NCBI GenBank assembly: GCA_030524545.1
Contig: JAUNGM010000034.1
Coordinates: 1-45,108, forward strand
DNA length: 45,108 nucleotides
Source: Eubacteriales bacterium
GTDB taxonomy: Bacteria > Bacillota > Clostridia > Lachnospirales > Lachnospiraceae
Direction: 5' to 3'
Numbering within the stretch: position 1 is the stretch's first letter; every line of letters begins with the position of its first letter. Below are positions 1 through 45,108 of this stretch, one piece after another. The notes under the pieces were generated by a model that ran no database searches, was not told where the DNA came from, and saw nothing but the letters and a program-made list of their open reading frames with translations. A program made the translations under genes and the position numbers.

Positions 1-2
1 AT

Positions 3-1520
3 CTTGCGGATCGCGCTGGAGAGGCAGGCTGCGGAGGAACCGGAAGAATCGTCCTAAATGACCAGGGCGGGAGCCGTATGGATGTGACCGAGGAGGTCGC
101 CTGTACCCTGCGGGCAGAGGCACACCATCCCCCATGCGTGATGGAGGCGGCCGGGTTCTGTACGGAGCATTCCGCACAGTCGCGGGGCATTGGGTATGAA
201 GAAGAAACCTCCCCTACGCTGCGGGCCGGAGTCGTTCCGGCGGCGGTCGCATTGGAGAACCACCCGGCGGACAGCCGTGTGAAGATTTCCGAGGACGATA
301 AGGTACAGACACTGACTGGCCGGATGGGGACTGGCGGCGGGAACGTGCCGCTGGTCATGGCTGAGTCGGGGGAACCGCCAGAAGCCGAGATGTATGAGAA
401 CCACTCACAGGATACCCGGTATAAAGGACCGCTGGACACAGCACCTACGGTCAATGCCACTTATGGCATGGGCGGCAATAACCAGCCTTTTATAGTTGAA
501 AAACCAAAGACAATGAAAATCCGCAGCGGATGTGACGGTGGGGGAAAAGGCATTTTATTACAGGATGATAAATCAGCGACTCTTGGTTGCAACAATGACC
601 AGACGGTGTTTGTGCCGTTCTGCAAAGGGACGCGCCCGCATTCAGCTGAGGAAGGCCAGGCTTGGAAAGAGGGGGATGTGGCAAACACGCTGAACACCTT
701 TGATGTCGGGGAAACCCGGTGCAGTGAACTGGTGGTAGGCGCGTTTGGCATATGCTCCAAGGACAGCAATGCCATGAAGTCAGACAATCCGAAATCCGGA
801 TTTTACGAAGCGCAGACCAGCCGGACGCTGGATGCGAATGGCGGGAATCCGGGCTGCAACCAGGGTGGGATTGCCATTGTTGCCTTTGCACAGAACCAGA
901 GGGACGAAGTCCGGGATCTTGGGGATAAGTCCGGCGCACTTGCGGCAGAACCGGGAATGAAACAGCAGACCTATGTCCTGCAGGGCAGCATGATCGGCAG
1001 GGAGGACAAGAATGGACCACAGGGCAGCGGTGTCAATGAAGATGTGTCTTTTACACTGGATGCGGCCGACCGCCATGCTGTGGCTTATTGCATGACTACC
1101 GGGGAATATTCCCAGGTGGTGAAGGAAAAAGCACCGACTTTGATGGCGAGGGATTATAAAGACCCGCCAGTGGTAAATGATAAGCCCGCACCCGAACCAT
1201 ACTATATTGTGCGCCGCCTGACTCCGACCGAGTGTGCAAGACTTCAGGGCTTCCCGGACTGGTGGTGCGGCGGCCTTGGAATCGAGGAACCGACCGCAGA
1301 AGAAATAGAGTTCTGGATGGAAGTGTGGGAAACACACCGGAAGGTCATGGGGACATCCAAAAAGCCGAAGACCGAGAAACAGATCCGGAAATGGCTGGCG
1401 GACCCATATTCGGATTCCGCAGAATATAAACTCTGGGGAAATGGAATCGCGCTGCCGTGTGCGTATTTCGTACTGGCTGGTATTGCCTGGGCTGCACAGT
1501 GCGGGGTAGAAACGGAGTAA
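3..1520 (+). CDS. DNA (cytosine-5) methyltransferase, 3' part (5' end outside window)
   Basis: The frame is open from the first complete codon of the window, so the gene begins upstream and only the C-terminal ~505 residues are visible. The last ~150 residues carry C5-methyltransferase motif IX (RRLTPTECARLQGFPDWW) and motif X (GNGIALPCAYFVLAG), which complete the SAM and DNA-binding fold. The catalytic PCQ and ENV motifs must lie upstream and cannot be checked here. Between them is a long low-complexity stretch of about ten degenerate repeats of the form acidic-x-T-L-x-A...(P)-V-V, for example EEETSPTLRAG, GDVANTLNTF and NEDVSFTLDAADRHAV. Phage enzymes of this type probably protect phage DNA from host restriction. 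Family assignment is secure; target specificity is unknown. Confidence 0.88.
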   Translation, partial: LADRAGEAGCGGTGRIVLNDQGGSRMDVTEEVACTLRAEAHHPPCVMEAAGFCTEHSAQSRGIGYEEETSPTLRAGVVPAAVALENHPADSRVKISEDDKVQTLTGRMGTGGGNVPLVMAESGEPPEAEMYENHSQDTRYKGPLDTAPTVNATYGMGGNNQPFIVEKPKTMKIRSGCDGGGKGILLQDDKSATLGCNNDQTVFVPFCKGTRPHSAEEGQAWKEGDVANTLNTFDVGETRCSELVVGAFGICSKDSNAMKSDNPKSGFYEAQTSRTLDANGGNPGCNQGGIAIVAFAQNQRDEVRDLGDKSGALAAEPGMKQQTYVLQGSMIGREDKNGPQGSGVNEDVSFTLDAADRHAVAYCMTTGEYSQVVKEKAPTLMARDYKDPPVVNDKPAPEPYYIVRRLTPTECARLQGFPDWWCGGLGIEEPTAEEIEFWMEVWETHRKVMGTSKKPKTEKQIRKWLADPYSDSAEYKLWGNGIALPCAYFVLAGIAWAAQCGVETE

Positions 1521-1609
1521 TGAACGATGGCGGAGGACATCTTTGCTGCCGATGGGGAACCATAAGCAGCAGGGCGGGCTTCTGCCATGATACATAGGAG
1601 GGGATGCTT

Positions 1610-1780
1610 ATGGGATGGCTGATTGCCGCGGCTGCCGTTTTTGTAATTCTTGCGTTCATCGTTACCCTTTCCCTCTGTATGGCAGCCGGGGATGAGGATG
1701 ATGATGCGGAACAGATGAAATGGATACAGGACATTGAGGAAAAGCGCAGAAAACGGAATGATGACAGTAACCTACACTAA
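1610..1780 (+). CDS. Small single-pass membrane protein (56 aa)
   Basis: A 56-codon gene starts at an ATG six bases after an AGGAGGGG ribosome site. Residues 3-25 are a continuous hydrophobic segment (WLIAAAAVFVILAFIVTLSL) followed by CMAAGDEDDD and a charged, basic tail, so it should sit in the membrane with its C-terminus probably in the cytoplasm. The hydrophobic helix plus C-x-A-A-G-x-x-D pattern recalls the short DUF3789-type phage and mobile-element proteins, but this is only a resemblance. The stop codon lies inside the left arm of an 11-bp inverted repeat. Function unknown. Confidence 0.6.
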   Translation: MGWLIAAAAVFVILAFIVTLSLCMAAGDEDDDAEQMKWIQDIEEKRRKRNDDSNLH

Positions 1781-1875
1781 TGCACAATTCTCACCCACGG
1801 ATTTGTGCATTAGGTCAATTCCGCACATTTGCGGGGATAGCCGTTGACTTATCCCGGCTTTAGAGTGATTAATAC
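1777..1875 (+). promoter_or_regulatory. Regulatory element copy 1: inverted repeat plus promoter
   Basis: A perfect 11-bp inverted repeat, CTAATGCACAA (1777-1787) and TTGTGCATTAG (1803-1813), lies about 30 bp upstream of TTGACT (1844-1849). Twelve bases further is AGAGTGATTAATAC (1862-1875), which contains a TAATAC -10-like hexamer. The same arrangement recurs before many genes of this phage. It should drive the gene starting at 1935. The inverted repeat could be an operator or, as it overlaps the previous stop codon, a hairpin. Confidence 0.55.
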
Positions 1876-1934
1876 CATACGCCAAAGAACACCGGCGAAA
1901 AAGCCGGAGAGAACGAAGAAAGGAGCGGCAGGAC

Positions 1935-2867
1935 ATGATGAAATTTGAAAAGAACATAGAGGAGAGAAAGATTTTAGTGAAACGGTTGGGAGAACTTACG
2001 GGGATTGCCCCTTACTACACAAAGGTTCCAAGATGCGCCTATGAGATCGGCGCTTATACGGTGGAGCGTGACGGCAGCCTTATGGTAGAAAAGGATGAGG
2101 CAGACCTTGGAATCCTTGCAGCCCTGAAAAATGAGGGACTGATCAAGGATGCAGAGGGAATCCTCGAAGCGGCAGCGGAAGAACCAGGGCAGACAGAGGA
2201 AACAGCAGAGATAGATTCTATCCCGGACAGCGAATACGAGTCAGAGGTTCGGGAAGAGGCAGCCGCCCAGGAGGGAGAGGAACCGCTGGACATGGTGATC
2301 AGCCTACCGATGGGAAATCACACAGGAAATACTTTAAGAAACCTTGTGAACATGATCTACAGCAGGGGCCCACTTCTTAGCAAAGCATCCGACGGACACT
2401 TCCGTGTGGAGAAGGAACTGGCAGAGATTCTGAAAGATGATGCCAGCACCGCCACAGTCCAGAGCTTTTTGACAGCACTGGCAGATTATACGGAAACGCA
2501 CGGCGGTATGGAGGGGCTTAAGATTACGGATGAGCAGATTTCCTTCACAGGATTTCCGGTGCCGGCGGATAAAGCACACTCCGATGCGTTCTGCCAGCTG
2601 GCTGCTATGATGAATGACATGGCACTTTCACAGAAACGGATTCAGGCAAAAGAGGTCAACACGGATAATGAAAAATACGCATTCCGCATCTGGCTTCTCC
2701 GCCTGGGGATGAATGGGGATGCCTACAAATCTACCAGAAAGGTACTGATGCAGAACCTTGGCGGCCACACCGCTTTCCGCACACCAGAGGAAGCAGAAAA
2801 GGCAAAGGCGAAAAATAAAGCGAAGCGTGAGGCGGAAAAGACAATGGCAGGAGGTGGGGAGTCATGA
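1935..2867 (+). CDS. Amidoligase-related protein without catalytic motif (310 aa)
   Basis: Proteins of this kind are often labelled virulence-related in mobile elements. Residues 1-75 form an N-terminal region, 75-118 an acidic linker (many E and A), and 119-310 a C-terminal region resembling the amidoligase encoded 460 bp downstream. SLPMGNHTGNTLRNLVN here matches HISGQGHTPQTIRNLVN there, and YAFRIWLLRLGMNGDAYK matches YALRCWMLRLGFIGDEFK. The HxH pair of the amidoligase (H120, H122) is not preserved, nor are its IGVEIE and EMVTP motifs, so this copy is probably not an enzyme. I infer a partner or regulatory subunit. The start is the first of two adjacent ATGs after GGAG. It overlaps the next gene by ATGA. 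Confidence 0.7.
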   Translation: MMKFEKNIEERKILVKRLGELTGIAPYYTKVPRCAYEIGAYTVERDGSLMVEKDEADLGILAALKNEGLIKDAEGILEAAAEEPGQTEETAEIDSIPDSEYESEVREEAAAQEGEEPLDMVISLPMGNHTGNTLRNLVNMIYSRGPLLSKASDGHFRVEKELAEILKDDASTATVQSFLTALADYTETHGGMEGLKITDEQISFTGFPVPADKAHSDAFCQLAAMMNDMALSQKRIQAKEVNTDNEKYAFRIWLLRLGMNGDAYKSTRKVLMQNLGGHTAFRTPEEAEKAKAKNKAKREAEKTMAGGGES

Positions 2868-3082
2868 TGGAAAATATCTGCAAACTGGCATACCAGAAGG
2901 CGGTAGATGCCATTGATGGGACGGAGCAGGTGTATTTTAAGCATGGGTTCTGGAACCCCTATGAACTGAAACCAACGGAGGAAGTGAAAAAACGGATTAT
3001 GAACAGCGGGTATGGCGCAGATGTGGACCGGAAGGACGGGATGCTTTATGTGTTCTGCCCATGCAGTTCGGATATGTGGTAA
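2864..3082 (+). CDS. Small conserved-type hypothetical protein (72 aa)
   Basis: This gene begins at the ATG overlapping the stop of the preceding gene (ATGA) and has AGGAGGTG a few bases upstream, so the two are translationally coupled. The protein is 72 residues with no signal peptide or membrane segment. It ends in an aromatic and cysteine-rich stretch (GMLYVFCPCSSDMW). I do not recognise the family. Its position between the amidoligase-like gene and the amidoligase suggests a role in the same pathway, but nothing in the sequence proves it. Confidence 0.6.
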   Translation: MMENICKLAYQKAVDAIDGTEQVYFKHGFWNPYELKPTEEVKKRIMNSGYGADVDRKDGMLYVFCPCSSDMW

Positions 3083-3190
3083 ACCGCAGTTTCCCGCAAA
3101 TGGGGCCGGGACATAATGAGGCACCTTCTCCATTGTAAGTGATATTACCTCTGAAAATGTGCATTATCAAGTGCTTTTCCCGCCATAAAA

Positions 3191-3271
3191 TACACACTTT
3201 TTGCCTCTGATCTTTGGTACATTTATGCCCGCTATCAACTTGCTATTATCTGCGTTCAGAGTGATATATAG
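3191..3271 (+). promoter_or_regulatory. Regulatory element copy 2
   Basis: TACACAC (3191) and TTGGTAC (3214-3220) form the degenerate upstream inverted-repeat pair. They are followed by TTGCTATTAT (3240-3249) and AGAGTGATATATAG (3258-3271). The element lies between the stop at 3082 and the amidoligase start at 3331 and is the likely promoter of the amidoligase operon. Confidence 0.5.
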
Positions 3272-3330
3272 ACACAACAAAAGAGCAGAAAACACCGCAG
3301 GCAAGCGGGTTAGCAAAGGAGATAACGAGC

Positions 3331-4266
3331 ATGAACGAAAAGACAAGAGCGCAGATTGAGGCAATGAAAAACCAGACCATCGGAGTCGAGATAGAAATGA
3401 ATAACATCACCAGGGAAAAGGCAGCGAAGAAAGCAGCCGAGTTCTTTGGAACCGGCAGATATGAAAACACCGCAGGCCGGAACGGATATTTCACCTGGTC
3501 AGCATGGGACGCACAGGGGAGGGAATGGAAGTTCCAGAGGGATGTCAGCATTGAGGGGCCGGACAGCCAAAAATGCGAGATGGTCACCCCGATCCTGATT
3601 TACGATGACATCGAAACGCTCCAGCAGCTTATCAGAGTCCTCCGTAAAGCAGGAGGACGGAGTTCCGCAAGCAGAGGGTGCGGAGTCCACATTCATATTT
3701 CAGGGCAGGGGCATACGCCACAGACAATCCGGAACCTGGTCAACATCATGGCAGCCCATGAGGAACAGCTGACGCAGGCGGTCCGGATCGACCGATGGAG
3801 ACAGAGCCGGTATTGCCGGACGGTAGACCCGGCTTTCCTGGAACGACTGAACCGGATTAAGCCGAAGACCATGGAGGCACTCAGCCGGTGCTGGTACAAC
3901 GGGTCGAGGGACACCTCACATTACTCACCAACACGTTATCGGATGCTGAACCTCCATAGTTTTTTCAACCGCTATCATACAATCGAATTCCGGCTCTTCC
4001 AGTTTGATGAACCGGGAGACGGAAGGCAGGGAGGACTTCATGCAGGCCAGCTCAAAGCGATGATTCAGCTTTGCCTTGCGATGAGCGAGCTTGCAAAAGA
4101 ACTGCGGTACGCAAGCCCGAAAAAGCAGCAGGACGAAAACGTGGCTTACGCATTACGGTGCTGGATGCTACGGTTGGGATTCATCGGGGACGAGTTCAAA
4201 ACCGCAAGAGATTATTTCATGCGGAACGCAGAAGGGAACTGCGCATGGAGGCATGGGAGACCGTAA
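3331..4266 (+). CDS. Amidoligase family protein (COOH-NH2 ligase)
   Basis: Amidoligases of the glutamine-synthetase-like fold join a carboxylate to an amine at the cost of ATP, making peptide-like or isopeptide bonds on small molecules or proteins. Expected family motifs are visible: IGVEIEMN (residues 17-24), the metal/ATP-binding acidic strand; CEMVTP (82-87); GCGVHIHISG (116-125), the HxH strand; and TIEFRLF near residue 218. The last ~45 residues (YALRCWMLRLGFIGDEFK onward) match the end of the 310-aa protein encoded upstream. Start: ATG after AAAGGAG. Downstream lie a DpnD/PcfM-like gene and two gamma-glutamylcyclotransferases, a context known from comparative genomics of amidoligases. 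The substrate is unknown. Confidence 0.85.
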   Translation: MNEKTRAQIEAMKNQTIGVEIEMNNITREKAAKKAAEFFGTGRYENTAGRNGYFTWSAWDAQGREWKFQRDVSIEGPDSQKCEMVTPILIYDDIETLQQLIRVLRKAGGRSSASRGCGVHIHISGQGHTPQTIRNLVNIMAAHEEQLTQAVRIDRWRQSRYCRTVDPAFLERLNRIKPKTMEALSRCWYNGSRDTSHYSPTRYRMLNLHSFFNRYHTIEFRLFQFDEPGDGRQGGLHAGQLKAMIQLCLAMSELAKELRYASPKKQQDENVAYALRCWMLRLGFIGDEFKTARDYFMRNAEGNCAWRHGRP

Positions 4267-4341
4267 AAACCAGGCATGGCATACATAGATACTTCCGGGC
4301 GGACAACCGCCCCTGGGGTGGTAGAAGGAGGCGAAAATATC

Positions 4342-4605
4342 ATGAAAAACGAAAACAGGATGAAACATATGGATGCTGTCCCAAGAGGCAGGGCATTTAA
4401 AGTGACGGTGTCGGAACTTTACCAGAGGGAGATCACCGTATACGAATCAGAGATGAAGGAAGCAACACCGGAGGAAGCCCTCCGCATGGTGGAGAACTGG
4501 TGGCAGGACAGCCAGATCGATTTAAACGAAGCTGATTTCCAGGGTGTGGATTATTCCGTGACTGGAATAGAGGAAGCACTGAAAGAAACGGAAGGCGGTG
4601 AGTAG
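4342..4605 (+). CDS. DpnD/PcfM-like small protein (87 aa)
   Basis: The start chosen is the ATG nine bases after AGGAGG; an upstream in-frame ATG at 4276 has no ribosome site. The sequence FKVTVSELYQREITVYESE followed by EEALRMVENWWQ and DLNEADFQGVDYSV fits the DpnD/PcfM-like family of short beta-strand/helix/beta-strand proteins found in phages and conjugative elements. Their biochemical role is not established. The gene is 75 bp after the amidoligase and is followed after one base by the cyclotransferase gene, so it belongs to the same operon. Confidence 0.6.
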   Translation: MKNENRMKHMDAVPRGRAFKVTVSELYQREITVYESEMKEATPEEALRMVENWWQDSQIDLNEADFQGVDYSVTGIEEALKETEGGE

Positions 4606-4606
4606 C

Positions 4607-5155
4607 ATGGCAGGAATGTTCTCCCTGGGGCTTAGCACAGGGGCAGCGAGGAAACCGAACCGTTTTTATCTGGCCTACGGTTCCAACCTTTCCCTGGAAC
4701 GGATGAAAAGCCGCTGCCCGGATGCCGTGGTGCTTGGCACCGCCGTCATTCCCGGTTATCGGCTTCTGTTCAAAAAGAGCAAGACCGGAAGCTACGCAAC
4801 CATTGAGCAGGATGCCAACTGCTGTGTCCCTGCACTGGTCTATAGGATCTCAGAAATGGATGAAGCCCTGCTTGACCGCTATGAGGGCTATCCCCGGTAC
4901 TATTATAAGCGGAATTTCCGTCTTTCTGTCACGAGGCTGGATTCCGGCCGGCGGATGAAGGAAAGGAAATGTTGCATGGCCTATGTGTTACACGAGGAAC
5001 GCACCCTTGGGGAACCGGACATGGAGTATTTCCGGCTTTTGGATGAAGGGTACGGCGCGTGGAATTTTGACACCGATATTCTGGATAGGGGGCTGGCGGA
5101 TAGTATCGGGATCAGGGCTGCGGGAGAATACATAGAACGCTACCAGCGAGGGTAA
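4607..5155 (+). CDS. Gamma-glutamylcyclotransferase-like protein, copy 1
   Basis: GGCT/AIG2-like enzymes cyclise gamma-glutamyl amines to release 5-oxoproline. The glycine-rich substrate loop YGSN is present (AYGSNLSLERMKSRCPDA, residues ~25-42), as is the segment with the catalytic Glu (LDRYEGYPRYYYKR). The length of 182 aa is normal plus a ~20-residue N-terminal extension. ATG 4607 has AAGGCGG eight bases upstream; the GTG at 4598 lies inside that site. The gene starts one base after the preceding stop. With the amidoligase it suggests a make-and-break pair acting on a gamma-glutamyl-type amide bond, which is an inference from context. Confidence 0.85.
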   Translation: MAGMFSLGLSTGAARKPNRFYLAYGSNLSLERMKSRCPDAVVLGTAVIPGYRLLFKKSKTGSYATIEQDANCCVPALVYRISEMDEALLDRYEGYPRYYYKRNFRLSVTRLDSGRRMKERKCCMAYVLHEERTLGEPDMEYFRLLDEGYGAWNFDTDILDRGLADSIGIRAAGEYIERYQRG

Positions 5156-5157
5156 AG

Positions 5158-5239
5158 TACACAATCTGTGGCCGGTACATTTGGTAAGTTTATAGCGCAG
5201 AAACTGCTTGCTATTATCGGTCAAAAGAGTGATTAATAC
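5158..5239 (+). promoter_or_regulatory. Regulatory element copy 3
   Basis: TACACAA (5158-5164) follows the stop of the first cyclotransferase. GGTACATTTGG follows, then TTGCTATTAT (5208-5217) and AGAGTGATTAATAC (5226-5239). It separates the two cyclotransferase genes, so the second has its own promoter. Confidence 0.5.
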
Positions 5240-5279
5240 CATACCGCCGGAGAATGGCGGAAGAAAGGAGAGAAAGCAA

Positions 5280-5774
5280 ATGAGCAAGAAAAGATACTAC
5301 ATAGCTTATGGCAGCAACCTATCGGTGAAACTGATGGCTTACAACTGCCCGGATGCAAAAGTGATCGGGACGGGGGAGATCAAAGATTATGCATTGCTGT
5401 TTAAGAGCTGTGCAACCATTGAGCCGAGGAAAGGAAAACGGGTGCAGGTACTGGTCTGGGAGATTTCGACGGAGGATGAAAAAAGTCTGGACCGCTACGA
5501 AGGCTATCCCACATTATACTATAAAAAAGAACTGACGCTGCCGGTTCAGATTACCGGCACGGAGGTGAAGCAGGAACTGACTGCGATGGTGTACATCATG
5601 AATGAAAAAAACCGTCTTGCCAGTCCATCATGCTACTACTACAAAGTGCTGGCAGACGGCTATGAAGATTTTGGGTTTGACAAAGCAATTTTAGAACAGG
5701 CTCTTGCGGACAGCATTGGGAAACAAGTAGCCGGGAAATTTTTAAATAGCTATCTGGACGATTGCAGGAGGTAG
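5280..5774 (+). CDS. Gamma-glutamylcyclotransferase-like protein, copy 2
   Basis: This 164-aa paralogue of the gene at 4607 has the substrate loop near its N-terminus (YYIAYGSNLSVKLM) and the catalytic-Glu segment (LDRYEGYPTLYYKK). The in-frame upstream extension to 5208 lies inside the promoter element and is rejected; ATG 5280 follows AGGAGAGAAAGCAA. The two cyclotransferases differ throughout, so this is an old duplication or two separate acquisitions, possibly with different substrates. It is followed after 3 bp by a ribbon-helix-helix gene. Confidence 0.85.
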   Translation: MSKKRYYIAYGSNLSVKLMAYNCPDAKVIGTGEIKDYALLFKSCATIEPRKGKRVQVLVWEISTEDEKSLDRYEGYPTLYYKKELTLPVQITGTEVKQELTAMVYIMNEKNRLASPSCYYYKVLADGYEDFGFDKAILEQALADSIGKQVAGKFLNSYLDDCRR

Positions 5775-5777
5775 CAG

Positions 5778-6413
5778 ATGGGAAAAAAGAATCTGAATAT
5801 CAAGCTGCCGGAGTCCATGCTGGATAAGCTGGAAACCATCCGCAGGGAGCGGAGCCGGCAGGAAGGGCGCAGGGTTTCCAGAAACAGCCTGATCGAAGAG
5901 GCGATAGAAGAATACCTTACGGCAGCAGAGAAATTTCTGGAGGGATTGTTTCAGGAAGGCACTTTAGAACCGGATCAGCCGTACCGGATTACGGTGCGGG
6001 AGTTCCTTGGCAGGCACGCGGATGACAGGATATCCATGATGACACCGGGAGGGTATGTGGATTTGGATAAAACGCAAACAGAACGGCTCCTTTCCGGCCA
6101 GACGGTAAAAGCCCATCCCGGATGCAGGGAGGATTTCCGGGATGCTCCTGCGGAGGAACTTCTGCCGCAGGGCGTTCTGTCGGCACATCTGCGGGATGGA
6201 GTGTGGCAGCTTCTGACAGATACTGGGTGCGGTACAGAAACGATTCGCACCGTCTGCTATGACACAGAGGATATCTGGAAGAGCCGTGAGCAGGCAAAAC
6301 AGTTTTTCCTGCGAGCCATGGCATCTTCGGAGGGCAGCGAGAAGGAACGATACACGAATCTTTATATGAAACTGATGATGGGGATGAATGACTGTGACGA
6401 TTCGGAGGTGTGA
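5778..6413 (+). CDS. Ribbon-helix-helix protein with C-terminal unknown domain (211 aa)
   Basis: Residues 1-50 fit a MetJ/Arc/CopG ribbon-helix-helix DNA-binding domain: the strand NLNIKLPESMLDKLETI, then helices ending in RNSLIEEAIEEYL. The remaining ~150 residues are an unrecognised domain ending in a helical segment (FFLRAMASSEGSEKERY). The start has AGGAGG eight bases upstream, and the gene lies 3 bp after the second cyclotransferase. As a likely transcription factor inside this region it is a candidate regulator of the repeated TACACAA...TTGTGTA elements. That link is a guess. Confidence 0.65.
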   Translation: MGKKNLNIKLPESMLDKLETIRRERSRQEGRRVSRNSLIEEAIEEYLTAAEKFLEGLFQEGTLEPDQPYRITVREFLGRHADDRISMMTPGGYVDLDKTQTERLLSGQTVKAHPGCREDFRDAPAEELLPQGVLSAHLRDGVWQLLTDTGCGTETIRTVCYDTEDIWKSREQAKQFFLRAMASSEGSEKERYTNLYMKLMMGMNDCDDSEV

Positions 6414-6415
6414 GC

Positions 6416-6865
6416 ATGGTATTTCCAAAGAGAGAGATCGTGGAGAAAATCAGAAAGGAATATCCGGCCGGCTGCGAGGTGGTGCTTGACTGGATGAATG
6501 ACTGCCAGGCACCGCCAGTAGGGACACACGGAACCGTGAAGTCAGTGGATGATACTGGAAGCATCGAAGTCGCATGGCACACAGGCGGCAGCCTGCGGGT
6601 GGTCTATGGGGAGGATGCCTGCCACCGTATCGACACGGATGTGATAGTAAAAGAATTTCTGGATGAATATGGGAAAACGCAGATTGGAGGGAGCTGCCCA
6701 CGCTGCGGAAGCCTCATGCCGCATTTGGAGCGCCATGCGGTCAGCCGGAGGGCGCACATCATTGTATGCGATCTGTGTGGAACGGAGGAGGCGTTGGAGG
6801 ACGCCGGCATGGCGGAAAAGAAACCGCTGTTTACATGGGCGGCATGGAAGGAGAGAAGAAAATGA
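6416..6865 (+). CDS. DUF4314-like protein with C-terminal zinc ribbon
   Basis: The N-terminal ~75 residues fit the DUF4314 pattern: DWMNDCQAPPVGTHGTVKSV, then a D-x-G...V-x-W-x-x-G-x-S-L strand and YGEDACHRI, a small SH3-like beta barrel of unknown role. The C-terminal part has two cysteine pairs, CPRC and CDLC, separated by ~28 residues and so likely binding zinc. ATG 6416 is chosen over GTG 6410 because GGAGG at 6404-6408 is correctly spaced only for the ATG. It overlaps the next gene by ATGA. Confidence 0.65.
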   Translation: MVFPKREIVEKIRKEYPAGCEVVLDWMNDCQAPPVGTHGTVKSVDDTGSIEVAWHTGGSLRVVYGEDACHRIDTDVIVKEFLDEYGKTQIGGSCPRCGSLMPHLERHAVSRRAHIIVCDLCGTEEALEDAGMAEKKPLFTWAAWKERRK

Positions 6866-7050
6866 GCCACAGAAAAATGCCCGCTTACGGAGAGCGTGAG
6901 CATAGGGGCAGATACATACTGGATGATTACTGTTGGTCCAGAAACCATTGCAGGGCGGCCACGATCCGCCGTTGGAAACGGAACCTGAAAAAGAAAGCCA
7001 GGGCAAAGATGCGGATGCGGCTTGTACGGATGGAAGGGGGATATGAATAA
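6862..7050 (+). CDS. Small basic hypothetical protein (62 aa)
   Basis: This gene begins with the ATGA that overlaps the preceding stop, and its stop overlaps the next start. The product is strongly basic (many R and K, for example RRWKRNLKKKARAKMRMR) with two cysteines and no membrane segment. It may bind nucleic acid, but no family is recognised. Support for it being real comes from tight coupling to both neighbours. Confidence 0.5.
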   Translation: MSHRKMPAYGEREHRGRYILDDYCWSRNHCRAATIRRWKRNLKKKARAKMRMRLVRMEGGYE

Positions 7051-7249
7051 GATGGATGCGAAAGAATGGAAAACGGGCGATACCTGCTTTGTGATCACCA
7101 ATAAGAAAAAGCAACAGTCAATGGAATATAAAGTTCTGTCCTTCGATGGCAGGTATTATTTTCTGGAAAGCCGGACAGGAAGCCACATCAACGCTTCTTC
7201 ATCCCGGATGTTCCGGTCAAAGGAAGAAGCATCTGCTTCCATCGGATAG
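7043..7249 (+). CDS. Small hypothetical protein (68 aa)
   Basis: The start is taken as ATG 7043, after GGAAGGGGG; an in-frame upstream start at 7022 lacks a site. The gene overlaps the preceding one by eight bases. The sequence alternates short beta-type strands (WKTGDTCFVIT, MEYKVLSFDGRYYFLE) and ends MFRSKEEASASIG, suggesting a small beta-barrel. The family is not recognised. Confidence 0.5.
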   Translation: MNKMDAKEWKTGDTCFVITNKKKQQSMEYKVLSFDGRYYFLESRTGSHINASSSRMFRSKEEASASIG

Positions 7250-7258
7250 GAGACGGTC

Positions 7259-7474
7259 ATGTTGCAGAAACCAATGCCGGGAACGGCACGGATAAAAAGG
7301 AACAGCTGGAACAGGGGAAACGGTGTGTACAGTATGAGAGGCGAACTGAAAAGAGGAATCGCCCTCAATAAGAAGCGCCTGAACCGGAAGGTAAGGTATG
7401 GAAGAAAATGCGCCTTGAAAAAGGGCTGCTATAAGCGTATATGCAGGACAGCGAACATGGTGGATTTTTCTTAA
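7259..7474 (+). CDS. Small highly basic hypothetical protein (71 aa)
   Basis: This gene starts nine bases after the previous stop with a GGAGACGG site. It is rich in Arg and Lys, with C-terminal cysteines (RKCALKKGCYKRICRTANMVDF). It is probably the last gene of the transcription unit, since a regulatory element follows. No family or function is recognised. Confidence 0.45.
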   Translation: MLQKPMPGTARIKRNSWNRGNGVYSMRGELKRGIALNKKRLNRKVRYGRKCALKKGCYKRICRTANMVDFS

Positions 7475-7572
7475 AGAGAAAACAGGGCCCGGTGATCATC
7501 CGGCTCTCCCTCCAGTTTACCGTATATTCGCTCTGAAAGAGAATTTTATCAAGAGGATTTTGAACCATAATG

Positions 7573-7654
7573 TACACAATCTCTGGATGGGATGTCTGGT
7601 ACATATATGGCAGTGGAACTGCTTGCTATCCTCTGGAAGTGACGGTAATATGGC
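7573..7654 (+). promoter_or_regulatory. Regulatory element copy 4
   Basis: TACACAA (7573-7579) and GGTACATATATGG are followed by TTGCTATC (7623-7630) and GAAGTGACGGTAATATGG. It is a more diverged copy, placed directly before the gene at 7685. Confidence 0.45.
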
Positions 7655-7684
7655 ATCAACAAAAACGAAGGAGGGATTCCATAA

Positions 7685-8227
7685 ATGCAATGGAGAATTG
7701 ATAAAACAGTCAGGGAGAAGGCGTTGAAATTCAAGGCAGACTATGAAAAACTTTTTGAAGATATGAGTGTGCCGATGCAACAGCTTGCGAGTGAGGTTAA
7801 CCAGTATCTGAAGCGGGAAAATTTATGGAATGACCAGGAGGCGATCCTGAATGTGATCCGTGTACTGCCGCCGGGAAGCTATTACGGTTGGCGTCTTTTT
7901 ACCCATTATTACCGGATTACAGACAAGCCGGATGTAATCATTTCCAATTTCGAATGTGAAGTCTGGAAGGTAGACCGGGATGTGTTGATGAAGATCCAAA
8001 ATGTTGCAGAAGAATATGAAAAAAATGAGAAACATTTGCGCCGGATGCATAAGAAAGCGGAACAAGAAATCATGGAATATCTTAAGAGCACTGGCTTATG
8101 GGATGACCTGGAGGCGGTACATGAAATGCGGTGCTGCCTGCCATTATGTCTTTTACAGGATAATCTGAACAAACGCTACTATGAATTATTCATGAAAGAA
8201 AATGGGGATTTGGCGGACGAAGATTAG
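7685..8227 (+). CDS. Hypothetical protein with internal duplication (180 aa)
   Basis: The protein is soluble and mostly helical. Two segments repeat: EVNQYLKRENLWNDQEAILN (residues ~38-57) and EIMEYLKSTGLWDDLEAVHE (~120-139), each followed by a short ...LP turn, indicating a duplicated helical unit. The charged middle (EEYEKNEKHLRRMHKKAEQE) could form a coiled coil linking the halves. The family is not recognised. It stands alone between two copies of the regulatory element, so it is expressed as a single-gene unit. Confidence 0.55.
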   Translation: MQWRIDKTVREKALKFKADYEKLFEDMSVPMQQLASEVNQYLKRENLWNDQEAILNVIRVLPPGSYYGWRLFTHYYRITDKPDVIISNFECEVWKVDRDVLMKIQNVAEEYEKNEKHLRRMHKKAEQEIMEYLKSTGLWDDLEAVHEMRCCLPLCLLQDNLNKRYYELFMKENGDLADED

Positions 8228-8249
8228 TTTCTTCATCCAGAAATAATGA

Positions 8250-8346
8250 ACAGTTTTCTGCAGATATCTTTGTGTACATTATGACTCAGGATTGACTTGA
8301 TAATATGTGCTTTTAGAGCGAATATGTCACTACCGAAAGGGAAAAC
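8250..8346 (+). promoter_or_regulatory. Regulatory element copy 5 with conserved leader
   Basis: ACAGTTTT (8250) and TTGTGTAC (8270-8277) form the upstream pair. TTGACT is at 8292-8297, AGAGCGAATATG at 8314-8325, then the leader CACTACCGAAAGGGAAAAC. The leader is nearly identical in copies 5, 7, 8 and 9 and runs to the ribosome site ACGGAGG. Confidence 0.6.
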
Positions 8347-8368
8347 AAAGAAAACGGAGGAAATGAAC

Positions 8369-8824
8369 ATGAAGAGATTAAGCAAAAACGAAGTGGAGAG
8401 TCTGGTGGAGATCGCAAAAAAACACATTTATTCGGTTGAGGCCAGAGGGGATCTGGAAACCCGCGACAATGACAGCGAGGATTTTCTGGATGTTTCCGTC
8501 TGGAGCATCAAGGCGGCATTGGAAGCCGCTTATGAACTTGGAAAAGAAAGCAGCCAGAACAAACGCGGCGGCAGGAAAATATCCCTGACAACGGCAGACG
8601 GGATTCCGGAGAGCTTAAGCAACCTTTGGTACACTGGTGACTGCGACATTGCAGTTTTCACGGATGCGGTTGAGGACAGCCGGACGGGGGCAGAACTGGT
8701 CAGGAACCTTGGCAGGCTGAAACTTTTCAGAAAGTTCGCACTTCACAAAGAAACGGATGCCAAGATCAGGCTGAAGGGCACAGACCACATGGGAAACATC
8801 AGCTACCTGACAGTTACAAAATAA
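8369..8824 (+). CDS. DUF6900-like N-terminus plus unknown C-terminal domain (151 aa)
   Basis: The start chosen is ATG 8369, eight bases after GGAGG; ATG 8363 is too close and the longer frame from 8297 lies in the promoter. Residues ~10-55 (IAKKH..., LETRDNDSEDF, DVSVWSIKAALEAAYELGK) look like the small DUF6900 domain of Firmicutes mobile elements. The second half (DGIPESLSNLWYTGDCDIAV...) is unrecognised. The function of both parts is unknown. The gene is a single-gene cassette with its own promoter element and a following hairpin. Confidence 0.55.
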   Translation: MKRLSKNEVESLVEIAKKHIYSVEARGDLETRDNDSEDFLDVSVWSIKAALEAAYELGKESSQNKRGGRKISLTTADGIPESLSNLWYTGDCDIAVFTDAVEDSRTGAELVRNLGRLKLFRKFALHKETDAKIRLKGTDHMGNISYLTVTK

Positions 8825-8832
8825 GGACCAGA

Positions 8833-8885
8833 AAACAGGCAGGGGCAAGGGGCTGGAACGGCCGGCCTTTTGCTCGTGCCTGTTT
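8833..8885 (+). terminator. Long hairpin after the 8369 gene
   Basis: AAACAGGCA (8833-8841) pairs with TGCCTGTTT (8877-8885) around a further GC-rich inner stem (GGCTGGAACGGCCGG). There is no clean U-run after the outer stem, so it may act as a terminator or as an mRNA 3' protecting structure. Confidence 0.5.
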
Positions 8886-8898
8886 GATTTCACAAAAT

Positions 8899-8998
8899 GC
8901 ACAGTTTTTCTTTGGAATGATTGTGTACATTATGATTTGGATATGAGTTGCTATTATCGGGATATGACGGTAATATGTGTCACACCAAAGGGGAACAA
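8899..8998 (+). promoter_or_regulatory. Regulatory element copy 6
   Basis: GCACAG (8899) and TTGTGTAC (8921-8928) are followed by GAGTTGCTATTATC, then ATGACGGTAATATGTG and the leader CACACCAAAGGGGAACA. It precedes the gene at 9024. Confidence 0.5.
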
Positions 8999-9023
8999 CC
9001 CCAAATTAAGGAGGACACAGAAT

Positions 9024-9488
9024 ATGAAGAAAAATAATTTTGCAGAGGAATACGCACGGGAGGCGGCGATCAAGGCACAGTACCATGAGGCTGAAAAGGC
9101 AGGCAGCCGGGAAGGTCAGGAAGCCGCGCAGAACGCTTACCATGAATTGGAGGCGCAGATCGCAGCAAAGGGGAATTTTTACGCAAGAATCTACCGGCTT
9201 TACAGCGAGGCACAGGAACGGGGCAACGAATACATCGATTTAAACGATACCATTTGGGATGAGCAGGTAAAGCCGCTGATCGGCAGCCTCCGGGAATACG
9301 GCATTGAAAAATTTACTTTTTCTTCCACCTGGTCTTCTGCGGTGGAAACCGCATGGCTTTTCACACAGAACGGATGCAGGCTGGAAGGGCTGGTGGAGAT
9401 AAACCGCCGCCACAAAGCATTTATGAGCGACGAATATGAGAAAGCCCACGGCTACCTTTTTTCCATTGGGGATGCAGCGGACAAATAA
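9024..9488 (+). CDS. Hypothetical protein (154 aa)
   Basis: ATG 9024 follows AGGAGGACACAGAAT; the longer frame from 8937 overlaps the promoter and is rejected. The N-terminal ~55 residues are helical and charged (EEYAREAAIKAQYHEAEK). The remainder has a regular alpha/beta pattern with EKFTFSSTWSSAVETAWLF and GCRLEGLVEINRR. No membrane segment is seen. I cannot name the family with confidence. It is a single-gene cassette bounded by regulatory elements. Confidence 0.55.
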   Translation: MKKNNFAEEYAREAAIKAQYHEAEKAGSREGQEAAQNAYHELEAQIAAKGNFYARIYRLYSEAQERGNEYIDLNDTIWDEQVKPLIGSLREYGIEKFTFSSTWSSAVETAWLFTQNGCRLEGLVEINRRHKAFMSDEYEKAHGYLFSIGDAADK

Positions 9489-9791
9489 AGCGTAATCGGC
9501 CGGAAAAGGGGCGGTAAGCCCCTGAAGGCTGTTGCCGGAAAAAGCCCCGGATGCCGGGTTAAAAGCCGGACACGGGCGGTTGTGGAGGCACTGTGAGGGG
9601 AGTAAAAAGCAGGAGGAAGAAGCAGTGGAATATAAAGATTACCGCAGGAGGAAAAAGCCGGCGGATAAAATACACAATTTCCCCATCTTATCTTTGTGCA
9701 TCCTATTCCCGTAATTGACTTGCTATATGTGCAAAACAGAGCGAATATGTCACTACCGAAAGGGAAAACAGAGAAAACGGAGGAACACAGC
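9489..9791. other. Intergenic region with short hairpins and element copy 7
   Basis: This 303-bp stretch has no convincing gene. It contains a small hairpin (GGGGC 9508-9512 with GCCCC 9518-9522), further CCGG-rich repeats, and then the regulatory element at 9671-9770. A 29-codon frame from GTG 9625 has an AGGAGG but runs into the element and is doubtful. Confidence 0.5.
9671..9770 (+). promoter_or_regulatory. Regulatory element copy 7 with conserved leader
   Basis: TACACAA (9671-9677) and TTTGTGCA (9693-9700) form the upstream pair. TTGACT is at 9715-9720, AGAGCGAATATG at 9738-9749, then CACTACCGAAAGGGAAAAC. It is almost identical to copy 5 from TTGACTTG onward. Confidence 0.6.
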
Positions 9792-10067
9792 ATGAAAGCA
9801 TATTACGATTTTGAAGAGATCACCAGCATGGAGAACCTGCAGTTGAAAGTCAGTTCATACGGGGCAGTCCTGAGATATGGGGATAAAGTTCTGGTAACGG
9901 ATATCGCATGGAAGGGATTTGCGGCAGCGGTTTACGAATTTGTGGAAAGCCCGGAGGAAGATGGGCTGGCGGATATTGAGTGCCGGTTAAGCCTTCTGGA
10001 GATGACGGATGAGGTTTTTGAGGACGGAGGCCACGCCATTGCATGGTGCATGGAAAAAGCAAAATAG
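9792..10067 (+). CDS. Small hypothetical protein (91 aa)
   Basis: ATG 9792 follows CGGAGGAACACAGC. The protein is acidic and probably alpha/beta (VSSYGAVLRYGDKVLVTDIA, AAAVYEFVESPEEDG). No known family is recognised. It is a single-gene cassette: promoter element copy 7 upstream and a long hairpin immediately after the stop. Confidence 0.55.
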   Translation: MKAYYDFEEITSMENLQLKVSSYGAVLRYGDKVLVTDIAWKGFAAAVYEFVESPEEDGLADIECRLSLLEMTDEVFEDGGHAIAWCMEKAK

Positions 10068-10080
10068 GGTGGAGAGATTC

Positions 10081-10136
10081 AAAGCAGACAGGGGAAAGCG
10101 GCTGGAAAAGACCAGCCTTTTTCCTCTGTTTGCTTT
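10081..10136 (+). terminator. Long hairpin after the 9792 gene
   Basis: A 25-base arm (10081-10105, ending AAAGCGGCTGG) pairs almost fully with 10112-10136 (starting CCAGCCTTTTTCC), with a six-base loop. It probably ends transcription between this gene and the next promoter element. Confidence 0.6.
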
Positions 10137-10145
10137 CTCATAAAG

Positions 10146-10245
10146 TACACAATTTCCCCTCCGTATCTTTGGTACATTTATGGATCAGAATTGACTGGAT
10201 AATGTGCAAAACCAGAGGTAATATGCTACTACCGAAAGGGAAAAC
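10146..10245 (+). promoter_or_regulatory. Regulatory element copy 8 with conserved leader
   Basis: TACACAA (10146-10152) and TTGGTAC (10169-10175) are the upstream pair. TTGACTGGATAAT starts at 10191, AGAGGTAATATG is at 10214-10225, then CTACTACCGAAAGGGAAAAC. Using TGGATA and TAATAT as -35 and -10 the spacer is 17 bp; using TTGACT it is 22 bp. Confidence 0.6.
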
Positions 10246-10268
10246 AAAGAAAAACGGAGGAACATACC

Positions 10269-10592
10269 ATGAGAAACATTTACACACTGAGAAATGAGTT
10301 CAGCCTTAGAAATTACAATACGGAGATCACCAGAGCAGATTTTGAAGCCCATTTTACCAAAACAAAGGAGCGCATCGAATTTACTTTCAACGGTTGGGAC
10401 GGAAAAAGTTATGACGGCGAGAGCCGCAAGGCATACATTTACCGGACAGACATTCCGGGTTACGAGGAAGCAAGGTTTATCAAAGTTGGCAAGCATCTGC
10501 ATTTCATTGACGAGGAAAGCAGCGTTTTGGAAAAGGCAACCGGAGCCGTCCACAAGACAGTGGGATGGCTGGTGGATGTCGAGAGGGCATGA
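10269..10592 (+). CDS. Small hypothetical protein (107 aa)
   Basis: ATG 10269 follows CGGAGGAACATACC. The protein is rich in short strands (RIEFTFNGWDGKSYDGESRK, KAYIYRTDIPGYEEARFIKV) and has no membrane segment. The family is not recognised. It is followed 21 bp later by another small gene with its own GGAGG site, so the two are co-transcribed from element copy 8. Confidence 0.55.
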   Translation: MRNIYTLRNEFSLRNYNTEITRADFEAHFTKTKERIEFTFNGWDGKSYDGESRKAYIYRTDIPGYEEARFIKVGKHLHFIDEESSVLEKATGAVHKTVGWLVDVERA

Positions 10593-10613
10593 TAGGAAAC
10601 GGAGGTTACGGTA

Positions 10614-10850
10614 ATGTTAGCAGAAGGAACGATTGGAATTCAGGAAAACGGAAAAATGGTGGCCTGCCATTATAAGGTGAAATATTATAATGAACCGAGC
10701 CGCTTCGGTATTGAAGGCGGGCGGATTTCCAAATTGACGATCCGCAGGGAAGGAGAATTTACCTGCAATTATGACAGGGGATGGGATGTGGAACCGGAAG
10801 ATGAAGCGACTCAAATGGCTGTTGCTATCCTGATAAAAGAATACAACTAA
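10614..10850 (+). CDS. Small hypothetical protein (78 aa)
   Basis: ATG 10614 follows GGAGGTTACGGTA. The product is a short beta-rich protein (MVACHYKVKYYNEPSRFG, ISKLTIRREGEFTCNYDRGW) ending in a helix. No family is named with confidence. It is the second gene of a two-gene unit with 10269, and a hairpin follows its stop. Confidence 0.5.
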   Translation: MLAEGTIGIQENGKMVACHYKVKYYNEPSRFGIEGGRISKLTIRREGEFTCNYDRGWDVEPEDEATQMAVAILIKEYN

Positions 10851-10863
10851 ATTTCCCACCAGT

Positions 10864-10891
10864 GAAACAGTGCCCGGAAAGGGGCTGTTTC
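10864..10891 (+). terminator. Hairpin after the 10614 gene
   Basis: GAAACAG (10864-10870) pairs with CTGTTTC (10885-10891) around a CCC/GGG inner stem with a GGAAA loop. Its inner sequence CCCGGAAAGGGGC is shared with the hairpin at 11416, so the 3' structures of these cassettes are related. There is no strong U-run. Confidence 0.5.
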
Positions 10892-10901
10892 TCGTAGTAA
10901 A

Positions 10902-11000
10902 ACAGACAATTTTCTCCCTTATCTTTGTGTACATTATGGCACAGAATTGACTGGATAATTATGTGTTTCAGAGGTAATATGCTACTACCGAAAGGGAAAA
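10902..11000 (+). promoter_or_regulatory. Regulatory element copy 9 with conserved leader
   Basis: ACAGACAA (10902) and TTTGTGTAC (10924-10932) are the upstream pair. TTGACT is at 10947-10952, AGAGGTAATATG at 10970-10981, then CTACTACCGAAAGGGAAAAC. It precedes the gene at 11025. Confidence 0.6.
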
Positions 11001-11024
11001 CAGAGAAAAACGGAGGAAACGGAC

Positions 11025-11405
11025 ATGGCAAAAAGAATGAGCAGGAAGGCGCAGGTTTACCTTACAAAGATTAAAGCGGCGTCAAATGAATATGACCTGA
11101 AAGGAATTGAAATCACAATCAAGAAGGACACGGCACTTGAATGGCCAGAGTTTATGAAGCTGAACAGCGCCATTGAGGAAAAAAGAGTCGGCCTTCGCAC
11201 GGATCAGGAATCAGCGAAACTGAAGGAACTGGTTTTCTTCCGGGCGAAAACGGAACTGGACGGCTATCTGATGATGAAGGACGGGGAAAGGTACACGAAA
11301 GAGGAAACGGAGCACCAGAGGGAGCGCTTTTGCAGCATCTACCAGATCATTGAGGAGGCAGAACTTGAAGATGAATATGACGCATGGAAACAGGTAAACG
11401 CATAA
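11025..11405 (+). CDS. Hypothetical protein (126 aa)
   Basis: ATG 11025 follows CGGAGGAAACGGAC. The protein is soluble, highly charged and mostly helical, with no recognised domain (AKRMSRKAQVYLTKIKAA at the start, a charged E-E-A-E-L-E-D-E tail). It is the last small cassette gene before the packaging operon. A hairpin and then a separate terminator follow, so transcription is probably closed off before TerS. Confidence 0.5.
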   Translation: MAKRMSRKAQVYLTKIKAASNEYDLKGIEITIKKDTALEWPEFMKLNSAIEEKRVGLRTDQESAKLKELVFFRAKTELDGYLMMKDGERYTKEETEHQRERFCSIYQIIEEAELEDEYDAWKQVNA

Positions 11406-11415
11406 ACATTGCGGC

Positions 11416-11503
11416 AGACACACGCCCCGGAAAGGGGCTGTGTCTTGTTATCCCCGTTTTTATATAGACTGATTTCTTGAGGACTTCTTAGGAGGTCCTT
11501 TTT
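11416..11503 (+). terminator. Hairpin pair ending the small-gene region
   Basis: AGACACA (11416-11422) pairs with TGTGTCT (11439-11445) around CCCC/GGGG. A second hairpin, GGACTTC (11481-11487) with GAGGTCC (11492-11498), is followed by TTTTT and looks like a standard rho-independent terminator just before the terminase genes. Confidence 0.6.
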
Positions 11504-11537
11504 GTTTGCCCATTTTGGAGGAAAGGAGGGATGCCGG

Positions 11538-12014
11538 ATGGCGACAAGGGGAAGAAAACCGACACCTACAGCAGTGAAAGAGCTGGAGGGGAATCCGGGC
11601 AAGCGGCCATTGAATGCGAAAGAACCGAAACCAGCCAAGAAGGCTCCGTCCTGCCCGAAGTGGCTGGAGCCGGAGGCAAAGAAGGAGTGGCGGCGTCTGG
11701 CAAAGCAGATGGAGCAGATTGGCATCCTGACGGAAGTAGATATGGCCGCTTTTGCCGGATATTGTCAGGCGTATGCCCGGTGGAAAGAGGCGGAGGAATT
11801 CATCACGCAGCATGGCTCTATCGTAAAGACTCCTTCCGGGTACTGGCAGCAGGTGCCGCAGGTAAGCATTGCCCAGACCTATCTGAAAATCATGAACCGC
11901 TTTGCCGAGCAGTTTGGTCTGACGCCTTCCTCCCGGAGCCGGATCATCGCGGATACAGACAGCCGGGGTGATGCTCTGGATGAGATGGAGGAACTGTTGG
12001 GAGGTGGAAGCTGA
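11538..12014 (+). CDS. terS: Terminase small subunit, P27 family
   Basis: TerS binds phage DNA and loads the large terminase for packaging. The N-terminus GRKPTPTAVKELEGNPGKRP followed by P-x-CPKWLEPEAKKEWRRL is typical of the P27 family, as is the later helical part (AYARWKEAEEFI, YWQQVPQVSIAQTYLKIM). The length of 158 aa is usual. ATG 11538 is seven bases after GGAGGG; an in-frame upstream start and the out-of-frame ATG at 11531 are worse placed. The stop overlaps the TerL start by one base (TGATG). Confidence 0.9.
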   Translation: MATRGRKPTPTAVKELEGNPGKRPLNAKEPKPAKKAPSCPKWLEPEAKKEWRRLAKQMEQIGILTEVDMAAFAGYCQAYARWKEAEEFITQHGSIVKTPSGYWQQVPQVSIAQTYLKIMNRFAEQFGLTPSSRSRIIADTDSRGDALDEMEELLGGGS

Positions 12015-14670
12015 TGGCAGAGACAAGACCGAAGGATTACCCAAAACTCAAAAACTATCAGCCGACAAAATTCATGCTGCCGGATTCCCATTATGAGAAA
12101 GCGAAAGCAGACCGGGCAGTGAAGTTCATAGAAAACTTAAGACACACCAAAGGAAAATGGGCAGGGAAACGCTTCTGGCTGCTGCCCTGGCAGGAACAGA
12201 TTATCCGTGACATTTTTGGTGTGGTGAAAGAGGATGGGAACCGGCAGTTTCTGACTGCTTTTGTTGAAACCGGAAAGAAGAATGGAAAAGAGCTGGCGCT
12301 TGATACTCCAATTCCAACACCAGAGGGATTCACTTCGATGGGGGACCTGCAGGTGGGGGATATTGTCTTTGACGAGATGGGGAAGCCGTGCCATGTGGTC
12401 GCAAAAAGCGAGGTAGATGACAAGGAACAGGCATACCGGATCACATTTAAGGATGGAAGTTCGATTGTTGCGGGGGAAAGGCATCTGTGGAATGCAGAAT
12501 ATATTTATGGGAAGCGGAAAGCCGTGCAGTGGACAACGGGTGAAATTTACAAAAGGACGATGCGATATCGGCAGAGGTTTTCTGATCGGCCGGAGGCACA
12601 ACGGGAATCGCTGATACGCATTCCGGTGTGTGGCGCGCTTCAAACGCAGGAGGCAGAAATTCCGGTTGATCCGTATCTATATGGCTACTGGCTTGGGAAT
12701 GGCAGTGCGAACAGGCCGGAAATAACGGTACGGAACTGTGATGTGGATGACTTGATCGCATTTATTCCATACCAGCTGCACAACAGGTATCCCCAGGTTT
12801 GTGGGGGAAGTGAGATACTGGTGTATTTTGAACTTAAGAAGATACTTGTCCCGAACTTCCGGGATAAAGTCATCCGGCCGGAATACCTCCGTGCGTCGGA
12901 AACACAGCGGTGGGAACTGCTGCAGGGGCTTATGGATTCTGATGGGTGTATCGGAGATAGGAAAGCACAGAGTGTATACGTCAGTACGATCCGGCAGCTT
13001 GCGGAATCTGTCCGGGAACTGTTATGGAGTCTTGGTATTAAAAATGCCATGACGACCACGCCTTCGACCAGAAGAGGGGTTCCGACAGGGGAAACTTTGT
13101 ATCAGATCCGCTTTACCACATTTGATGACCAGCCAACATCAAGATTAAGACGAAAGAGTGAAAGAAGCAGGGAACGTGTCAAACTAACACGTTCCTGTTT
13201 TCATTATCTGGAAGATATACAGCCAATCAGCCGTCCGGTGAAGATGCAGTGCATCCAGGTAGACAGCCCAAGCCACCAGTATCTTGCGGGACGGAGTATG
13301 GTACCTACTCACAACAGTGAGCTTGCGGCAGCAGTGGCCCTCTATCTCCTGTATGCGGATAATGAGCCGTCAGCGGAGGTTTACGGTGCAGCGGCAGACC
13401 GGCAGCAGGCATCTATTGTTTTTGACGTGGCAAACCAGATGGTGCGGATGACACCCGCACTGATGAAACGGAGCAAGATCATGGGAGCCACCAAGCGCAT
13501 TGTGAATTATTCCAATGCTGGATTTTATCAGGTACTCTCCGCAGAGGTCGGTACTAAGCACGGGTTGAATGTGAGCGGGCTGGTGCTGGATGAAGTCCAT
13601 GCTCAGCCAAACCGGAAATTATATGATGTCCTGACCAAAGGTTCCGGTGATGCCAGGGAACAGCCTTTGTTTTTTCTGATCACCACGGCCGGGACGGAAA
13701 AAGAGTCTATTTGTTATGAGCTGCATACAAAAGCGGTGGATATCCTTGCCGGCCGGAAAGTTGACCCCACGTTCTACCCTGTGGTGTTTGGACTGACGGA
13801 TGAGGATGACTGGCATGATGAGAAAAACTGGTATAAGGCGAATCCATCCCTTGGACAGACGATCCAGATTGACCGCGTCAGGGATGCATACCGGGAGGCG
13901 TTGCAGAACCCGGCAGAGGAAAATGTGTTCAAACAGCTGCGTTTGAATATGTGGGTGTCCAGCCTGACTCGGTTTATTCCCGAACAGATTTTTGACCTGG
14001 GGAACATTCCAATCGATATGGAGGCATTGAAAGGACGTGATTGTTACGGCGGGCTGGACTTATCCAGCACCGGTGACATTACAGCATTTGTCCTGATATT
14101 CCCTCCGAGAAATGAGGACGAGAAATACATTCTGCTCCCATTTTTCTGGATACCGGAGGAAACCATCCCCCTGCGTGTGCGGCGCGGCAGTGTTCCCTAT
14201 GATGTCTGGCAGAAACAGGGATATCTTCTGGCAACGGAGGGGAATGTCATCCATTATGGGTTTATTGAGAAATTCATCGAGAAATTGGGGGAAACCTACC
14301 ACATTTTAGAGATTGCCTTTGACCGTTGGGGAGCGGTGCAGATGGTACAGAACCTTGAAGGAATGGGATTTACAGTTGTTCCATTCGGTCAGGGGTTCAA
14401 AGATATGTCCCCCCTACCAAGGAATTTTATAAGCTGCTGATGGAAGGGAAGATCATCCATGGCGGCAACCCGGTCCTGCGGTGGATGGCTGGCAACGTAG
14501 TGGTGGAAACAGACCCGGCAGAGAATATCAAGCCGACAAAGGCAAAATCGCCGGAGAAGATCGATGGCATTGTTGCATCCATTATGGCCCTTGACCGCTG
14601 TGTCCGTAATGCCGGAGGACAGCAGGGCAGTGTCTATGATGAGCCTGACCGTGGGCTGCTTGTTTTTTAG
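12014..14670 (+). pseudogene. terL: Terminase large subunit, intein-containing and frameshifted
   Basis: TerL is the ATPase/nuclease motor that packages DNA into proheads. The N-extein (residues 1-92) ends in the Walker A loop GKKNGK; the C-extein resumes with SELAAAVALYLL, then LVLDEVHAQP (Walker B) and nuclease acidic residues (GGLDLSSTGDITAF, FDRWGA). A 342-aa intein interrupts the loop. At a run of six C (14409-14414) the frame shifts: it ends at 14440, while the expected continuation (TKEFYKLLMEGKIIHGGN...) lies in the -1 frame to 14670. One extra C restores the gene. This is a real deletion, a homopolymer sequencing error or, less likely, programmed slippage. Confidence 0.9.
12290..13315 (+). 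other. Intein in TerL Walker A loop, LAGLIDADG type, class 3 features
   Basis: Inteins excise themselves from the host protein and join the exteins. This one spans TerL residues 93-434, between GKKNGK and Ser435. Block A is LALDTPIPTPEGF; block B ends AGERHLW; two LAGLIDADG endonuclease motifs are visible (LYGYWLGNGSA and LLQGLMDSDGCIG); block F is VKMQCIQVDSPSHQYLAG; block G is VPTHN followed by +1 Ser. Position 1 is Glu, not the usual Cys, Ser or Ala. The Trp after the block B His, the block F Cys and the block G Thr match the W-C-T signature of class 3 inteins, which use the block F Cys as first nucleophile. Class assignment is by motif reading only. Confidence 0.88.
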
Positions 14671-14698
14671 ATGGTCTTCATAGGATGAAAATAAGAAC

Positions 14699-14736
14699 TT
14701 GACTTCCTGCCCATCCAGAGTGATAGATAGGCTACC
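14699..14736 (+). promoter_or_regulatory. Core promoter element copy 10
   Basis: TTGACTT (14699-14705), twelve bases after the TTGACT hexamer AGAGTGATAGATAG (14717-14730), then GCTACC. The same core stands before the recombinase operon. No TACACAA/TTGTGTA pair is seen upstream. It should drive the gene at 14760. Confidence 0.5.
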
Positions 14737-14759
14737 CTAAAGAGAAAGGAGCCTTTTAG

Positions 14760-15128
14760 ATGGAAAATAACAGGGTAAAGCTAATCATGGAAACGATGTG
14801 GAACACAGAATGGCAGGGGGCGGACCGGGATACCGGACTTCTGCAAAGTGCCATCCTGGGCCTTTGTGCTATCGGAAAGATCACCAAAGAGGAGGCAGTC
14901 TATGCGAGGGACACGCTGGAGGCGGAACTGCCGCATATGGGAAAAGAAATAAGGAAAGCGGTATTCGTAACAGCCACGCCTGAACTTGCGGATGATACGG
15001 TACTTTGGATGAGAAACAGCGCGGCGGAGACAGAAGAACCATATGCCACGGTGATCCAGCAGGCGGCGGAATACCTGCACGATTTCTGGTCGGAGCTTAT
15101 CGATGCACTGCCTGTGGAGGCGGAATAA
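14760..15128 (+). CDS. Hypothetical protein between terminase and portal (122 aa)
   Basis: ATG 14760 follows AAAGGAGCCTTTTAG. The product is acidic and mostly helical (LQSAILGLCAIGKITKEEAVYARDTLEAE; C-terminal AAEYLHDFWSELIDALPVEAE) with no membrane segment and no recognised domain. It interrupts the packaging and head operon, has its own promoter element upstream and a terminator downstream, and so behaves as an independently expressed added gene (moron-like). Confidence 0.6.
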   Translation: MENNRVKLIMETMWNTEWQGADRDTGLLQSAILGLCAIGKITKEEAVYARDTLEAELPHMGKEIRKAVFVTATPELADDTVLWMRNSAAETEEPYATVIQQAAEYLHDFWSELIDALPVEAE

Positions 15129-15166
15129 GAACAATTTAGCATGAGAACAGTTTAATGACAGGAAAT

Positions 15167-15212
15167 GCAGAAACACTCTGGTCCCTATGGACTGGGGTGT
15201 TTCTGCGTTTTC
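15167..15212 (+). terminator. Rho-independent terminator before portal
   Basis: GCAGAAACAC (15167-15176) pairs perfectly with GTGTTTCTGC (15197-15206), followed by GTTTT. It lies inside the upstream extension of the portal frame, which supports the later portal start at 15233. Confidence 0.6.
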
Positions 15213-15232
15213 CGTATGAGAGGAATAATCCA

Positions 15233-16642
15233 ATGGGATTTTTAGAATGGATGGGTTTTTCAAGACCCAGGGATGCTCCAGAGGAAAACAGACCGGAGGA
15301 AAATCTGCCGGAGGTGACGGACAGCGTCCGTGATTCCGGGCAGATTTTTTCTTTTGGGACTGCAAACAGCGGGGAAAAGGTGAATGAACAGTCTGCCATG
15401 CAGATTTCCACGGTATATGCCTGTGTGAGAGTTCTGGCAGAAACAGTGGCAGCATTGCCGCTGCATCTGTATCGGTACACGGATGATGGGAAAGGCAAGG
15501 AAAGGGCCGCAGACCATCCGCTTTACCGGATCTTATACCGGCAGCCCAATGATGAGATGAGCAGCTTTACCTGGCGGGAAACGCTGATGACACATCTGCT
15601 TTTGTGGGGGAATGCCTACTGCCAGATCATCCGGGATGGAAGGAATAACGTCCTCGGCCTGTATCCGCTGCTCCCGGAAAATGTGGAGGTAGACCGTGAC
15701 GAACAGGGGCGGCTCTATTATATCTACCACGCTTACACGGATGAAGTGCCGGGGGAAAAGAACCAGGATATCTATTTTAGAAAAGATGAAATCCTGCACA
15801 TTCCCGGACTTGGGTTTAATGGACTCGTGGGATTTTCCCCAATTGCCATGATGAAGAATAGCCTCGGAACCACGCTGGCTGTAGAGAAGTATGGTTCCTC
15901 CTTCTTCAAAAACGGGGCACAGCCAAGCGGTGTGCTGGAGCATCCGGGTGTCTTAAAAGACCCGCAGAAGATCCGGGATAACTGGACATCGGTATATGGC
16001 GGTGCAAATAACGCCCATAAGGTCGCTGTGCTCGAAGAGGGGATGCAGTATAAGTCTATTTCATTACCGCCAGAGGATAGCCAGTTCCTTTCCACCCGGC
16101 AGTTTGGTGTGGAAGAAATCTGCCGTATTTTCCGGGTGCCGCCGCATATGGTCCAGGACTTACAGAGGGCGACTTTCTCTAATATTGAGAACCAGTCACT
16201 GAATTTTGTGGTACACACACTGACTCCGTGGCTGGTGCGGTTCGAGCAGGCGATCATCAAAGACCTTCTGCTTACCGAGGAACAGGATGTGCTGTTTCCT
16301 AAGTTTAACGTGGATGGATTGCTGCGTGGCGATTACCAGAGCAGGATGAACGGTTACGCCACTGGTATCAGTAACGGTTTCTTAAGCCCTAATGACATCC
16401 ATCGTCTGGAGAACATGGACCTGATCCCGGCAGAAGAGGGAGGAGACGACTATTACCTGAACGGCGGTTATGTGAAACTACGGGACGCTGGAAAATACGT
16501 CCAGGTGAAGCAGGCGGCTGTAGAGCAGAACCGGCCGAAGGCCGAGCCAAAGGAACAGCCGGAGGAAGAGACACCTGACAGTGAGAACAGGCGGAGTGAG
16601 AGTACGCCGCAAAAACCGAAAGAAAGGAAACGGAAACGATGA
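15233..16642 (+). CDS. Phage portal protein, HK97 family
   Basis: Portal forms the dodecameric ring at the capsid vertex through which DNA passes. Typical HK97-family segments are STVYACVRVLAETVAALPLH near residue 60, LLLWGNAYCQIIRD, the long stem region, GVEEICRIFRVPPHMVQD and NIENQSLNFVVHTLTPWL. The length of 469 aa from ATG 15233 is usual with an extended charged C-terminal tail (KPKERKRKR). The upstream extension to 15155 overlaps the terminator and is rejected. The stop overlaps the protease start (ATGA). Confidence 0.93.
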   Translation: MGFLEWMGFSRPRDAPEENRPEENLPEVTDSVRDSGQIFSFGTANSGEKVNEQSAMQISTVYACVRVLAETVAALPLHLYRYTDDGKGKERAADHPLYRILYRQPNDEMSSFTWRETLMTHLLLWGNAYCQIIRDGRNNVLGLYPLLPENVEVDRDEQGRLYYIYHAYTDEVPGEKNQDIYFRKDEILHIPGLGFNGLVGFSPIAMMKNSLGTTLAVEKYGSSFFKNGAQPSGVLEHPGVLKDPQKIRDNWTSVYGGANNAHKVAVLEEGMQYKSISLPPEDSQFLSTRQFGVEEICRIFRVPPHMVQDLQRATFSNIENQSLNFVVHTLTPWLVRFEQAIIKDLLLTEEQDVLFPKFNVDGLLRGDYQSRMNGYATGISNGFLSPNDIHRLENMDLIPAEEGGDDYYLNGGYVKLRDAGKYVQVKQAAVEQNRPKAEPKEQPEEETPDSENRRSESTPQKPKERKRKR

Positions 16643-17478
16643 AGAAATTCTGGAACTGGATTCACAATGAAGCCGGCGGCAGGGTGCTCCGTCTGGAAGG
16701 GCCGATTGATGAGGAATCCTTCTGGGGGGATGAGGCAACGCCCAAGGCATTCCGTGAGGAACTGGAGTCGGGAGAGGGCGATATTACCGTCTGGATCAAC
16801 AGCCCTGGCGGAAATGTGTTTGCCGCCGCAGAGATTTATACGATGCTCCGGGACTATAAAGGCGCGGTTACCGTCAAGATTGATGCGATTGCCGCCTCCG
16901 CTGCCTCTGTGGTAGCGATGGCTGGAAGTAGAGTGCTGATGTCCCCTGTGGCAATGCTGATGCTCCATGATCCCAGCACCATCGCTTATGGCAATACCAA
17001 AGACATGGAGCGGGCAATCAATACGCTCAATGAAGTGAAGGAGAGTATCATCAACGCCTATGCCGCCAAGAGCGGATTGTCCCACAGCCGCATTTCTAAC
17101 CTGATGTCCAATGAGACGTGGATGAATGCGAAAAAGGCAGTGGAGCTGGGGTTTGCGGATGAAATCCTCTTTGATGCGGAAGAACCGGAAAAAGAGGACG
17201 AAGGCGAGGAGGAAGAAACAGAGGAGGAAGAGGAAAAGCCGGGCATCCATCTGGAGGCACAGCTTTATTCCACCAGACAGATGGGGCTGACGATCCTGAA
17301 CCGCCTTGGGGTGAACAGTGGGAAACCTCCTGAGAAGCCGCCTGTGGATACACACACGGAACTTCTGGGGCCGGAAGATGAGAAACCGCCCGCACCGGCT
17401 ATCCGCATGGACGGTACAACGGAAGATGGCAGTGTGCCATACCTGATCTTAGAAAAACAGCTGGAGTGTTTGAAGTAA
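16639..17478 (+). CDS. Prohead protease, ClpP-like (S14)
   Basis: This enzyme processes scaffold and capsid during head maturation. The N-terminal ~190 residues have the ClpP fold: oxyanion region INSPGGNVFAAAEIY, nucleophile segment AIAASAASVVAMAG (catalytic Ser), the His strand MLMLHDPSTIAYG and the E-x-W-M-x-A helix. The tail from ~190 is very acidic (EEPEKEDEGEEEETEEEEE) and Pro-rich, perhaps acting as a scaffold, since no separate scaffold gene is seen. It is translationally coupled to the portal gene. 279 aa. Confidence 0.92.
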   Translation: MKKFWNWIHNEAGGRVLRLEGPIDEESFWGDEATPKAFREELESGEGDITVWINSPGGNVFAAAEIYTMLRDYKGAVTVKIDAIAASAASVVAMAGSRVLMSPVAMLMLHDPSTIAYGNTKDMERAINTLNEVKESIINAYAAKSGLSHSRISNLMSNETWMNAKKAVELGFADEILFDAEEPEKEDEGEEEETEEEEEKPGIHLEAQLYSTRQMGLTILNRLGVNSGKPPEKPPVDTHTELLGPEDEKPPAPAIRMDGTTEDGSVPYLILEKQLECLK

Positions 17479-17550
17479 GGCAAAAGCCTGAAACAGACAT
17501 ATCCGGCTCTTTTTATACCCAAAATCACATTTTTTATGGAGGAAATGACG

Positions 17551-18771
17551 ATGAGTAAGATTCTTGAACTGAGAAGCAAGCGCAATACCCTCTGGGAGCA
17601 GACCAAGGCATTCCTGGAGCAGCACCGCGGGGAGAACGGCCTTGTAGCCGCCGATGCGGTGGAGCAGTACAACAAAATGGCCCAGGAGGTCAAAGACCTG
17701 GGTGCGGAGATCGAGCGTCTGGAGCAGCAGGCGGAGTTTGACGCCAAGCTGTCGGCCCCGACCTCTAATCCGGTGCATGGCAATCCGAAGAACGGCAGCC
17801 CGAAGGATAAGAACACCAGCCCGACCGGTACGGAGGAGTATAAGAATGCATTCTGGGACATGATCCGCAACCGTGGCAACTACGGCGAGGTCAGAAACGC
17901 GCTGTCTGTCGGTGTGGATACGGAAGGCGGATACACCGTGCCGGATGAGTTTGAAAAGAAACTGGTGGAGGCACTGGAGGAGAATAACATCTTCCGCAGC
18001 ATGGCGAATGTGATCCGCACCAGTTCCGGCACCCGTAAGATTCCGATTGCGGAGGACACCGGGGAGGCCAGCTGAATCGATGAAGGGGAGGAAATCCCGG
18101 AGAGCGATACCACCTTTGGGCAGACCATGCTGTCGGCCTACAAACTGGGCACCATGATTAAGGTTTCCAATGAGCTTCTGAACGATTCCGCGTTTGACCT
18201 TGCGACCTATATCGCCCGCCGTTTTGGTGTGCGTATGGGCAACGCGGAGGAGAAGGCATTCATTACCGGAGACGGTGTGGGCAAGCCGCTGGGCATCCTG
18301 GACGATGCCGGGGCGAAGGTGGGCGTAACCGCAGGAACGCAGACCAAGCTGACCTTTGATGAAATCTTCCAGTTGTACTATGCACTGAAAGCACCGTACC
18401 GCAAGAAAGCGGAGTTTCTGTGCAATGAGGCGGTGGTGCTGCAGCTGATGACCTTAAAAGACAACAACGGCAACTATATCTGGAAACCGGGACTTGAGAT
18501 CGGCAAGCCGGATACACTTCTGAACCGTCCGCTGAAGACCTCTGCCTTTATGCCGGCCGTGGCAGCAGGAAACAAAGTGCTGGCCTTTGGCGATTACAGC
18601 TACTACTGGATCGCAGACCGCCAGAGCAGAACCTTCCGCCGCCTGAATGAGCTGTATGCCCGCACGGACCAGGTAGGTTTCCTTTCTACGCAGCGTGTGG
18701 ACGGAAAGCTGATCCTGCCGGAAGCGGTGCAGGTGCTCCAGATGAAGGGCAGCGCATCCAGCGGTTCCTGA
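17551..18771 (+). pseudogene. Major capsid protein, HK97 family, with in-frame UGA
   Basis: The first ~100 residues form the helical delta (scaffold-like) domain, removed by the protease in relatives. The mature part begins around NALSVGVDTEGGYTVPDEF, and later segments are typical of HK97 capsid (TFGQTMLSAYKLGTMIKVSN, FITGDGVGKPLGIL). Codon 175 of 406 is TGA (18073-18075) in GEAS-stop-IDEGEEIPE, exactly where family members have Trp, so one G-to-A change explains it. Both halves are in the same frame and otherwise intact. TGA ends many other genes here, so recoding is unlikely. ATG 17551 is chosen because GGAGG lies eight bases upstream. Confidence 0.9.
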
Positions 18772-18789
18772 TAAGGCGGAAAGATTATG

Positions 18790-18825
18790 GCAGATGGTGG
18801 TTATATGTATATGCCTGCCATCTGC
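18790..18825 (+). other. Hairpin between capsid and connector genes
   Basis: GCAGATGG (18790-18797) pairs perfectly with CCATCTGC (18818-18825). There is no U-run, so it may stabilise the capsid mRNA 3' end or reduce read-through rather than terminate. Confidence 0.4.
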
Positions 18826-18848
18826 TGATGAGAGAGGAGGATACAGCC

Positions 18849-19184
18849 ATGGCATTGGTAACCTTGGAAGAAGCGAAGACCTATCTGCGTGTGGATTCAT
18901 CGGATGAGGATGCCGTGGTCGGCATCCTCTTAACTTCTGCTGGGAAACTGTGTGCGGATGTGGCGAGGCTTACGGATGAACAGTGGGCAGCAGTAGATGC
19001 GGATGAAACAGAGGATACGGCATCGTACACGGAAGAAGAACTTTCCCGGATACGGGAAGTGATGAAAGTGGCGGTGCTGTATGCCCTCGCCTATCTGTAT
19101 GAACACCGGGAGGAAGCGGATCATCACGGGCTTACCCTGACGCTCCGCTCCCTTTTGTTTTCCATCCGGGAAGGGATTCTGTAA
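18849..19184 (+). CDS. Head-tail connector protein (gp6-like)
   Basis: The N-terminus (LVTLEEAKTYLRVDSSDEDAVV) and helical body, ending in a long YALAYLYEHREEADHHGL helix and SLLFSIREGIL, are typical of the HK97 gp6-like adaptor that docks under the portal. The start is ATG 18849 after GAGGAGGATACAGCC. The length of 111 aa is usual. Its place right after capsid agrees with the standard order. Confidence 0.85.
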   Translation: MALVTLEEAKTYLRVDSSDEDAVVGILLTSAGKLCADVARLTDEQWAAVDADETEDTASYTEEELSRIREVMKVAVLYALAYLYEHREEADHHGLTLTLRSLLFSIREGIL

Positions 19185-19196
19185 GGAGGGGCAGGC

Positions 19197-19529
19197 ATGG
19201 AGATTTCAAAGCTGAATGAGCGGATAACGATTGAGAAGAATGCAGTCGTTACGGATGCCATTGGGAATCACAAGAACACATGGACCCACTACTTTTCCTG
19301 TTATGCCTATGCTTCCACCTATCAGGCAGAGGAGAAGGAAAGCGAGGTATCCAGCGAGGAGCGCTCCGTCACCTTTACGGTGCGCTGGTGCAGTGAGGCC
19401 GCCGCTGTCACTTCCACAGGCTTCCGTGTGAGGTTCCGGGGAGAAGTTTATGACATTGAGTCGGTGGACCTGATGAATTACCGGAAGAAGGAGATCCGGT
19501 TCAAATGCCGGAGGGAACCAAGGCAGTGA
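19197..19529 (+). CDS. Head closure / head-tail adaptor protein
   Basis: The beta-rich 110-aa protein fits the phage head-closure (SPP1 gp16-like) family: an ERITIEKNAVVTDAIGNHKNTW start, then the strand FRVRFRGEVYDIESVDLMNYRKKEIRF. It seals the connector once DNA is packaged and provides the tail interface. It has a strong AAGGAGGGG site and lies 12 bp after the connector gene. Confidence 0.83.
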   Translation: MEISKLNERITIEKNAVVTDAIGNHKNTWTHYFSCYAYASTYQAEEKESEVSSEERSVTFTVRWCSEAAAVTSTGFRVRFRGEVYDIESVDLMNYRKKEIRFKCRREPRQ

Positions 19530-19539
19530 GGAGGCAGCG

Positions 19540-19917
19540 ATGGCAAAGAAAATATCGGTAGACCAGCTCTCCAGCGAGATCATGTCCGCATTGGATGAGT
19601 ATAAAAAGGTCACGGATGAAGTGGTGAAAACCGCGGTGAATTCTGTATCAAAAGAGACGAAGGCAATGGCGCAGGCTGGCTCCCCGGTCAAGTCCGGCGG
19701 TTATCGAAAGGGGTGGGCGGTCAAAAAGACCTCGGAGAAAACCGGGCAGGTCAGTATCACGGTCTATAACCGTACCAAGCCGGGGCTGACACACCTTCTG
19801 GAAAAGGGCCATGCCAAGCGCGGCGGCGGCCGTGTGGCGGGAAAACCGCATATCGCCCCGGCAGAGGAATATGCCGTGAATGAACTGGAAGCAGCGATTA
19901 AAAGGGGGCTTTCGTGA
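19540..19917 (+). CDS. HK97 gp10-like tail component
   Basis: The segments SKETKAMAQAGSPVKSGGYRKGW and HLLEKGHAKRGGGRVAGKPHI are diagnostic of the HK97-gp10_like family, a minor head-tail or tail-completion protein. 125 aa. The start follows GAGGCAGCG. The stop overlaps the start of the next gene. Confidence 0.87.
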   Translation: MAKKISVDQLSSEIMSALDEYKKVTDEVVKTAVNSVSKETKAMAQAGSPVKSGGYRKGWAVKKTSEKTGQVSITVYNRTKPGLTHLLEKGHAKRGGGRVAGKPHIAPAEEYAVNELEAAIKRGLS

Positions 19918-20234
19918 TGGATTATGAAGAGATTGCAAACATGTTAGGAGGCACGGGGCTGCCCTTCGCATACCACCATTTTGCGGAAGGTGAGTCACCA
20001 CAGCCGCCTTTTATCTGCTATCTGACACCCGGCAGCAACAACTTTGCGGCAGACGGAAAAGTCTACTTTAAAGCAAAGCAGCTGGATGTAGAGCTGTATA
20101 CGGACGAGAAGGCACCGGAATTGGAAGAACGGCTGGAAGCCGCCTTTGATGCTTATGGGCTGTTCTATGAGAAATCGGAAACCTACATCGAGTCCGAGAA
20201 ACTGTATGAAGTGATTTATGAAATGGAGGTATGA
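19917..20234 (+). CDS. Tail terminator / completion protein
   Basis: The 105-aa product has the mixed fold usual at this position: FICYLTPGSNNFAADGKVYFKAKQ, then LDVELYTDEKAPELEERLEAAFD. It probably caps the tail tube. ATG 19917 overlaps the preceding stop and follows AAAGGGGGC; a GTG at 19914 is a possible alternative. Assignment rests on position and length as well as sequence. Confidence 0.75.
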   Translation: MDYEEIANMLGGTGLPFAYHHFAEGESPQPPFICYLTPGSNNFAADGKVYFKAKQLDVELYTDEKAPELEERLEAAFDAYGLFYEKSETYIESEKLYEVIYEMEV

Positions 20235-20239
20235 AGGCT

Positions 20240-20833
20240 ATGGGAAATAAAGTCAAATATAACCTGAAAAATGTCCATGCCGCAAAGCTGACAGAAACTG
20301 TGGCAGACGGCGTGACCGCATTTACCTATGCCGCACCGAAGGCGATTCCCGGAGCGGTGAGTATCAGCCTGGATGCGGAGGGCGAATCCAGCCCGTTCTA
20401 TGCGGATGGTATTGTATATTTCCGTTCCGTGACCAACAACGGATACAGCGGTGATCTGGAAATCGCATTGATCCCGGAGTGGTTCCGCACGGAGATTTTG
20501 CAGGAGGAACTGGATGGCAAGGGTGTCCTGGTGGAAAACAGCGGGGTTGGCGAGAGCGTGAAGTTTGCCCTGCTCTTTGAGTTTGACGGGGATGTGAACG
20601 CCATCCGCCATGTGCTGTATAACTGTTCGGCATCCCGTCCGTCCATTGAATCGGAGACGAAAGAGGACACCATTGAGCCGGGAACGGAAACCCTGTCGAT
20701 CACGGCAGACCCCCGCTCGGATGGGCTTGTAAAAGCCAGGACGGGCGATACCACGGACAAGGAGGCATATACGAACTGGTATAAATCGGTGTATCTGCCA
20801 ACGGAAAAAGAGTCAGGGCAGGAAGGAGCGTAA
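20240..20833 (+). CDS. Major tail (tube) protein, phi13-like
   Basis: This is the tail-tube subunit of siphoviruses. The N-terminus NKVKYNLKNVHAAKLTE, the AIPGAVSISLDAEGESSPFYADGI strand pattern and the later RHVLYNCSASRPSIESET segment are typical of phi13-type major tail proteins. 197 aa. ATG 20240 lies ten bases after GGAGG, while ATG 20231 is only one base away, so 20240 is preferred. Confidence 0.87.
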   Translation: MGNKVKYNLKNVHAAKLTETVADGVTAFTYAAPKAIPGAVSISLDAEGESSPFYADGIVYFRSVTNNGYSGDLEIALIPEWFRTEILQEELDGKGVLVENSGVGESVKFALLFEFDGDVNAIRHVLYNCSASRPSIESETKEDTIEPGTETLSITADPRSDGLVKARTGDTTDKEAYTNWYKSVYLPTEKESGQEGA

Positions 20834-20836
20834 AAA

Positions 20837-21211
20837 ATGCTGAAACGTGAAATTGAGATTTGTGGGAAAAAGGTGGCGTTCCGTTCCTCGGCCACCATTC
20901 CCCGACTGTACCGGGCGAAGTTTAAGAGGGATATTTTCAAAGACCTCTCCAAGCTGGAGAAATCCTATAAAGGCAAGACCGAGGACGGGGAGGAATTCCA
21001 GATCGAGGACTTGGAGATTTTCGAGAACGTGGCTTATATCATGGCTTATCATGCGGACAATTCCATCCCACCGACCATTGAGGAATGGCTGGATCAGTTT
21101 GATATGTTCTCCATCTATGAAGTCCTGCCGCAGATTCTGGAACTGTGGGGACAGAACATGATGGTGGAGGTGCAGGCAAAAAAAGAGTTGGCAGGAGTAC
21201 AAGGGAAATGA
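20837..21211 (+). CDS. Tail assembly chaperone gpG-like
   Basis: The protein before the tape measure coats it during tail assembly. This 124-aa product starts LKREIEICGKKVAFRSSATI and ends after QAKKELAGVQGK. A seven-A run at 21178-21184 near its 3' end permits a -1 ribosomal shift into an overlapping frame, giving the longer GT form. Starts 3 bp after the tail-tube stop. Confidence 0.83.
   Translation: MLKREIEICGKKVAFRSSATIPRLYRAKFKRDIFKDLSKLEKSYKGKTEDGEEFQIEDLEIFENVAYIMAYHADNSIPPTIEEWLDQFDMFSIYEVLPQILELWGQNMMVEVQAKKELAGVQGK
21178..21184 (+). promoter_or_regulatory. Slippery site for -1 ribosomal frameshift (A AAA AAA)
   Basis: The gpG codons GCA AAA AAA GAG contain the heptamer AAAAAAA in the phase needed for tandem -1 slippage. 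After the shift the reading is AAA AAA AGA GTT GGC and stays open to 21381. The position, 27 bases before the gpG stop, is typical for siphovirus G/GT pairs. Confidence 0.75.
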
Positions 21212-21381
21212 CCACGCCCCTGTTCCTCCTGCGTTGTGTGGAGCTTGGCATTGCGATCTCTGACCTGGATCTTCTTACGATTGGCCTCGTCATTGATATG
21301 TGGACGGAAAAAGGAAACGATGGTGTGAAATACAAAAAAGTGGCCCGTGAAGCCACGCAGGAAGATTTCGATAAATTTTAG
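21184..21381 (+). CDS. gpT part of the GT frameshift fusion
   Basis: This -1-frame extension adds 65 residues to gpG residues 1-116, giving a ~181-aa GT protein. It contains TPLFLLRCVELGIAISDLDLL, IGLVIDMWTEKGND and the C-terminus ATQEDFDKF; the D-M-(W/Y) and ATQ-x-D-(F/I)-D-x-F pattern is frequent in this position in siphoviruses. GT recruits the tube protein to the tape measure. An ATG-led version from 21145 would be an artefact of the open frame. Confidence 0.75.
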   Translation, partial: RVGRSTREMTTPLFLLRCVELGIAISDLDLLTIGLVIDMWTEKGNDGVKYKKVAREATQEDFDKF

Positions 21382-21384
21382 CTT

Positions 21385-21409
21385 TGGCGCATCCGGTTCG
21401 GGTGCGCCA
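21385..21409 (+). terminator. Hairpin before tape measure
   Basis: TGGCGCATCC (21385-21394) pairs with GGGTGCGCCA (21400-21409) across a five-base loop, followed by a short TTTA. It may attenuate transcription into the tape-measure gene. Confidence 0.45.
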
Positions 21410-21434
21410 TTTACATGCTTGGAGGTGAGGAACA

Positions 21435-24400
21435 GTGGCGAGCAGGATCAAAGGCATCACGATTGAGATTGGCGGCGATACCACAGGCTTAGACAAGGCC
21501 CTGAAAAGTGTCAATTCTTCTATCACGCATACGCAGAGTGCCCTAAAAGATGTCAATAAGCTGCTGAAGCTGGACCCCGCCAACACAGAACTTCTCACAC
21601 AGAAACAGAAGTTACTGAAGGATGCGATTTCATCCACAAAGGAAAAGCTGGATGCCTTAAAACAGGCGCAGGCACAGGCAAAGGAGCAGCTGGAGAACGG
21701 TGACTTGGGGCAGGACAAATACGATGCCCTCCAGCGTGAGATCATCGAGACCGAGCAGGAATTAAAGCGGCTCCAGCAGGAGGCTGCAACCACCAGTACA
21801 GCCCTTGCCAAGATTGACGAGATCGGCGGCAAGATGGAGAACCTGGGAAATTCTATCGCCGGTGTCGGAAAAACGATCATGCCGATCTCCACAGCAGTCG
21901 GCGGCCTGGGCATTGCGGCTGTGAAAACGGCTGCGGACTTTGACTCTGCCATGAGCCAGGTGGCAGCGGTATCCGGCGCGACCGGGGATGACCTGCAGTC
22001 TCTCCGGGATAAGGCCCGCGAGATGGGTGAGAAAACGAAGTTCTCCGCATCCGAGGCAGCGCAGGCCATGAATTACATGGCCATGGCCGGATGGAAGTCA
22101 AAAGACATGATCTCCGGTATTGACGGTATCATGAACCTCGCTGCTGCCAGTGGTGAAGACCTGGCGACCACATCGGACATTGTAACGGATGCCTTGACCG
22201 CCTTTGGACTGTCGGCTGCGGATTCCGGGCATTTTGCGGATATTCTGGCAGCGGCAAGCTCTAATGCGAACACCAACGTGTCCATGATGGGCGAGACGTT
22301 CAAATACTGTGCGCCGATTGCAGGAGCACTTGGTTTCTCCGCGGAGGATACGGCAGAAGCCATCGGCCTGATGGCGAATGCAGGTATCAAGTCCTCCCAG
22401 GCAGGTACAGCACTTCGTACTATCATGAACAACCTTGCCGGGGAAGTGAAGATCAGCGGTCAGGCCATTGGGGATGTGACCATTGCCACAACGAATGCAG
22501 ACGGCAGCATGAGGAGCCTGTCGGATATCCTGGCAGACTGCCGGGTTGCTTTTGGAGGTCTGACGGAATCTGAGAAGGCACAGGCGGCAGAATCCCTCGT
22601 AGGCAAGAACGCCATGAGCGGTTTCCTTGCTTTGATGAATGCCGCGCCTGCGGATATTGAGAAGTTAAGCGGTGCCATTGATAACTGTGACGGAACCGCG
22701 GAAAAGATGGCTGCCACCATGCAGGATAACCTGATGGGGCAGCTCACCATCTTAAAGAGTCAGCTGGAGGAGCTCGCTATTTCCTTTGGTGAGATGCTGA
22801 TGCCTGCCATCCGTAACATTGTGACGAAAATCCAGGAGTTTGTGGATAAGTTAAACGGCATGGATGAAGGCACCCGTGAGATGGTCTTAAAGATTGGCCT
22901 TTTGGTAGCGGCGCTTGGGCCGTTCCTGGTGATCCTCGGAACCACGATAGCCAAGATCGGCACGGCTATGAAAGGGTTTGTACAGCTGGCGAACGGCTTT
23001 AACAAACTAAAAGTGGCGGTGCAGGGCGGCACAGGACTGTTTGGAAAACTGGGAGCCGCCATTGGCGGTATCTCTGCCCCTGTTGTGGCGGTGGTGGCAG
23101 TCATCGGGACACTGGTGGCTGCTTTCCTGCATTTATGGAATACCAATGAGGGATTCCGGGAGGCCATCATCGGAACCTGGAATACCATCAAAGAGACTGT
23201 CAGCACCTTCTGCCAGGGAATCGTTGACCGGCTGAATGCCCTTGGTTTCAGCTTCCAGAACATCACAGAGGTGCTCTCGGCAGTGTGGAACGGTTTCTGT
23301 TCCCTGCTTGCTCCGGTCTTTGAAGGGGCATTTCAGGCAATCGCCGTGGTGCTTTCCACGGTGCTGAACGTGATCACCGGCATCTTAGATGTATTTATTG
23401 GTTTGTTTACCGGGAACTGGTCGCAGATGTGGACGGGGATTCAGACGATTTTCTCAGGGGTATGGGAGGGAATCAAGGGTGTGCTGTCTGCGGCTGTTGG
23501 TATCATTCAGGGCATTGTGGATGTGTTCCTCGGCTGGTTCGGCACGAGCTGGAGCGAGGTCTGGACGAATATCAAGACTTTCTTCGAAGGCATCTGGAAC
23601 GGCATTGTAGCTTTCTTCTCCGGTATTTGGGAGACCATCACGAACGTGGTGCAGACGGGCATCATGCTGATCGGCTCCATTTTAAGTGCTGCCTTCGACA
23701 TCATCACGCTGCCTTTCCAGTTTATCTGGGAGAACTGCAAGGAAATCATTATATCCGCCTGGAACGCCATTAAATCGGTGGTATCTTCCGCAATCGGTGC
23801 GGTTTCCAGCGTGATCTCGTCCGTGATGTCCGTGATCCAGAATGTCATTTCGACTATCTGGACGGCGATCAGCACGAAAATTTCTACAGTGCTGAACACG
23901 ATAAAATCCGTGGTGACTACCGTATTCAATGCCATTAAGTCGGTGGCGTCCAGTGTCTGGAACGGAATCAAATCAGCCATTTCGACCGTGGTGGACGGCA
24001 TCAAGAGCAAAATTTCATCTGTATTTAACGCAGTCAAGAGTACGGTGACTTCCGTATTTAATGGCATCAAGAGTACCACCACTTCCGTTTGGAACGGCAT
24101 CAAGACTGCCATTATTACTCCGATTGAGGCAGCGAAAAACACCATCAAGGGTATTGTGGATAAGATCACCGGATTCTTCTCCAGCATGAAGATTTCCCTG
24201 CCGCACATCAAGCTGCCGCACTTTAGGATTTCCGGCAGCCTGTCCATTGCGCCGCCGAGTGTGCCGCACCTGTCCATTGACTGGTACAAAGAGGGTGGTA
24301 TCATGACGCGGCCGACACTGTTTGGCATGAACGGCACGAATCTGATGGCTGGCGGTGAGGCCGGGGCAGAAGCAATCCTGCCATTGAAAGGTTTCTACAG

Positions 24401-24587
24401 CCAGTTGGAGAGTATTCTTTCTAACCGGATGGATACCAGCACGATGGAGCGCTACCTGTCCATCATTGCGGCAAACAGCAGCAAGGGTATCTATCTGGAG
24501 GATGGAACTTTGGTGGGGCATCTGCTCCCGGCCATTGACAGTAAGTTGGGGCAGATGCAGAAGCTGAACAGGAGGTTGAGCCTATGA
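21435..24587 (+). CDS. Tail tape measure protein (1050 aa)
   Basis: This protein sets tail length and leaves the tail on DNA ejection. The start is GTG 21435, nine bases after GGAGG. Residues ~30-130 are coiled coil (KQKLLKDAISSTKEKLDAL...). Residues ~160-450 match the TP901-type core: AAVKTAADFDSAMSQVAAVSG, EMGEKTKFSASEAAQAMNYMAMAGW, FKYCAPIAGALGFSAEDTA. Hydrophobic helices follow around 480-760. Residues 775-917 are thirteen 11-residue repeats. The C-terminus has the usual GGEAGAEAILPLKGF segment. It overlaps the next gene by ATGA. Confidence 0.94.
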   Translation: MASRIKGITIEIGGDTTGLDKALKSVNSSITHTQSALKDVNKLLKLDPANTELLTQKQKLLKDAISSTKEKLDALKQAQAQAKEQLENGDLGQDKYDALQREIIETEQELKRLQQEAATTSTALAKIDEIGGKMENLGNSIAGVGKTIMPISTAVGGLGIAAVKTAADFDSAMSQVAAVSGATGDDLQSLRDKAREMGEKTKFSASEAAQAMNYMAMAGWKSKDMISGIDGIMNLAAASGEDLATTSDIVTDALTAFGLSAADSGHFADILAAASSNANTNVSMMGETFKYCAPIAGALGFSAEDTAEAIGLMANAGIKSSQAGTALRTIMNNLAGEVKISGQAIGDVTIATTNADGSMRSLSDILADCRVAFGGLTESEKAQAAESLVGKNAMSGFLALMNAAPADIEKLSGAIDNCDGTAEKMAATMQDNLMGQLTILKSQLEELAISFGEMLMPAIRNIVTKIQEFVDKLNGMDEGTREMVLKIGLLVAALGPFLVILGTTIAKIGTAMKGFVQLANGFNKLKVAVQGGTGLFGKLGAAIGGISAPVVAVVAVIGTLVAAFLHLWNTNEGFREAIIGTWNTIKETVSTFCQGIVDRLNALGFSFQNITEVLSAVWNGFCSLLAPVFEGAFQAIAVVLSTVLNVITGILDVFIGLFTGNWSQMWTGIQTIFSGVWEGIKGVLSAAVGIIQGIVDVFLGWFGTSWSEVWTNIKTFFEGIWNGIVAFFSGIWETITNVVQTGIMLIGSILSAAFDIITLPFQFIWENCKEIIISAWNAIKSVVSSAIGAVSSVISSVMSVIQNVISTIWTAISTKISTVLNTIKSVVTTVFNAIKSVASSVWNGIKSAISTVVDGIKSKISSVFNAVKSTVTSVFNGIKSTTTSVWNGIKTAIITPIEAAKNTIKGIVDKITGFFSSMKISLPHIKLPHFRISGSLSIAPPSVPHLSIDWYKEGGIMTRPTLFGMNGTNLMAGGEAGAEAILPLKGFYSQLESILSNRMDTSTMERYLSIIAANSSKGIYLEDGTLVGHLLPAIDSKLGQMQKLNRRLSL
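23757..24185 (+). repeat. Thirteen 11-residue repeats within the tape measure
   Basis: Thirteen consecutive 33-bp units encode an 11-residue pattern V-(F/W)-N-(A/G)-I-K-S-x-x-(S/T)-(S/T), for example VFNAIKSVASS, VWNGIKSAIST, VFNGIKSTTTS. The period is exact with no insertions. An 11-residue period fits a long extended helix, as expected for a ruler protein. Confidence 0.85.
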
Positions 24588-25234
24588 GACCAGATGTAAA
24601 ACTAAATAATGTGTGGATGTCTGGTCTTGGGTGGCTGAGGGAGAGCATTAACTTTCCAACTCCCCAATCCCAGAGTAATACCATTGTGGTGCCGGGGCGG
24701 AATTCCCCGATCCGGTACACGGAAGCGTTGGGGTGGGTATCCTACCAGCCCCGGAGTTTTGAAATCGTGCTTTCCATGCTTGGAACCAGGGAGCAGTTCA
24801 ATCAGAAGGTAAGCAAAGTCGTGAATCCGTTTGCGGGGCATCTGGTGGAAGTGGTTTGCAGCGAGGAACCGGGGCTGTATGCCATCGGCACACTGGAAAT
24901 GGCCCCAGCTTATGATCCGCTGACCGGAAAAGGGCAGCTCACCATTTCCTGTTCCGATGGCGATTCCTACCGTTACCACGTGGAGGAGACGGTTATCACA
25001 GTGACAGGCGGAGGGAATGTCATTCTGGATAATGATTATATGCCTGTGGTTCCGGTCATCACAGCCACAGAGGAAACGGCACTCAGCTGGCAGATCGGCA
25101 CGGACACCTTCCGAAAAACGGTCAGTTCCGGCACCTGGGAGTTCCCCGAAATGGAATTACAGGCCGGAAGAAATGAGGTGTCTGTCACTGGAAATGGAAC
25201 AGTGACCTTCCGGTACCGGGAGGGATGCCTATGA
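24584..25234 (+). CDS. Distal tail protein (Dit-like)
   Basis: This protein forms the hub ring at the tail tip, between tube and Tal. The N-terminal half (RPDVKLNNVWMSGLGWLRESINFPTPQSQ..., ALGWVSYQPRSFEIVLSMLGTREQFN) fits a siphovirus Dit belt domain, with a C-terminal beta domain. 216 aa. The start overlaps the tape-measure stop (ATGA). Confidence 0.78.
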   Translation: MRPDVKLNNVWMSGLGWLRESINFPTPQSQSNTIVVPGRNSPIRYTEALGWVSYQPRSFEIVLSMLGTREQFNQKVSKVVNPFAGHLVEVVCSEEPGLYAIGTLEMAPAYDPLTGKGQLTISCSDGDSYRYHVEETVITVTGGGNVILDNDYMPVVPVITATEETALSWQIGTDTFRKTVSSGTWEFPEMELQAGRNEVSVTGNGTVTFRYREGCL

Positions 25235-26688
25235 GATTATTCCGTATCTATGTGGACGGGGCATTGTTTTACCATCCGCAGTTATCCAAACTGGCAGTCA
25301 CGGAGGCGAAGGTGGAAGAGGATGCGGAGAACATTGACAGCTTGACGCTGTCGGCCCCCTATAACCATCCGTACCTGAACAGCATTAAGCCAATGGCCTC
25401 TGTGATTGTCTGCAAAAAAGGGAATGAAACGGTCTTTGAAGGGAGGGCACTGGATGACGGCAGTGATTTTTATAATACCCACACCTGGACTTGTGAATCG
25501 GCTCTTTCCTATTTAAAAGACAGCCAGCAGCCGCCCTATAACTACAAGGGGAGCCTGAGAGGACTTTTTGAGTATTTCATAGCCGAGCATAACAAAAGTG
25601 TGGAAGAACAGAAACGGTTCCTTGTAGGAGAAGTAACAGTGACCGATAACAACGATTATGTTGCTTACAGCTGTTCGGACTATTCTATGACCTTGGATGC
25701 CATTAAGGATAAGCTCATTAAAACACACGGAGGGTATCTGCGCCTTCGGTATACTGCTGATGGGAAAGTATTGGACTATCTGGCAGATTTTACGGAAGCC
25801 TCCCTTCAAAAAGTGGAGTACGGGAAGAACCTGACCGATGTGAAAATCACGTTCGACCACACAGAACGGGTGACAGCACTCATTCCCCTTGGGGCAAAGA
25901 TCAAGACCATGGATGAAGAGGGCAATGAAGTGGAAACGGACGAGCGCGTGACCATTGAGGCTGCCAACGATGGGAAGAACTATGTGTTTGATGAAGATGC
26001 GGTCAAAGAGATTGGCTGGATATGGGCAACGGAAGTATGGGAGGATGTGACGCTTTCTTCCAACCTTCTGCGGAAGGCAAAAGCCCGCATCGCAGAGATG
26101 GCGAAGGGCATCACCAGTATGGAACTTACTATTGTGGATGAATCCGATACCGGGGCAGACATCGCGGATATCCATGCGAGGCAGTATGTGTACTGTTCTT
26201 CGCCACCACATGGGATTGAGGGGAGATATCTGTGCATCCAGAGGACGAGGGATTATCTGAACCCTTCCGGCAACACCATCACCATCGGGGCAAGCGGAAT
26301 CCGCCTGACCGCCATCAGTGCAAAGCAGAATCAGAATTTAAGCACACTGGAGCAGGACATCTTAGGGCAGACGGAGAAGATCGAGAACATCTTCGGGAAA
26401 GTCGAGGATATCACCACAGCGAAGATGTACCGGACAGAGCTTGTGGTGGAAGGCACGAGCATCTTCCGGGATAAGGGACAGATGAGCAGGCTTTCCTGCA
26501 GGGTGCTGTCCTGGGATAAGGATATCACAGATACCCTTCCTAAATCTTCTTTTAACTGGCACCGGAAGTCCGGCAATGTGGAAACGGATGCCGATTGGGA
26601 TGGATTGCATAAAGGAATGAAAAGCGTAACCATATCAACCGAGGACGTATTAGACAATGCGTCCTTTTATTGTGAAGTCACCATTTAA
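25231..26688 (+). CDS. Tail-associated protein, prophage endopeptidase tail (Tal) family
   Basis: The N-terminal ~370 residues fit the phage tail/prophage-endopeptidase family: MRLFRIYVDGALFYHP start, YNYKGSLRGLFEYFIAEHN, GGYLRLRYTADGKVLDYLAD, and LTDVKITFDHTERVTALIPLG. After a linker (LSTLEQDILGQTEKIENIFG) comes an Ig-like C-terminal domain (LSCRVLSWDKDITDTLP..., ASFYCEVTI). It forms the tail-tip hub. ATG 25231 is favoured by GGGAGGG seven bases before. Confidence 0.82.
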   Translation: MRLFRIYVDGALFYHPQLSKLAVTEAKVEEDAENIDSLTLSAPYNHPYLNSIKPMASVIVCKKGNETVFEGRALDDGSDFYNTHTWTCESALSYLKDSQQPPYNYKGSLRGLFEYFIAEHNKSVEEQKRFLVGEVTVTDNNDYVAYSCSDYSMTLDAIKDKLIKTHGGYLRLRYTADGKVLDYLADFTEASLQKVEYGKNLTDVKITFDHTERVTALIPLGAKIKTMDEEGNEVETDERVTIEAANDGKNYVFDEDAVKEIGWIWATEVWEDVTLSSNLLRKAKARIAEMAKGITSMELTIVDESDTGADIADIHARQYVYCSSPPHGIEGRYLCIQRTRDYLNPSGNTITIGASGIRLTAISAKQNQNLSTLEQDILGQTEKIENIFGKVEDITTAKMYRTELVVEGTSIFRDKGQMSRLSCRVLSWDKDITDTLPKSSFNWHRKSGNVETDADWDGLHKGMKSVTISTEDVLDNASFYCEVTI

Positions 26689-26706
26689 TTTGAAGGAGGA
26701 ACACAA

Positions 26707-28515
26707 ATGCCTACTATCTTAACATCCAGCCAGCAGACTTTCGTGGACATCACAGACCAGAGGAAGCTGTCGGCCTATATCAAATCGAACCTGCCAAAGA
26801 CGCAGAGTGAGGACCCGAACACCTTACCTCACGCCTATGCACCGAACTGGGCCACATCCCATCTGGTGCTGACCCCGGTGATCTTCTTAGACCAGACCAA
26901 TGTGGCACTGAACGCATCGGGATTGACGATTTCGTGGAAACGCAAAGACGGAACGGGAGCGGAATCAGCACTTTTTGCTGGTGAGGCAGTATCCGGCGGC
27001 ATCCTGACGGTCAGCCAGAACAAGCTCTCCGCATCTTCCTCCGGCATGATCACTTATATCTGTTATATCAGTTACTATGATTCGGAAACGAAGAACACGG
27101 TCAATATTTCTTCTGACATTACCTATACGCTGGTAAAGAATGCGGAGAACGCAAAGCTGGCCTATGTGACTGCAGATACCTATGTGTTCAAATACAACAC
27201 GTCATCGGCACTGGTGGGAGCAACACAGGCCCCCCTTTCTGCACAGGTGCAGGGTGTGACTGTCAGCAAGTGGCAGTATCTGAACAGTTTCGGTGTGTGG
27301 ACGGATTATCCGACTACCTCGGACAATACCAGCATTACCGGAGGCACGCTGGTGGTAAAGCCCGCACACGTTGTATTCTTCAATAACGTGGCGCAGATCA
27401 AGCTGGTAACGGATGATGTGGATGTGTTCGACACCATTTCCATCACAAAGATGTATGACGGGGAGCAGGGACAGCCAGGGCAGGCAGGTGCCGGCGGCCT
27501 GTCCATCATCCTGGGTAATGAGGCACAGAATATCGCCTGCACCACGGGAGGTGCGGTACAGGCTGCCGTGGATGTGACGATTCCCTTTACCGGGTATGTG
27601 GGTATCACACAGACCGCCTGTACCTGTAAAGTGGGGACTCTGCCGACAGGGGTAACGGAAAAATCCAATACGGCTGCAACGGCATCCGCAGCAGGTTCCA
27701 TTGTCCTGACGTTTGCCGCCAATGCCACCCTTGGCGGGGCATCGGTGCTGACGGGCACGATTGATCTGACCTTTACGATTTCAGGAAAGACTGTGGTGAA
27801 AAAGTTCGCCTGGACCAAATCCAACAAGGGCAGCAACGGGGCCAGTGCGGTTGTGTTCTCTGTTTACGCACCAAATGGAACGGTGGTCTTGAACCAGTCC
27901 GGTTCCCTGGTACTGGCGACTTCCGCCTACAGCGGCACAACGGAGATCACCACAGGTGCGACTTACCAGTGGTCGAAATACACAGCCGGAAAATGGACGG
28001 ATATCAGCGGGGCAGCGTCTGATACGCTGACGGTTTCCGGCGCGGATATCGTCAATATCCAGTCTTACCGATGTACTATGACCTACGGCGGCAAGTCCTA
28101 TGTGGATGTGATCACGGTGGAGGATAAGTCGGACCCCTATGTGTCGGAGATGTTATCCATCGGCGGGTTTACGGTCAAGAACAGCCTGGGCGGTCTGGTT
28201 CCCTATGTGATCGTCCGTACCAACCAGAAGGAAGTGGACGCACTACTCGGCAATATCAGCGAGACACCACCTTCCACGCCGACAAGCGGAATGTTCTGGT
28301 ACAAGATCGACCATACGGCGAAAACGGTCACGCTGATGAAATACAACGGCACGGCCTGGGCTGCGGCAACAGAAAAGCAGAGTCTTAACTATACCTGGTA
28401 TAAGCAGGATAAGGATGGGAAAGAAGCAGCGTTTGGCAAGACCGGAAAAGTTATCTATCTGTCTGCGGATGACATTGACAGCATTGCCACGCTGCAGTGT
28501 GATGTGTCCAATTAG
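26707..28515 (+). CDS. Tail-tip protein with Ig-like repeats (602 aa)
   Basis: This is a beta-rich protein with several Ig-like repeats that each follow a (T/I)-W-K-(R/K) and Y-x-C pattern (LTISWKRKDG ... ITYICYIS; YQWSKYTAGKWTDI ... YRCTMTYGGKSYVDVITV; YTWYKQDKDGK ... LQCDVSN), and a short collagen-like GEQGQPGQAGAGG link near residue 255. The order and domain type indicate a structural tail-tip or adhesin-type protein that helps contact the host. It follows Tal after 18 bp with GAAGGAGG. Confidence 0.7.
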   Translation: MPTILTSSQQTFVDITDQRKLSAYIKSNLPKTQSEDPNTLPHAYAPNWATSHLVLTPVIFLDQTNVALNASGLTISWKRKDGTGAESALFAGEAVSGGILTVSQNKLSASSSGMITYICYISYYDSETKNTVNISSDITYTLVKNAENAKLAYVTADTYVFKYNTSSALVGATQAPLSAQVQGVTVSKWQYLNSFGVWTDYPTTSDNTSITGGTLVVKPAHVVFFNNVAQIKLVTDDVDVFDTISITKMYDGEQGQPGQAGAGGLSIILGNEAQNIACTTGGAVQAAVDVTIPFTGYVGITQTACTCKVGTLPTGVTEKSNTAATASAAGSIVLTFAANATLGGASVLTGTIDLTFTISGKTVVKKFAWTKSNKGSNGASAVVFSVYAPNGTVVLNQSGSLVLATSAYSGTTEITTGATYQWSKYTAGKWTDISGAASDTLTVSGADIVNIQSYRCTMTYGGKSYVDVITVEDKSDPYVSEMLSIGGFTVKNSLGGLVPYVIVRTNQKEVDALLGNISETPPSTPTSGMFWYKIDHTAKTVTLMKYNGTAWAAATEKQSLNYTWYKQDKDGKEAAFGKTGKVIYLSADDIDSIATLQCDVSN

Positions 28516-28526
28516 GAGGTGGCAGG

Positions 28527-29084
28527 ATGGCACTTTTGACAATCTGCCAGCACACCTTTCAGAACGTGCAGGCGTATGAGGATGCGGTGGAGGATGTGGA
28601 GGCGCTGAAGGTCAATGTGCGGGAGTGCTACTCAGAGATCACGAAAACCTCGGAACAGATACAAAGCTCCGTCCGGGAGACGTATCTTTCCAAGTCGGAG
28701 TTAGAAAGCATCCAGCAGGACTTCCAGGCGAGCATCACCCAGAACAGCAGTGAAATCCGTATGGACTTTACGCAGATCACCAATGAGATCATCAACAATG
28801 TATCTGCCAACCAGACGCTTTTGGAGGAGTACATCCGGTTCAAAGGTGCGCTGATCGAACTTGGAAAAGTGGGAAATGCGTTTACGGCGGAACTTTCCAA
28901 TGAGGAACTGGCCTTTAAGGAGAACGGGCAGAAGATTGCCTATATTTCCAACCAGAGTCTTGTGATTACCAATGCGGAAATCCGGAACAAGCTGTCCCTT
29001 GGCAATGAGAGCCGGGGCTGGTTTGATTTTATCCCAAGGGCCAACGGGAACCTGTCCATCAAGTGGCGTGACCCGGTTGGTTAA
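28527..29084 (+). CDS. Tail-tip coiled-coil protein (185 aa)
   Basis: After MALLTICQHTFQNVQAYEDAV, residues ~20-100 form an uninterrupted coiled coil (SEITKTSEQIQSSVRETYLS, QNSSEIRMDFTQITNEIINN), followed by a globular beta end (FTAELSNEELAFKENGQKIAYISNQS...). This layout is common in baseplate/tail-fibre linkers of Firmicutes siphoviruses. It begins 11 bp after the Ig-repeat gene with AGGAGGTGGC. Confidence 0.65.
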   Translation: MALLTICQHTFQNVQAYEDAVEDVEALKVNVRECYSEITKTSEQIQSSVRETYLSKSELESIQQDFQASITQNSSEIRMDFTQITNEIINNVSANQTLLEEYIRFKGALIELGKVGNAFTAELSNEELAFKENGQKIAYISNQSLVITNAEIRNKLSLGNESRGWFDFIPRANGNLSIKWRDPVG

Positions 29085-29123
29085 GTGGCGTTTAGAAATT
29101 AGCATGGAAGGAGGGAGAAAGAT

Positions 29124-31034
29124 ATGGCATCCAGCGGCAGCTTTTCCGGCTCTATCCACAGTGGGCATTATGTGCTGCGGGTGGACTGGACACAGACAAA
29201 GAATATATCCGCAAATACCAGTACCATCACGGCGAAAGCCTATCTGGTCAATGACTGGAGCTTAAGTATTAACGCACGGTCTGATAATAAAGTAACGATT
29301 GACGGGACTGCGCAGACCTATGCATCCCCCGCCATCAGCAGCACGGGAACCCATCTGCTCAGCACGGTCACGCAGACCGTAAACCATGCCAGCGATGGCA
29401 GCAAGAGCCTGACCATGAGTGCGGTGTTCTATATCCGTGCGACATTAAGCGGAACTTACTATGAGTCGATTACGGCAAGTGCCACCATCACACTGGATTC
29501 CATTGCAAGGGCATCCACAGTTTCCGCCTCCAATGTGGCGATGGGCTCCGCCACCACGATTGCTATCGGCCGTGCATCTTCTTCTTTTACCCATACGCTG
29601 ACCTATGCCTTTGGCAGTGCCACGGGGACGATTGCAACAAAGACCACGGCAGCCTCGGTGTCCTGGACACCGCCCCTTACGCTGGCAAACCAGATACCGA
29701 AGGCGGTGACGGGAACCTGCACGATTACCTGTACCACCTATAACGGAAACACCAGCATTGGAAGCAAGACCTGTACGCTGACACTGTCCGTCCCGGCATC
29801 GGTAAAACCTACCATCACCAGTCTGACAGCGGCTAGGGTGGATGGGGCGGTGCCAAGTACCTGGGGGATTTATGTGCAGACAAAATCCAAGGCCACACTG
29901 ACCATCAATGGGGCGGCAGGAAGTTACGGCTCCACGATTTCTTCCTATTCCATTACGGGCGGCGGGTACACCAGCACGGCATCCAGTTTTACAACGGGAT
30001 TTTTAAATACCTCTGGCACGGTTATTTTTACGGCAACGGTGACAGATTCCAGAGGCCGTGTGTCAGCAGCGGCCACGGTGAACATTTCCGTAGTGGCTTA
30101 TTCCCCACCGTCCTTTATCAGTTACCTTTCGCAGCGGTGCTTAAGCAACGGGACAGCCAATGACGACGGGACGTATATCCGGGGGCAGGTTTCCTACAGC
30201 TATGCCTCTTGCAGCAGTAAAAACACCATTATCCGTGCCACCTATTATAAAAAGGCATCGGATACCGCGTGGACGAATGCCAGCGCCGCTTTTAGTTCCG
30301 GTACAGCATTTACCTTTGGCGGCGGAAAAATCTCCACGGAGACTTCCTATGATATCAAATATACGTTGACGGATGCCTTTACCACCATTGCCATCCAGGA
30401 CATCGTTTCCACGGCTGCCGTGGTCATGGACTTCAAAAAGGGCGGCAAAGGTGTGGCAGTGGGGAAGGTATCGGAGAAGGACAATACCTTCGAGGTTGCG
30501 GAGGATTGGGATGTCCGGGTGTATGGGAAACTCTTAAAAGATTATATCCAGTCCTTCATTAAGACGATGTATCCGGTGGGCAGTATCTATATGAGTGTCA
30601 ACGCCACCAATCCATCCGCTTACTTTGGCGGAACATGGGTGGCCTGGGGAGCAGGGCGGGTGCCTGTGGGCATCAATACGGCAGACGGCAACTTCAATAC
30701 GGTGGAGAAAACGGGCGGTGCGGCAACGGTGGCACTTTCAGCAGCCCAGATGCCGGCCCATACACACGGAGTTGGTACACTGGTAGCAGCCAGTGCCGGA
30801 GCGCATACCCATAACCTGAAAAACCAGAAGGCCGCGTGGGGCGTGGATGGCGCAGGCAACCGTGTCATTGTGGATGCGACTTCCGGATATACGGCGCTGA
30901 CCAACAAAGCGACCGCCAGTGCCGGGGCGCATACGCATACGATTTCCGGCTCAACGGCGTCAACAGGAAGCGGCAGCGCCCACAGCAACTTACAGCCGTA
31001 TATCGTCTGTTATATGTGGAAACGGACGGCTTAA
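29124..31034 (+). CDS. Minor structural protein / receptor-binding protein, DUF859 type
   Basis: The N-terminal ~450 residues are DUF859-type beta repeats (HYVLRVDWTQTKNISANTST, VNHASDGSKSLTMSAVFYI). VMDFKKGGKGVAVGKVSEKDNTFEVA follows. The last ~160 residues form a tail-fibre head domain: MYPVGSIYMSVNATNPSAYF, GGTWVAWGAGRVPVG, AQMPAHTHGVG, two AGAHTH repeats and NLQPYIVCYMWKR. The HxH residues suggest metal binding as in T4 gp37-like tips. It should be the adsorption protein. 636 aa. A UUCG-loop terminator follows the stop. Confidence 0.82.
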   Translation: MASSGSFSGSIHSGHYVLRVDWTQTKNISANTSTITAKAYLVNDWSLSINARSDNKVTIDGTAQTYASPAISSTGTHLLSTVTQTVNHASDGSKSLTMSAVFYIRATLSGTYYESITASATITLDSIARASTVSASNVAMGSATTIAIGRASSSFTHTLTYAFGSATGTIATKTTAASVSWTPPLTLANQIPKAVTGTCTITCTTYNGNTSIGSKTCTLTLSVPASVKPTITSLTAARVDGAVPSTWGIYVQTKSKATLTINGAAGSYGSTISSYSITGGGYTSTASSFTTGFLNTSGTVIFTATVTDSRGRVSAAATVNISVVAYSPPSFISYLSQRCLSNGTANDDGTYIRGQVSYSYASCSSKNTIIRATYYKKASDTAWTNASAAFSSGTAFTFGGGKISTETSYDIKYTLTDAFTTIAIQDIVSTAAVVMDFKKGGKGVAVGKVSEKDNTFEVAEDWDVRVYGKLLKDYIQSFIKTMYPVGSIYMSVNATNPSAYFGGTWVAWGAGRVPVGINTADGNFNTVEKTGGAATVALSAAQMPAHTHGVGTLVAASAGAHTHNLKNQKAAWGVDGAGNRVIVDATSGYTALTNKATASAGAHTHTISGSTASTGSGSAHSNLQPYIVCYMWKRTA

Positions 31035-31054
31035 TGAAATAAAGGGAACAGCGT

Positions 31055-31077
31055 GGGCTTCTTCGGAAGTCTTTTTT
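31055..31077 (+). terminator. Terminator after receptor-binding gene
   Basis: GGGCTTC and GAAGTCT enclose a UUCG loop (31062-31065) and are followed by TTTTTT. It is a standard rho-independent terminator closing the tail operon. Confidence 0.75.
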
Positions 31078-31107
31078 GTACCGCAACGCGGTGGAAAGGA
31101 GCGGGGA

Positions 31108-31587
31108 ATGACAGATGAACAGAAAAACAAAATAAAGGAACTGCGAATGAAAGGGATTGGATACCGGAATATTTCGTCTGAAACAGGCATTCCCCGTGAC
31201 ACAGTAAGGAGTTTTTGCAGAAGGAATGGCCTGGATGGATATGCCTCTGCTATTCATGCAGAAAAATCAGAACCGGCTCAGAAAAACGGGAAGGAGGAAC
31301 AGTGCCGGTACTGCGGTAAGAAACTGGAGCAATCTCCTACGGGAAGGAAGAAAAAGTTCTGTAATGAGGACTGCAGGAGGAAATGGTGGAAACTCCATCC
31401 TGAAAAAATTAATCGGAAACAGGATGCTTTCTATAAGGGAACCTGCGCGTATTGCAGAAGGGAATTCTTTTCTTATGGGAACAAGGGGCGCAGGTATTGC
31501 TCTCACGCCTGTTATATCCATGACCGCTTCTGGCGGGAGGAAGAAGGCCGGGAGGCATACACTGGCCCCAACACGCAGGCTGGATGA
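31108..31587 (+). CDS. HTH plus two zinc-finger protein (159 aa)
   Basis: The start is ATG 31108 after AAAGGAGCGGGGA; the longer frame from 30919 lies inside the previous gene. Residues 1-40 form a helix-turn-helix like sigma-70 region 4 or resolvase (KNKIKELRMKGIGYRNISSETGIPRDTVRSF). Two similar zinc modules follow: CRYC...FCNEDC and CAYC...YCSHAC, each C-x2-C-x(14-18)-C-x3-C. It is probably a DNA- or RNA-binding regulator and a candidate activator of the late lysis or recombinase genes. The target is unknown. Confidence 0.65.
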   Translation: MTDEQKNKIKELRMKGIGYRNISSETGIPRDTVRSFCRRNGLDGYASAIHAEKSEPAQKNGKEEQCRYCGKKLEQSPTGRKKKFCNEDCRRKWWKLHPEKINRKQDAFYKGTCAYCRREFFSYGNKGRRYCSHACYIHDRFWREEEGREAYTGPNTQAG

Positions 31588-31621
31588 TAGATAATTCCAT
31601 ATGAGATGCAAATAGGAAAAT

Positions 31622-31652
31622 AGCGGCGGTCTGTATGGCAGCTGCTTTTTTT
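31622..31652 (+). terminator. Terminator after HTH/zinc gene
   Basis: AGCGGC (31622-31627) pairs with GCTGCT (31641-31646) and runs into TTTTTTT. It is short but has a good U-run. Confidence 0.5.
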
Positions 31653-31689
31653 CATATTAAAAAAATTCAAAGAAAGAGAGGAAAAGAAG

Positions 31690-32097
31690 ATGAAGAATTT
31701 TATTGAAACAGTACAGTACGCATTTGCAGCACTTGGAGGGGCGGTCGGGGCCGTCATGGGAGGTTTTGACGGTTTCCTGTATGCCCTGATTGTGTTCGTG
31801 GTGGTGGATTACCTGACAGGAGTTATGGTGGCGGTCCTGAATAAGAATCTGTCCAGCGAGGTGGGTTTTCACGGGATTTTTAAGAAGGTGGTTATCTTTG
31901 CACTGGTGGCGGTGGGGCATATCGTGGACACTTATGTGATCCAGAATGGCAGTGTCATCCGCACAGCGGTAATCTTCTTCTATTTGTCTAATGAGGGAAT
32001 CAGCATTCTGGAGAACGCATCGGTCCTTGGATTGCCCGTACCACAGAAGTTAAAGGATGTATTGGAACAGTTGAAAGATGGAAAAGAGGGAGAGTAA
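31690..32097 (+). CDS. Phage holin
   Basis: Holins form membrane lesions that release endolysin at lysis time. The 135-aa protein has hydrophobic segments at ~12-45 (AALGGAVGAVMGG, ALIVFVVVDYLTGVMVAVL) and ~65-95 (VVIFALVAVGHIVD, AVIFFYLSNEGISILENA). VDYLTG and the SNEGISILEN motif are diagnostic of the Firmicutes toxin-secretion/lysis holin family. It ends in a charged C-terminal tail and sits directly before the endolysin gene. Confidence 0.92.
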   Translation: MKNFIETVQYAFAALGGAVGAVMGGFDGFLYALIVFVVVDYLTGVMVAVLNKNLSSEVGFHGIFKKVVIFALVAVGHIVDTYVIQNGSVIRTAVIFFYLSNEGISILENASVLGLPVPQKLKDVLEQLKDGKEGE

Positions 32098-32121
32098 GCA
32101 TCGGGTTTCCGGTGCTTTTTT
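32098..32121 (+). terminator. Terminator between holin and endolysin
   Basis: GCATCGG (32098-32104) pairs with CCGGTGC (32109-32115) over a four-base loop and is followed by TTTTTT. It overlaps the upstream end of the endolysin frame, so some read-through or a separate promoter must feed the endolysin gene. Confidence 0.7.
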
Positions 32122-32144
32122 CTTTGGAAAGCGAGGATATGATT

Positions 32145-33668
32145 ATGAAGTTGGTACAGAGTATTTTAACAAAGAATCCCTGCTATACGGCAGGGAGAAA
32201 GATTACAGTCAAGGGGCTGATGCTTCATTCCGTGGGCTGCCCGCAGCCCAAGGCATCGGTGTTTATTAATTCGTGGAACAGCCCATCTTATAACAATGCC
32301 TGTGTGCATGGTTTCATTGACGGCAACGACGGCACGGTATACCAGACTTTGCCGTGGAACCATAGAGGGTGGCACTGCGGTTCCGGCAGTAAAGGAAGCG
32401 GTAACAATAGCCATATCGGAGTGGAGATGTGCGAACCGGCGTGCATCAAGTACACATCGGGCAGTAACTTTACCTGCTCGGATAAGGCAACCGCAAGGGC
32501 AGTAGCAAAGCGGACCTATGAGTCGGCAGTAGAATTGTTTGCCATGCTGTGTAAGCAGTACAACTTAAACCCGACCGCTGATGGCGTGATTATCAGCCAC
32601 AGGGAGGGACACAGCCGGGGCATTGCCAGCAACCACGGGGACCCGGAGCATCTGTGGAATGGACTCGGTATGGGTTACACCATGGATGGATTCCGCAAGG
32701 CGGTCAAGGTTGCCATGGATGGTTCTGGCAGTCCAGCTGGTACGGGAAGTTCCGGCTTGCAGGCATCCGCCCTTAAAAATCTCTCCGAGGCAGATGTGAT
32801 CGCCAAGGTAGGGCCGTTGTTTACCGAGGACCAGAAAGCAAGCGGTATTCTTGCTTCGGTATCCATGGCACAGTTCATCCTGGAATCTGGTTATGGCAAA
32901 TCGGAACTGGCGCAGAACGCCAACAACTGCTTTGGCATGAAGAAGTCACTCTCCGGGAATACCTGGGGCGGTTCCACATGGGACGGCACTTCCATCTATA
33001 CCAAGAAAACGCAGGAATACGAGAACGGCGCTTATGTGACCGTGACGGCTGACTTCCGTAAATATCCGTCCGTGGAGAAATCCATTGCAGACCATTCCTC
33101 ATACCTTTTGGGTGCTAAGAATGGCACTAAGCTGCGTTATGATGGTCTGAAAGGCTGCACGTACTACAAGAAAGCGGCGCAGATTATCAAGGATGGCGGG
33201 TATGCAACCTCCCCGACTTATGTGGAGAACATTTGCTCCATCATTGAGAAGTGGAAGCTGACACAGTATGATGCGGCAAATGCCGGAACTGCGGAAGTGT
33301 GGTACCGTGTGCGTAAGACCTGGGCGGATGCGGCATCGCAGAAGGGCGCATTCCACAGTCTGGAGAATGCGAAGAAGTGTGCGGATGAGAATGCCGGGTA
33401 TTCCGTATTCGATGAATCCGGTAAGAATATCTACACCGGGAAACAGAACGCTTTTCAGCCGTATCTGGTGAAGGTGTCTGTTTCTGACCTGCGTATCCGT
33501 AAAGGCCCCGGCACCGATAAGGCTAAGACCGGGAAGTACACGGGAAAGGGTATCTTTACGATTGTAGAGGAAGCGGACGGCCCCGGCGCATCCAAGTGGG
33601 GGCTTTTGAAAGCGTACCAGATGAACCGTGATGGCTGGATTTCGCTCGACTACGCAGTGAAGTGTTAA
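32145..33668 (+). CDS. Endolysin: N-acetylmuramoyl-L-alanine amidase + glucosaminidase + SH3
   Basis: This wall-degrading enzyme has three parts. Residues 1-~205 are an Amidase_2 (PGRP) domain with zinc and substrate segments GLMLHSVGCPQP, ACVHGFIDGNDGTVYQTLPW, HIGVEMCEP and SHREGHSRG. Residues ~225-375 are a glucosaminidase-type domain (SVSMAQFILESGYGKSELA, NNCFGMK, DFRKYPSVEKSIADHSSYL). The last ~70 residues are an SH3-like wall-binding domain (VSVSDLRIRKGPGTD). ATG 32145, eight bases after GAGG, is preferred over 32139. 507 aa. No signal peptide, so export depends on the holin. Confidence 0.93.
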   Translation: MKLVQSILTKNPCYTAGRKITVKGLMLHSVGCPQPKASVFINSWNSPSYNNACVHGFIDGNDGTVYQTLPWNHRGWHCGSGSKGSGNNSHIGVEMCEPACIKYTSGSNFTCSDKATARAVAKRTYESAVELFAMLCKQYNLNPTADGVIISHREGHSRGIASNHGDPEHLWNGLGMGYTMDGFRKAVKVAMDGSGSPAGTGSSGLQASALKNLSEADVIAKVGPLFTEDQKASGILASVSMAQFILESGYGKSELAQNANNCFGMKKSLSGNTWGGSTWDGTSIYTKKTQEYENGAYVTVTADFRKYPSVEKSIADHSSYLLGAKNGTKLRYDGLKGCTYYKKAAQIIKDGGYATSPTYVENICSIIEKWKLTQYDAANAGTAEVWYRVRKTWADAASQKGAFHSLENAKKCADENAGYSVFDESGKNIYTGKQNAFQPYLVKVSVSDLRIRKGPGTDKAKTGKYTGKGIFTIVEEADGPGASKWGLLKAYQMNRDGWISLDYAVKC

Positions 33669-33674
33669 GGGACT

Positions 33675-33712
33675 GGTCAGGCGGGATTTTTCCCGTCTGG
33701 CCTTCTTTTTTT
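33675..33712 (+). terminator. Terminator after endolysin
   Basis: GGTCAGGCGGGA (33675-33686) pairs with TCCCGTCTGGCC (33691-33702), with a TTTT loop and a following TTCTTTTTTT. It is a strong end to the lysis operon. Confidence 0.85.
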
Positions 33713-33769
33713 CTGTCTGGACAAGTTTGGACAGAGTGAAAAAAGATGCGGTGGAAACAGCGGAATTGC

Positions 33770-33807
33770 TTGACTTTTGGGGACTTTAGAGTGATAGATA
33801 GACTACC
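33770..33807 (+). promoter_or_regulatory. Core promoter element copy 11 before recombinase operon
   Basis: TTGACTT (33770-33776) and, twelve bases after the hexamer, AGAGTGATAGATAG (33788-33801), then ACTACC. It is virtually the same core as at 14699. It drives the recombinase genes that start at 33833. Confidence 0.6.
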
Positions 33808-33832
33808 AAAAAAAGAAAGGAGTACTTATTAA

Positions 33833-34249
33833 ATGGTGATTGCAGGAAAGATAAACCGGGTGGCTTTTTACTGCCGTGTGAACCACCGTGACAGGGATTA
33901 TGAAAAGTATCTGGACGATGTAATGAAACGGCTGGAAGAAAAGTATGGTAAACAGAAATGGGATTTGCAGATATTCTTTGAAGAGGCATCAGGAGCAGAT
34001 CCGGACAGAAAAGAATTCAACCGTCTGAAAATGGAGATTGCTGCAAAGAAGATTGATGTGGTTGTTACTATGAAGGCTGCCACGATTGCCCGTGACTGGG
34101 GACAGTTTATAGAATTCATGGCGATTTGCAGCAAAAATAACGTGGAAGTGCTGTGTATTGATGAGATAGAGGATGCACAGGCCGTTTTCCAAAGGATTCA
34201 GGAGTTTAAGAAAATGTTTTTTGAAAGAAGTGGTGTACCGTGCGAGTAG
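33833..34249 (+). CDS. Stand-alone resolvase-like domain lacking the catalytic serine (138 aa)
   Basis: The sequence VAFYCRVNHRDRDYE aligns with the catalytic start of serine recombinases (VCAYARVSTDSRRQE in the next gene), but the nucleophile Ser is Asn. The conserved SISRFARN helix is ATIARDWGQ, so one of the two active-site arginines is also gone. No DNA-binding recombinase domain follows. It should not cut DNA. I infer an accessory or regulatory subunit of the two full recombinases downstream. ATG 33833 follows AAAGGAG; the end overlaps the next gene by ten bases. Confidence 0.72.
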   Translation: MVIAGKINRVAFYCRVNHRDRDYEKYLDDVMKRLEEKYGKQKWDLQIFFEEASGADPDRKEFNRLKMEIAAKKIDVVVTMKAATIARDWGQFIEFMAICSKNNVEVLCIDEIEDAQAVFQRIQEFKKMFFERSGVPCE

Positions 34250-35520
34250 AAGCGATTAACAAATGTCCAGTTTCAGTCTTACAAAAGAAAAGGGTATGTG
34301 CTTATGCCAGAGTCTCCACAGACAGCCGGAGGCAGGAAGATTCGCTGGAAAATCAGACAGCAACCTATGAGAGGCTGATCAAAGGAAATCCGGAATATGA
34401 ATTTGCCGGTGTATATGCAGACCAGGGTATCTCCGGCTATTGTGAAAACCGTCCGCAGTTTCAGAAAATGCTGGAGCGGGCGAGGGCAGGAGAGCTTGAT
34501 CTTATCATTACAAAATCCATATCAAGGTTTGCAAGAAATACCGTCACCGTTCTGAAGTTCGCAAGGGAACTGAAAGAACTGGGTGTCGGTATTTTTTTTG
34601 AAGAACAGAAAATAAACACTCTTTCAGGGGACGGCGAGATGATGCTTGCCGTCCTCGCTTCTTTCGCACAGGAAGAAAGCAGGAGCATGAGTGAGAACAA
34701 TAAATGGTCTATAAAAAAGAAATTTGAGCGTGGCGAAGTGATGATCAACACCACACGCTTTTGCGGATATGACAAAGACGAATACGGTGATCTGGTAGTA
34801 AACCGGAAGGAGGCGGAAATCGTCAGGCTTCTGTTTGATCTTTACCTGATGAATGTTGGGTGCAGCAGGCTTTCCAATCTGTTGAATTATCTCGGTGTCA
34901 AAACCATGACGGGTAGCCAGTGGGAGAGCGGGACGGTTGGCGGGATGCTTTCCAATGAGAAATATAAAGGCGATTTCCATTTGCAGAAATATTACACGCC
35001 TCCTACACGGCGAAATGTGACCCGGAGGAACCGGGGAGAGGTACAGAGCTATTACATTTCTGAAAACCATGAGCCGATTGTTCCGCCGGAAATATGGGAG
35101 CGGGTACAGCAGAGGAAGGAACAGACCAAACGGGAAAGGAACATCGGGCAGGATGACACAAAGAAATTTCAGAACCGTTATCCGTTAAGCGGGCTGCTGA
35201 TCTGTCCATATTGCGGCAGGACACTCAGAAGGAGGCAGGTTTACAAGAAAAAAATCCAATGGCTGTGCAGTACCTACATTGAAAAGGGGAAGAAAGCATG
35301 CAGAGGCATCCGTGTGGATGACGAGGCACTTACAGGATTGAATATCACGGAGCAGACAGTAATTGAGGAGGTAATACAAAATGGCAAGAAGCATTACTGT
35401 TATACCCGCAAAGCAGATTTCGACCGCGGAATCAGGAACCGCGCAGGCTGTACGGAAACTCAGGATGGCAGCGTACTGCCGGGTATCAACCGACCAAGAA
35501 GAACAGTTATTAAGTTATGA
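34240..35520 (+). CDS. Large serine recombinase (integrase) 1
   Basis: Large serine recombinases integrate and excise elements between attP and attB. The N-terminal resolvase domain has the catalytic ARVSTDS (Ser near residue 26) and SISRFARNTV. Then follow the recombinase domain (GYDKDEYGDLVVNRKEAEIV, GTVGGMLSNEKYKGDFHLQ) and a zinc ribbon (CPYCGRTLRRR...CSTYIEKGKKAC). 426 aa, shorter than many (500+) and without a long coiled coil. It starts at a GTG. Its last 140 bases overlap the next recombinase in another frame, an unusually long overlap. Confidence 0.88.
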   Translation: MRVEAINKCPVSVLQKKRVCAYARVSTDSRRQEDSLENQTATYERLIKGNPEYEFAGVYADQGISGYCENRPQFQKMLERARAGELDLIITKSISRFARNTVTVLKFARELKELGVGIFFEEQKINTLSGDGEMMLAVLASFAQEESRSMSENNKWSIKKKFERGEVMINTTRFCGYDKDEYGDLVVNRKEAEIVRLLFDLYLMNVGCSRLSNLLNYLGVKTMTGSQWESGTVGGMLSNEKYKGDFHLQKYYTPPTRRNVTRRNRGEVQSYYISENHEPIVPPEIWERVQQRKEQTKRERNIGQDDTKKFQNRYPLSGLLICPYCGRTLRRRQVYKKKIQWLCSTYIEKGKKACRGIRVDDEALTGLNITEQTVIEEVIQNGKKHYCYTRKADFDRGIRNRAGCTETQDGSVLPGINRPRRTVIKL

Positions 35521-36799
35521 GAATCAGGTCAATTATTACACAAACTATATCAGCGAAAATCCGTTGTATGAATATGCAGGGACCTATGCGGACGAAGGCA
35601 TCTCCGGCACTAATACCAAAAAGAGGGATGAATTCAACCGCATGATCTCTGACTGCAGGGCGGGGAAAATTGACATGATCATTACCAAGTCCATTTCCAG
35701 GTTCGCAAGGAATACACTGGACTGCCTGAATTATGTGAGGGAACTGAAGGATTTAGGGATTGGCATTATTTTTGAAAAAGAAAATATCAATACCCTTGAT
35801 GCAAAGGGGGAAGTGCTGCTGACCATCCTTTCTTCATTGGCGCAGGATGAGAGCCGTTCCATTTCAGAGAACTGCACATTGGGAATCCGCAGAAGGTTTG
35901 AAGCAGGAAAGCATAAAATGAGTACCAAGCGCTTCCTCGGTTACGATACGGACGAGAGCGGTAAGCTGGTTATCAACAGAAAACAGGAACCGATTGTAGT
36001 GCGGCTGTATCAGGAATTTCTGGATGGAAAAACAGCGGACTATATCAAGCGGATCTTTGAAAGGGAAGGAATAAAAAATTGGAATGGCGGTACAAAGTGG
36101 CAGGCTACTACGCTGACCAATATGCTTCAAAATGAAAAGTATAAAGGGGATGCCCTGCTGCAGAAAAGCTATACGGTGGACTTCTTGACTAAAAAGCGGG
36201 CACAGAATAAAGGAGAAATATAGATGTTTTATGTAGGGGATGACCACGAAGCGATTATTCCAAAGCGGATTTGGGAGTGCGTACAGCTTGAAATAGAACG
36301 CCGGAGAAAATATCTGGAGGAGCACGGGACAAATTCCTATTCCCACCGGACGGAAAGCAATCCGTTTGCTTCTAAAGTAGTCTGTGGAAGCTGCAATAAG
36401 GTTTTTGCAAGAAAGGGCTGGCGCAGCAGCACCGGATTTGACCGGAAAATATGGCAGTGCAGCGAACGGTATAAAGTCAAAGGTGTTATGGGATGTTCCA
36501 ACCGCCATGTGGAGGAAGAAACACTGGTAAAGGCTTATCTGATGGCATGGAATGCTCTGGTAGAGAACCGGGAGGTTTTTATGGAGCGTTGGAAGGAACA
36601 GATGCAGAGTGAGAATCTGCTGGAAGGTTACCGGGCGGAGAAGTTCATAGAGTATACGGATGGAGCGCAGCTTTTGACGGAGATGGATACGGACTTCATG
36701 CTAAAAACGCTAAATCACATCAAGGTCTTTGAGGATGGGACGTTGCTGGTGGTGTTCCTGGATGGAACAGAGATTGAATGTAAAAATGAAGAGGAGTAA
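35381..36799 (+). pseudogene. Large serine recombinase 2, interrupted by UAG
   Basis: The first part, to 36220, has the catalytic YCRVSTDQEEQ, SISRFARNTL and recombinase-domain segments (GYDTDESGKLVINRKQ, TLTNMLQNEKYKGDALLQ). A TAG (36221-36223) after AQNKGEI stops it. The same frame then continues intact from 36224 (MFYVGDDHEAIIPKRIWE...) through a zinc ribbon (CGSCNKVF...CSERY...GCSNRHV) to 36799, ending FEDGTLLVVFLDGTEIECKN. A CAG-to-TAG change restores a ~472-aa protein. It could alternatively be a split gene with re-initiation at 36224. Start: ATG after GGAGGTAATACAAA. Confidence 0.85.
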
Positions 36800-36807
36800 G
36801 AAAAGCG

Positions 36808-36842
36808 GCCGATTAGGAGTTGATTCCTGATCGGCTTTTTTT
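36808..36842 (+). terminator. Terminator closing the recombinase operon
   Basis: GCCGATTAGGA (36808-36818) pairs with TCCTGATCGGC (36825-36835), followed by TTTTTTT. Base composition becomes AT-rich just beyond, so this is close to the probable right prophage end. Confidence 0.85.
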
Positions 36843-36900
36843 CTTGCTCTTTTTCAGATAGTAAAAGTCGAAGTGGTGTGTTAAAATATTAAAAATAGGT

Positions 36901-37335
36901 TTGGAGAAAAGGATATTCTGTAATCTTAAAAGATATGACGAAATCAGAGACAATGCTTTTCAGATATGGGAAATTGAAGTGCAGGCGGTGCGGATGGATG
37001 ATGAAATGAATGTGACACCGGAACTGATACAGAACTGCATTGATGAGAATACTTATATCGCACAGGGTTAGGGAGAATACGCAAAACGCTACGATGCCTT
37101 GGGGGAGCGTTTTGATGCGGTGAATGTACAGCTTGACATTGTGTAGGTAGCCATCACGCAGAAACAGGCGTAGCGGAAATGATGGAAAACTTTATGACAG
37201 AATTTCGCAGGTTGCTGGATAAAGTGGAGTATTTAGATGAGAGTGCATGGTATGCCATGGTGGGTTTCATAACGATCTATAGAAAAGACGATGTGCGGTT
37301 TAACTTTAAAAACGGAATGGAAATCCCCGTGTAAA
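36901..37335 (+). pseudogene. Decayed C-terminal remnant of another serine recombinase
   Basis: One frame reads LEKRIFCNLKRYDEIRDNAF, later VTPELIQNCIDENTYIAQG, then GEYAKRYDALGERFDAV. It has TAG stops at 37069, 37143 and 37171 and a one-base shift near 37180, after which MENFMTEFRRLLDKVEYLDE...WYAMVGFITIYRKDDVRFNFKNGMEI follows in another frame. The helical coiled-coil part and the (Y/V)-x-K-D-D-(V/I)-R-F-x-F-K-(N/D)-G ending are characteristic of clostridial large serine recombinases. It is a fossil of a different integration event, not part of the operon upstream. Confidence 0.7.
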
Positions 37336-37441
37336 ACTAAACAGAAATACGGATGGCACTTCACAGAAATGTGTAGTGTTTCCTTATTTTTTAAAGAATC
37401 ATTAGTTATTTGAAAAATAGTGTTGATGCGACTGGAGTGCG

Positions 37442-37470
37442 TTGAAAAGTTAATAGTTCTCAATTATAGT
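37442..37470 (+). promoter_or_regulatory. Possible sigma-70-type promoter
   Basis: TTGAAA (37442-37447) and TATAGT (37465-37470) with a 17-bp spacer lie 50 bp upstream of the gene at 37521. The AT-rich background makes chance matches likely. Confidence 0.35.
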
Positions 37471-37520
37471 ATTACGATAGGCCGGTAAAAAATTGTGGAT
37501 TAATTTCAGAGGTAAATGAA

Positions 37521-39086
37521 ATGGATATAAATAAAATTAAAGAACTTGCAGAAAACGATGTTGCAAAAGCACAAAATGACTTAGGTGTAGCATATATGAC
37601 AGGTAATGGAGTGGACTTTAATGAGCAACAAGCTGTTTATTGGTTCCATCGTGCATCATCCCAGGGTAATCCAGAAGCAACGGCAAATTTGGGAATGTGT
37701 TTGCTGCTTGGTAAAGGGATTACAAAAGCTATTAGTGAAGCTTTGTATGTACTTGAATCAGCCTACTTAATGGGGAATGATAATGTCATTCAAAACATTT
37801 TAGATGCTATCAATAATAAAGATGTTGATATTAATGCAATTATATCTTTGGCGGAAATTAATAACACACAAGCAGAATGGATTTTAGGTTTGTGCTATGA
37901 TCATGGCTTGTGTGTTAAGAGAGATACGCAAAAAGCAATAGAGTTATTTAATGACGCAGGTGAAAATAATAATCCGGTAGCTCTTTGGATATTAGCTCAT
38001 TTTTTTGCCAACAGTGCAGAACCAGATTTGTTATGCGCAAAAAGGTATCTTGAAAAAGTGGAAGAGTTAGCAGAAAAGCAAGTTGGAATTTTGGGTAACA
38101 CTCAAATTAAGAGGGATATATCTGATGTAAGTGAAAGATTACAAAAAGAATGTGCGTTTCTTCTTATGAAAGTGGTTCCAGAATGTGTTGAGAACGGACA
38201 ACCCAAAGATAAATATGCTCAAGATTTATTGGACGGAAAGCTGTTTATGAAAACATTAGATCAGTTTGGAGATATTTCTAAAAGGGACCCATCTTCCGAT
38301 AATGATTTTAGAGGAGACATTCTTGAGGGATATTCAGAGAGTTTTGGTATTGGATATAATCCGCACTTATATAAAGAAGATGGAAATGGCATTATACCAG
38401 ACGGAATGCTTGGTTCTATTGATATGCTTGCATTGCGAAAAAAGGTCTACTGTCTTGCAGCAATTGATTATTACAAACCCTATCATGCACTTATAAAGCC
38501 ATCTGAAAAAATGAAAGAATTCGGGAAATATGCAGTTATTATTAATGATGTAGAAGAGTTCTTGAAAAGGGTACATAAGGCGTATCACAGATATTGCCAA
38601 GAGAACAATGCATCATATCACTTAGCTTATAATAAGGTTTCTTATGATGTGGATTTGTACAAGGAATTCAATTATAGTGAATTCCATAAATCTAAATCGT
38701 ATTCATGGCAAAACGAATTCAGAATATCTTTGGATTTTAGTGAAGGGAAATTTAGTTCTGCTATGCTTGAAGAAGTGACAGATTTTGCAAAATTGACTTT
38801 CCCAGGAAAAATTGAACTTGATGTTAATCCGCTTTCGCTTTCTGATTGGATATACTTTGAAATAGGAGACATTCGTGATATCTGTCAATGTATGGAAGTT
38901 GAAGAATTGTTTAGTGAAAAAATTACCTCTATTCATATTGAGAAAGAGCCTACATTGGTTAAATCATATGAAACACCACATAAACCACGTCCAACTTTTT
39001 GCAAAGGTGTAATAGAAGTGGAATTTCCTAATGGAAAACACCATCTTGCAGTGTCAAAAGAAGCATTTTTCAATGCGGTATTATAG
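37521..39086 (+). CDS. Sel1-repeat protein with C-terminal DUF2971-like domain (521 aa)
   Basis: Residues ~10-200 are Sel1-like helical repeats (LGVAYMTGNGVDFNEQQAVY, ATANLGMCLLLGKG, AEWILGLCYDHGLCVKRDTQ), a protein-interaction solenoid. The C-terminal ~300 residues are not clearly assigned, but their layout follows the DUF2971 protein encoded next: LFMKTLDQFGD...DILEG, KVYCLAAID, AVIINDVEEFLKRV, VSYDVDLYKEF and SKSYSWQNEFRISLDF. That homology is my inference. It is AT-rich with codon use unlike the prophage. It is cytoplasmic, with no signal peptide. A role in defence or stress is possible by context. Confidence 0.6.
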   Translation: MDINKIKELAENDVAKAQNDLGVAYMTGNGVDFNEQQAVYWFHRASSQGNPEATANLGMCLLLGKGITKAISEALYVLESAYLMGNDNVIQNILDAINNKDVDINAIISLAEINNTQAEWILGLCYDHGLCVKRDTQKAIELFNDAGENNNPVALWILAHFFANSAEPDLLCAKRYLEKVEELAEKQVGILGNTQIKRDISDVSERLQKECAFLLMKVVPECVENGQPKDKYAQDLLDGKLFMKTLDQFGDISKRDPSSDNDFRGDILEGYSESFGIGYNPHLYKEDGNGIIPDGMLGSIDMLALRKKVYCLAAIDYYKPYHALIKPSEKMKEFGKYAVIINDVEEFLKRVHKAYHRYCQENNASYHLAYNKVSYDVDLYKEFNYSEFHKSKSYSWQNEFRISLDFSEGKFSSAMLEEVTDFAKLTFPGKIELDVNPLSLSDWIYFEIGDIRDICQCMEVEELFSEKITSIHIEKEPTLVKSYETPHKPRPTFCKGVIEVEFPNGKHHLAVSKEAFFNAVL

Positions 39087-39148
39087 AGATGCAAGATATG
39101 TAGTGTAATTTAACTGTTGAAAAAATTAAAAAAGAGGGAGCAAAAAAT

Positions 39149-39841
39149 ATGTTTTTTACATATAAGGAATTGCAAGGGGTAAATGAGAATTTAATAATTT
39201 GGAAATATATGAGTCTGTCAAAATTTATACAAATAATTTTAACGTCCACTTTGTGGTTTAATAGATTAGATAATTTTGAGGATGTCTTTGAGGGAGTATA
39301 TCCACAGGGAAACCGCAGAAAAATATATTATAACAATGCGGAGAAAAGTGAAAAAGAGATAAATGAAATTCAGAAAATTACAAGAAAAAAAGTATATGTT
39401 TCATGCTTTCACATAAATGAATATGAATCGGCAGCAATGTGGAAATTATATTCAAGCGATGAAGGTGTGGCAATTAAATTAAATATGAAAAGTCTAAAAG
39501 CATCATTTGATGCCGAGGAAAAACGGATATATATAGAAAGAGTTAGATATGTGGATTTTAGCCGAGATTTTATTCCAGATAATAATATTGTTCATTTGGC
39601 TTTGTCTAAACGAAAAAGTTTTGAACATGAAAAAGAATTAAGGTGTATTTTTTATGATTACAAAGCTAAGTATAGCCAGCAGACGGGAGTAAGTATAAAA
39701 GTTGACATTAATGAATTGATAAAGGAAGTTTATATTTCGCCATATGCACCAAGTTATTTAAAAAATCAAGTGGAGAAAATAAGTGAGATTTTTGGCTTAA
39801 AAGCGAATGTTATAAGATCCCCTTTGTACGATTTGGAATAA
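39149..39841 (+). CDS. DUF2971 family protein (230 aa)
   Basis: DUF2971 features are clear: IIWKYMSLSKFIQIIL, then TLWFNRLDNFEDVFEG, the KVYVSCFHINEYESAAMWKLYS segment, GVAIKLNMKSLKASF and SKRKSFEHEKELRCIF. The biochemical role of the family is not established to my knowledge. The conserved W-x-L-Y and E-x-E-(L/F)-R residues suggest an enzyme or ligand-binding fold. The gene follows the Sel1 protein by 62 bp, with GAGGGAGC at the start, and so is probably co-expressed with it. Confidence 0.8.
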   Translation: MFFTYKELQGVNENLIIWKYMSLSKFIQIILTSTLWFNRLDNFEDVFEGVYPQGNRRKIYYNNAEKSEKEINEIQKITRKKVYVSCFHINEYESAAMWKLYSSDEGVAIKLNMKSLKASFDAEEKRIYIERVRYVDFSRDFIPDNNIVHLALSKRKSFEHEKELRCIFYDYKAKYSQQTGVSIKVDINELIKEVYISPYAPSYLKNQVEKISEIFGLKANVIRSPLYDLE

Positions 39842-39945
39842 TCGTTTGCATATATATTGAAATTGGATGTTTTCCAACTTGCCCCCTTTGAAGGAAAAAT
39901 TAAAAAGTATAGGAAAAATAAAATTGTATCAAAATGGGCTATTAG

Positions 39946-40000
39946 ATGGATACGGACTTTATGCTGAAAACGTTGGATCACACCAAGATTTTGAGGATGG
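39946..40000 (+). pseudogene. Short fossil of a recombinase 3' end
   Basis: About 55 bases starting ATGGATACGGACTTTATGCT closely match the 3' end of recombinase 2 (from 36683, encoding MDTDFMLKTLNHIKVFEDG), with scattered transitions and one deleted base. The frame is broken and no other part of a recombinase is recognisable nearby. It is the residue of an earlier recombinase-bearing element at this locus. Confidence 0.65.
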
Positions 40001-40033
40001 TATGGTAAAATAGAAATACCGTAGAGAGTGAAT

Positions 40034-40897
40034 ATGAGTATGGGAATTTATTATGATATTACAAATCCAGATGCTTCTTATGAATGGTTGCATTCAATTT
40101 TGAATATTAAAGAAGGAAATTTTATCTCGGATTATGTGCTGGAATGCAATAATGATTTTGATGTGTTTTTTGAAAAACATTTGGATGAAATAGAGCAGAT
40201 GGATATTAACCAGTTAGAACTGGTGGTAATTCATGTAACAACTAATGGAAATGATTGTGCAGAAATAAGAAAGAACGGATTCAGAGATTTGAAGAGGGTA
40301 CTTCAAGAGAAAACAGAACTGAATATGTTTTTAAGTGAACGAGGAATCAGCTTTGATATTCCCTCTAAAGTAATGTATATTAATGGGAAGACTTTCGATG
40401 CGGATTATGAAAAATGCAAAGATTTGGATAGAGCCGATGAGAAAGCGGTAGCCCTGCATAAAATAGGGTACAAAATATATTATGATTATCAAGTGAATGG
40501 GTTCTTTTTTTGCCGGGATATATATAATTATGGGACAATACACAGAGCACCCGAATTCTTATTTACCTTATCAGAATTTGGACAGGAAACTGCAGGAATA
40601 GATGATGCGTGGGAGGAAATCACAAGACCTTATGTGGTTAAGTATAGGGCAAAAATAGCAGATTTTGAATATTTTACATTTTATGAAAGTGAAGAGAAAT
40701 ATCTTCAAGATTATCATAATAAATGGCTTGGGCTAAAGCGGTGGTTATTACAGAAAGCGGTTGATAGTGCTTTTTCAGATTCTGCATCTGAGATTTTTGC
40801 TTATATGAAACAAGGAAGAATAATTGAACCTGGGAAAATATTAGATTGTGTTCCAGCGGAACAATGGAGGAAGGATGTTTTTAGATACTACAAATAG
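40034..40897 (+). CDS. Unknown protein A of a tandem paralogue pair (287 aa)
   Basis: I do not recognise a named family. The key feature is the strand LELVVIHVTTNGNDCAEIRK (H67) followed by NGFRDLKRVLQEKTELNMFL, a layout like the start of ADP-ribosyltransferase-like folds (H-x-T, then I-x-x-x-G-(L/F)). Later segments are YYDYQVNGFFFCRDIY and APEFLFTLSEF. The downstream gene has the same order of motifs. ATG 40034 is chosen; GTG 40028 and ATG 40040 are alternatives, and the ribosome site is weak (AGAGAG). It overlaps the next gene by 23 bases. AT-rich and probably horizontally acquired. Confidence 0.6.
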   Translation: MSMGIYYDITNPDASYEWLHSILNIKEGNFISDYVLECNNDFDVFFEKHLDEIEQMDINQLELVVIHVTTNGNDCAEIRKNGFRDLKRVLQEKTELNMFLSERGISFDIPSKVMYINGKTFDADYEKCKDLDRADEKAVALHKIGYKIYYDYQVNGFFFCRDIYNYGTIHRAPEFLFTLSEFGQETAGIDDAWEEITRPYVVKYRAKIADFEYFTFYESEEKYLQDYHNKWLGLKRWLLQKAVDSAFSDSASEIFAYMKQGRIIEPGKILDCVPAEQWRKDVFRYYK

Positions 40898-41747
40898 TGA
40901 AAAAATATATGAGGCTGTTGCTGCGGCTTTTTCAACAGAGGTAGAGACTATTCGGGAATATATTATGGAAAATGCAGAAGAAATAGTTGATAACAATTAC
41001 GACGAGCATTTCATAACTTCAATGAGTCTATGTAGGTTAAAAGACATATGTCAATGTGCAAAATTAAATAAAATAAAGAACTTAATAGTTAACCACATTA
41101 CGCCCAGAGAAGAGTATAAGAAAATATGGACAGAAGGCTTAAGTACTTTACCACATGCATTAATTAATAAAACGGTGCTTTCTGAATATTTAGCTGGACT
41201 GGGTTTTACATTTGAATTCATAGATGATCATATTTGCATGAAAAAAGATAATGAAGAAGTTGATGTAAAGAAATTGCAATTTTCTAATTTGCTTATGCGT
41301 CTTGGGGGAAAAGGGACTTTTAACGATTTTAATATAAATGGATATTTGTTTGTTGACAAGTTTGAAGTACACAACTGTCGAGGATGGTTGGGCTCTCCTG
41401 AATTTTTGAAAAGTTTAGCAACTGCATATGCGGACAATTCGATTGCAAATAAGTATGCAGATAGATGTAATAATTATTTGGTATCTTTTAGGGTTCCGAT
41501 TGGAAAAATAGATTTAGAAGGATTTGATGCCGATATAGGTGAAGATTTTAAATCTGAATTACTGATTAAATATTGTATCAATAGATTAGCATTTGCAACA
41601 GTGGGTAAGCTGGCTGTGCTTGAAATGTATAATCCTATTATTTTTTTAAAGCGGGATTATGATGTTCCAGAAGAGGATATCGAAAAGATATATCATTTAG
41701 AACATAGCAATGGAACTTTGACACCAAAAGAGTTATCAAGAATTTGA
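40875..41747 (+). CDS. Unknown protein B of a tandem paralogue pair (290 aa)
   Basis: The start is ATG 40875 after GGAGGAAGG, inside the end of gene A. Its middle aligns with protein A: KNLIVNHITPREEYKKIW (H74), EGLSTLPHALINKTVLSEYL, AGLGFTFEF, DFNINGYLFVDKFEV and SPEFLKSLATAY. The N-terminal ~60 residues are helical (EAVAAAFSTEVETIREYI). The two proteins are clearly diverged, so the duplication is old. No family name is assigned. A pair of similar enzymes or an enzyme with a related partner is likely. Confidence 0.6.
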   Translation: MFLDTTNSEKIYEAVAAAFSTEVETIREYIMENAEEIVDNNYDEHFITSMSLCRLKDICQCAKLNKIKNLIVNHITPREEYKKIWTEGLSTLPHALINKTVLSEYLAGLGFTFEFIDDHICMKKDNEEVDVKKLQFSNLLMRLGGKGTFNDFNINGYLFVDKFEVHNCRGWLGSPEFLKSLATAYADNSIANKYADRCNNYLVSFRVPIGKIDLEGFDADIGEDFKSELLIKYCINRLAFATVGKLAVLEMYNPIIFLKRDYDVPEEDIEKIYHLEHSNGTLTPKELSRI

Positions 41748-41763
41748 AGAATGGGTTGGTATT

Positions 41764-42726
41764 ATGAATGCTATAAAAATAATTGCACAGCATAAAGTGT
41801 TTGGAACATATTTTTTTGAAGCATTTGAATTTTTATATGAAAATGTAAGGTGCGAATTAAAAGTAGAAGAAAAGAAGCTGATTATGACATTTGTTGGTCG
41901 AAAAGCCATTCCCTCAATATATAATGTATTCTTTAAAGTGCATAATCTTTTATTTCTGATATTGGGTGGATTCCCAAAGATAGAATACATATTTGAAAAC
42001 AATATAGAGGTAGATGTAAGTAAATGGGCCAGAAAATATGATACAGCATCAAATTATAATGAACCAGAAGCTCGACTGTGTGAAATATCGCTGAAAACGG
42101 TCAATGAGAGCATACTAAATAAAATGTCAACGGTTCACCATCAGACTCTGTCCTCTGTGCAATACATTACTTGTGCATATTACTGCCATGTGGTGACAAA
42201 TCATAGAATTGAATTAATTACACACACCATAGATGGGTTTTTTAGGCATACGTCCTTTTATATGCAGCTGTTTCAGCAGATAAAAAAGCATAACCCCAAA
42301 AAACGTAAATTGGATTATATTGAAATGGTGGAAAGAGTTTTTAAGCGCTTTTTTGTTTATCATAGAAAATACAATTGCCAGATTTTAAAAAGTATTCATG
42401 TAAAAAGTAAGCAAGAATTTTATGAGATAATTGCAGATACCCGTAATGACTTTTCTCATTTCCTCGAAAGTAAGGCGCATAGACTGATTAAAGGAACAGA
42501 TATGGTTTATTTTATTGATTTGATTTTTTATGCAGAAAGATTGTTTATATTAGAAGAAGTTTTAGAAGTTGAAATATCGGAATTGCAGGTTATGGAATAT
42601 ATGTATATTTTACATGATTGGATAGACAAAATCGTAAATAAGAGAGATGATAGAATAAAATCGAAAAGATATAAGCGTGTCACAAGTGCAAAAAAGTGGA
42701 ATGAATTAAGGAAAACATTAAAATAA
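41764..42726 (+). CDS. HEPN-domain protein, ApeA-like (320 aa)
   Basis: The C-terminal ~130 residues are helical and contain IADTRNDFSHFL, with R227 and H232 in the R-N-x3-H form of the HEPN RNase motif. HEPN proteins of this kind (ApeA and relatives) cut RNA and are known in anti-phage defence. The N-terminal ~180 residues (YFFEAFEFLYENVRCELKVEEKKLIM..., Y-H-R segments) are a beta-rich sensor-like region I cannot name. The gene begins 16 bp after protein B with a poor ribosome site, so the three genes may be one operon. Confidence 0.72.
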   Translation: MNAIKIIAQHKVFGTYFFEAFEFLYENVRCELKVEEKKLIMTFVGRKAIPSIYNVFFKVHNLLFLILGGFPKIEYIFENNIEVDVSKWARKYDTASNYNEPEARLCEISLKTVNESILNKMSTVHHQTLSSVQYITCAYYCHVVTNHRIELITHTIDGFFRHTSFYMQLFQQIKKHNPKKRKLDYIEMVERVFKRFFVYHRKYNCQILKSIHVKSKQEFYEIIADTRNDFSHFLESKAHRLIKGTDMVYFIDLIFYAERLFILEEVLEVEISELQVMEYMYILHDWIDKIVNKRDDRIKSKRYKRVTSAKKWNELRKTLK

Positions 42727-43090
42727 AGGATATGACCAAGAAATATAGGTGGACTAAGGCTGGAAATAGTAGATAATTTAAAGCTAATGAACACTCGTGA
42801 TCAAAGATAGGTTCAAATGGTGGGGTTCAAGGGGTTCAGCTTATTTTGAGATGGTGTTCGAGCCGCCATGTATGGGTTATATTTCGCCATATAGTATAAG
42901 AAGTAACTTTCACCGCATATAGAAAGTATCGCGTTACTTCAGAAGAGCAAGCGAAAACCGGATACTTATGTAAAATTGAATCTGGATATGGAGGATTATT
43001 ATAGAATTATAGATCAGGAAAAATAAGTTAAAATATCTGTGGAAATGGCAGTTTTCTGGCGGAGAAAGAGTAATAGCGAGGTGATATAGA
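42727..43090. other. Intergenic region, 364 bp, with an inverted repeat
   Basis: No gene is supported here; frames are short and broken. A perfect 8-bp inverted repeat, GAAGTAAC (42900-42907) and GTTACTTC (42933-42940), is present. The region probably holds the Fic gene promoter and debris of older genes. Confidence 0.5.
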
Positions 43091-44188
43091 GTGAACAAAG
43101 ATCCATTTAAGGAATATATCAAAGAATCCGAGCCTGATAAACGGGATAAAGGTTATGCGTGGCATACGGCAATTGGCCTGCAGGCTGTCGATGGGCTGAG
43201 AACATCGGAATATCTGGTGCGTACGGCTGTTCGCAATATCGAGGGTGAGATATCCTTTGATGAGGCAAATGCACTTTTGCAGAGCTACTATGAGGAAAAT
43301 CCTGCCCATGATGTTGAGGATCGCACCGAAGAAGCCGACAAGGTTTCGGCACGGATTGCCGCTCTACTGTCCGAGCGCGCATTTAGTTTTACACCCAATG
43401 AGTATATTTCCATTCACAGGAAGCTGTTTACCGGCATCTATTCTCATGCAGGACATATCCGCGATTACAACATCACAAAGAGGGAATGGGTGCTGAATGG
43501 AGCAACCGTGCTCTACGGCAGTGCCACGGAGTTGCAGGCAACGCTGGATTATGACTTTTCCGAGGAGAAGAAGTTCTCTTACCGAAACCTTTCGATGGAT
43601 GAGATCATACATCATCTTGCGGTATTTATATCCAGACTGTGGCAAATCCACGTATTTGGTGAGGGCAATACCAGAACAACGGCAGTGTTTTTTATCAAAT
43701 ATCTGCGCACATTGGGTTTTGATGTGACGAACGATATTTTTGCTGAGAATGCATGGTATTTTCGGAATTCACTGGTAAGAGCAAATTATAATGACCTGAA
43801 AAATGGCATCTATGAAACAACAGAGTATCTTGAAGTTTTCCTGCAAAACCTCCTGTTGAACGAGAACCATCCTCTTCATAACCGGACATTGCACATCAGT
43901 GAGACATTTAAAGAAACAGAAAAACCGGATATTGAAATAACAAAACCGAACATTGACGTTCTAAAACCGGACATTGAAAAAGCTTTCCAGCCCAAAACGG
44001 CAAGTTATATTTTGAAACTTCATGAAAAATTTCCAGGCCCAACAATCTTTGGACGTTCAGATGTGATGGAGGCGATTGGCATTAGGCCGTCCAGAGCTTC
44101 TGAGCTTTTGAAAGAACTGAGGGAACACGGTGTTATCGAGTCAGTATCCGGTCATGGAAAAGGAAAGTACCGATTTCGGCTTCCGTAA
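43091..44188 (+). CDS. Fic domain protein with C-terminal winged helix (365 aa)
   Basis: Fic enzymes transfer AMP or another nucleotide moiety to target hydroxyls. The catalytic loop is IHVFGEGNTRTTAVFF (H-x-F-x-x-G-N-x-R complete). Flanking Fic segments include SFTPNEYISIHRKLFTGIY and AGHIRDYNITKREWV. The N-terminal helix ends VRNIEGE, resembling an inhibitory motif but with Val where Ser or Thr is expected. After a KPDIEITKPNIDVLKPDIEK linker a winged-helix domain follows (TIFGRSDVMEAIGIRPSRAS). It starts at GTG 43091, eight bases after GAGGTG. GC content here is higher than in the genes before it. Confidence 0.88.
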   Translation: MNKDPFKEYIKESEPDKRDKGYAWHTAIGLQAVDGLRTSEYLVRTAVRNIEGEISFDEANALLQSYYEENPAHDVEDRTEEADKVSARIAALLSERAFSFTPNEYISIHRKLFTGIYSHAGHIRDYNITKREWVLNGATVLYGSATELQATLDYDFSEEKKFSYRNLSMDEIIHHLAVFISRLWQIHVFGEGNTRTTAVFFIKYLRTLGFDVTNDIFAENAWYFRNSLVRANYNDLKNGIYETTEYLEVFLQNLLLNENHPLHNRTLHISETFKETEKPDIEITKPNIDVLKPDIEKAFQPKTASYILKLHEKFPGPTIFGRSDVMEAIGIRPSRASELLKELREHGVIESVSGHGKGKYRFRLP

Positions 44189-44379
44189 GGTTGAAGGAGG
44201 AAATTGCGTTCATGAGCATGTAGCAAAGCGGAATGCGAATGTCCGACTTACACTCAAAAAGAGATGTTTTATCTTCGGAAGAAGGAAAAGACAGATAATG
44301 AGTAATGAATATTTTGGACTATAAGATTTTTGAAAGATAGGTTGGGCTATCCTGAAATACTGATGTGGAGAAAAAGACA

Positions 44380-44784
44380 ATGGGTTCGATTATAAAAATA
44401 ATGCTGGCAATAAACAACAGGGGTGTGTACCTCTTTTATCACAAGGATACAAATATTTTTGATAACTGCCCGGTTTCTGCAATTCAATTACAGAATCTTG
44501 ATAGGAATGCACGATTGACTATGAAAGAGGAGAACAATTTTTGCTTTCTTACATATGATGAAATCAATTATAAAGACATAATGAGATTTTATGTGAAAGA
44601 ATGCATAGATGATAAAGAAATCAGAAAACAACTATTTAATATTCTAAGAAGCAGTAATTATGTAGATCCTTTTATTGAAGAATTGCGGAAACTGAACTTG
44701 TATGATGAATTTGAAATGGTATGCGGTGATATTTATGACCAATTATTTTGGGATTGGGCAAAGAAAATGGGCTTGAATTTTTAA
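44380..44784 (+). CDS. Hypothetical protein, possibly UPF0158-like (134 aa)
   Basis: ATG 44380 lies nine bases after GGAG; GTG 44365 is an alternative. The C-terminal half (VDPFIEELRKLNLYDEF ... DIYDQLFWDWAKKMGLNF) follows the layout of UPF0158-type small proteins, in which helices end in an aromatic W-x-x-x-x-G-(I/L) tail. The N-terminal part (IMLAINNRGVYLFYHKDTN) is a short beta meander. Function unknown. It may be an immunity- or chaperone-like neighbour of Fic, but nothing proves that. Confidence 0.45.
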   Translation: MGSIIKIMLAINNRGVYLFYHKDTNIFDNCPVSAIQLQNLDRNARLTMKEENNFCFLTYDEINYKDIMRFYVKECIDDKEIRKQLFNILRSSNYVDPFIEELRKLNLYDEFEMVCGDIYDQLFWDWAKKMGLNF

Positions 44785-45108
44785 TATATACGGGTTAACA
44801 GTTATTTTGAGAAAAGTGTATTATGTTGACGGGAAAATATGATATTCGGTTGCTCAAGGAAAATACAGTTGAAACGGTTTGTCTGCTAACGAGAAAAGCT
44901 CAGTAAATCAAAGGTTTCCGCCGGTTGGGGCCGTGTGTTTTAGCGAAATTTGGAATGTAGATATGTTTCCGAAGTGGGGACAGGGTTATGCGAAATGGTT
45001 AAATAGCAGAGTTATGCGAAATTGTATGAATATGGAACTGTAAAACAAACCGCTGGGTAGTGTAAAATAGTTTGTGTTTCTGGTAAAAAATGGCTCCTTT
45101 TTGGTAAG
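44785..45108. other. Non-coding end of window with a direct repeat
   Basis: No gene is supported in the last 324 bp. GTTATGCGAAAT occurs twice, at 44985-44996 and 45011-45022, and a similar TTAGCGAAATT lies at about 44940. Short direct repeats like this could be recombinase or regulator sites. Confidence 0.4.

Follow-up and report, generated by a model that had tools for sequence, protein, structure and literature searches.

Repeated elements ahead of small phage accessory genes appear to be copies of one promoter design in gut phages and streptococcal relatives

Introduction

Positions 1777 to 11000 of the window (the whole 45,108-base contig that was analysed) hold nine copies of a composite sequence element ahead of small genes, and the locus raises the question of what such a series does and what reads it. 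In a preliminary description the copies were taken as an inverted repeat, a promoter and, in four cases, a conserved leader, and were interpreted as a phage-wide regulon of moron-like genes under one DNA-binding regulator, with additional control at the RNA level. That interpretation was partly supported here. The elements appear to share a single promoter design, which occurs in a group of gut phages and in related streptococcal phages and which would bring each small accessory gene separately under a switch made by the phage.

Results

Phage assignment

ORFs of the window were found in the TerS, TerL, portal, protease and capsid (214-aa ORF) families common to nine other phages, six of which are INPHARED records labelled Ca. 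Heliusvirales; on these sequence matches the window phage is probably a member of Ca. Heliusviridae. A paper that links Heliusviridae, a gut phage family described there as widespread, to metabolic syndrome does not contain the word promoter in its main text (PMC9226167). No description of the elements was found in the literature covered, which consisted largely of papers outside subscription. The window begins downstream of the usual place of DNA polymerase I, helicase and nuclease. A plasmid search with 8230–11100 gave no match.

Copies of the element in the window

All nine copies were found at the positions and in the order first described, and four further cores were recognised. The search model was trained on 306 copies, none from loci of this genome and none >80% identical (ungapped) to a window copy, and recovered the nine elements together with cores at 3172 and 7554 (both minus strand), 14697 and 33768. 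All 13 cores scored above the best of 20 shuffled windows; the nine elements reached 16–52 bits (core model) and 24–71 bits (full model), against best scores of 8.4 and 7.4 bits, respectively, over 20 dinucleotide shuffles.

The nine elements lie on the plus strand and are given here with operator half-sites, core (-35/-10) and downstream gene. Element 1 (1777) is of an operator-less type, with its core at 1842–1872 (TTGACT, AGAG, GATTAA) upstream of 1935–2867 (amidoligase-associated, phrog_2443). Element 2 (3184–3268; half-sites 3184–3198 and 3213–3227; core 3238–3268, TTGCTA/GATATA) precedes the amidoligase gene 3331–4266 and has its operator in common with a divergent minus-strand core (3142–3172, TTGATA/TAATAT) directed back over 2864–3082. 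Element 3 (5151–5236; half-sites 5151–5165 and 5180–5194; core 5206–5236, TTGCTA/GATTAA) precedes a gamma-glutamylcyclotransferase gene (start 5281). Element 4 (7566–7651; half-sites 7566–7580 and 7595–7609; core 7621–7651, TTGCTA/TAATAT, GACG replacing AGAG) precedes 7685–8227, which has no assigned function, and likewise has its operator in common with a divergent minus-strand core (7524–7554, TTGATA/GAATAT) directed back over 7259–7474.

Element 5 (8269–8346; right half-site 8269–8283; core 8295–8325, TTGATA/GAATAT; leader from about 8330–8332) precedes a DUF6900 gene (start 8370), and element 6 (8891–8976; half-sites 8891–8905 and 8920–8934; core 8946–8976, TTGCTA/TAATAT, again with GACG for AGAG) a DUF7698 gene (start 9024). 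Element 7 (9664–9769; half-sites 9664–9678 and 9693–9707; core 9718–9748, TTGCTA/GAATAT; leader from about 9753–9755) lies upstream of the Nmad4 gene (start 9792). Element 8 (10139–10245; half-sites 10139–10153 and 10168–10182; core 10194–10224, TGGATA/TAATAT; leader from about 10229–10231) is followed by 10269–10592 and the DUF7678 gene 10614–10850. Element 9 (10896–11001; half-sites 10896–10910 and 10924–10938; core 10950–10980, TGGATA/TAATAT; leader from about 10985–10987) precedes 11025–11405, the final gene ahead of the small terminase. Two operator-less plus-strand cores, both TTGACT/GATAGA, lie further on, at 14697–14727 between the terminase and portal genes (upstream of 14760–15128) and at 33768–33798 upstream of a serine recombinase array (33833–36799).

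Core promoter

Every copy has the form of a rigid promoter with a -35 hexamer (TTGATA, TTGCTA or TGGATA), 17 bp, AGAG and a -10 hexamer. Spacing from ACTKGMTA to AGAG was exactly 12 nt in 243 of 246 scorable copies (272 in total), a count made on the early copy set, the spacing being imposed on later sets. G at -14 and A at -11 were invariant among 164 non-redundant copies admitted with ≤3 mismatches to the core. A ribosome site and start codon followed 596 of 608 copies, compared with 696 of 3040 random places. The register also corrects the -35 assignment: the hexamer in register, 17 bp before -10, is TTGATA, TTGCTA or TGGATA, and the TTGACT of several copies, beginning 5 bp further upstream, is out of register.

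Judged by a standard sigma-A/sigma-70 criterion (≥9/12 matches to TTGACA/TATAAT, 16–18 bp spacing), one of the 11 cores in 1500–12000 matched in register, namely the divergent core (3170, minus strand); a second match overlaps element 3 in a different register. The same scan gave 9 promoter-like sites in this region against 10.3 expected, no excess over shuffles. A reading with an extended -10 (TTGCTATTAT) and a transcribed AGAG was rejected because just 48% of copies have a T at position 11, the would-be T-7; the TTGACT copies, which by eye have no extended -10 box, also contradict it.

Upstream operator and helical phasing

The operator consists of 15-bp half-sites CATAAACTACACAAA and TTTGTGTAGTTTATG separated by a 14-bp gap. 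The inverted repeat reported earlier is thus present and is longer than TACACAA/TTGTGTA, which stand 16 apart and not 14. A dyad had been claimed for every copy; that of element 1 (1781–1809) is out of register (offset 40, score -1.9) and, at a cut-off of 5, halves are weak in element 4 (right, 1.0), element 5 (left, -5.3) and element 6 (left, 2.8).

Among copies with a weak -35, 185 of 264 carry the half-site TTTGTGTAGTTTATG, often with an inverted partner. It was present in 2 of the 32 copies with TTGACT, leaving 30 without it, and in 22 of 1320 shuffles (Fisher p about 1e-12; the half-site matrix was trained on weak -35 copies). Distance from half-site to core was 25–26 in 167 of the 185, 35–37 in 12 and other in 6. 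Partners were found in 111 of 185 copies (7 of 185 when shuffled); the gap was 14 in 87 of them, 24–25 in 18 and other in 6. Both spacings step by about one helical turn, and the four divergent core pairs are all 66–67 bp apart. The helical phasing, together with the weak -35, argues for an activator.

Distribution and phage linkage

Three contigs that encode Heliusviridae-type portals account for 13 of the 14 core matches in the window's own genome, and the reversed pattern, as a control, gave 0. Across 146 genomes the core was found in 7 of 13 with such a portal and in 3 of 133 without (Fisher p about 8e-7; reversed control, 1 genome); the strict core is missing from 6 of the 13, and in two of the seven (G080 and G096) it lies on a different contig from the portal. 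The proposal that a profile of the elements would be enriched in related phage elements thus held, and a phage-type regulon with a DNA-binding regulator on the upstream repeat is supported by this linkage and by the operator counts. A host-wide regulon was rejected, the core being nearly absent from genomes without such phages.

Loci L016–L135 were picked by the leader 17-mer and L153–L264 by the core, so that counts from these sets do not reflect how often the features occur in nature; neither set was chosen with the operator, which was used in choosing L334 and L335. A backbone gene lay within the retrieved stretch at 14 of 104 class II loci. In viral contigs 59 of 72 TTGACT cores are upstream of serine recombinases. 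Because serine recombinases are preceded by it too, the regulon is wider than the moron-like genes first described, and it extends beyond the window's phage.

In Streptococcus relatives the core is present and the operator is not, all 7 copies falling below the operator cut-off. Four Streptococcus phages chosen by their Ltr gene held 7 strict cores in 140 kb, compared with none in 346 kb of 20 other Ltr loci selected by hand from the match list (five of them <15 kb). With a looser pattern the counts were 14 in 140 kb and 25 in 346 kb, no clear excess.

Proposed mechanism

In the favoured reading, to which we give a probability of about 0.68, a phage activator turns on a regulon common to the Heliusviridae, and the elements are the cassette promoters of that regulon. 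Anatomy, spacing, helical phasing, gene context and the link to these phages are observed; the transcription start, activation as opposed to repression, and a single shared factor are inferred. Each element would be a complete promoter of a kind linked to Ca. Heliusviridae/Heliusvirales and the Streptococcus relatives; the elements stand ahead of individual accessory genes in the region bounded by the DNA methyltransferase and terminase genes. The core, with -35 and -10 separated by 17 bp and AGAG at -17 to -14, would be read by host RNA polymerase, the A of ACCGAAAGG being the first base transcribed. Where -35 is weak, as in the common type, a phage protein on the half-site centred near -56 (and in many copies on a partner near -85) would contact polymerase from the same DNA face and turn the gene on; an operator that is symmetric may also serve a second, opposite-facing promoter. 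The operator-less type, upstream of serine recombinases and some other genes, has a better -35 (TTGACT).

Candidate regulator and competing explanations

An Ltr-like gene occupies the same place in the nine genomes in which the region was examined, and in six phages 23 of 23 elements are downstream of it on the same strand; the window contig starts after this place. Viral loci chosen by Ltr had cores downstream in 10 of 11 cases, the eleventh contig ending 2.5 kb past Ltr. The C-terminal part of a predicted Ltr model matches sigma region 4 (rmsd 1.3–2 Å over about 55 residues; best Foldseek E-value only 0.13), and a PDB sequence search with the Ltr profile gave nothing at E 0.1. Ltr, sigma-region-4-like in this model, is a candidate for the regulatory factor; that it is the sole factor is doubtful. 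At least three Ltr subfamilies stand beside the same core and operator, two of them 13–15% identical to the first. Six loci were taken up from the Ltr homologue matches (L417 was too short to use). Two loci with homologues 48–52% identical to the C65 type and no match to a Heliusviridae-type terminase, portal or methyltransferase had no core.

The RHH protein at 5778, suggested earlier as the binder, is not supported in that role and was rejected as a universal binder: blastp at 1e-4 against 12 other phages gave one relative, in L150, while eight of these phages have elements with the operator. An HTH_11 protein considered as an early regulator is in only four of those eight, and the comparison, which covered several of the genomes in part, showed no further protein resembling a transcription factor in all eight. 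The protein encoded at a similar place in L152 matches sigma-70 region 4 below threshold, and that in L149 has no match in Pfam.

The elements could instead be late promoters proper, multiplied, under an Ltr (RinA/ArpU-like) activator of Gram-positive phages, which we consider possible and less probable than not. The position of the Ltr gene and its sigma-4-like model fit this account. Ltr sites have been described as direct repeats located at a single promoter ahead of the late genes (PMC13123087). No such repeats were found upstream of the promoter here; the conserved repeat has inverted halves, its spacing shifts in steps of roughly one helical turn, and it recurs gene by gene. The operator, moreover, does not change with the Ltr subfamily, and the core is missing from the two Ltr loci whose late modules are of another kind. 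Because a terminator-like hairpin (11479–11500) lies between the last cassette and the small terminase, and because recombinases use the core, the label 'late promoter' is not established.

It is unlikely that these are moron-style promoters expressed from a quiet prophage, with host sigma-A alone reading the core and the repeat binding a phage repressor or modulator. The cassettes are single genes, some ending in terminator-like hairpins (10100–10117, 11424–11438 and that at 11479–11500; 19 sites in 1500–12000 against 11.7 expected), serine recombinases, which lysogeny requires, use the same core, and hosts are so diverse that a common host sigma factor would suffice. Against this stand the near absence of the core from genomes without such phages, the lack of excess sigma-70-like sites, and an operator upstream of -35, in phase and mostly missing where -35 is better, which is the geometry of an activator.

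Control at the RNA level is more doubtful again. A conserved leader was confirmed in four copies (elements 5, 7, 8 and 9). Where present, ACCGAAAGG begins at the predicted transcription start, 7 nt after -10: searched from position 33, it begins at position 37 or 38 in 63 of 63 non-redundant copies holding it and, at two mismatches, in 203 of 211; among copies chosen independently of the leader it is present in 12 of 55 (non-redundant). The leader region could pair with the ribosome site, so that read-through RNA is silent and element-started RNA translated, as in phage T4 gene e. Complementary runs of ≥6 bases between the stretch immediately preceding the predicted start and the ribosome site did exceed shuffles (14 of 207 non-redundant copies; 3.0 expected, 300-shuffle maximum 9), with several distinct arms (TGTACCT, TGTGTAC, TGTGAC, TGTCAC, TGTGTC). 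The pairing is nevertheless confined to a small minority of copies, the 5' arm would be absent from RNA started at the element, at threshold 5 in class I copies alone it was within shuffles (18 observed, maximum 20), and Rfam gave no match at gathering thresholds.

Least probable is an operator serving a host regulator instead of a phage one: the same operator does stand beside different Ltr subfamilies, and two of its six own-genome matches at ≤1 mismatch (C47:25119 and C64:2269) are outside elements, as are all but five of the 21 places at two mismatches (8 for the reversed pattern), but the other four, including both perfect matches, are phage elements, and the Streptococcus relatives retain the core with the operator below cut-off in 7 of 7 copies.

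Discussion

The reading of the elements as activated cassette promoters has partial parallels in known systems. The Ogr-dependent late promoters of P2 have a dyad near -55 and no good -35; Ogr is a zinc-finger activator of enterobacterial phages and acts at several operon promoters, not cassettes. In Cluster K mycobacteriophages the SAS/ESAS is a composite element that recurs within one phage genome, upstream of several genes; it combines an imperfect inverted repeat with sigma-A-like -35/-10 hexamers at 17–18 bp and with conserved sequence ahead of the start codon, and its SAS consensus is described as having no copy in M. smegmatis (PMC3203893, PMC11373665). The window elements share with it the recurrent inverted repeat and -35/-10 upstream of several genes. 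They differ in that the SAS/ESAS repeat and hexamers lie within one 46–47-bp motif, of other sequence and in other hosts (PMC3203893, PMC11373665), whereas here the repeat precedes -35 and is in helical phase with it, the leader coincides with the predicted start of transcription and not with the start codon, and one class has no operator. The SAS consensus (GGGATAGGAGCCC) adjoins start codons and is visibly different from the leader here (ACCGAAAGGGAAAAC); the elements would work like SAS, and membership is not claimed.

The phi29 late promoter A3 has a poor -35 and depends on protein p4 for stabilising polymerase; an inverted repeat (CTTTTT-15 bp-AAAATG) lies upstream of it, in a single regulated region with four p4 sites (PMC3100819), as opposed to the gene-by-gene array seen here. 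Ltr/RinA/ArpU proteins are small activators encoded upstream of the late genes and required by their promoter, where they bind direct repeats (PMC13123087); an Ltr-family gene is likewise upstream of the promoters in nine genomes here, and the repeat is inverted.

A wider reading is put forward tentatively. This phage group may have its own promoter language (AGAG upstream of -10, a modified -35), which host polymerase would read only after being reprogrammed by a phage factor, perhaps the sigma-region-4-like Ltr. An exchangeable operator, TTTGTGTAGTTTATG in the gut phages and another sequence in the Streptococcus relatives, would decide which cassettes fire, and accessory genes would join by arriving with a ready-made promoter. 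The signature is a sequence handle for finding accessory genes, predicting co-expressed sets and fishing for the activator, and the rigid core with its conserved AGAG is a test case for a phage giving host polymerase a new promoter preference.

Search models and recovery of the elements

The nine repeated promoter/operator/leader units that the preliminary description had placed before small accessory genes (elements 1 to 9) proved to be real. A first search model was trained on eight window copies, with element 1 left out, and recovered copies elsewhere. To avoid circularity, the training set of a further model comprised 306 copies that lie outside this genome and share no more than 80% ungapped identity with any copy in the window. 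All nine elements were recovered by this model, together with 3172 (-), 7554 (-), 14697 and 33768; the lowest score among recovered window cores was 12.7 bits (core model) and 17.0 bits (full model), above the top scores in 20 dinucleotide shuffles (8.4 and 7.4 bits, respectively).

Core promoter, leader and genes served

Position 0 was set at the A of ACTTGATA, which places the -35 hexamer at 2–7 and the -10 at 25–30 with a 17 bp spacer. The distance from ACTKGMTA to AGAG was exactly 12 nt in 243 of 246 scorable copies (272 in all) and was imposed on later copy sets. Among 164 non-redundant copies, admitted at ≤3 mismatches, T2, G4, G23 and A26 were invariant and AGAG at 20–23 was conserved at ≥95% per position. 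Position 37 is the predicted start if transcription begins 7 nt after the -10, and in each of the 63 non-redundant copies that contain ACCGAAAGG its first base fell on 37 or 38 (48/118 in loci chosen by leader, 12/55 by core and 3/11 by the Ltr gene, which encodes a putative RinA/ArpU-like late activator). In the window ACCGAAAGG starts at 8332, 9755, 10231 and 10987.

The genes served by the window elements are predicted to encode, in element order, an amidoligase-associated protein, an amidoligase, a gamma-glutamylcyclotransferase, an unknown protein, DUF6900, DUF7698, Nmad4, an unknown protein followed by DUF7678, and an unknown protein before the small terminase. Phage records annotate small hypothetical proteins over the promoter element itself (L015 17775–17900, L013 20478–20576 and L014 20428–20526); the first matched window element regions by profile search, and the other two were assigned by position only.

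Operator and promoter classes

The half-site TTTGTGTAGTTTATG was found in 185 of 264 non-redundant copies with -35 TTGATA, TTGCTA, TGGATA or TGGCTA, the weak class on which its matrix was trained, compared with 2/32 copies with TTGACT and 22/1320 shuffled upstream sequences. Its first base preceded position 0 by 25 or 26 nt in 167 of the 185, by 35–37 nt in 12 and by other distances in 6. A reverse-complement partner was present in 111/185 (7/185 in shuffles), separated by a gap of 14 in 87, 24–25 in 18 and another length in 6. These spacings step by ~10 bp, suggesting that the operator-binding protein would have to sit on one DNA face relative to polymerase. Placement upstream of a weak -35 is activator geometry. 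The best half-site lay at 25/26 in 8/9 window copies (element 4 scoring only 1.0) and outside 25/26 in element 1, which has -35 TTGACT. Elements 2 and 4 are two-sided: each has an additional, mirrored core. Among the 608 copies this arrangement occurred as four pairs, all spaced 66–67 bp.

The window phage

The window is the whole of contig C62 (45,108 bases) of genome G000, and its phage genes match phages labelled Ca. Heliusvirales (INPHARED). Its 5' end lies within a cytosine methyltransferase gene, so phage replication and regulator genes are absent from C62. In the large terminase (12014–14670) a LAGLIDADG homing domain precedes the matched ATPase part, and a second ORF (14440–14670) holds the end of the nuclease domain. 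Serine recombinase pieces lie in a row at 33833–36799: a 138-aa piece, a 426-aa gene and a recombinase split over ORFs 35381–36223 and 36224–36799, the latter carrying a zinc ribbon. Sel1-repeat, DUF2971, HEPN (Apea-like) and Fic proteins at the right end (37521–44188) look like defence or host-interaction cargo. At 6410–6865 DUF4314 is fused to a zinc-ribbon protein, the two being separate genes in relatives; the DUF4314 family was present in 7/8 compared phages whose elements carry the operator (operator phages) and in all four Streptococcus phages.

Distribution among phages and genomes

At least 120 viral-contig stretches contain the leader 17-mer. In the own genome, the loose core pattern gave 14 matches, 13 of them on C62, C64 and C65, the three contigs with Heliusviridae-type portals, and one on C13; the reversed pattern gave 0. 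The enrichment of the element profile in related elements, as anticipated, was borne out: among 146 genomes of the order, the class I (weak -35) pattern occurred in 10, the portal in 13 and both in 7 (Fisher p ~8e-7). Core and portal shared a contig in 5 of the 7 and lay on different contigs in G080 and G096. Sites in core-only genomes (G050, G089, G124) were single or off-consensus, and a strict core match was absent in 6/13 portal genomes, among which G035 misses by one letter. A class I core with dyad also precedes a gene that is SymE-like by eye on another prophage's contig (L344, G000 C64:52351).

Four Streptococcus phages, chosen by Ltr without use of the core, held 7 strict cores in 140 kb. 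In three phages a core precedes the small genes that lie upstream of the small terminase, in three a core precedes a recombinase gene, and one core is situated further upstream. All 7 were under the operator score cut-off. By eye, L403 13901 and L404 9801 and 14599 share approximately ATATCTTYAAAATAAT near the gut-phage half-site place, which would fit an exchange of the operator between gut and Streptococcus phages.

The operator-less form CTTGACT-N12-AGAGTGATATATAG was found in 69 viral-contig and 35 genome-contig stretches, the latter from Streptococcus, Clostridium, Acholeplasma, Lactococcus and others. At 72 places in viral stretches, the next start was serine recombinase-like in 59 (including many near-identical sequences), another ORF in 12 and none in 1. 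A 4,965-base Lactococcus reticulitermitis contig (L359, positions as in L329) carries three tandem operator-less cores, two preceding small ORFs (one DUF6900-like by eye), and is a minimal cassette array.

Candidate regulator and possible RNA-level control

An Ltr-like protein was encoded at the same place in 9/9 genomes with the region examined; seven match phrog_36 and the remaining two match those seven by sequence. In six phages, every one of the 23 elements was downstream of the Ltr gene and on the coding strand. In an AlphaFold model built from eight sequences (mean pLDDT 78.5), the C-terminal domain resembles sigma region 4 (rmsd 1.3–2 Å over ~55 residues; best Foldseek E-value 0.13), and Ltr would be a candidate factor acting on the elements. 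Speaking against Ltr acting alone, one operator accompanies at least three Ltr subfamilies. Of five sufficiently long Ltr-homologue loci, three with methyltransferase had cores and two without methyltransferase or terminase had none, and 20 other Ltr loci held 0 strict cores in 346 kb, with a loose core in one (L399) beside a Heliusviridae-type portal. Described Ltr promoters carry direct repeats (PMC13123087), whereas the window elements carry an inverted repeat. Within the genome parts compared, no other transcription-factor-like protein was common to the eight operator phages; shared DNA-acting proteins, including an HNH protein, a ParB-domain methyltransferase and the small terminase, were.

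Control at the RNA level was also proposed earlier. At least 6 complementary bases between the pre-start region and the ribosome site were found in 14/207 copies (shuffle mean 3.0, highest 9 in 300), and at least 5 in 22/126 of a smaller set (9.7 in shuffles, highest 18 in 500); most copies have no such pairing, and that read-through RNA might thereby hide the ribosome site is a weak idea.

Known relatives

Among the described systems compared, the nearest in design is SAS/ESAS of Cluster K mycobacteriophages, for which later analysis places -35/-10 boxes within the inverted-repeat element (PMC3203893; PMC11373665), and the nearest in mechanism is phi29 p4 with late promoter A3 (PMC3100819). 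Among the papers whose text was searched, AGAGTGATATATA and AGAGCGAATATG appeared in three with unrelated titles and CTACCGAAAGGGAAAAC in none. We infer the mechanism from geometry; the elements themselves are no artefact and constitute a true promoter and operator system common to this phage group.
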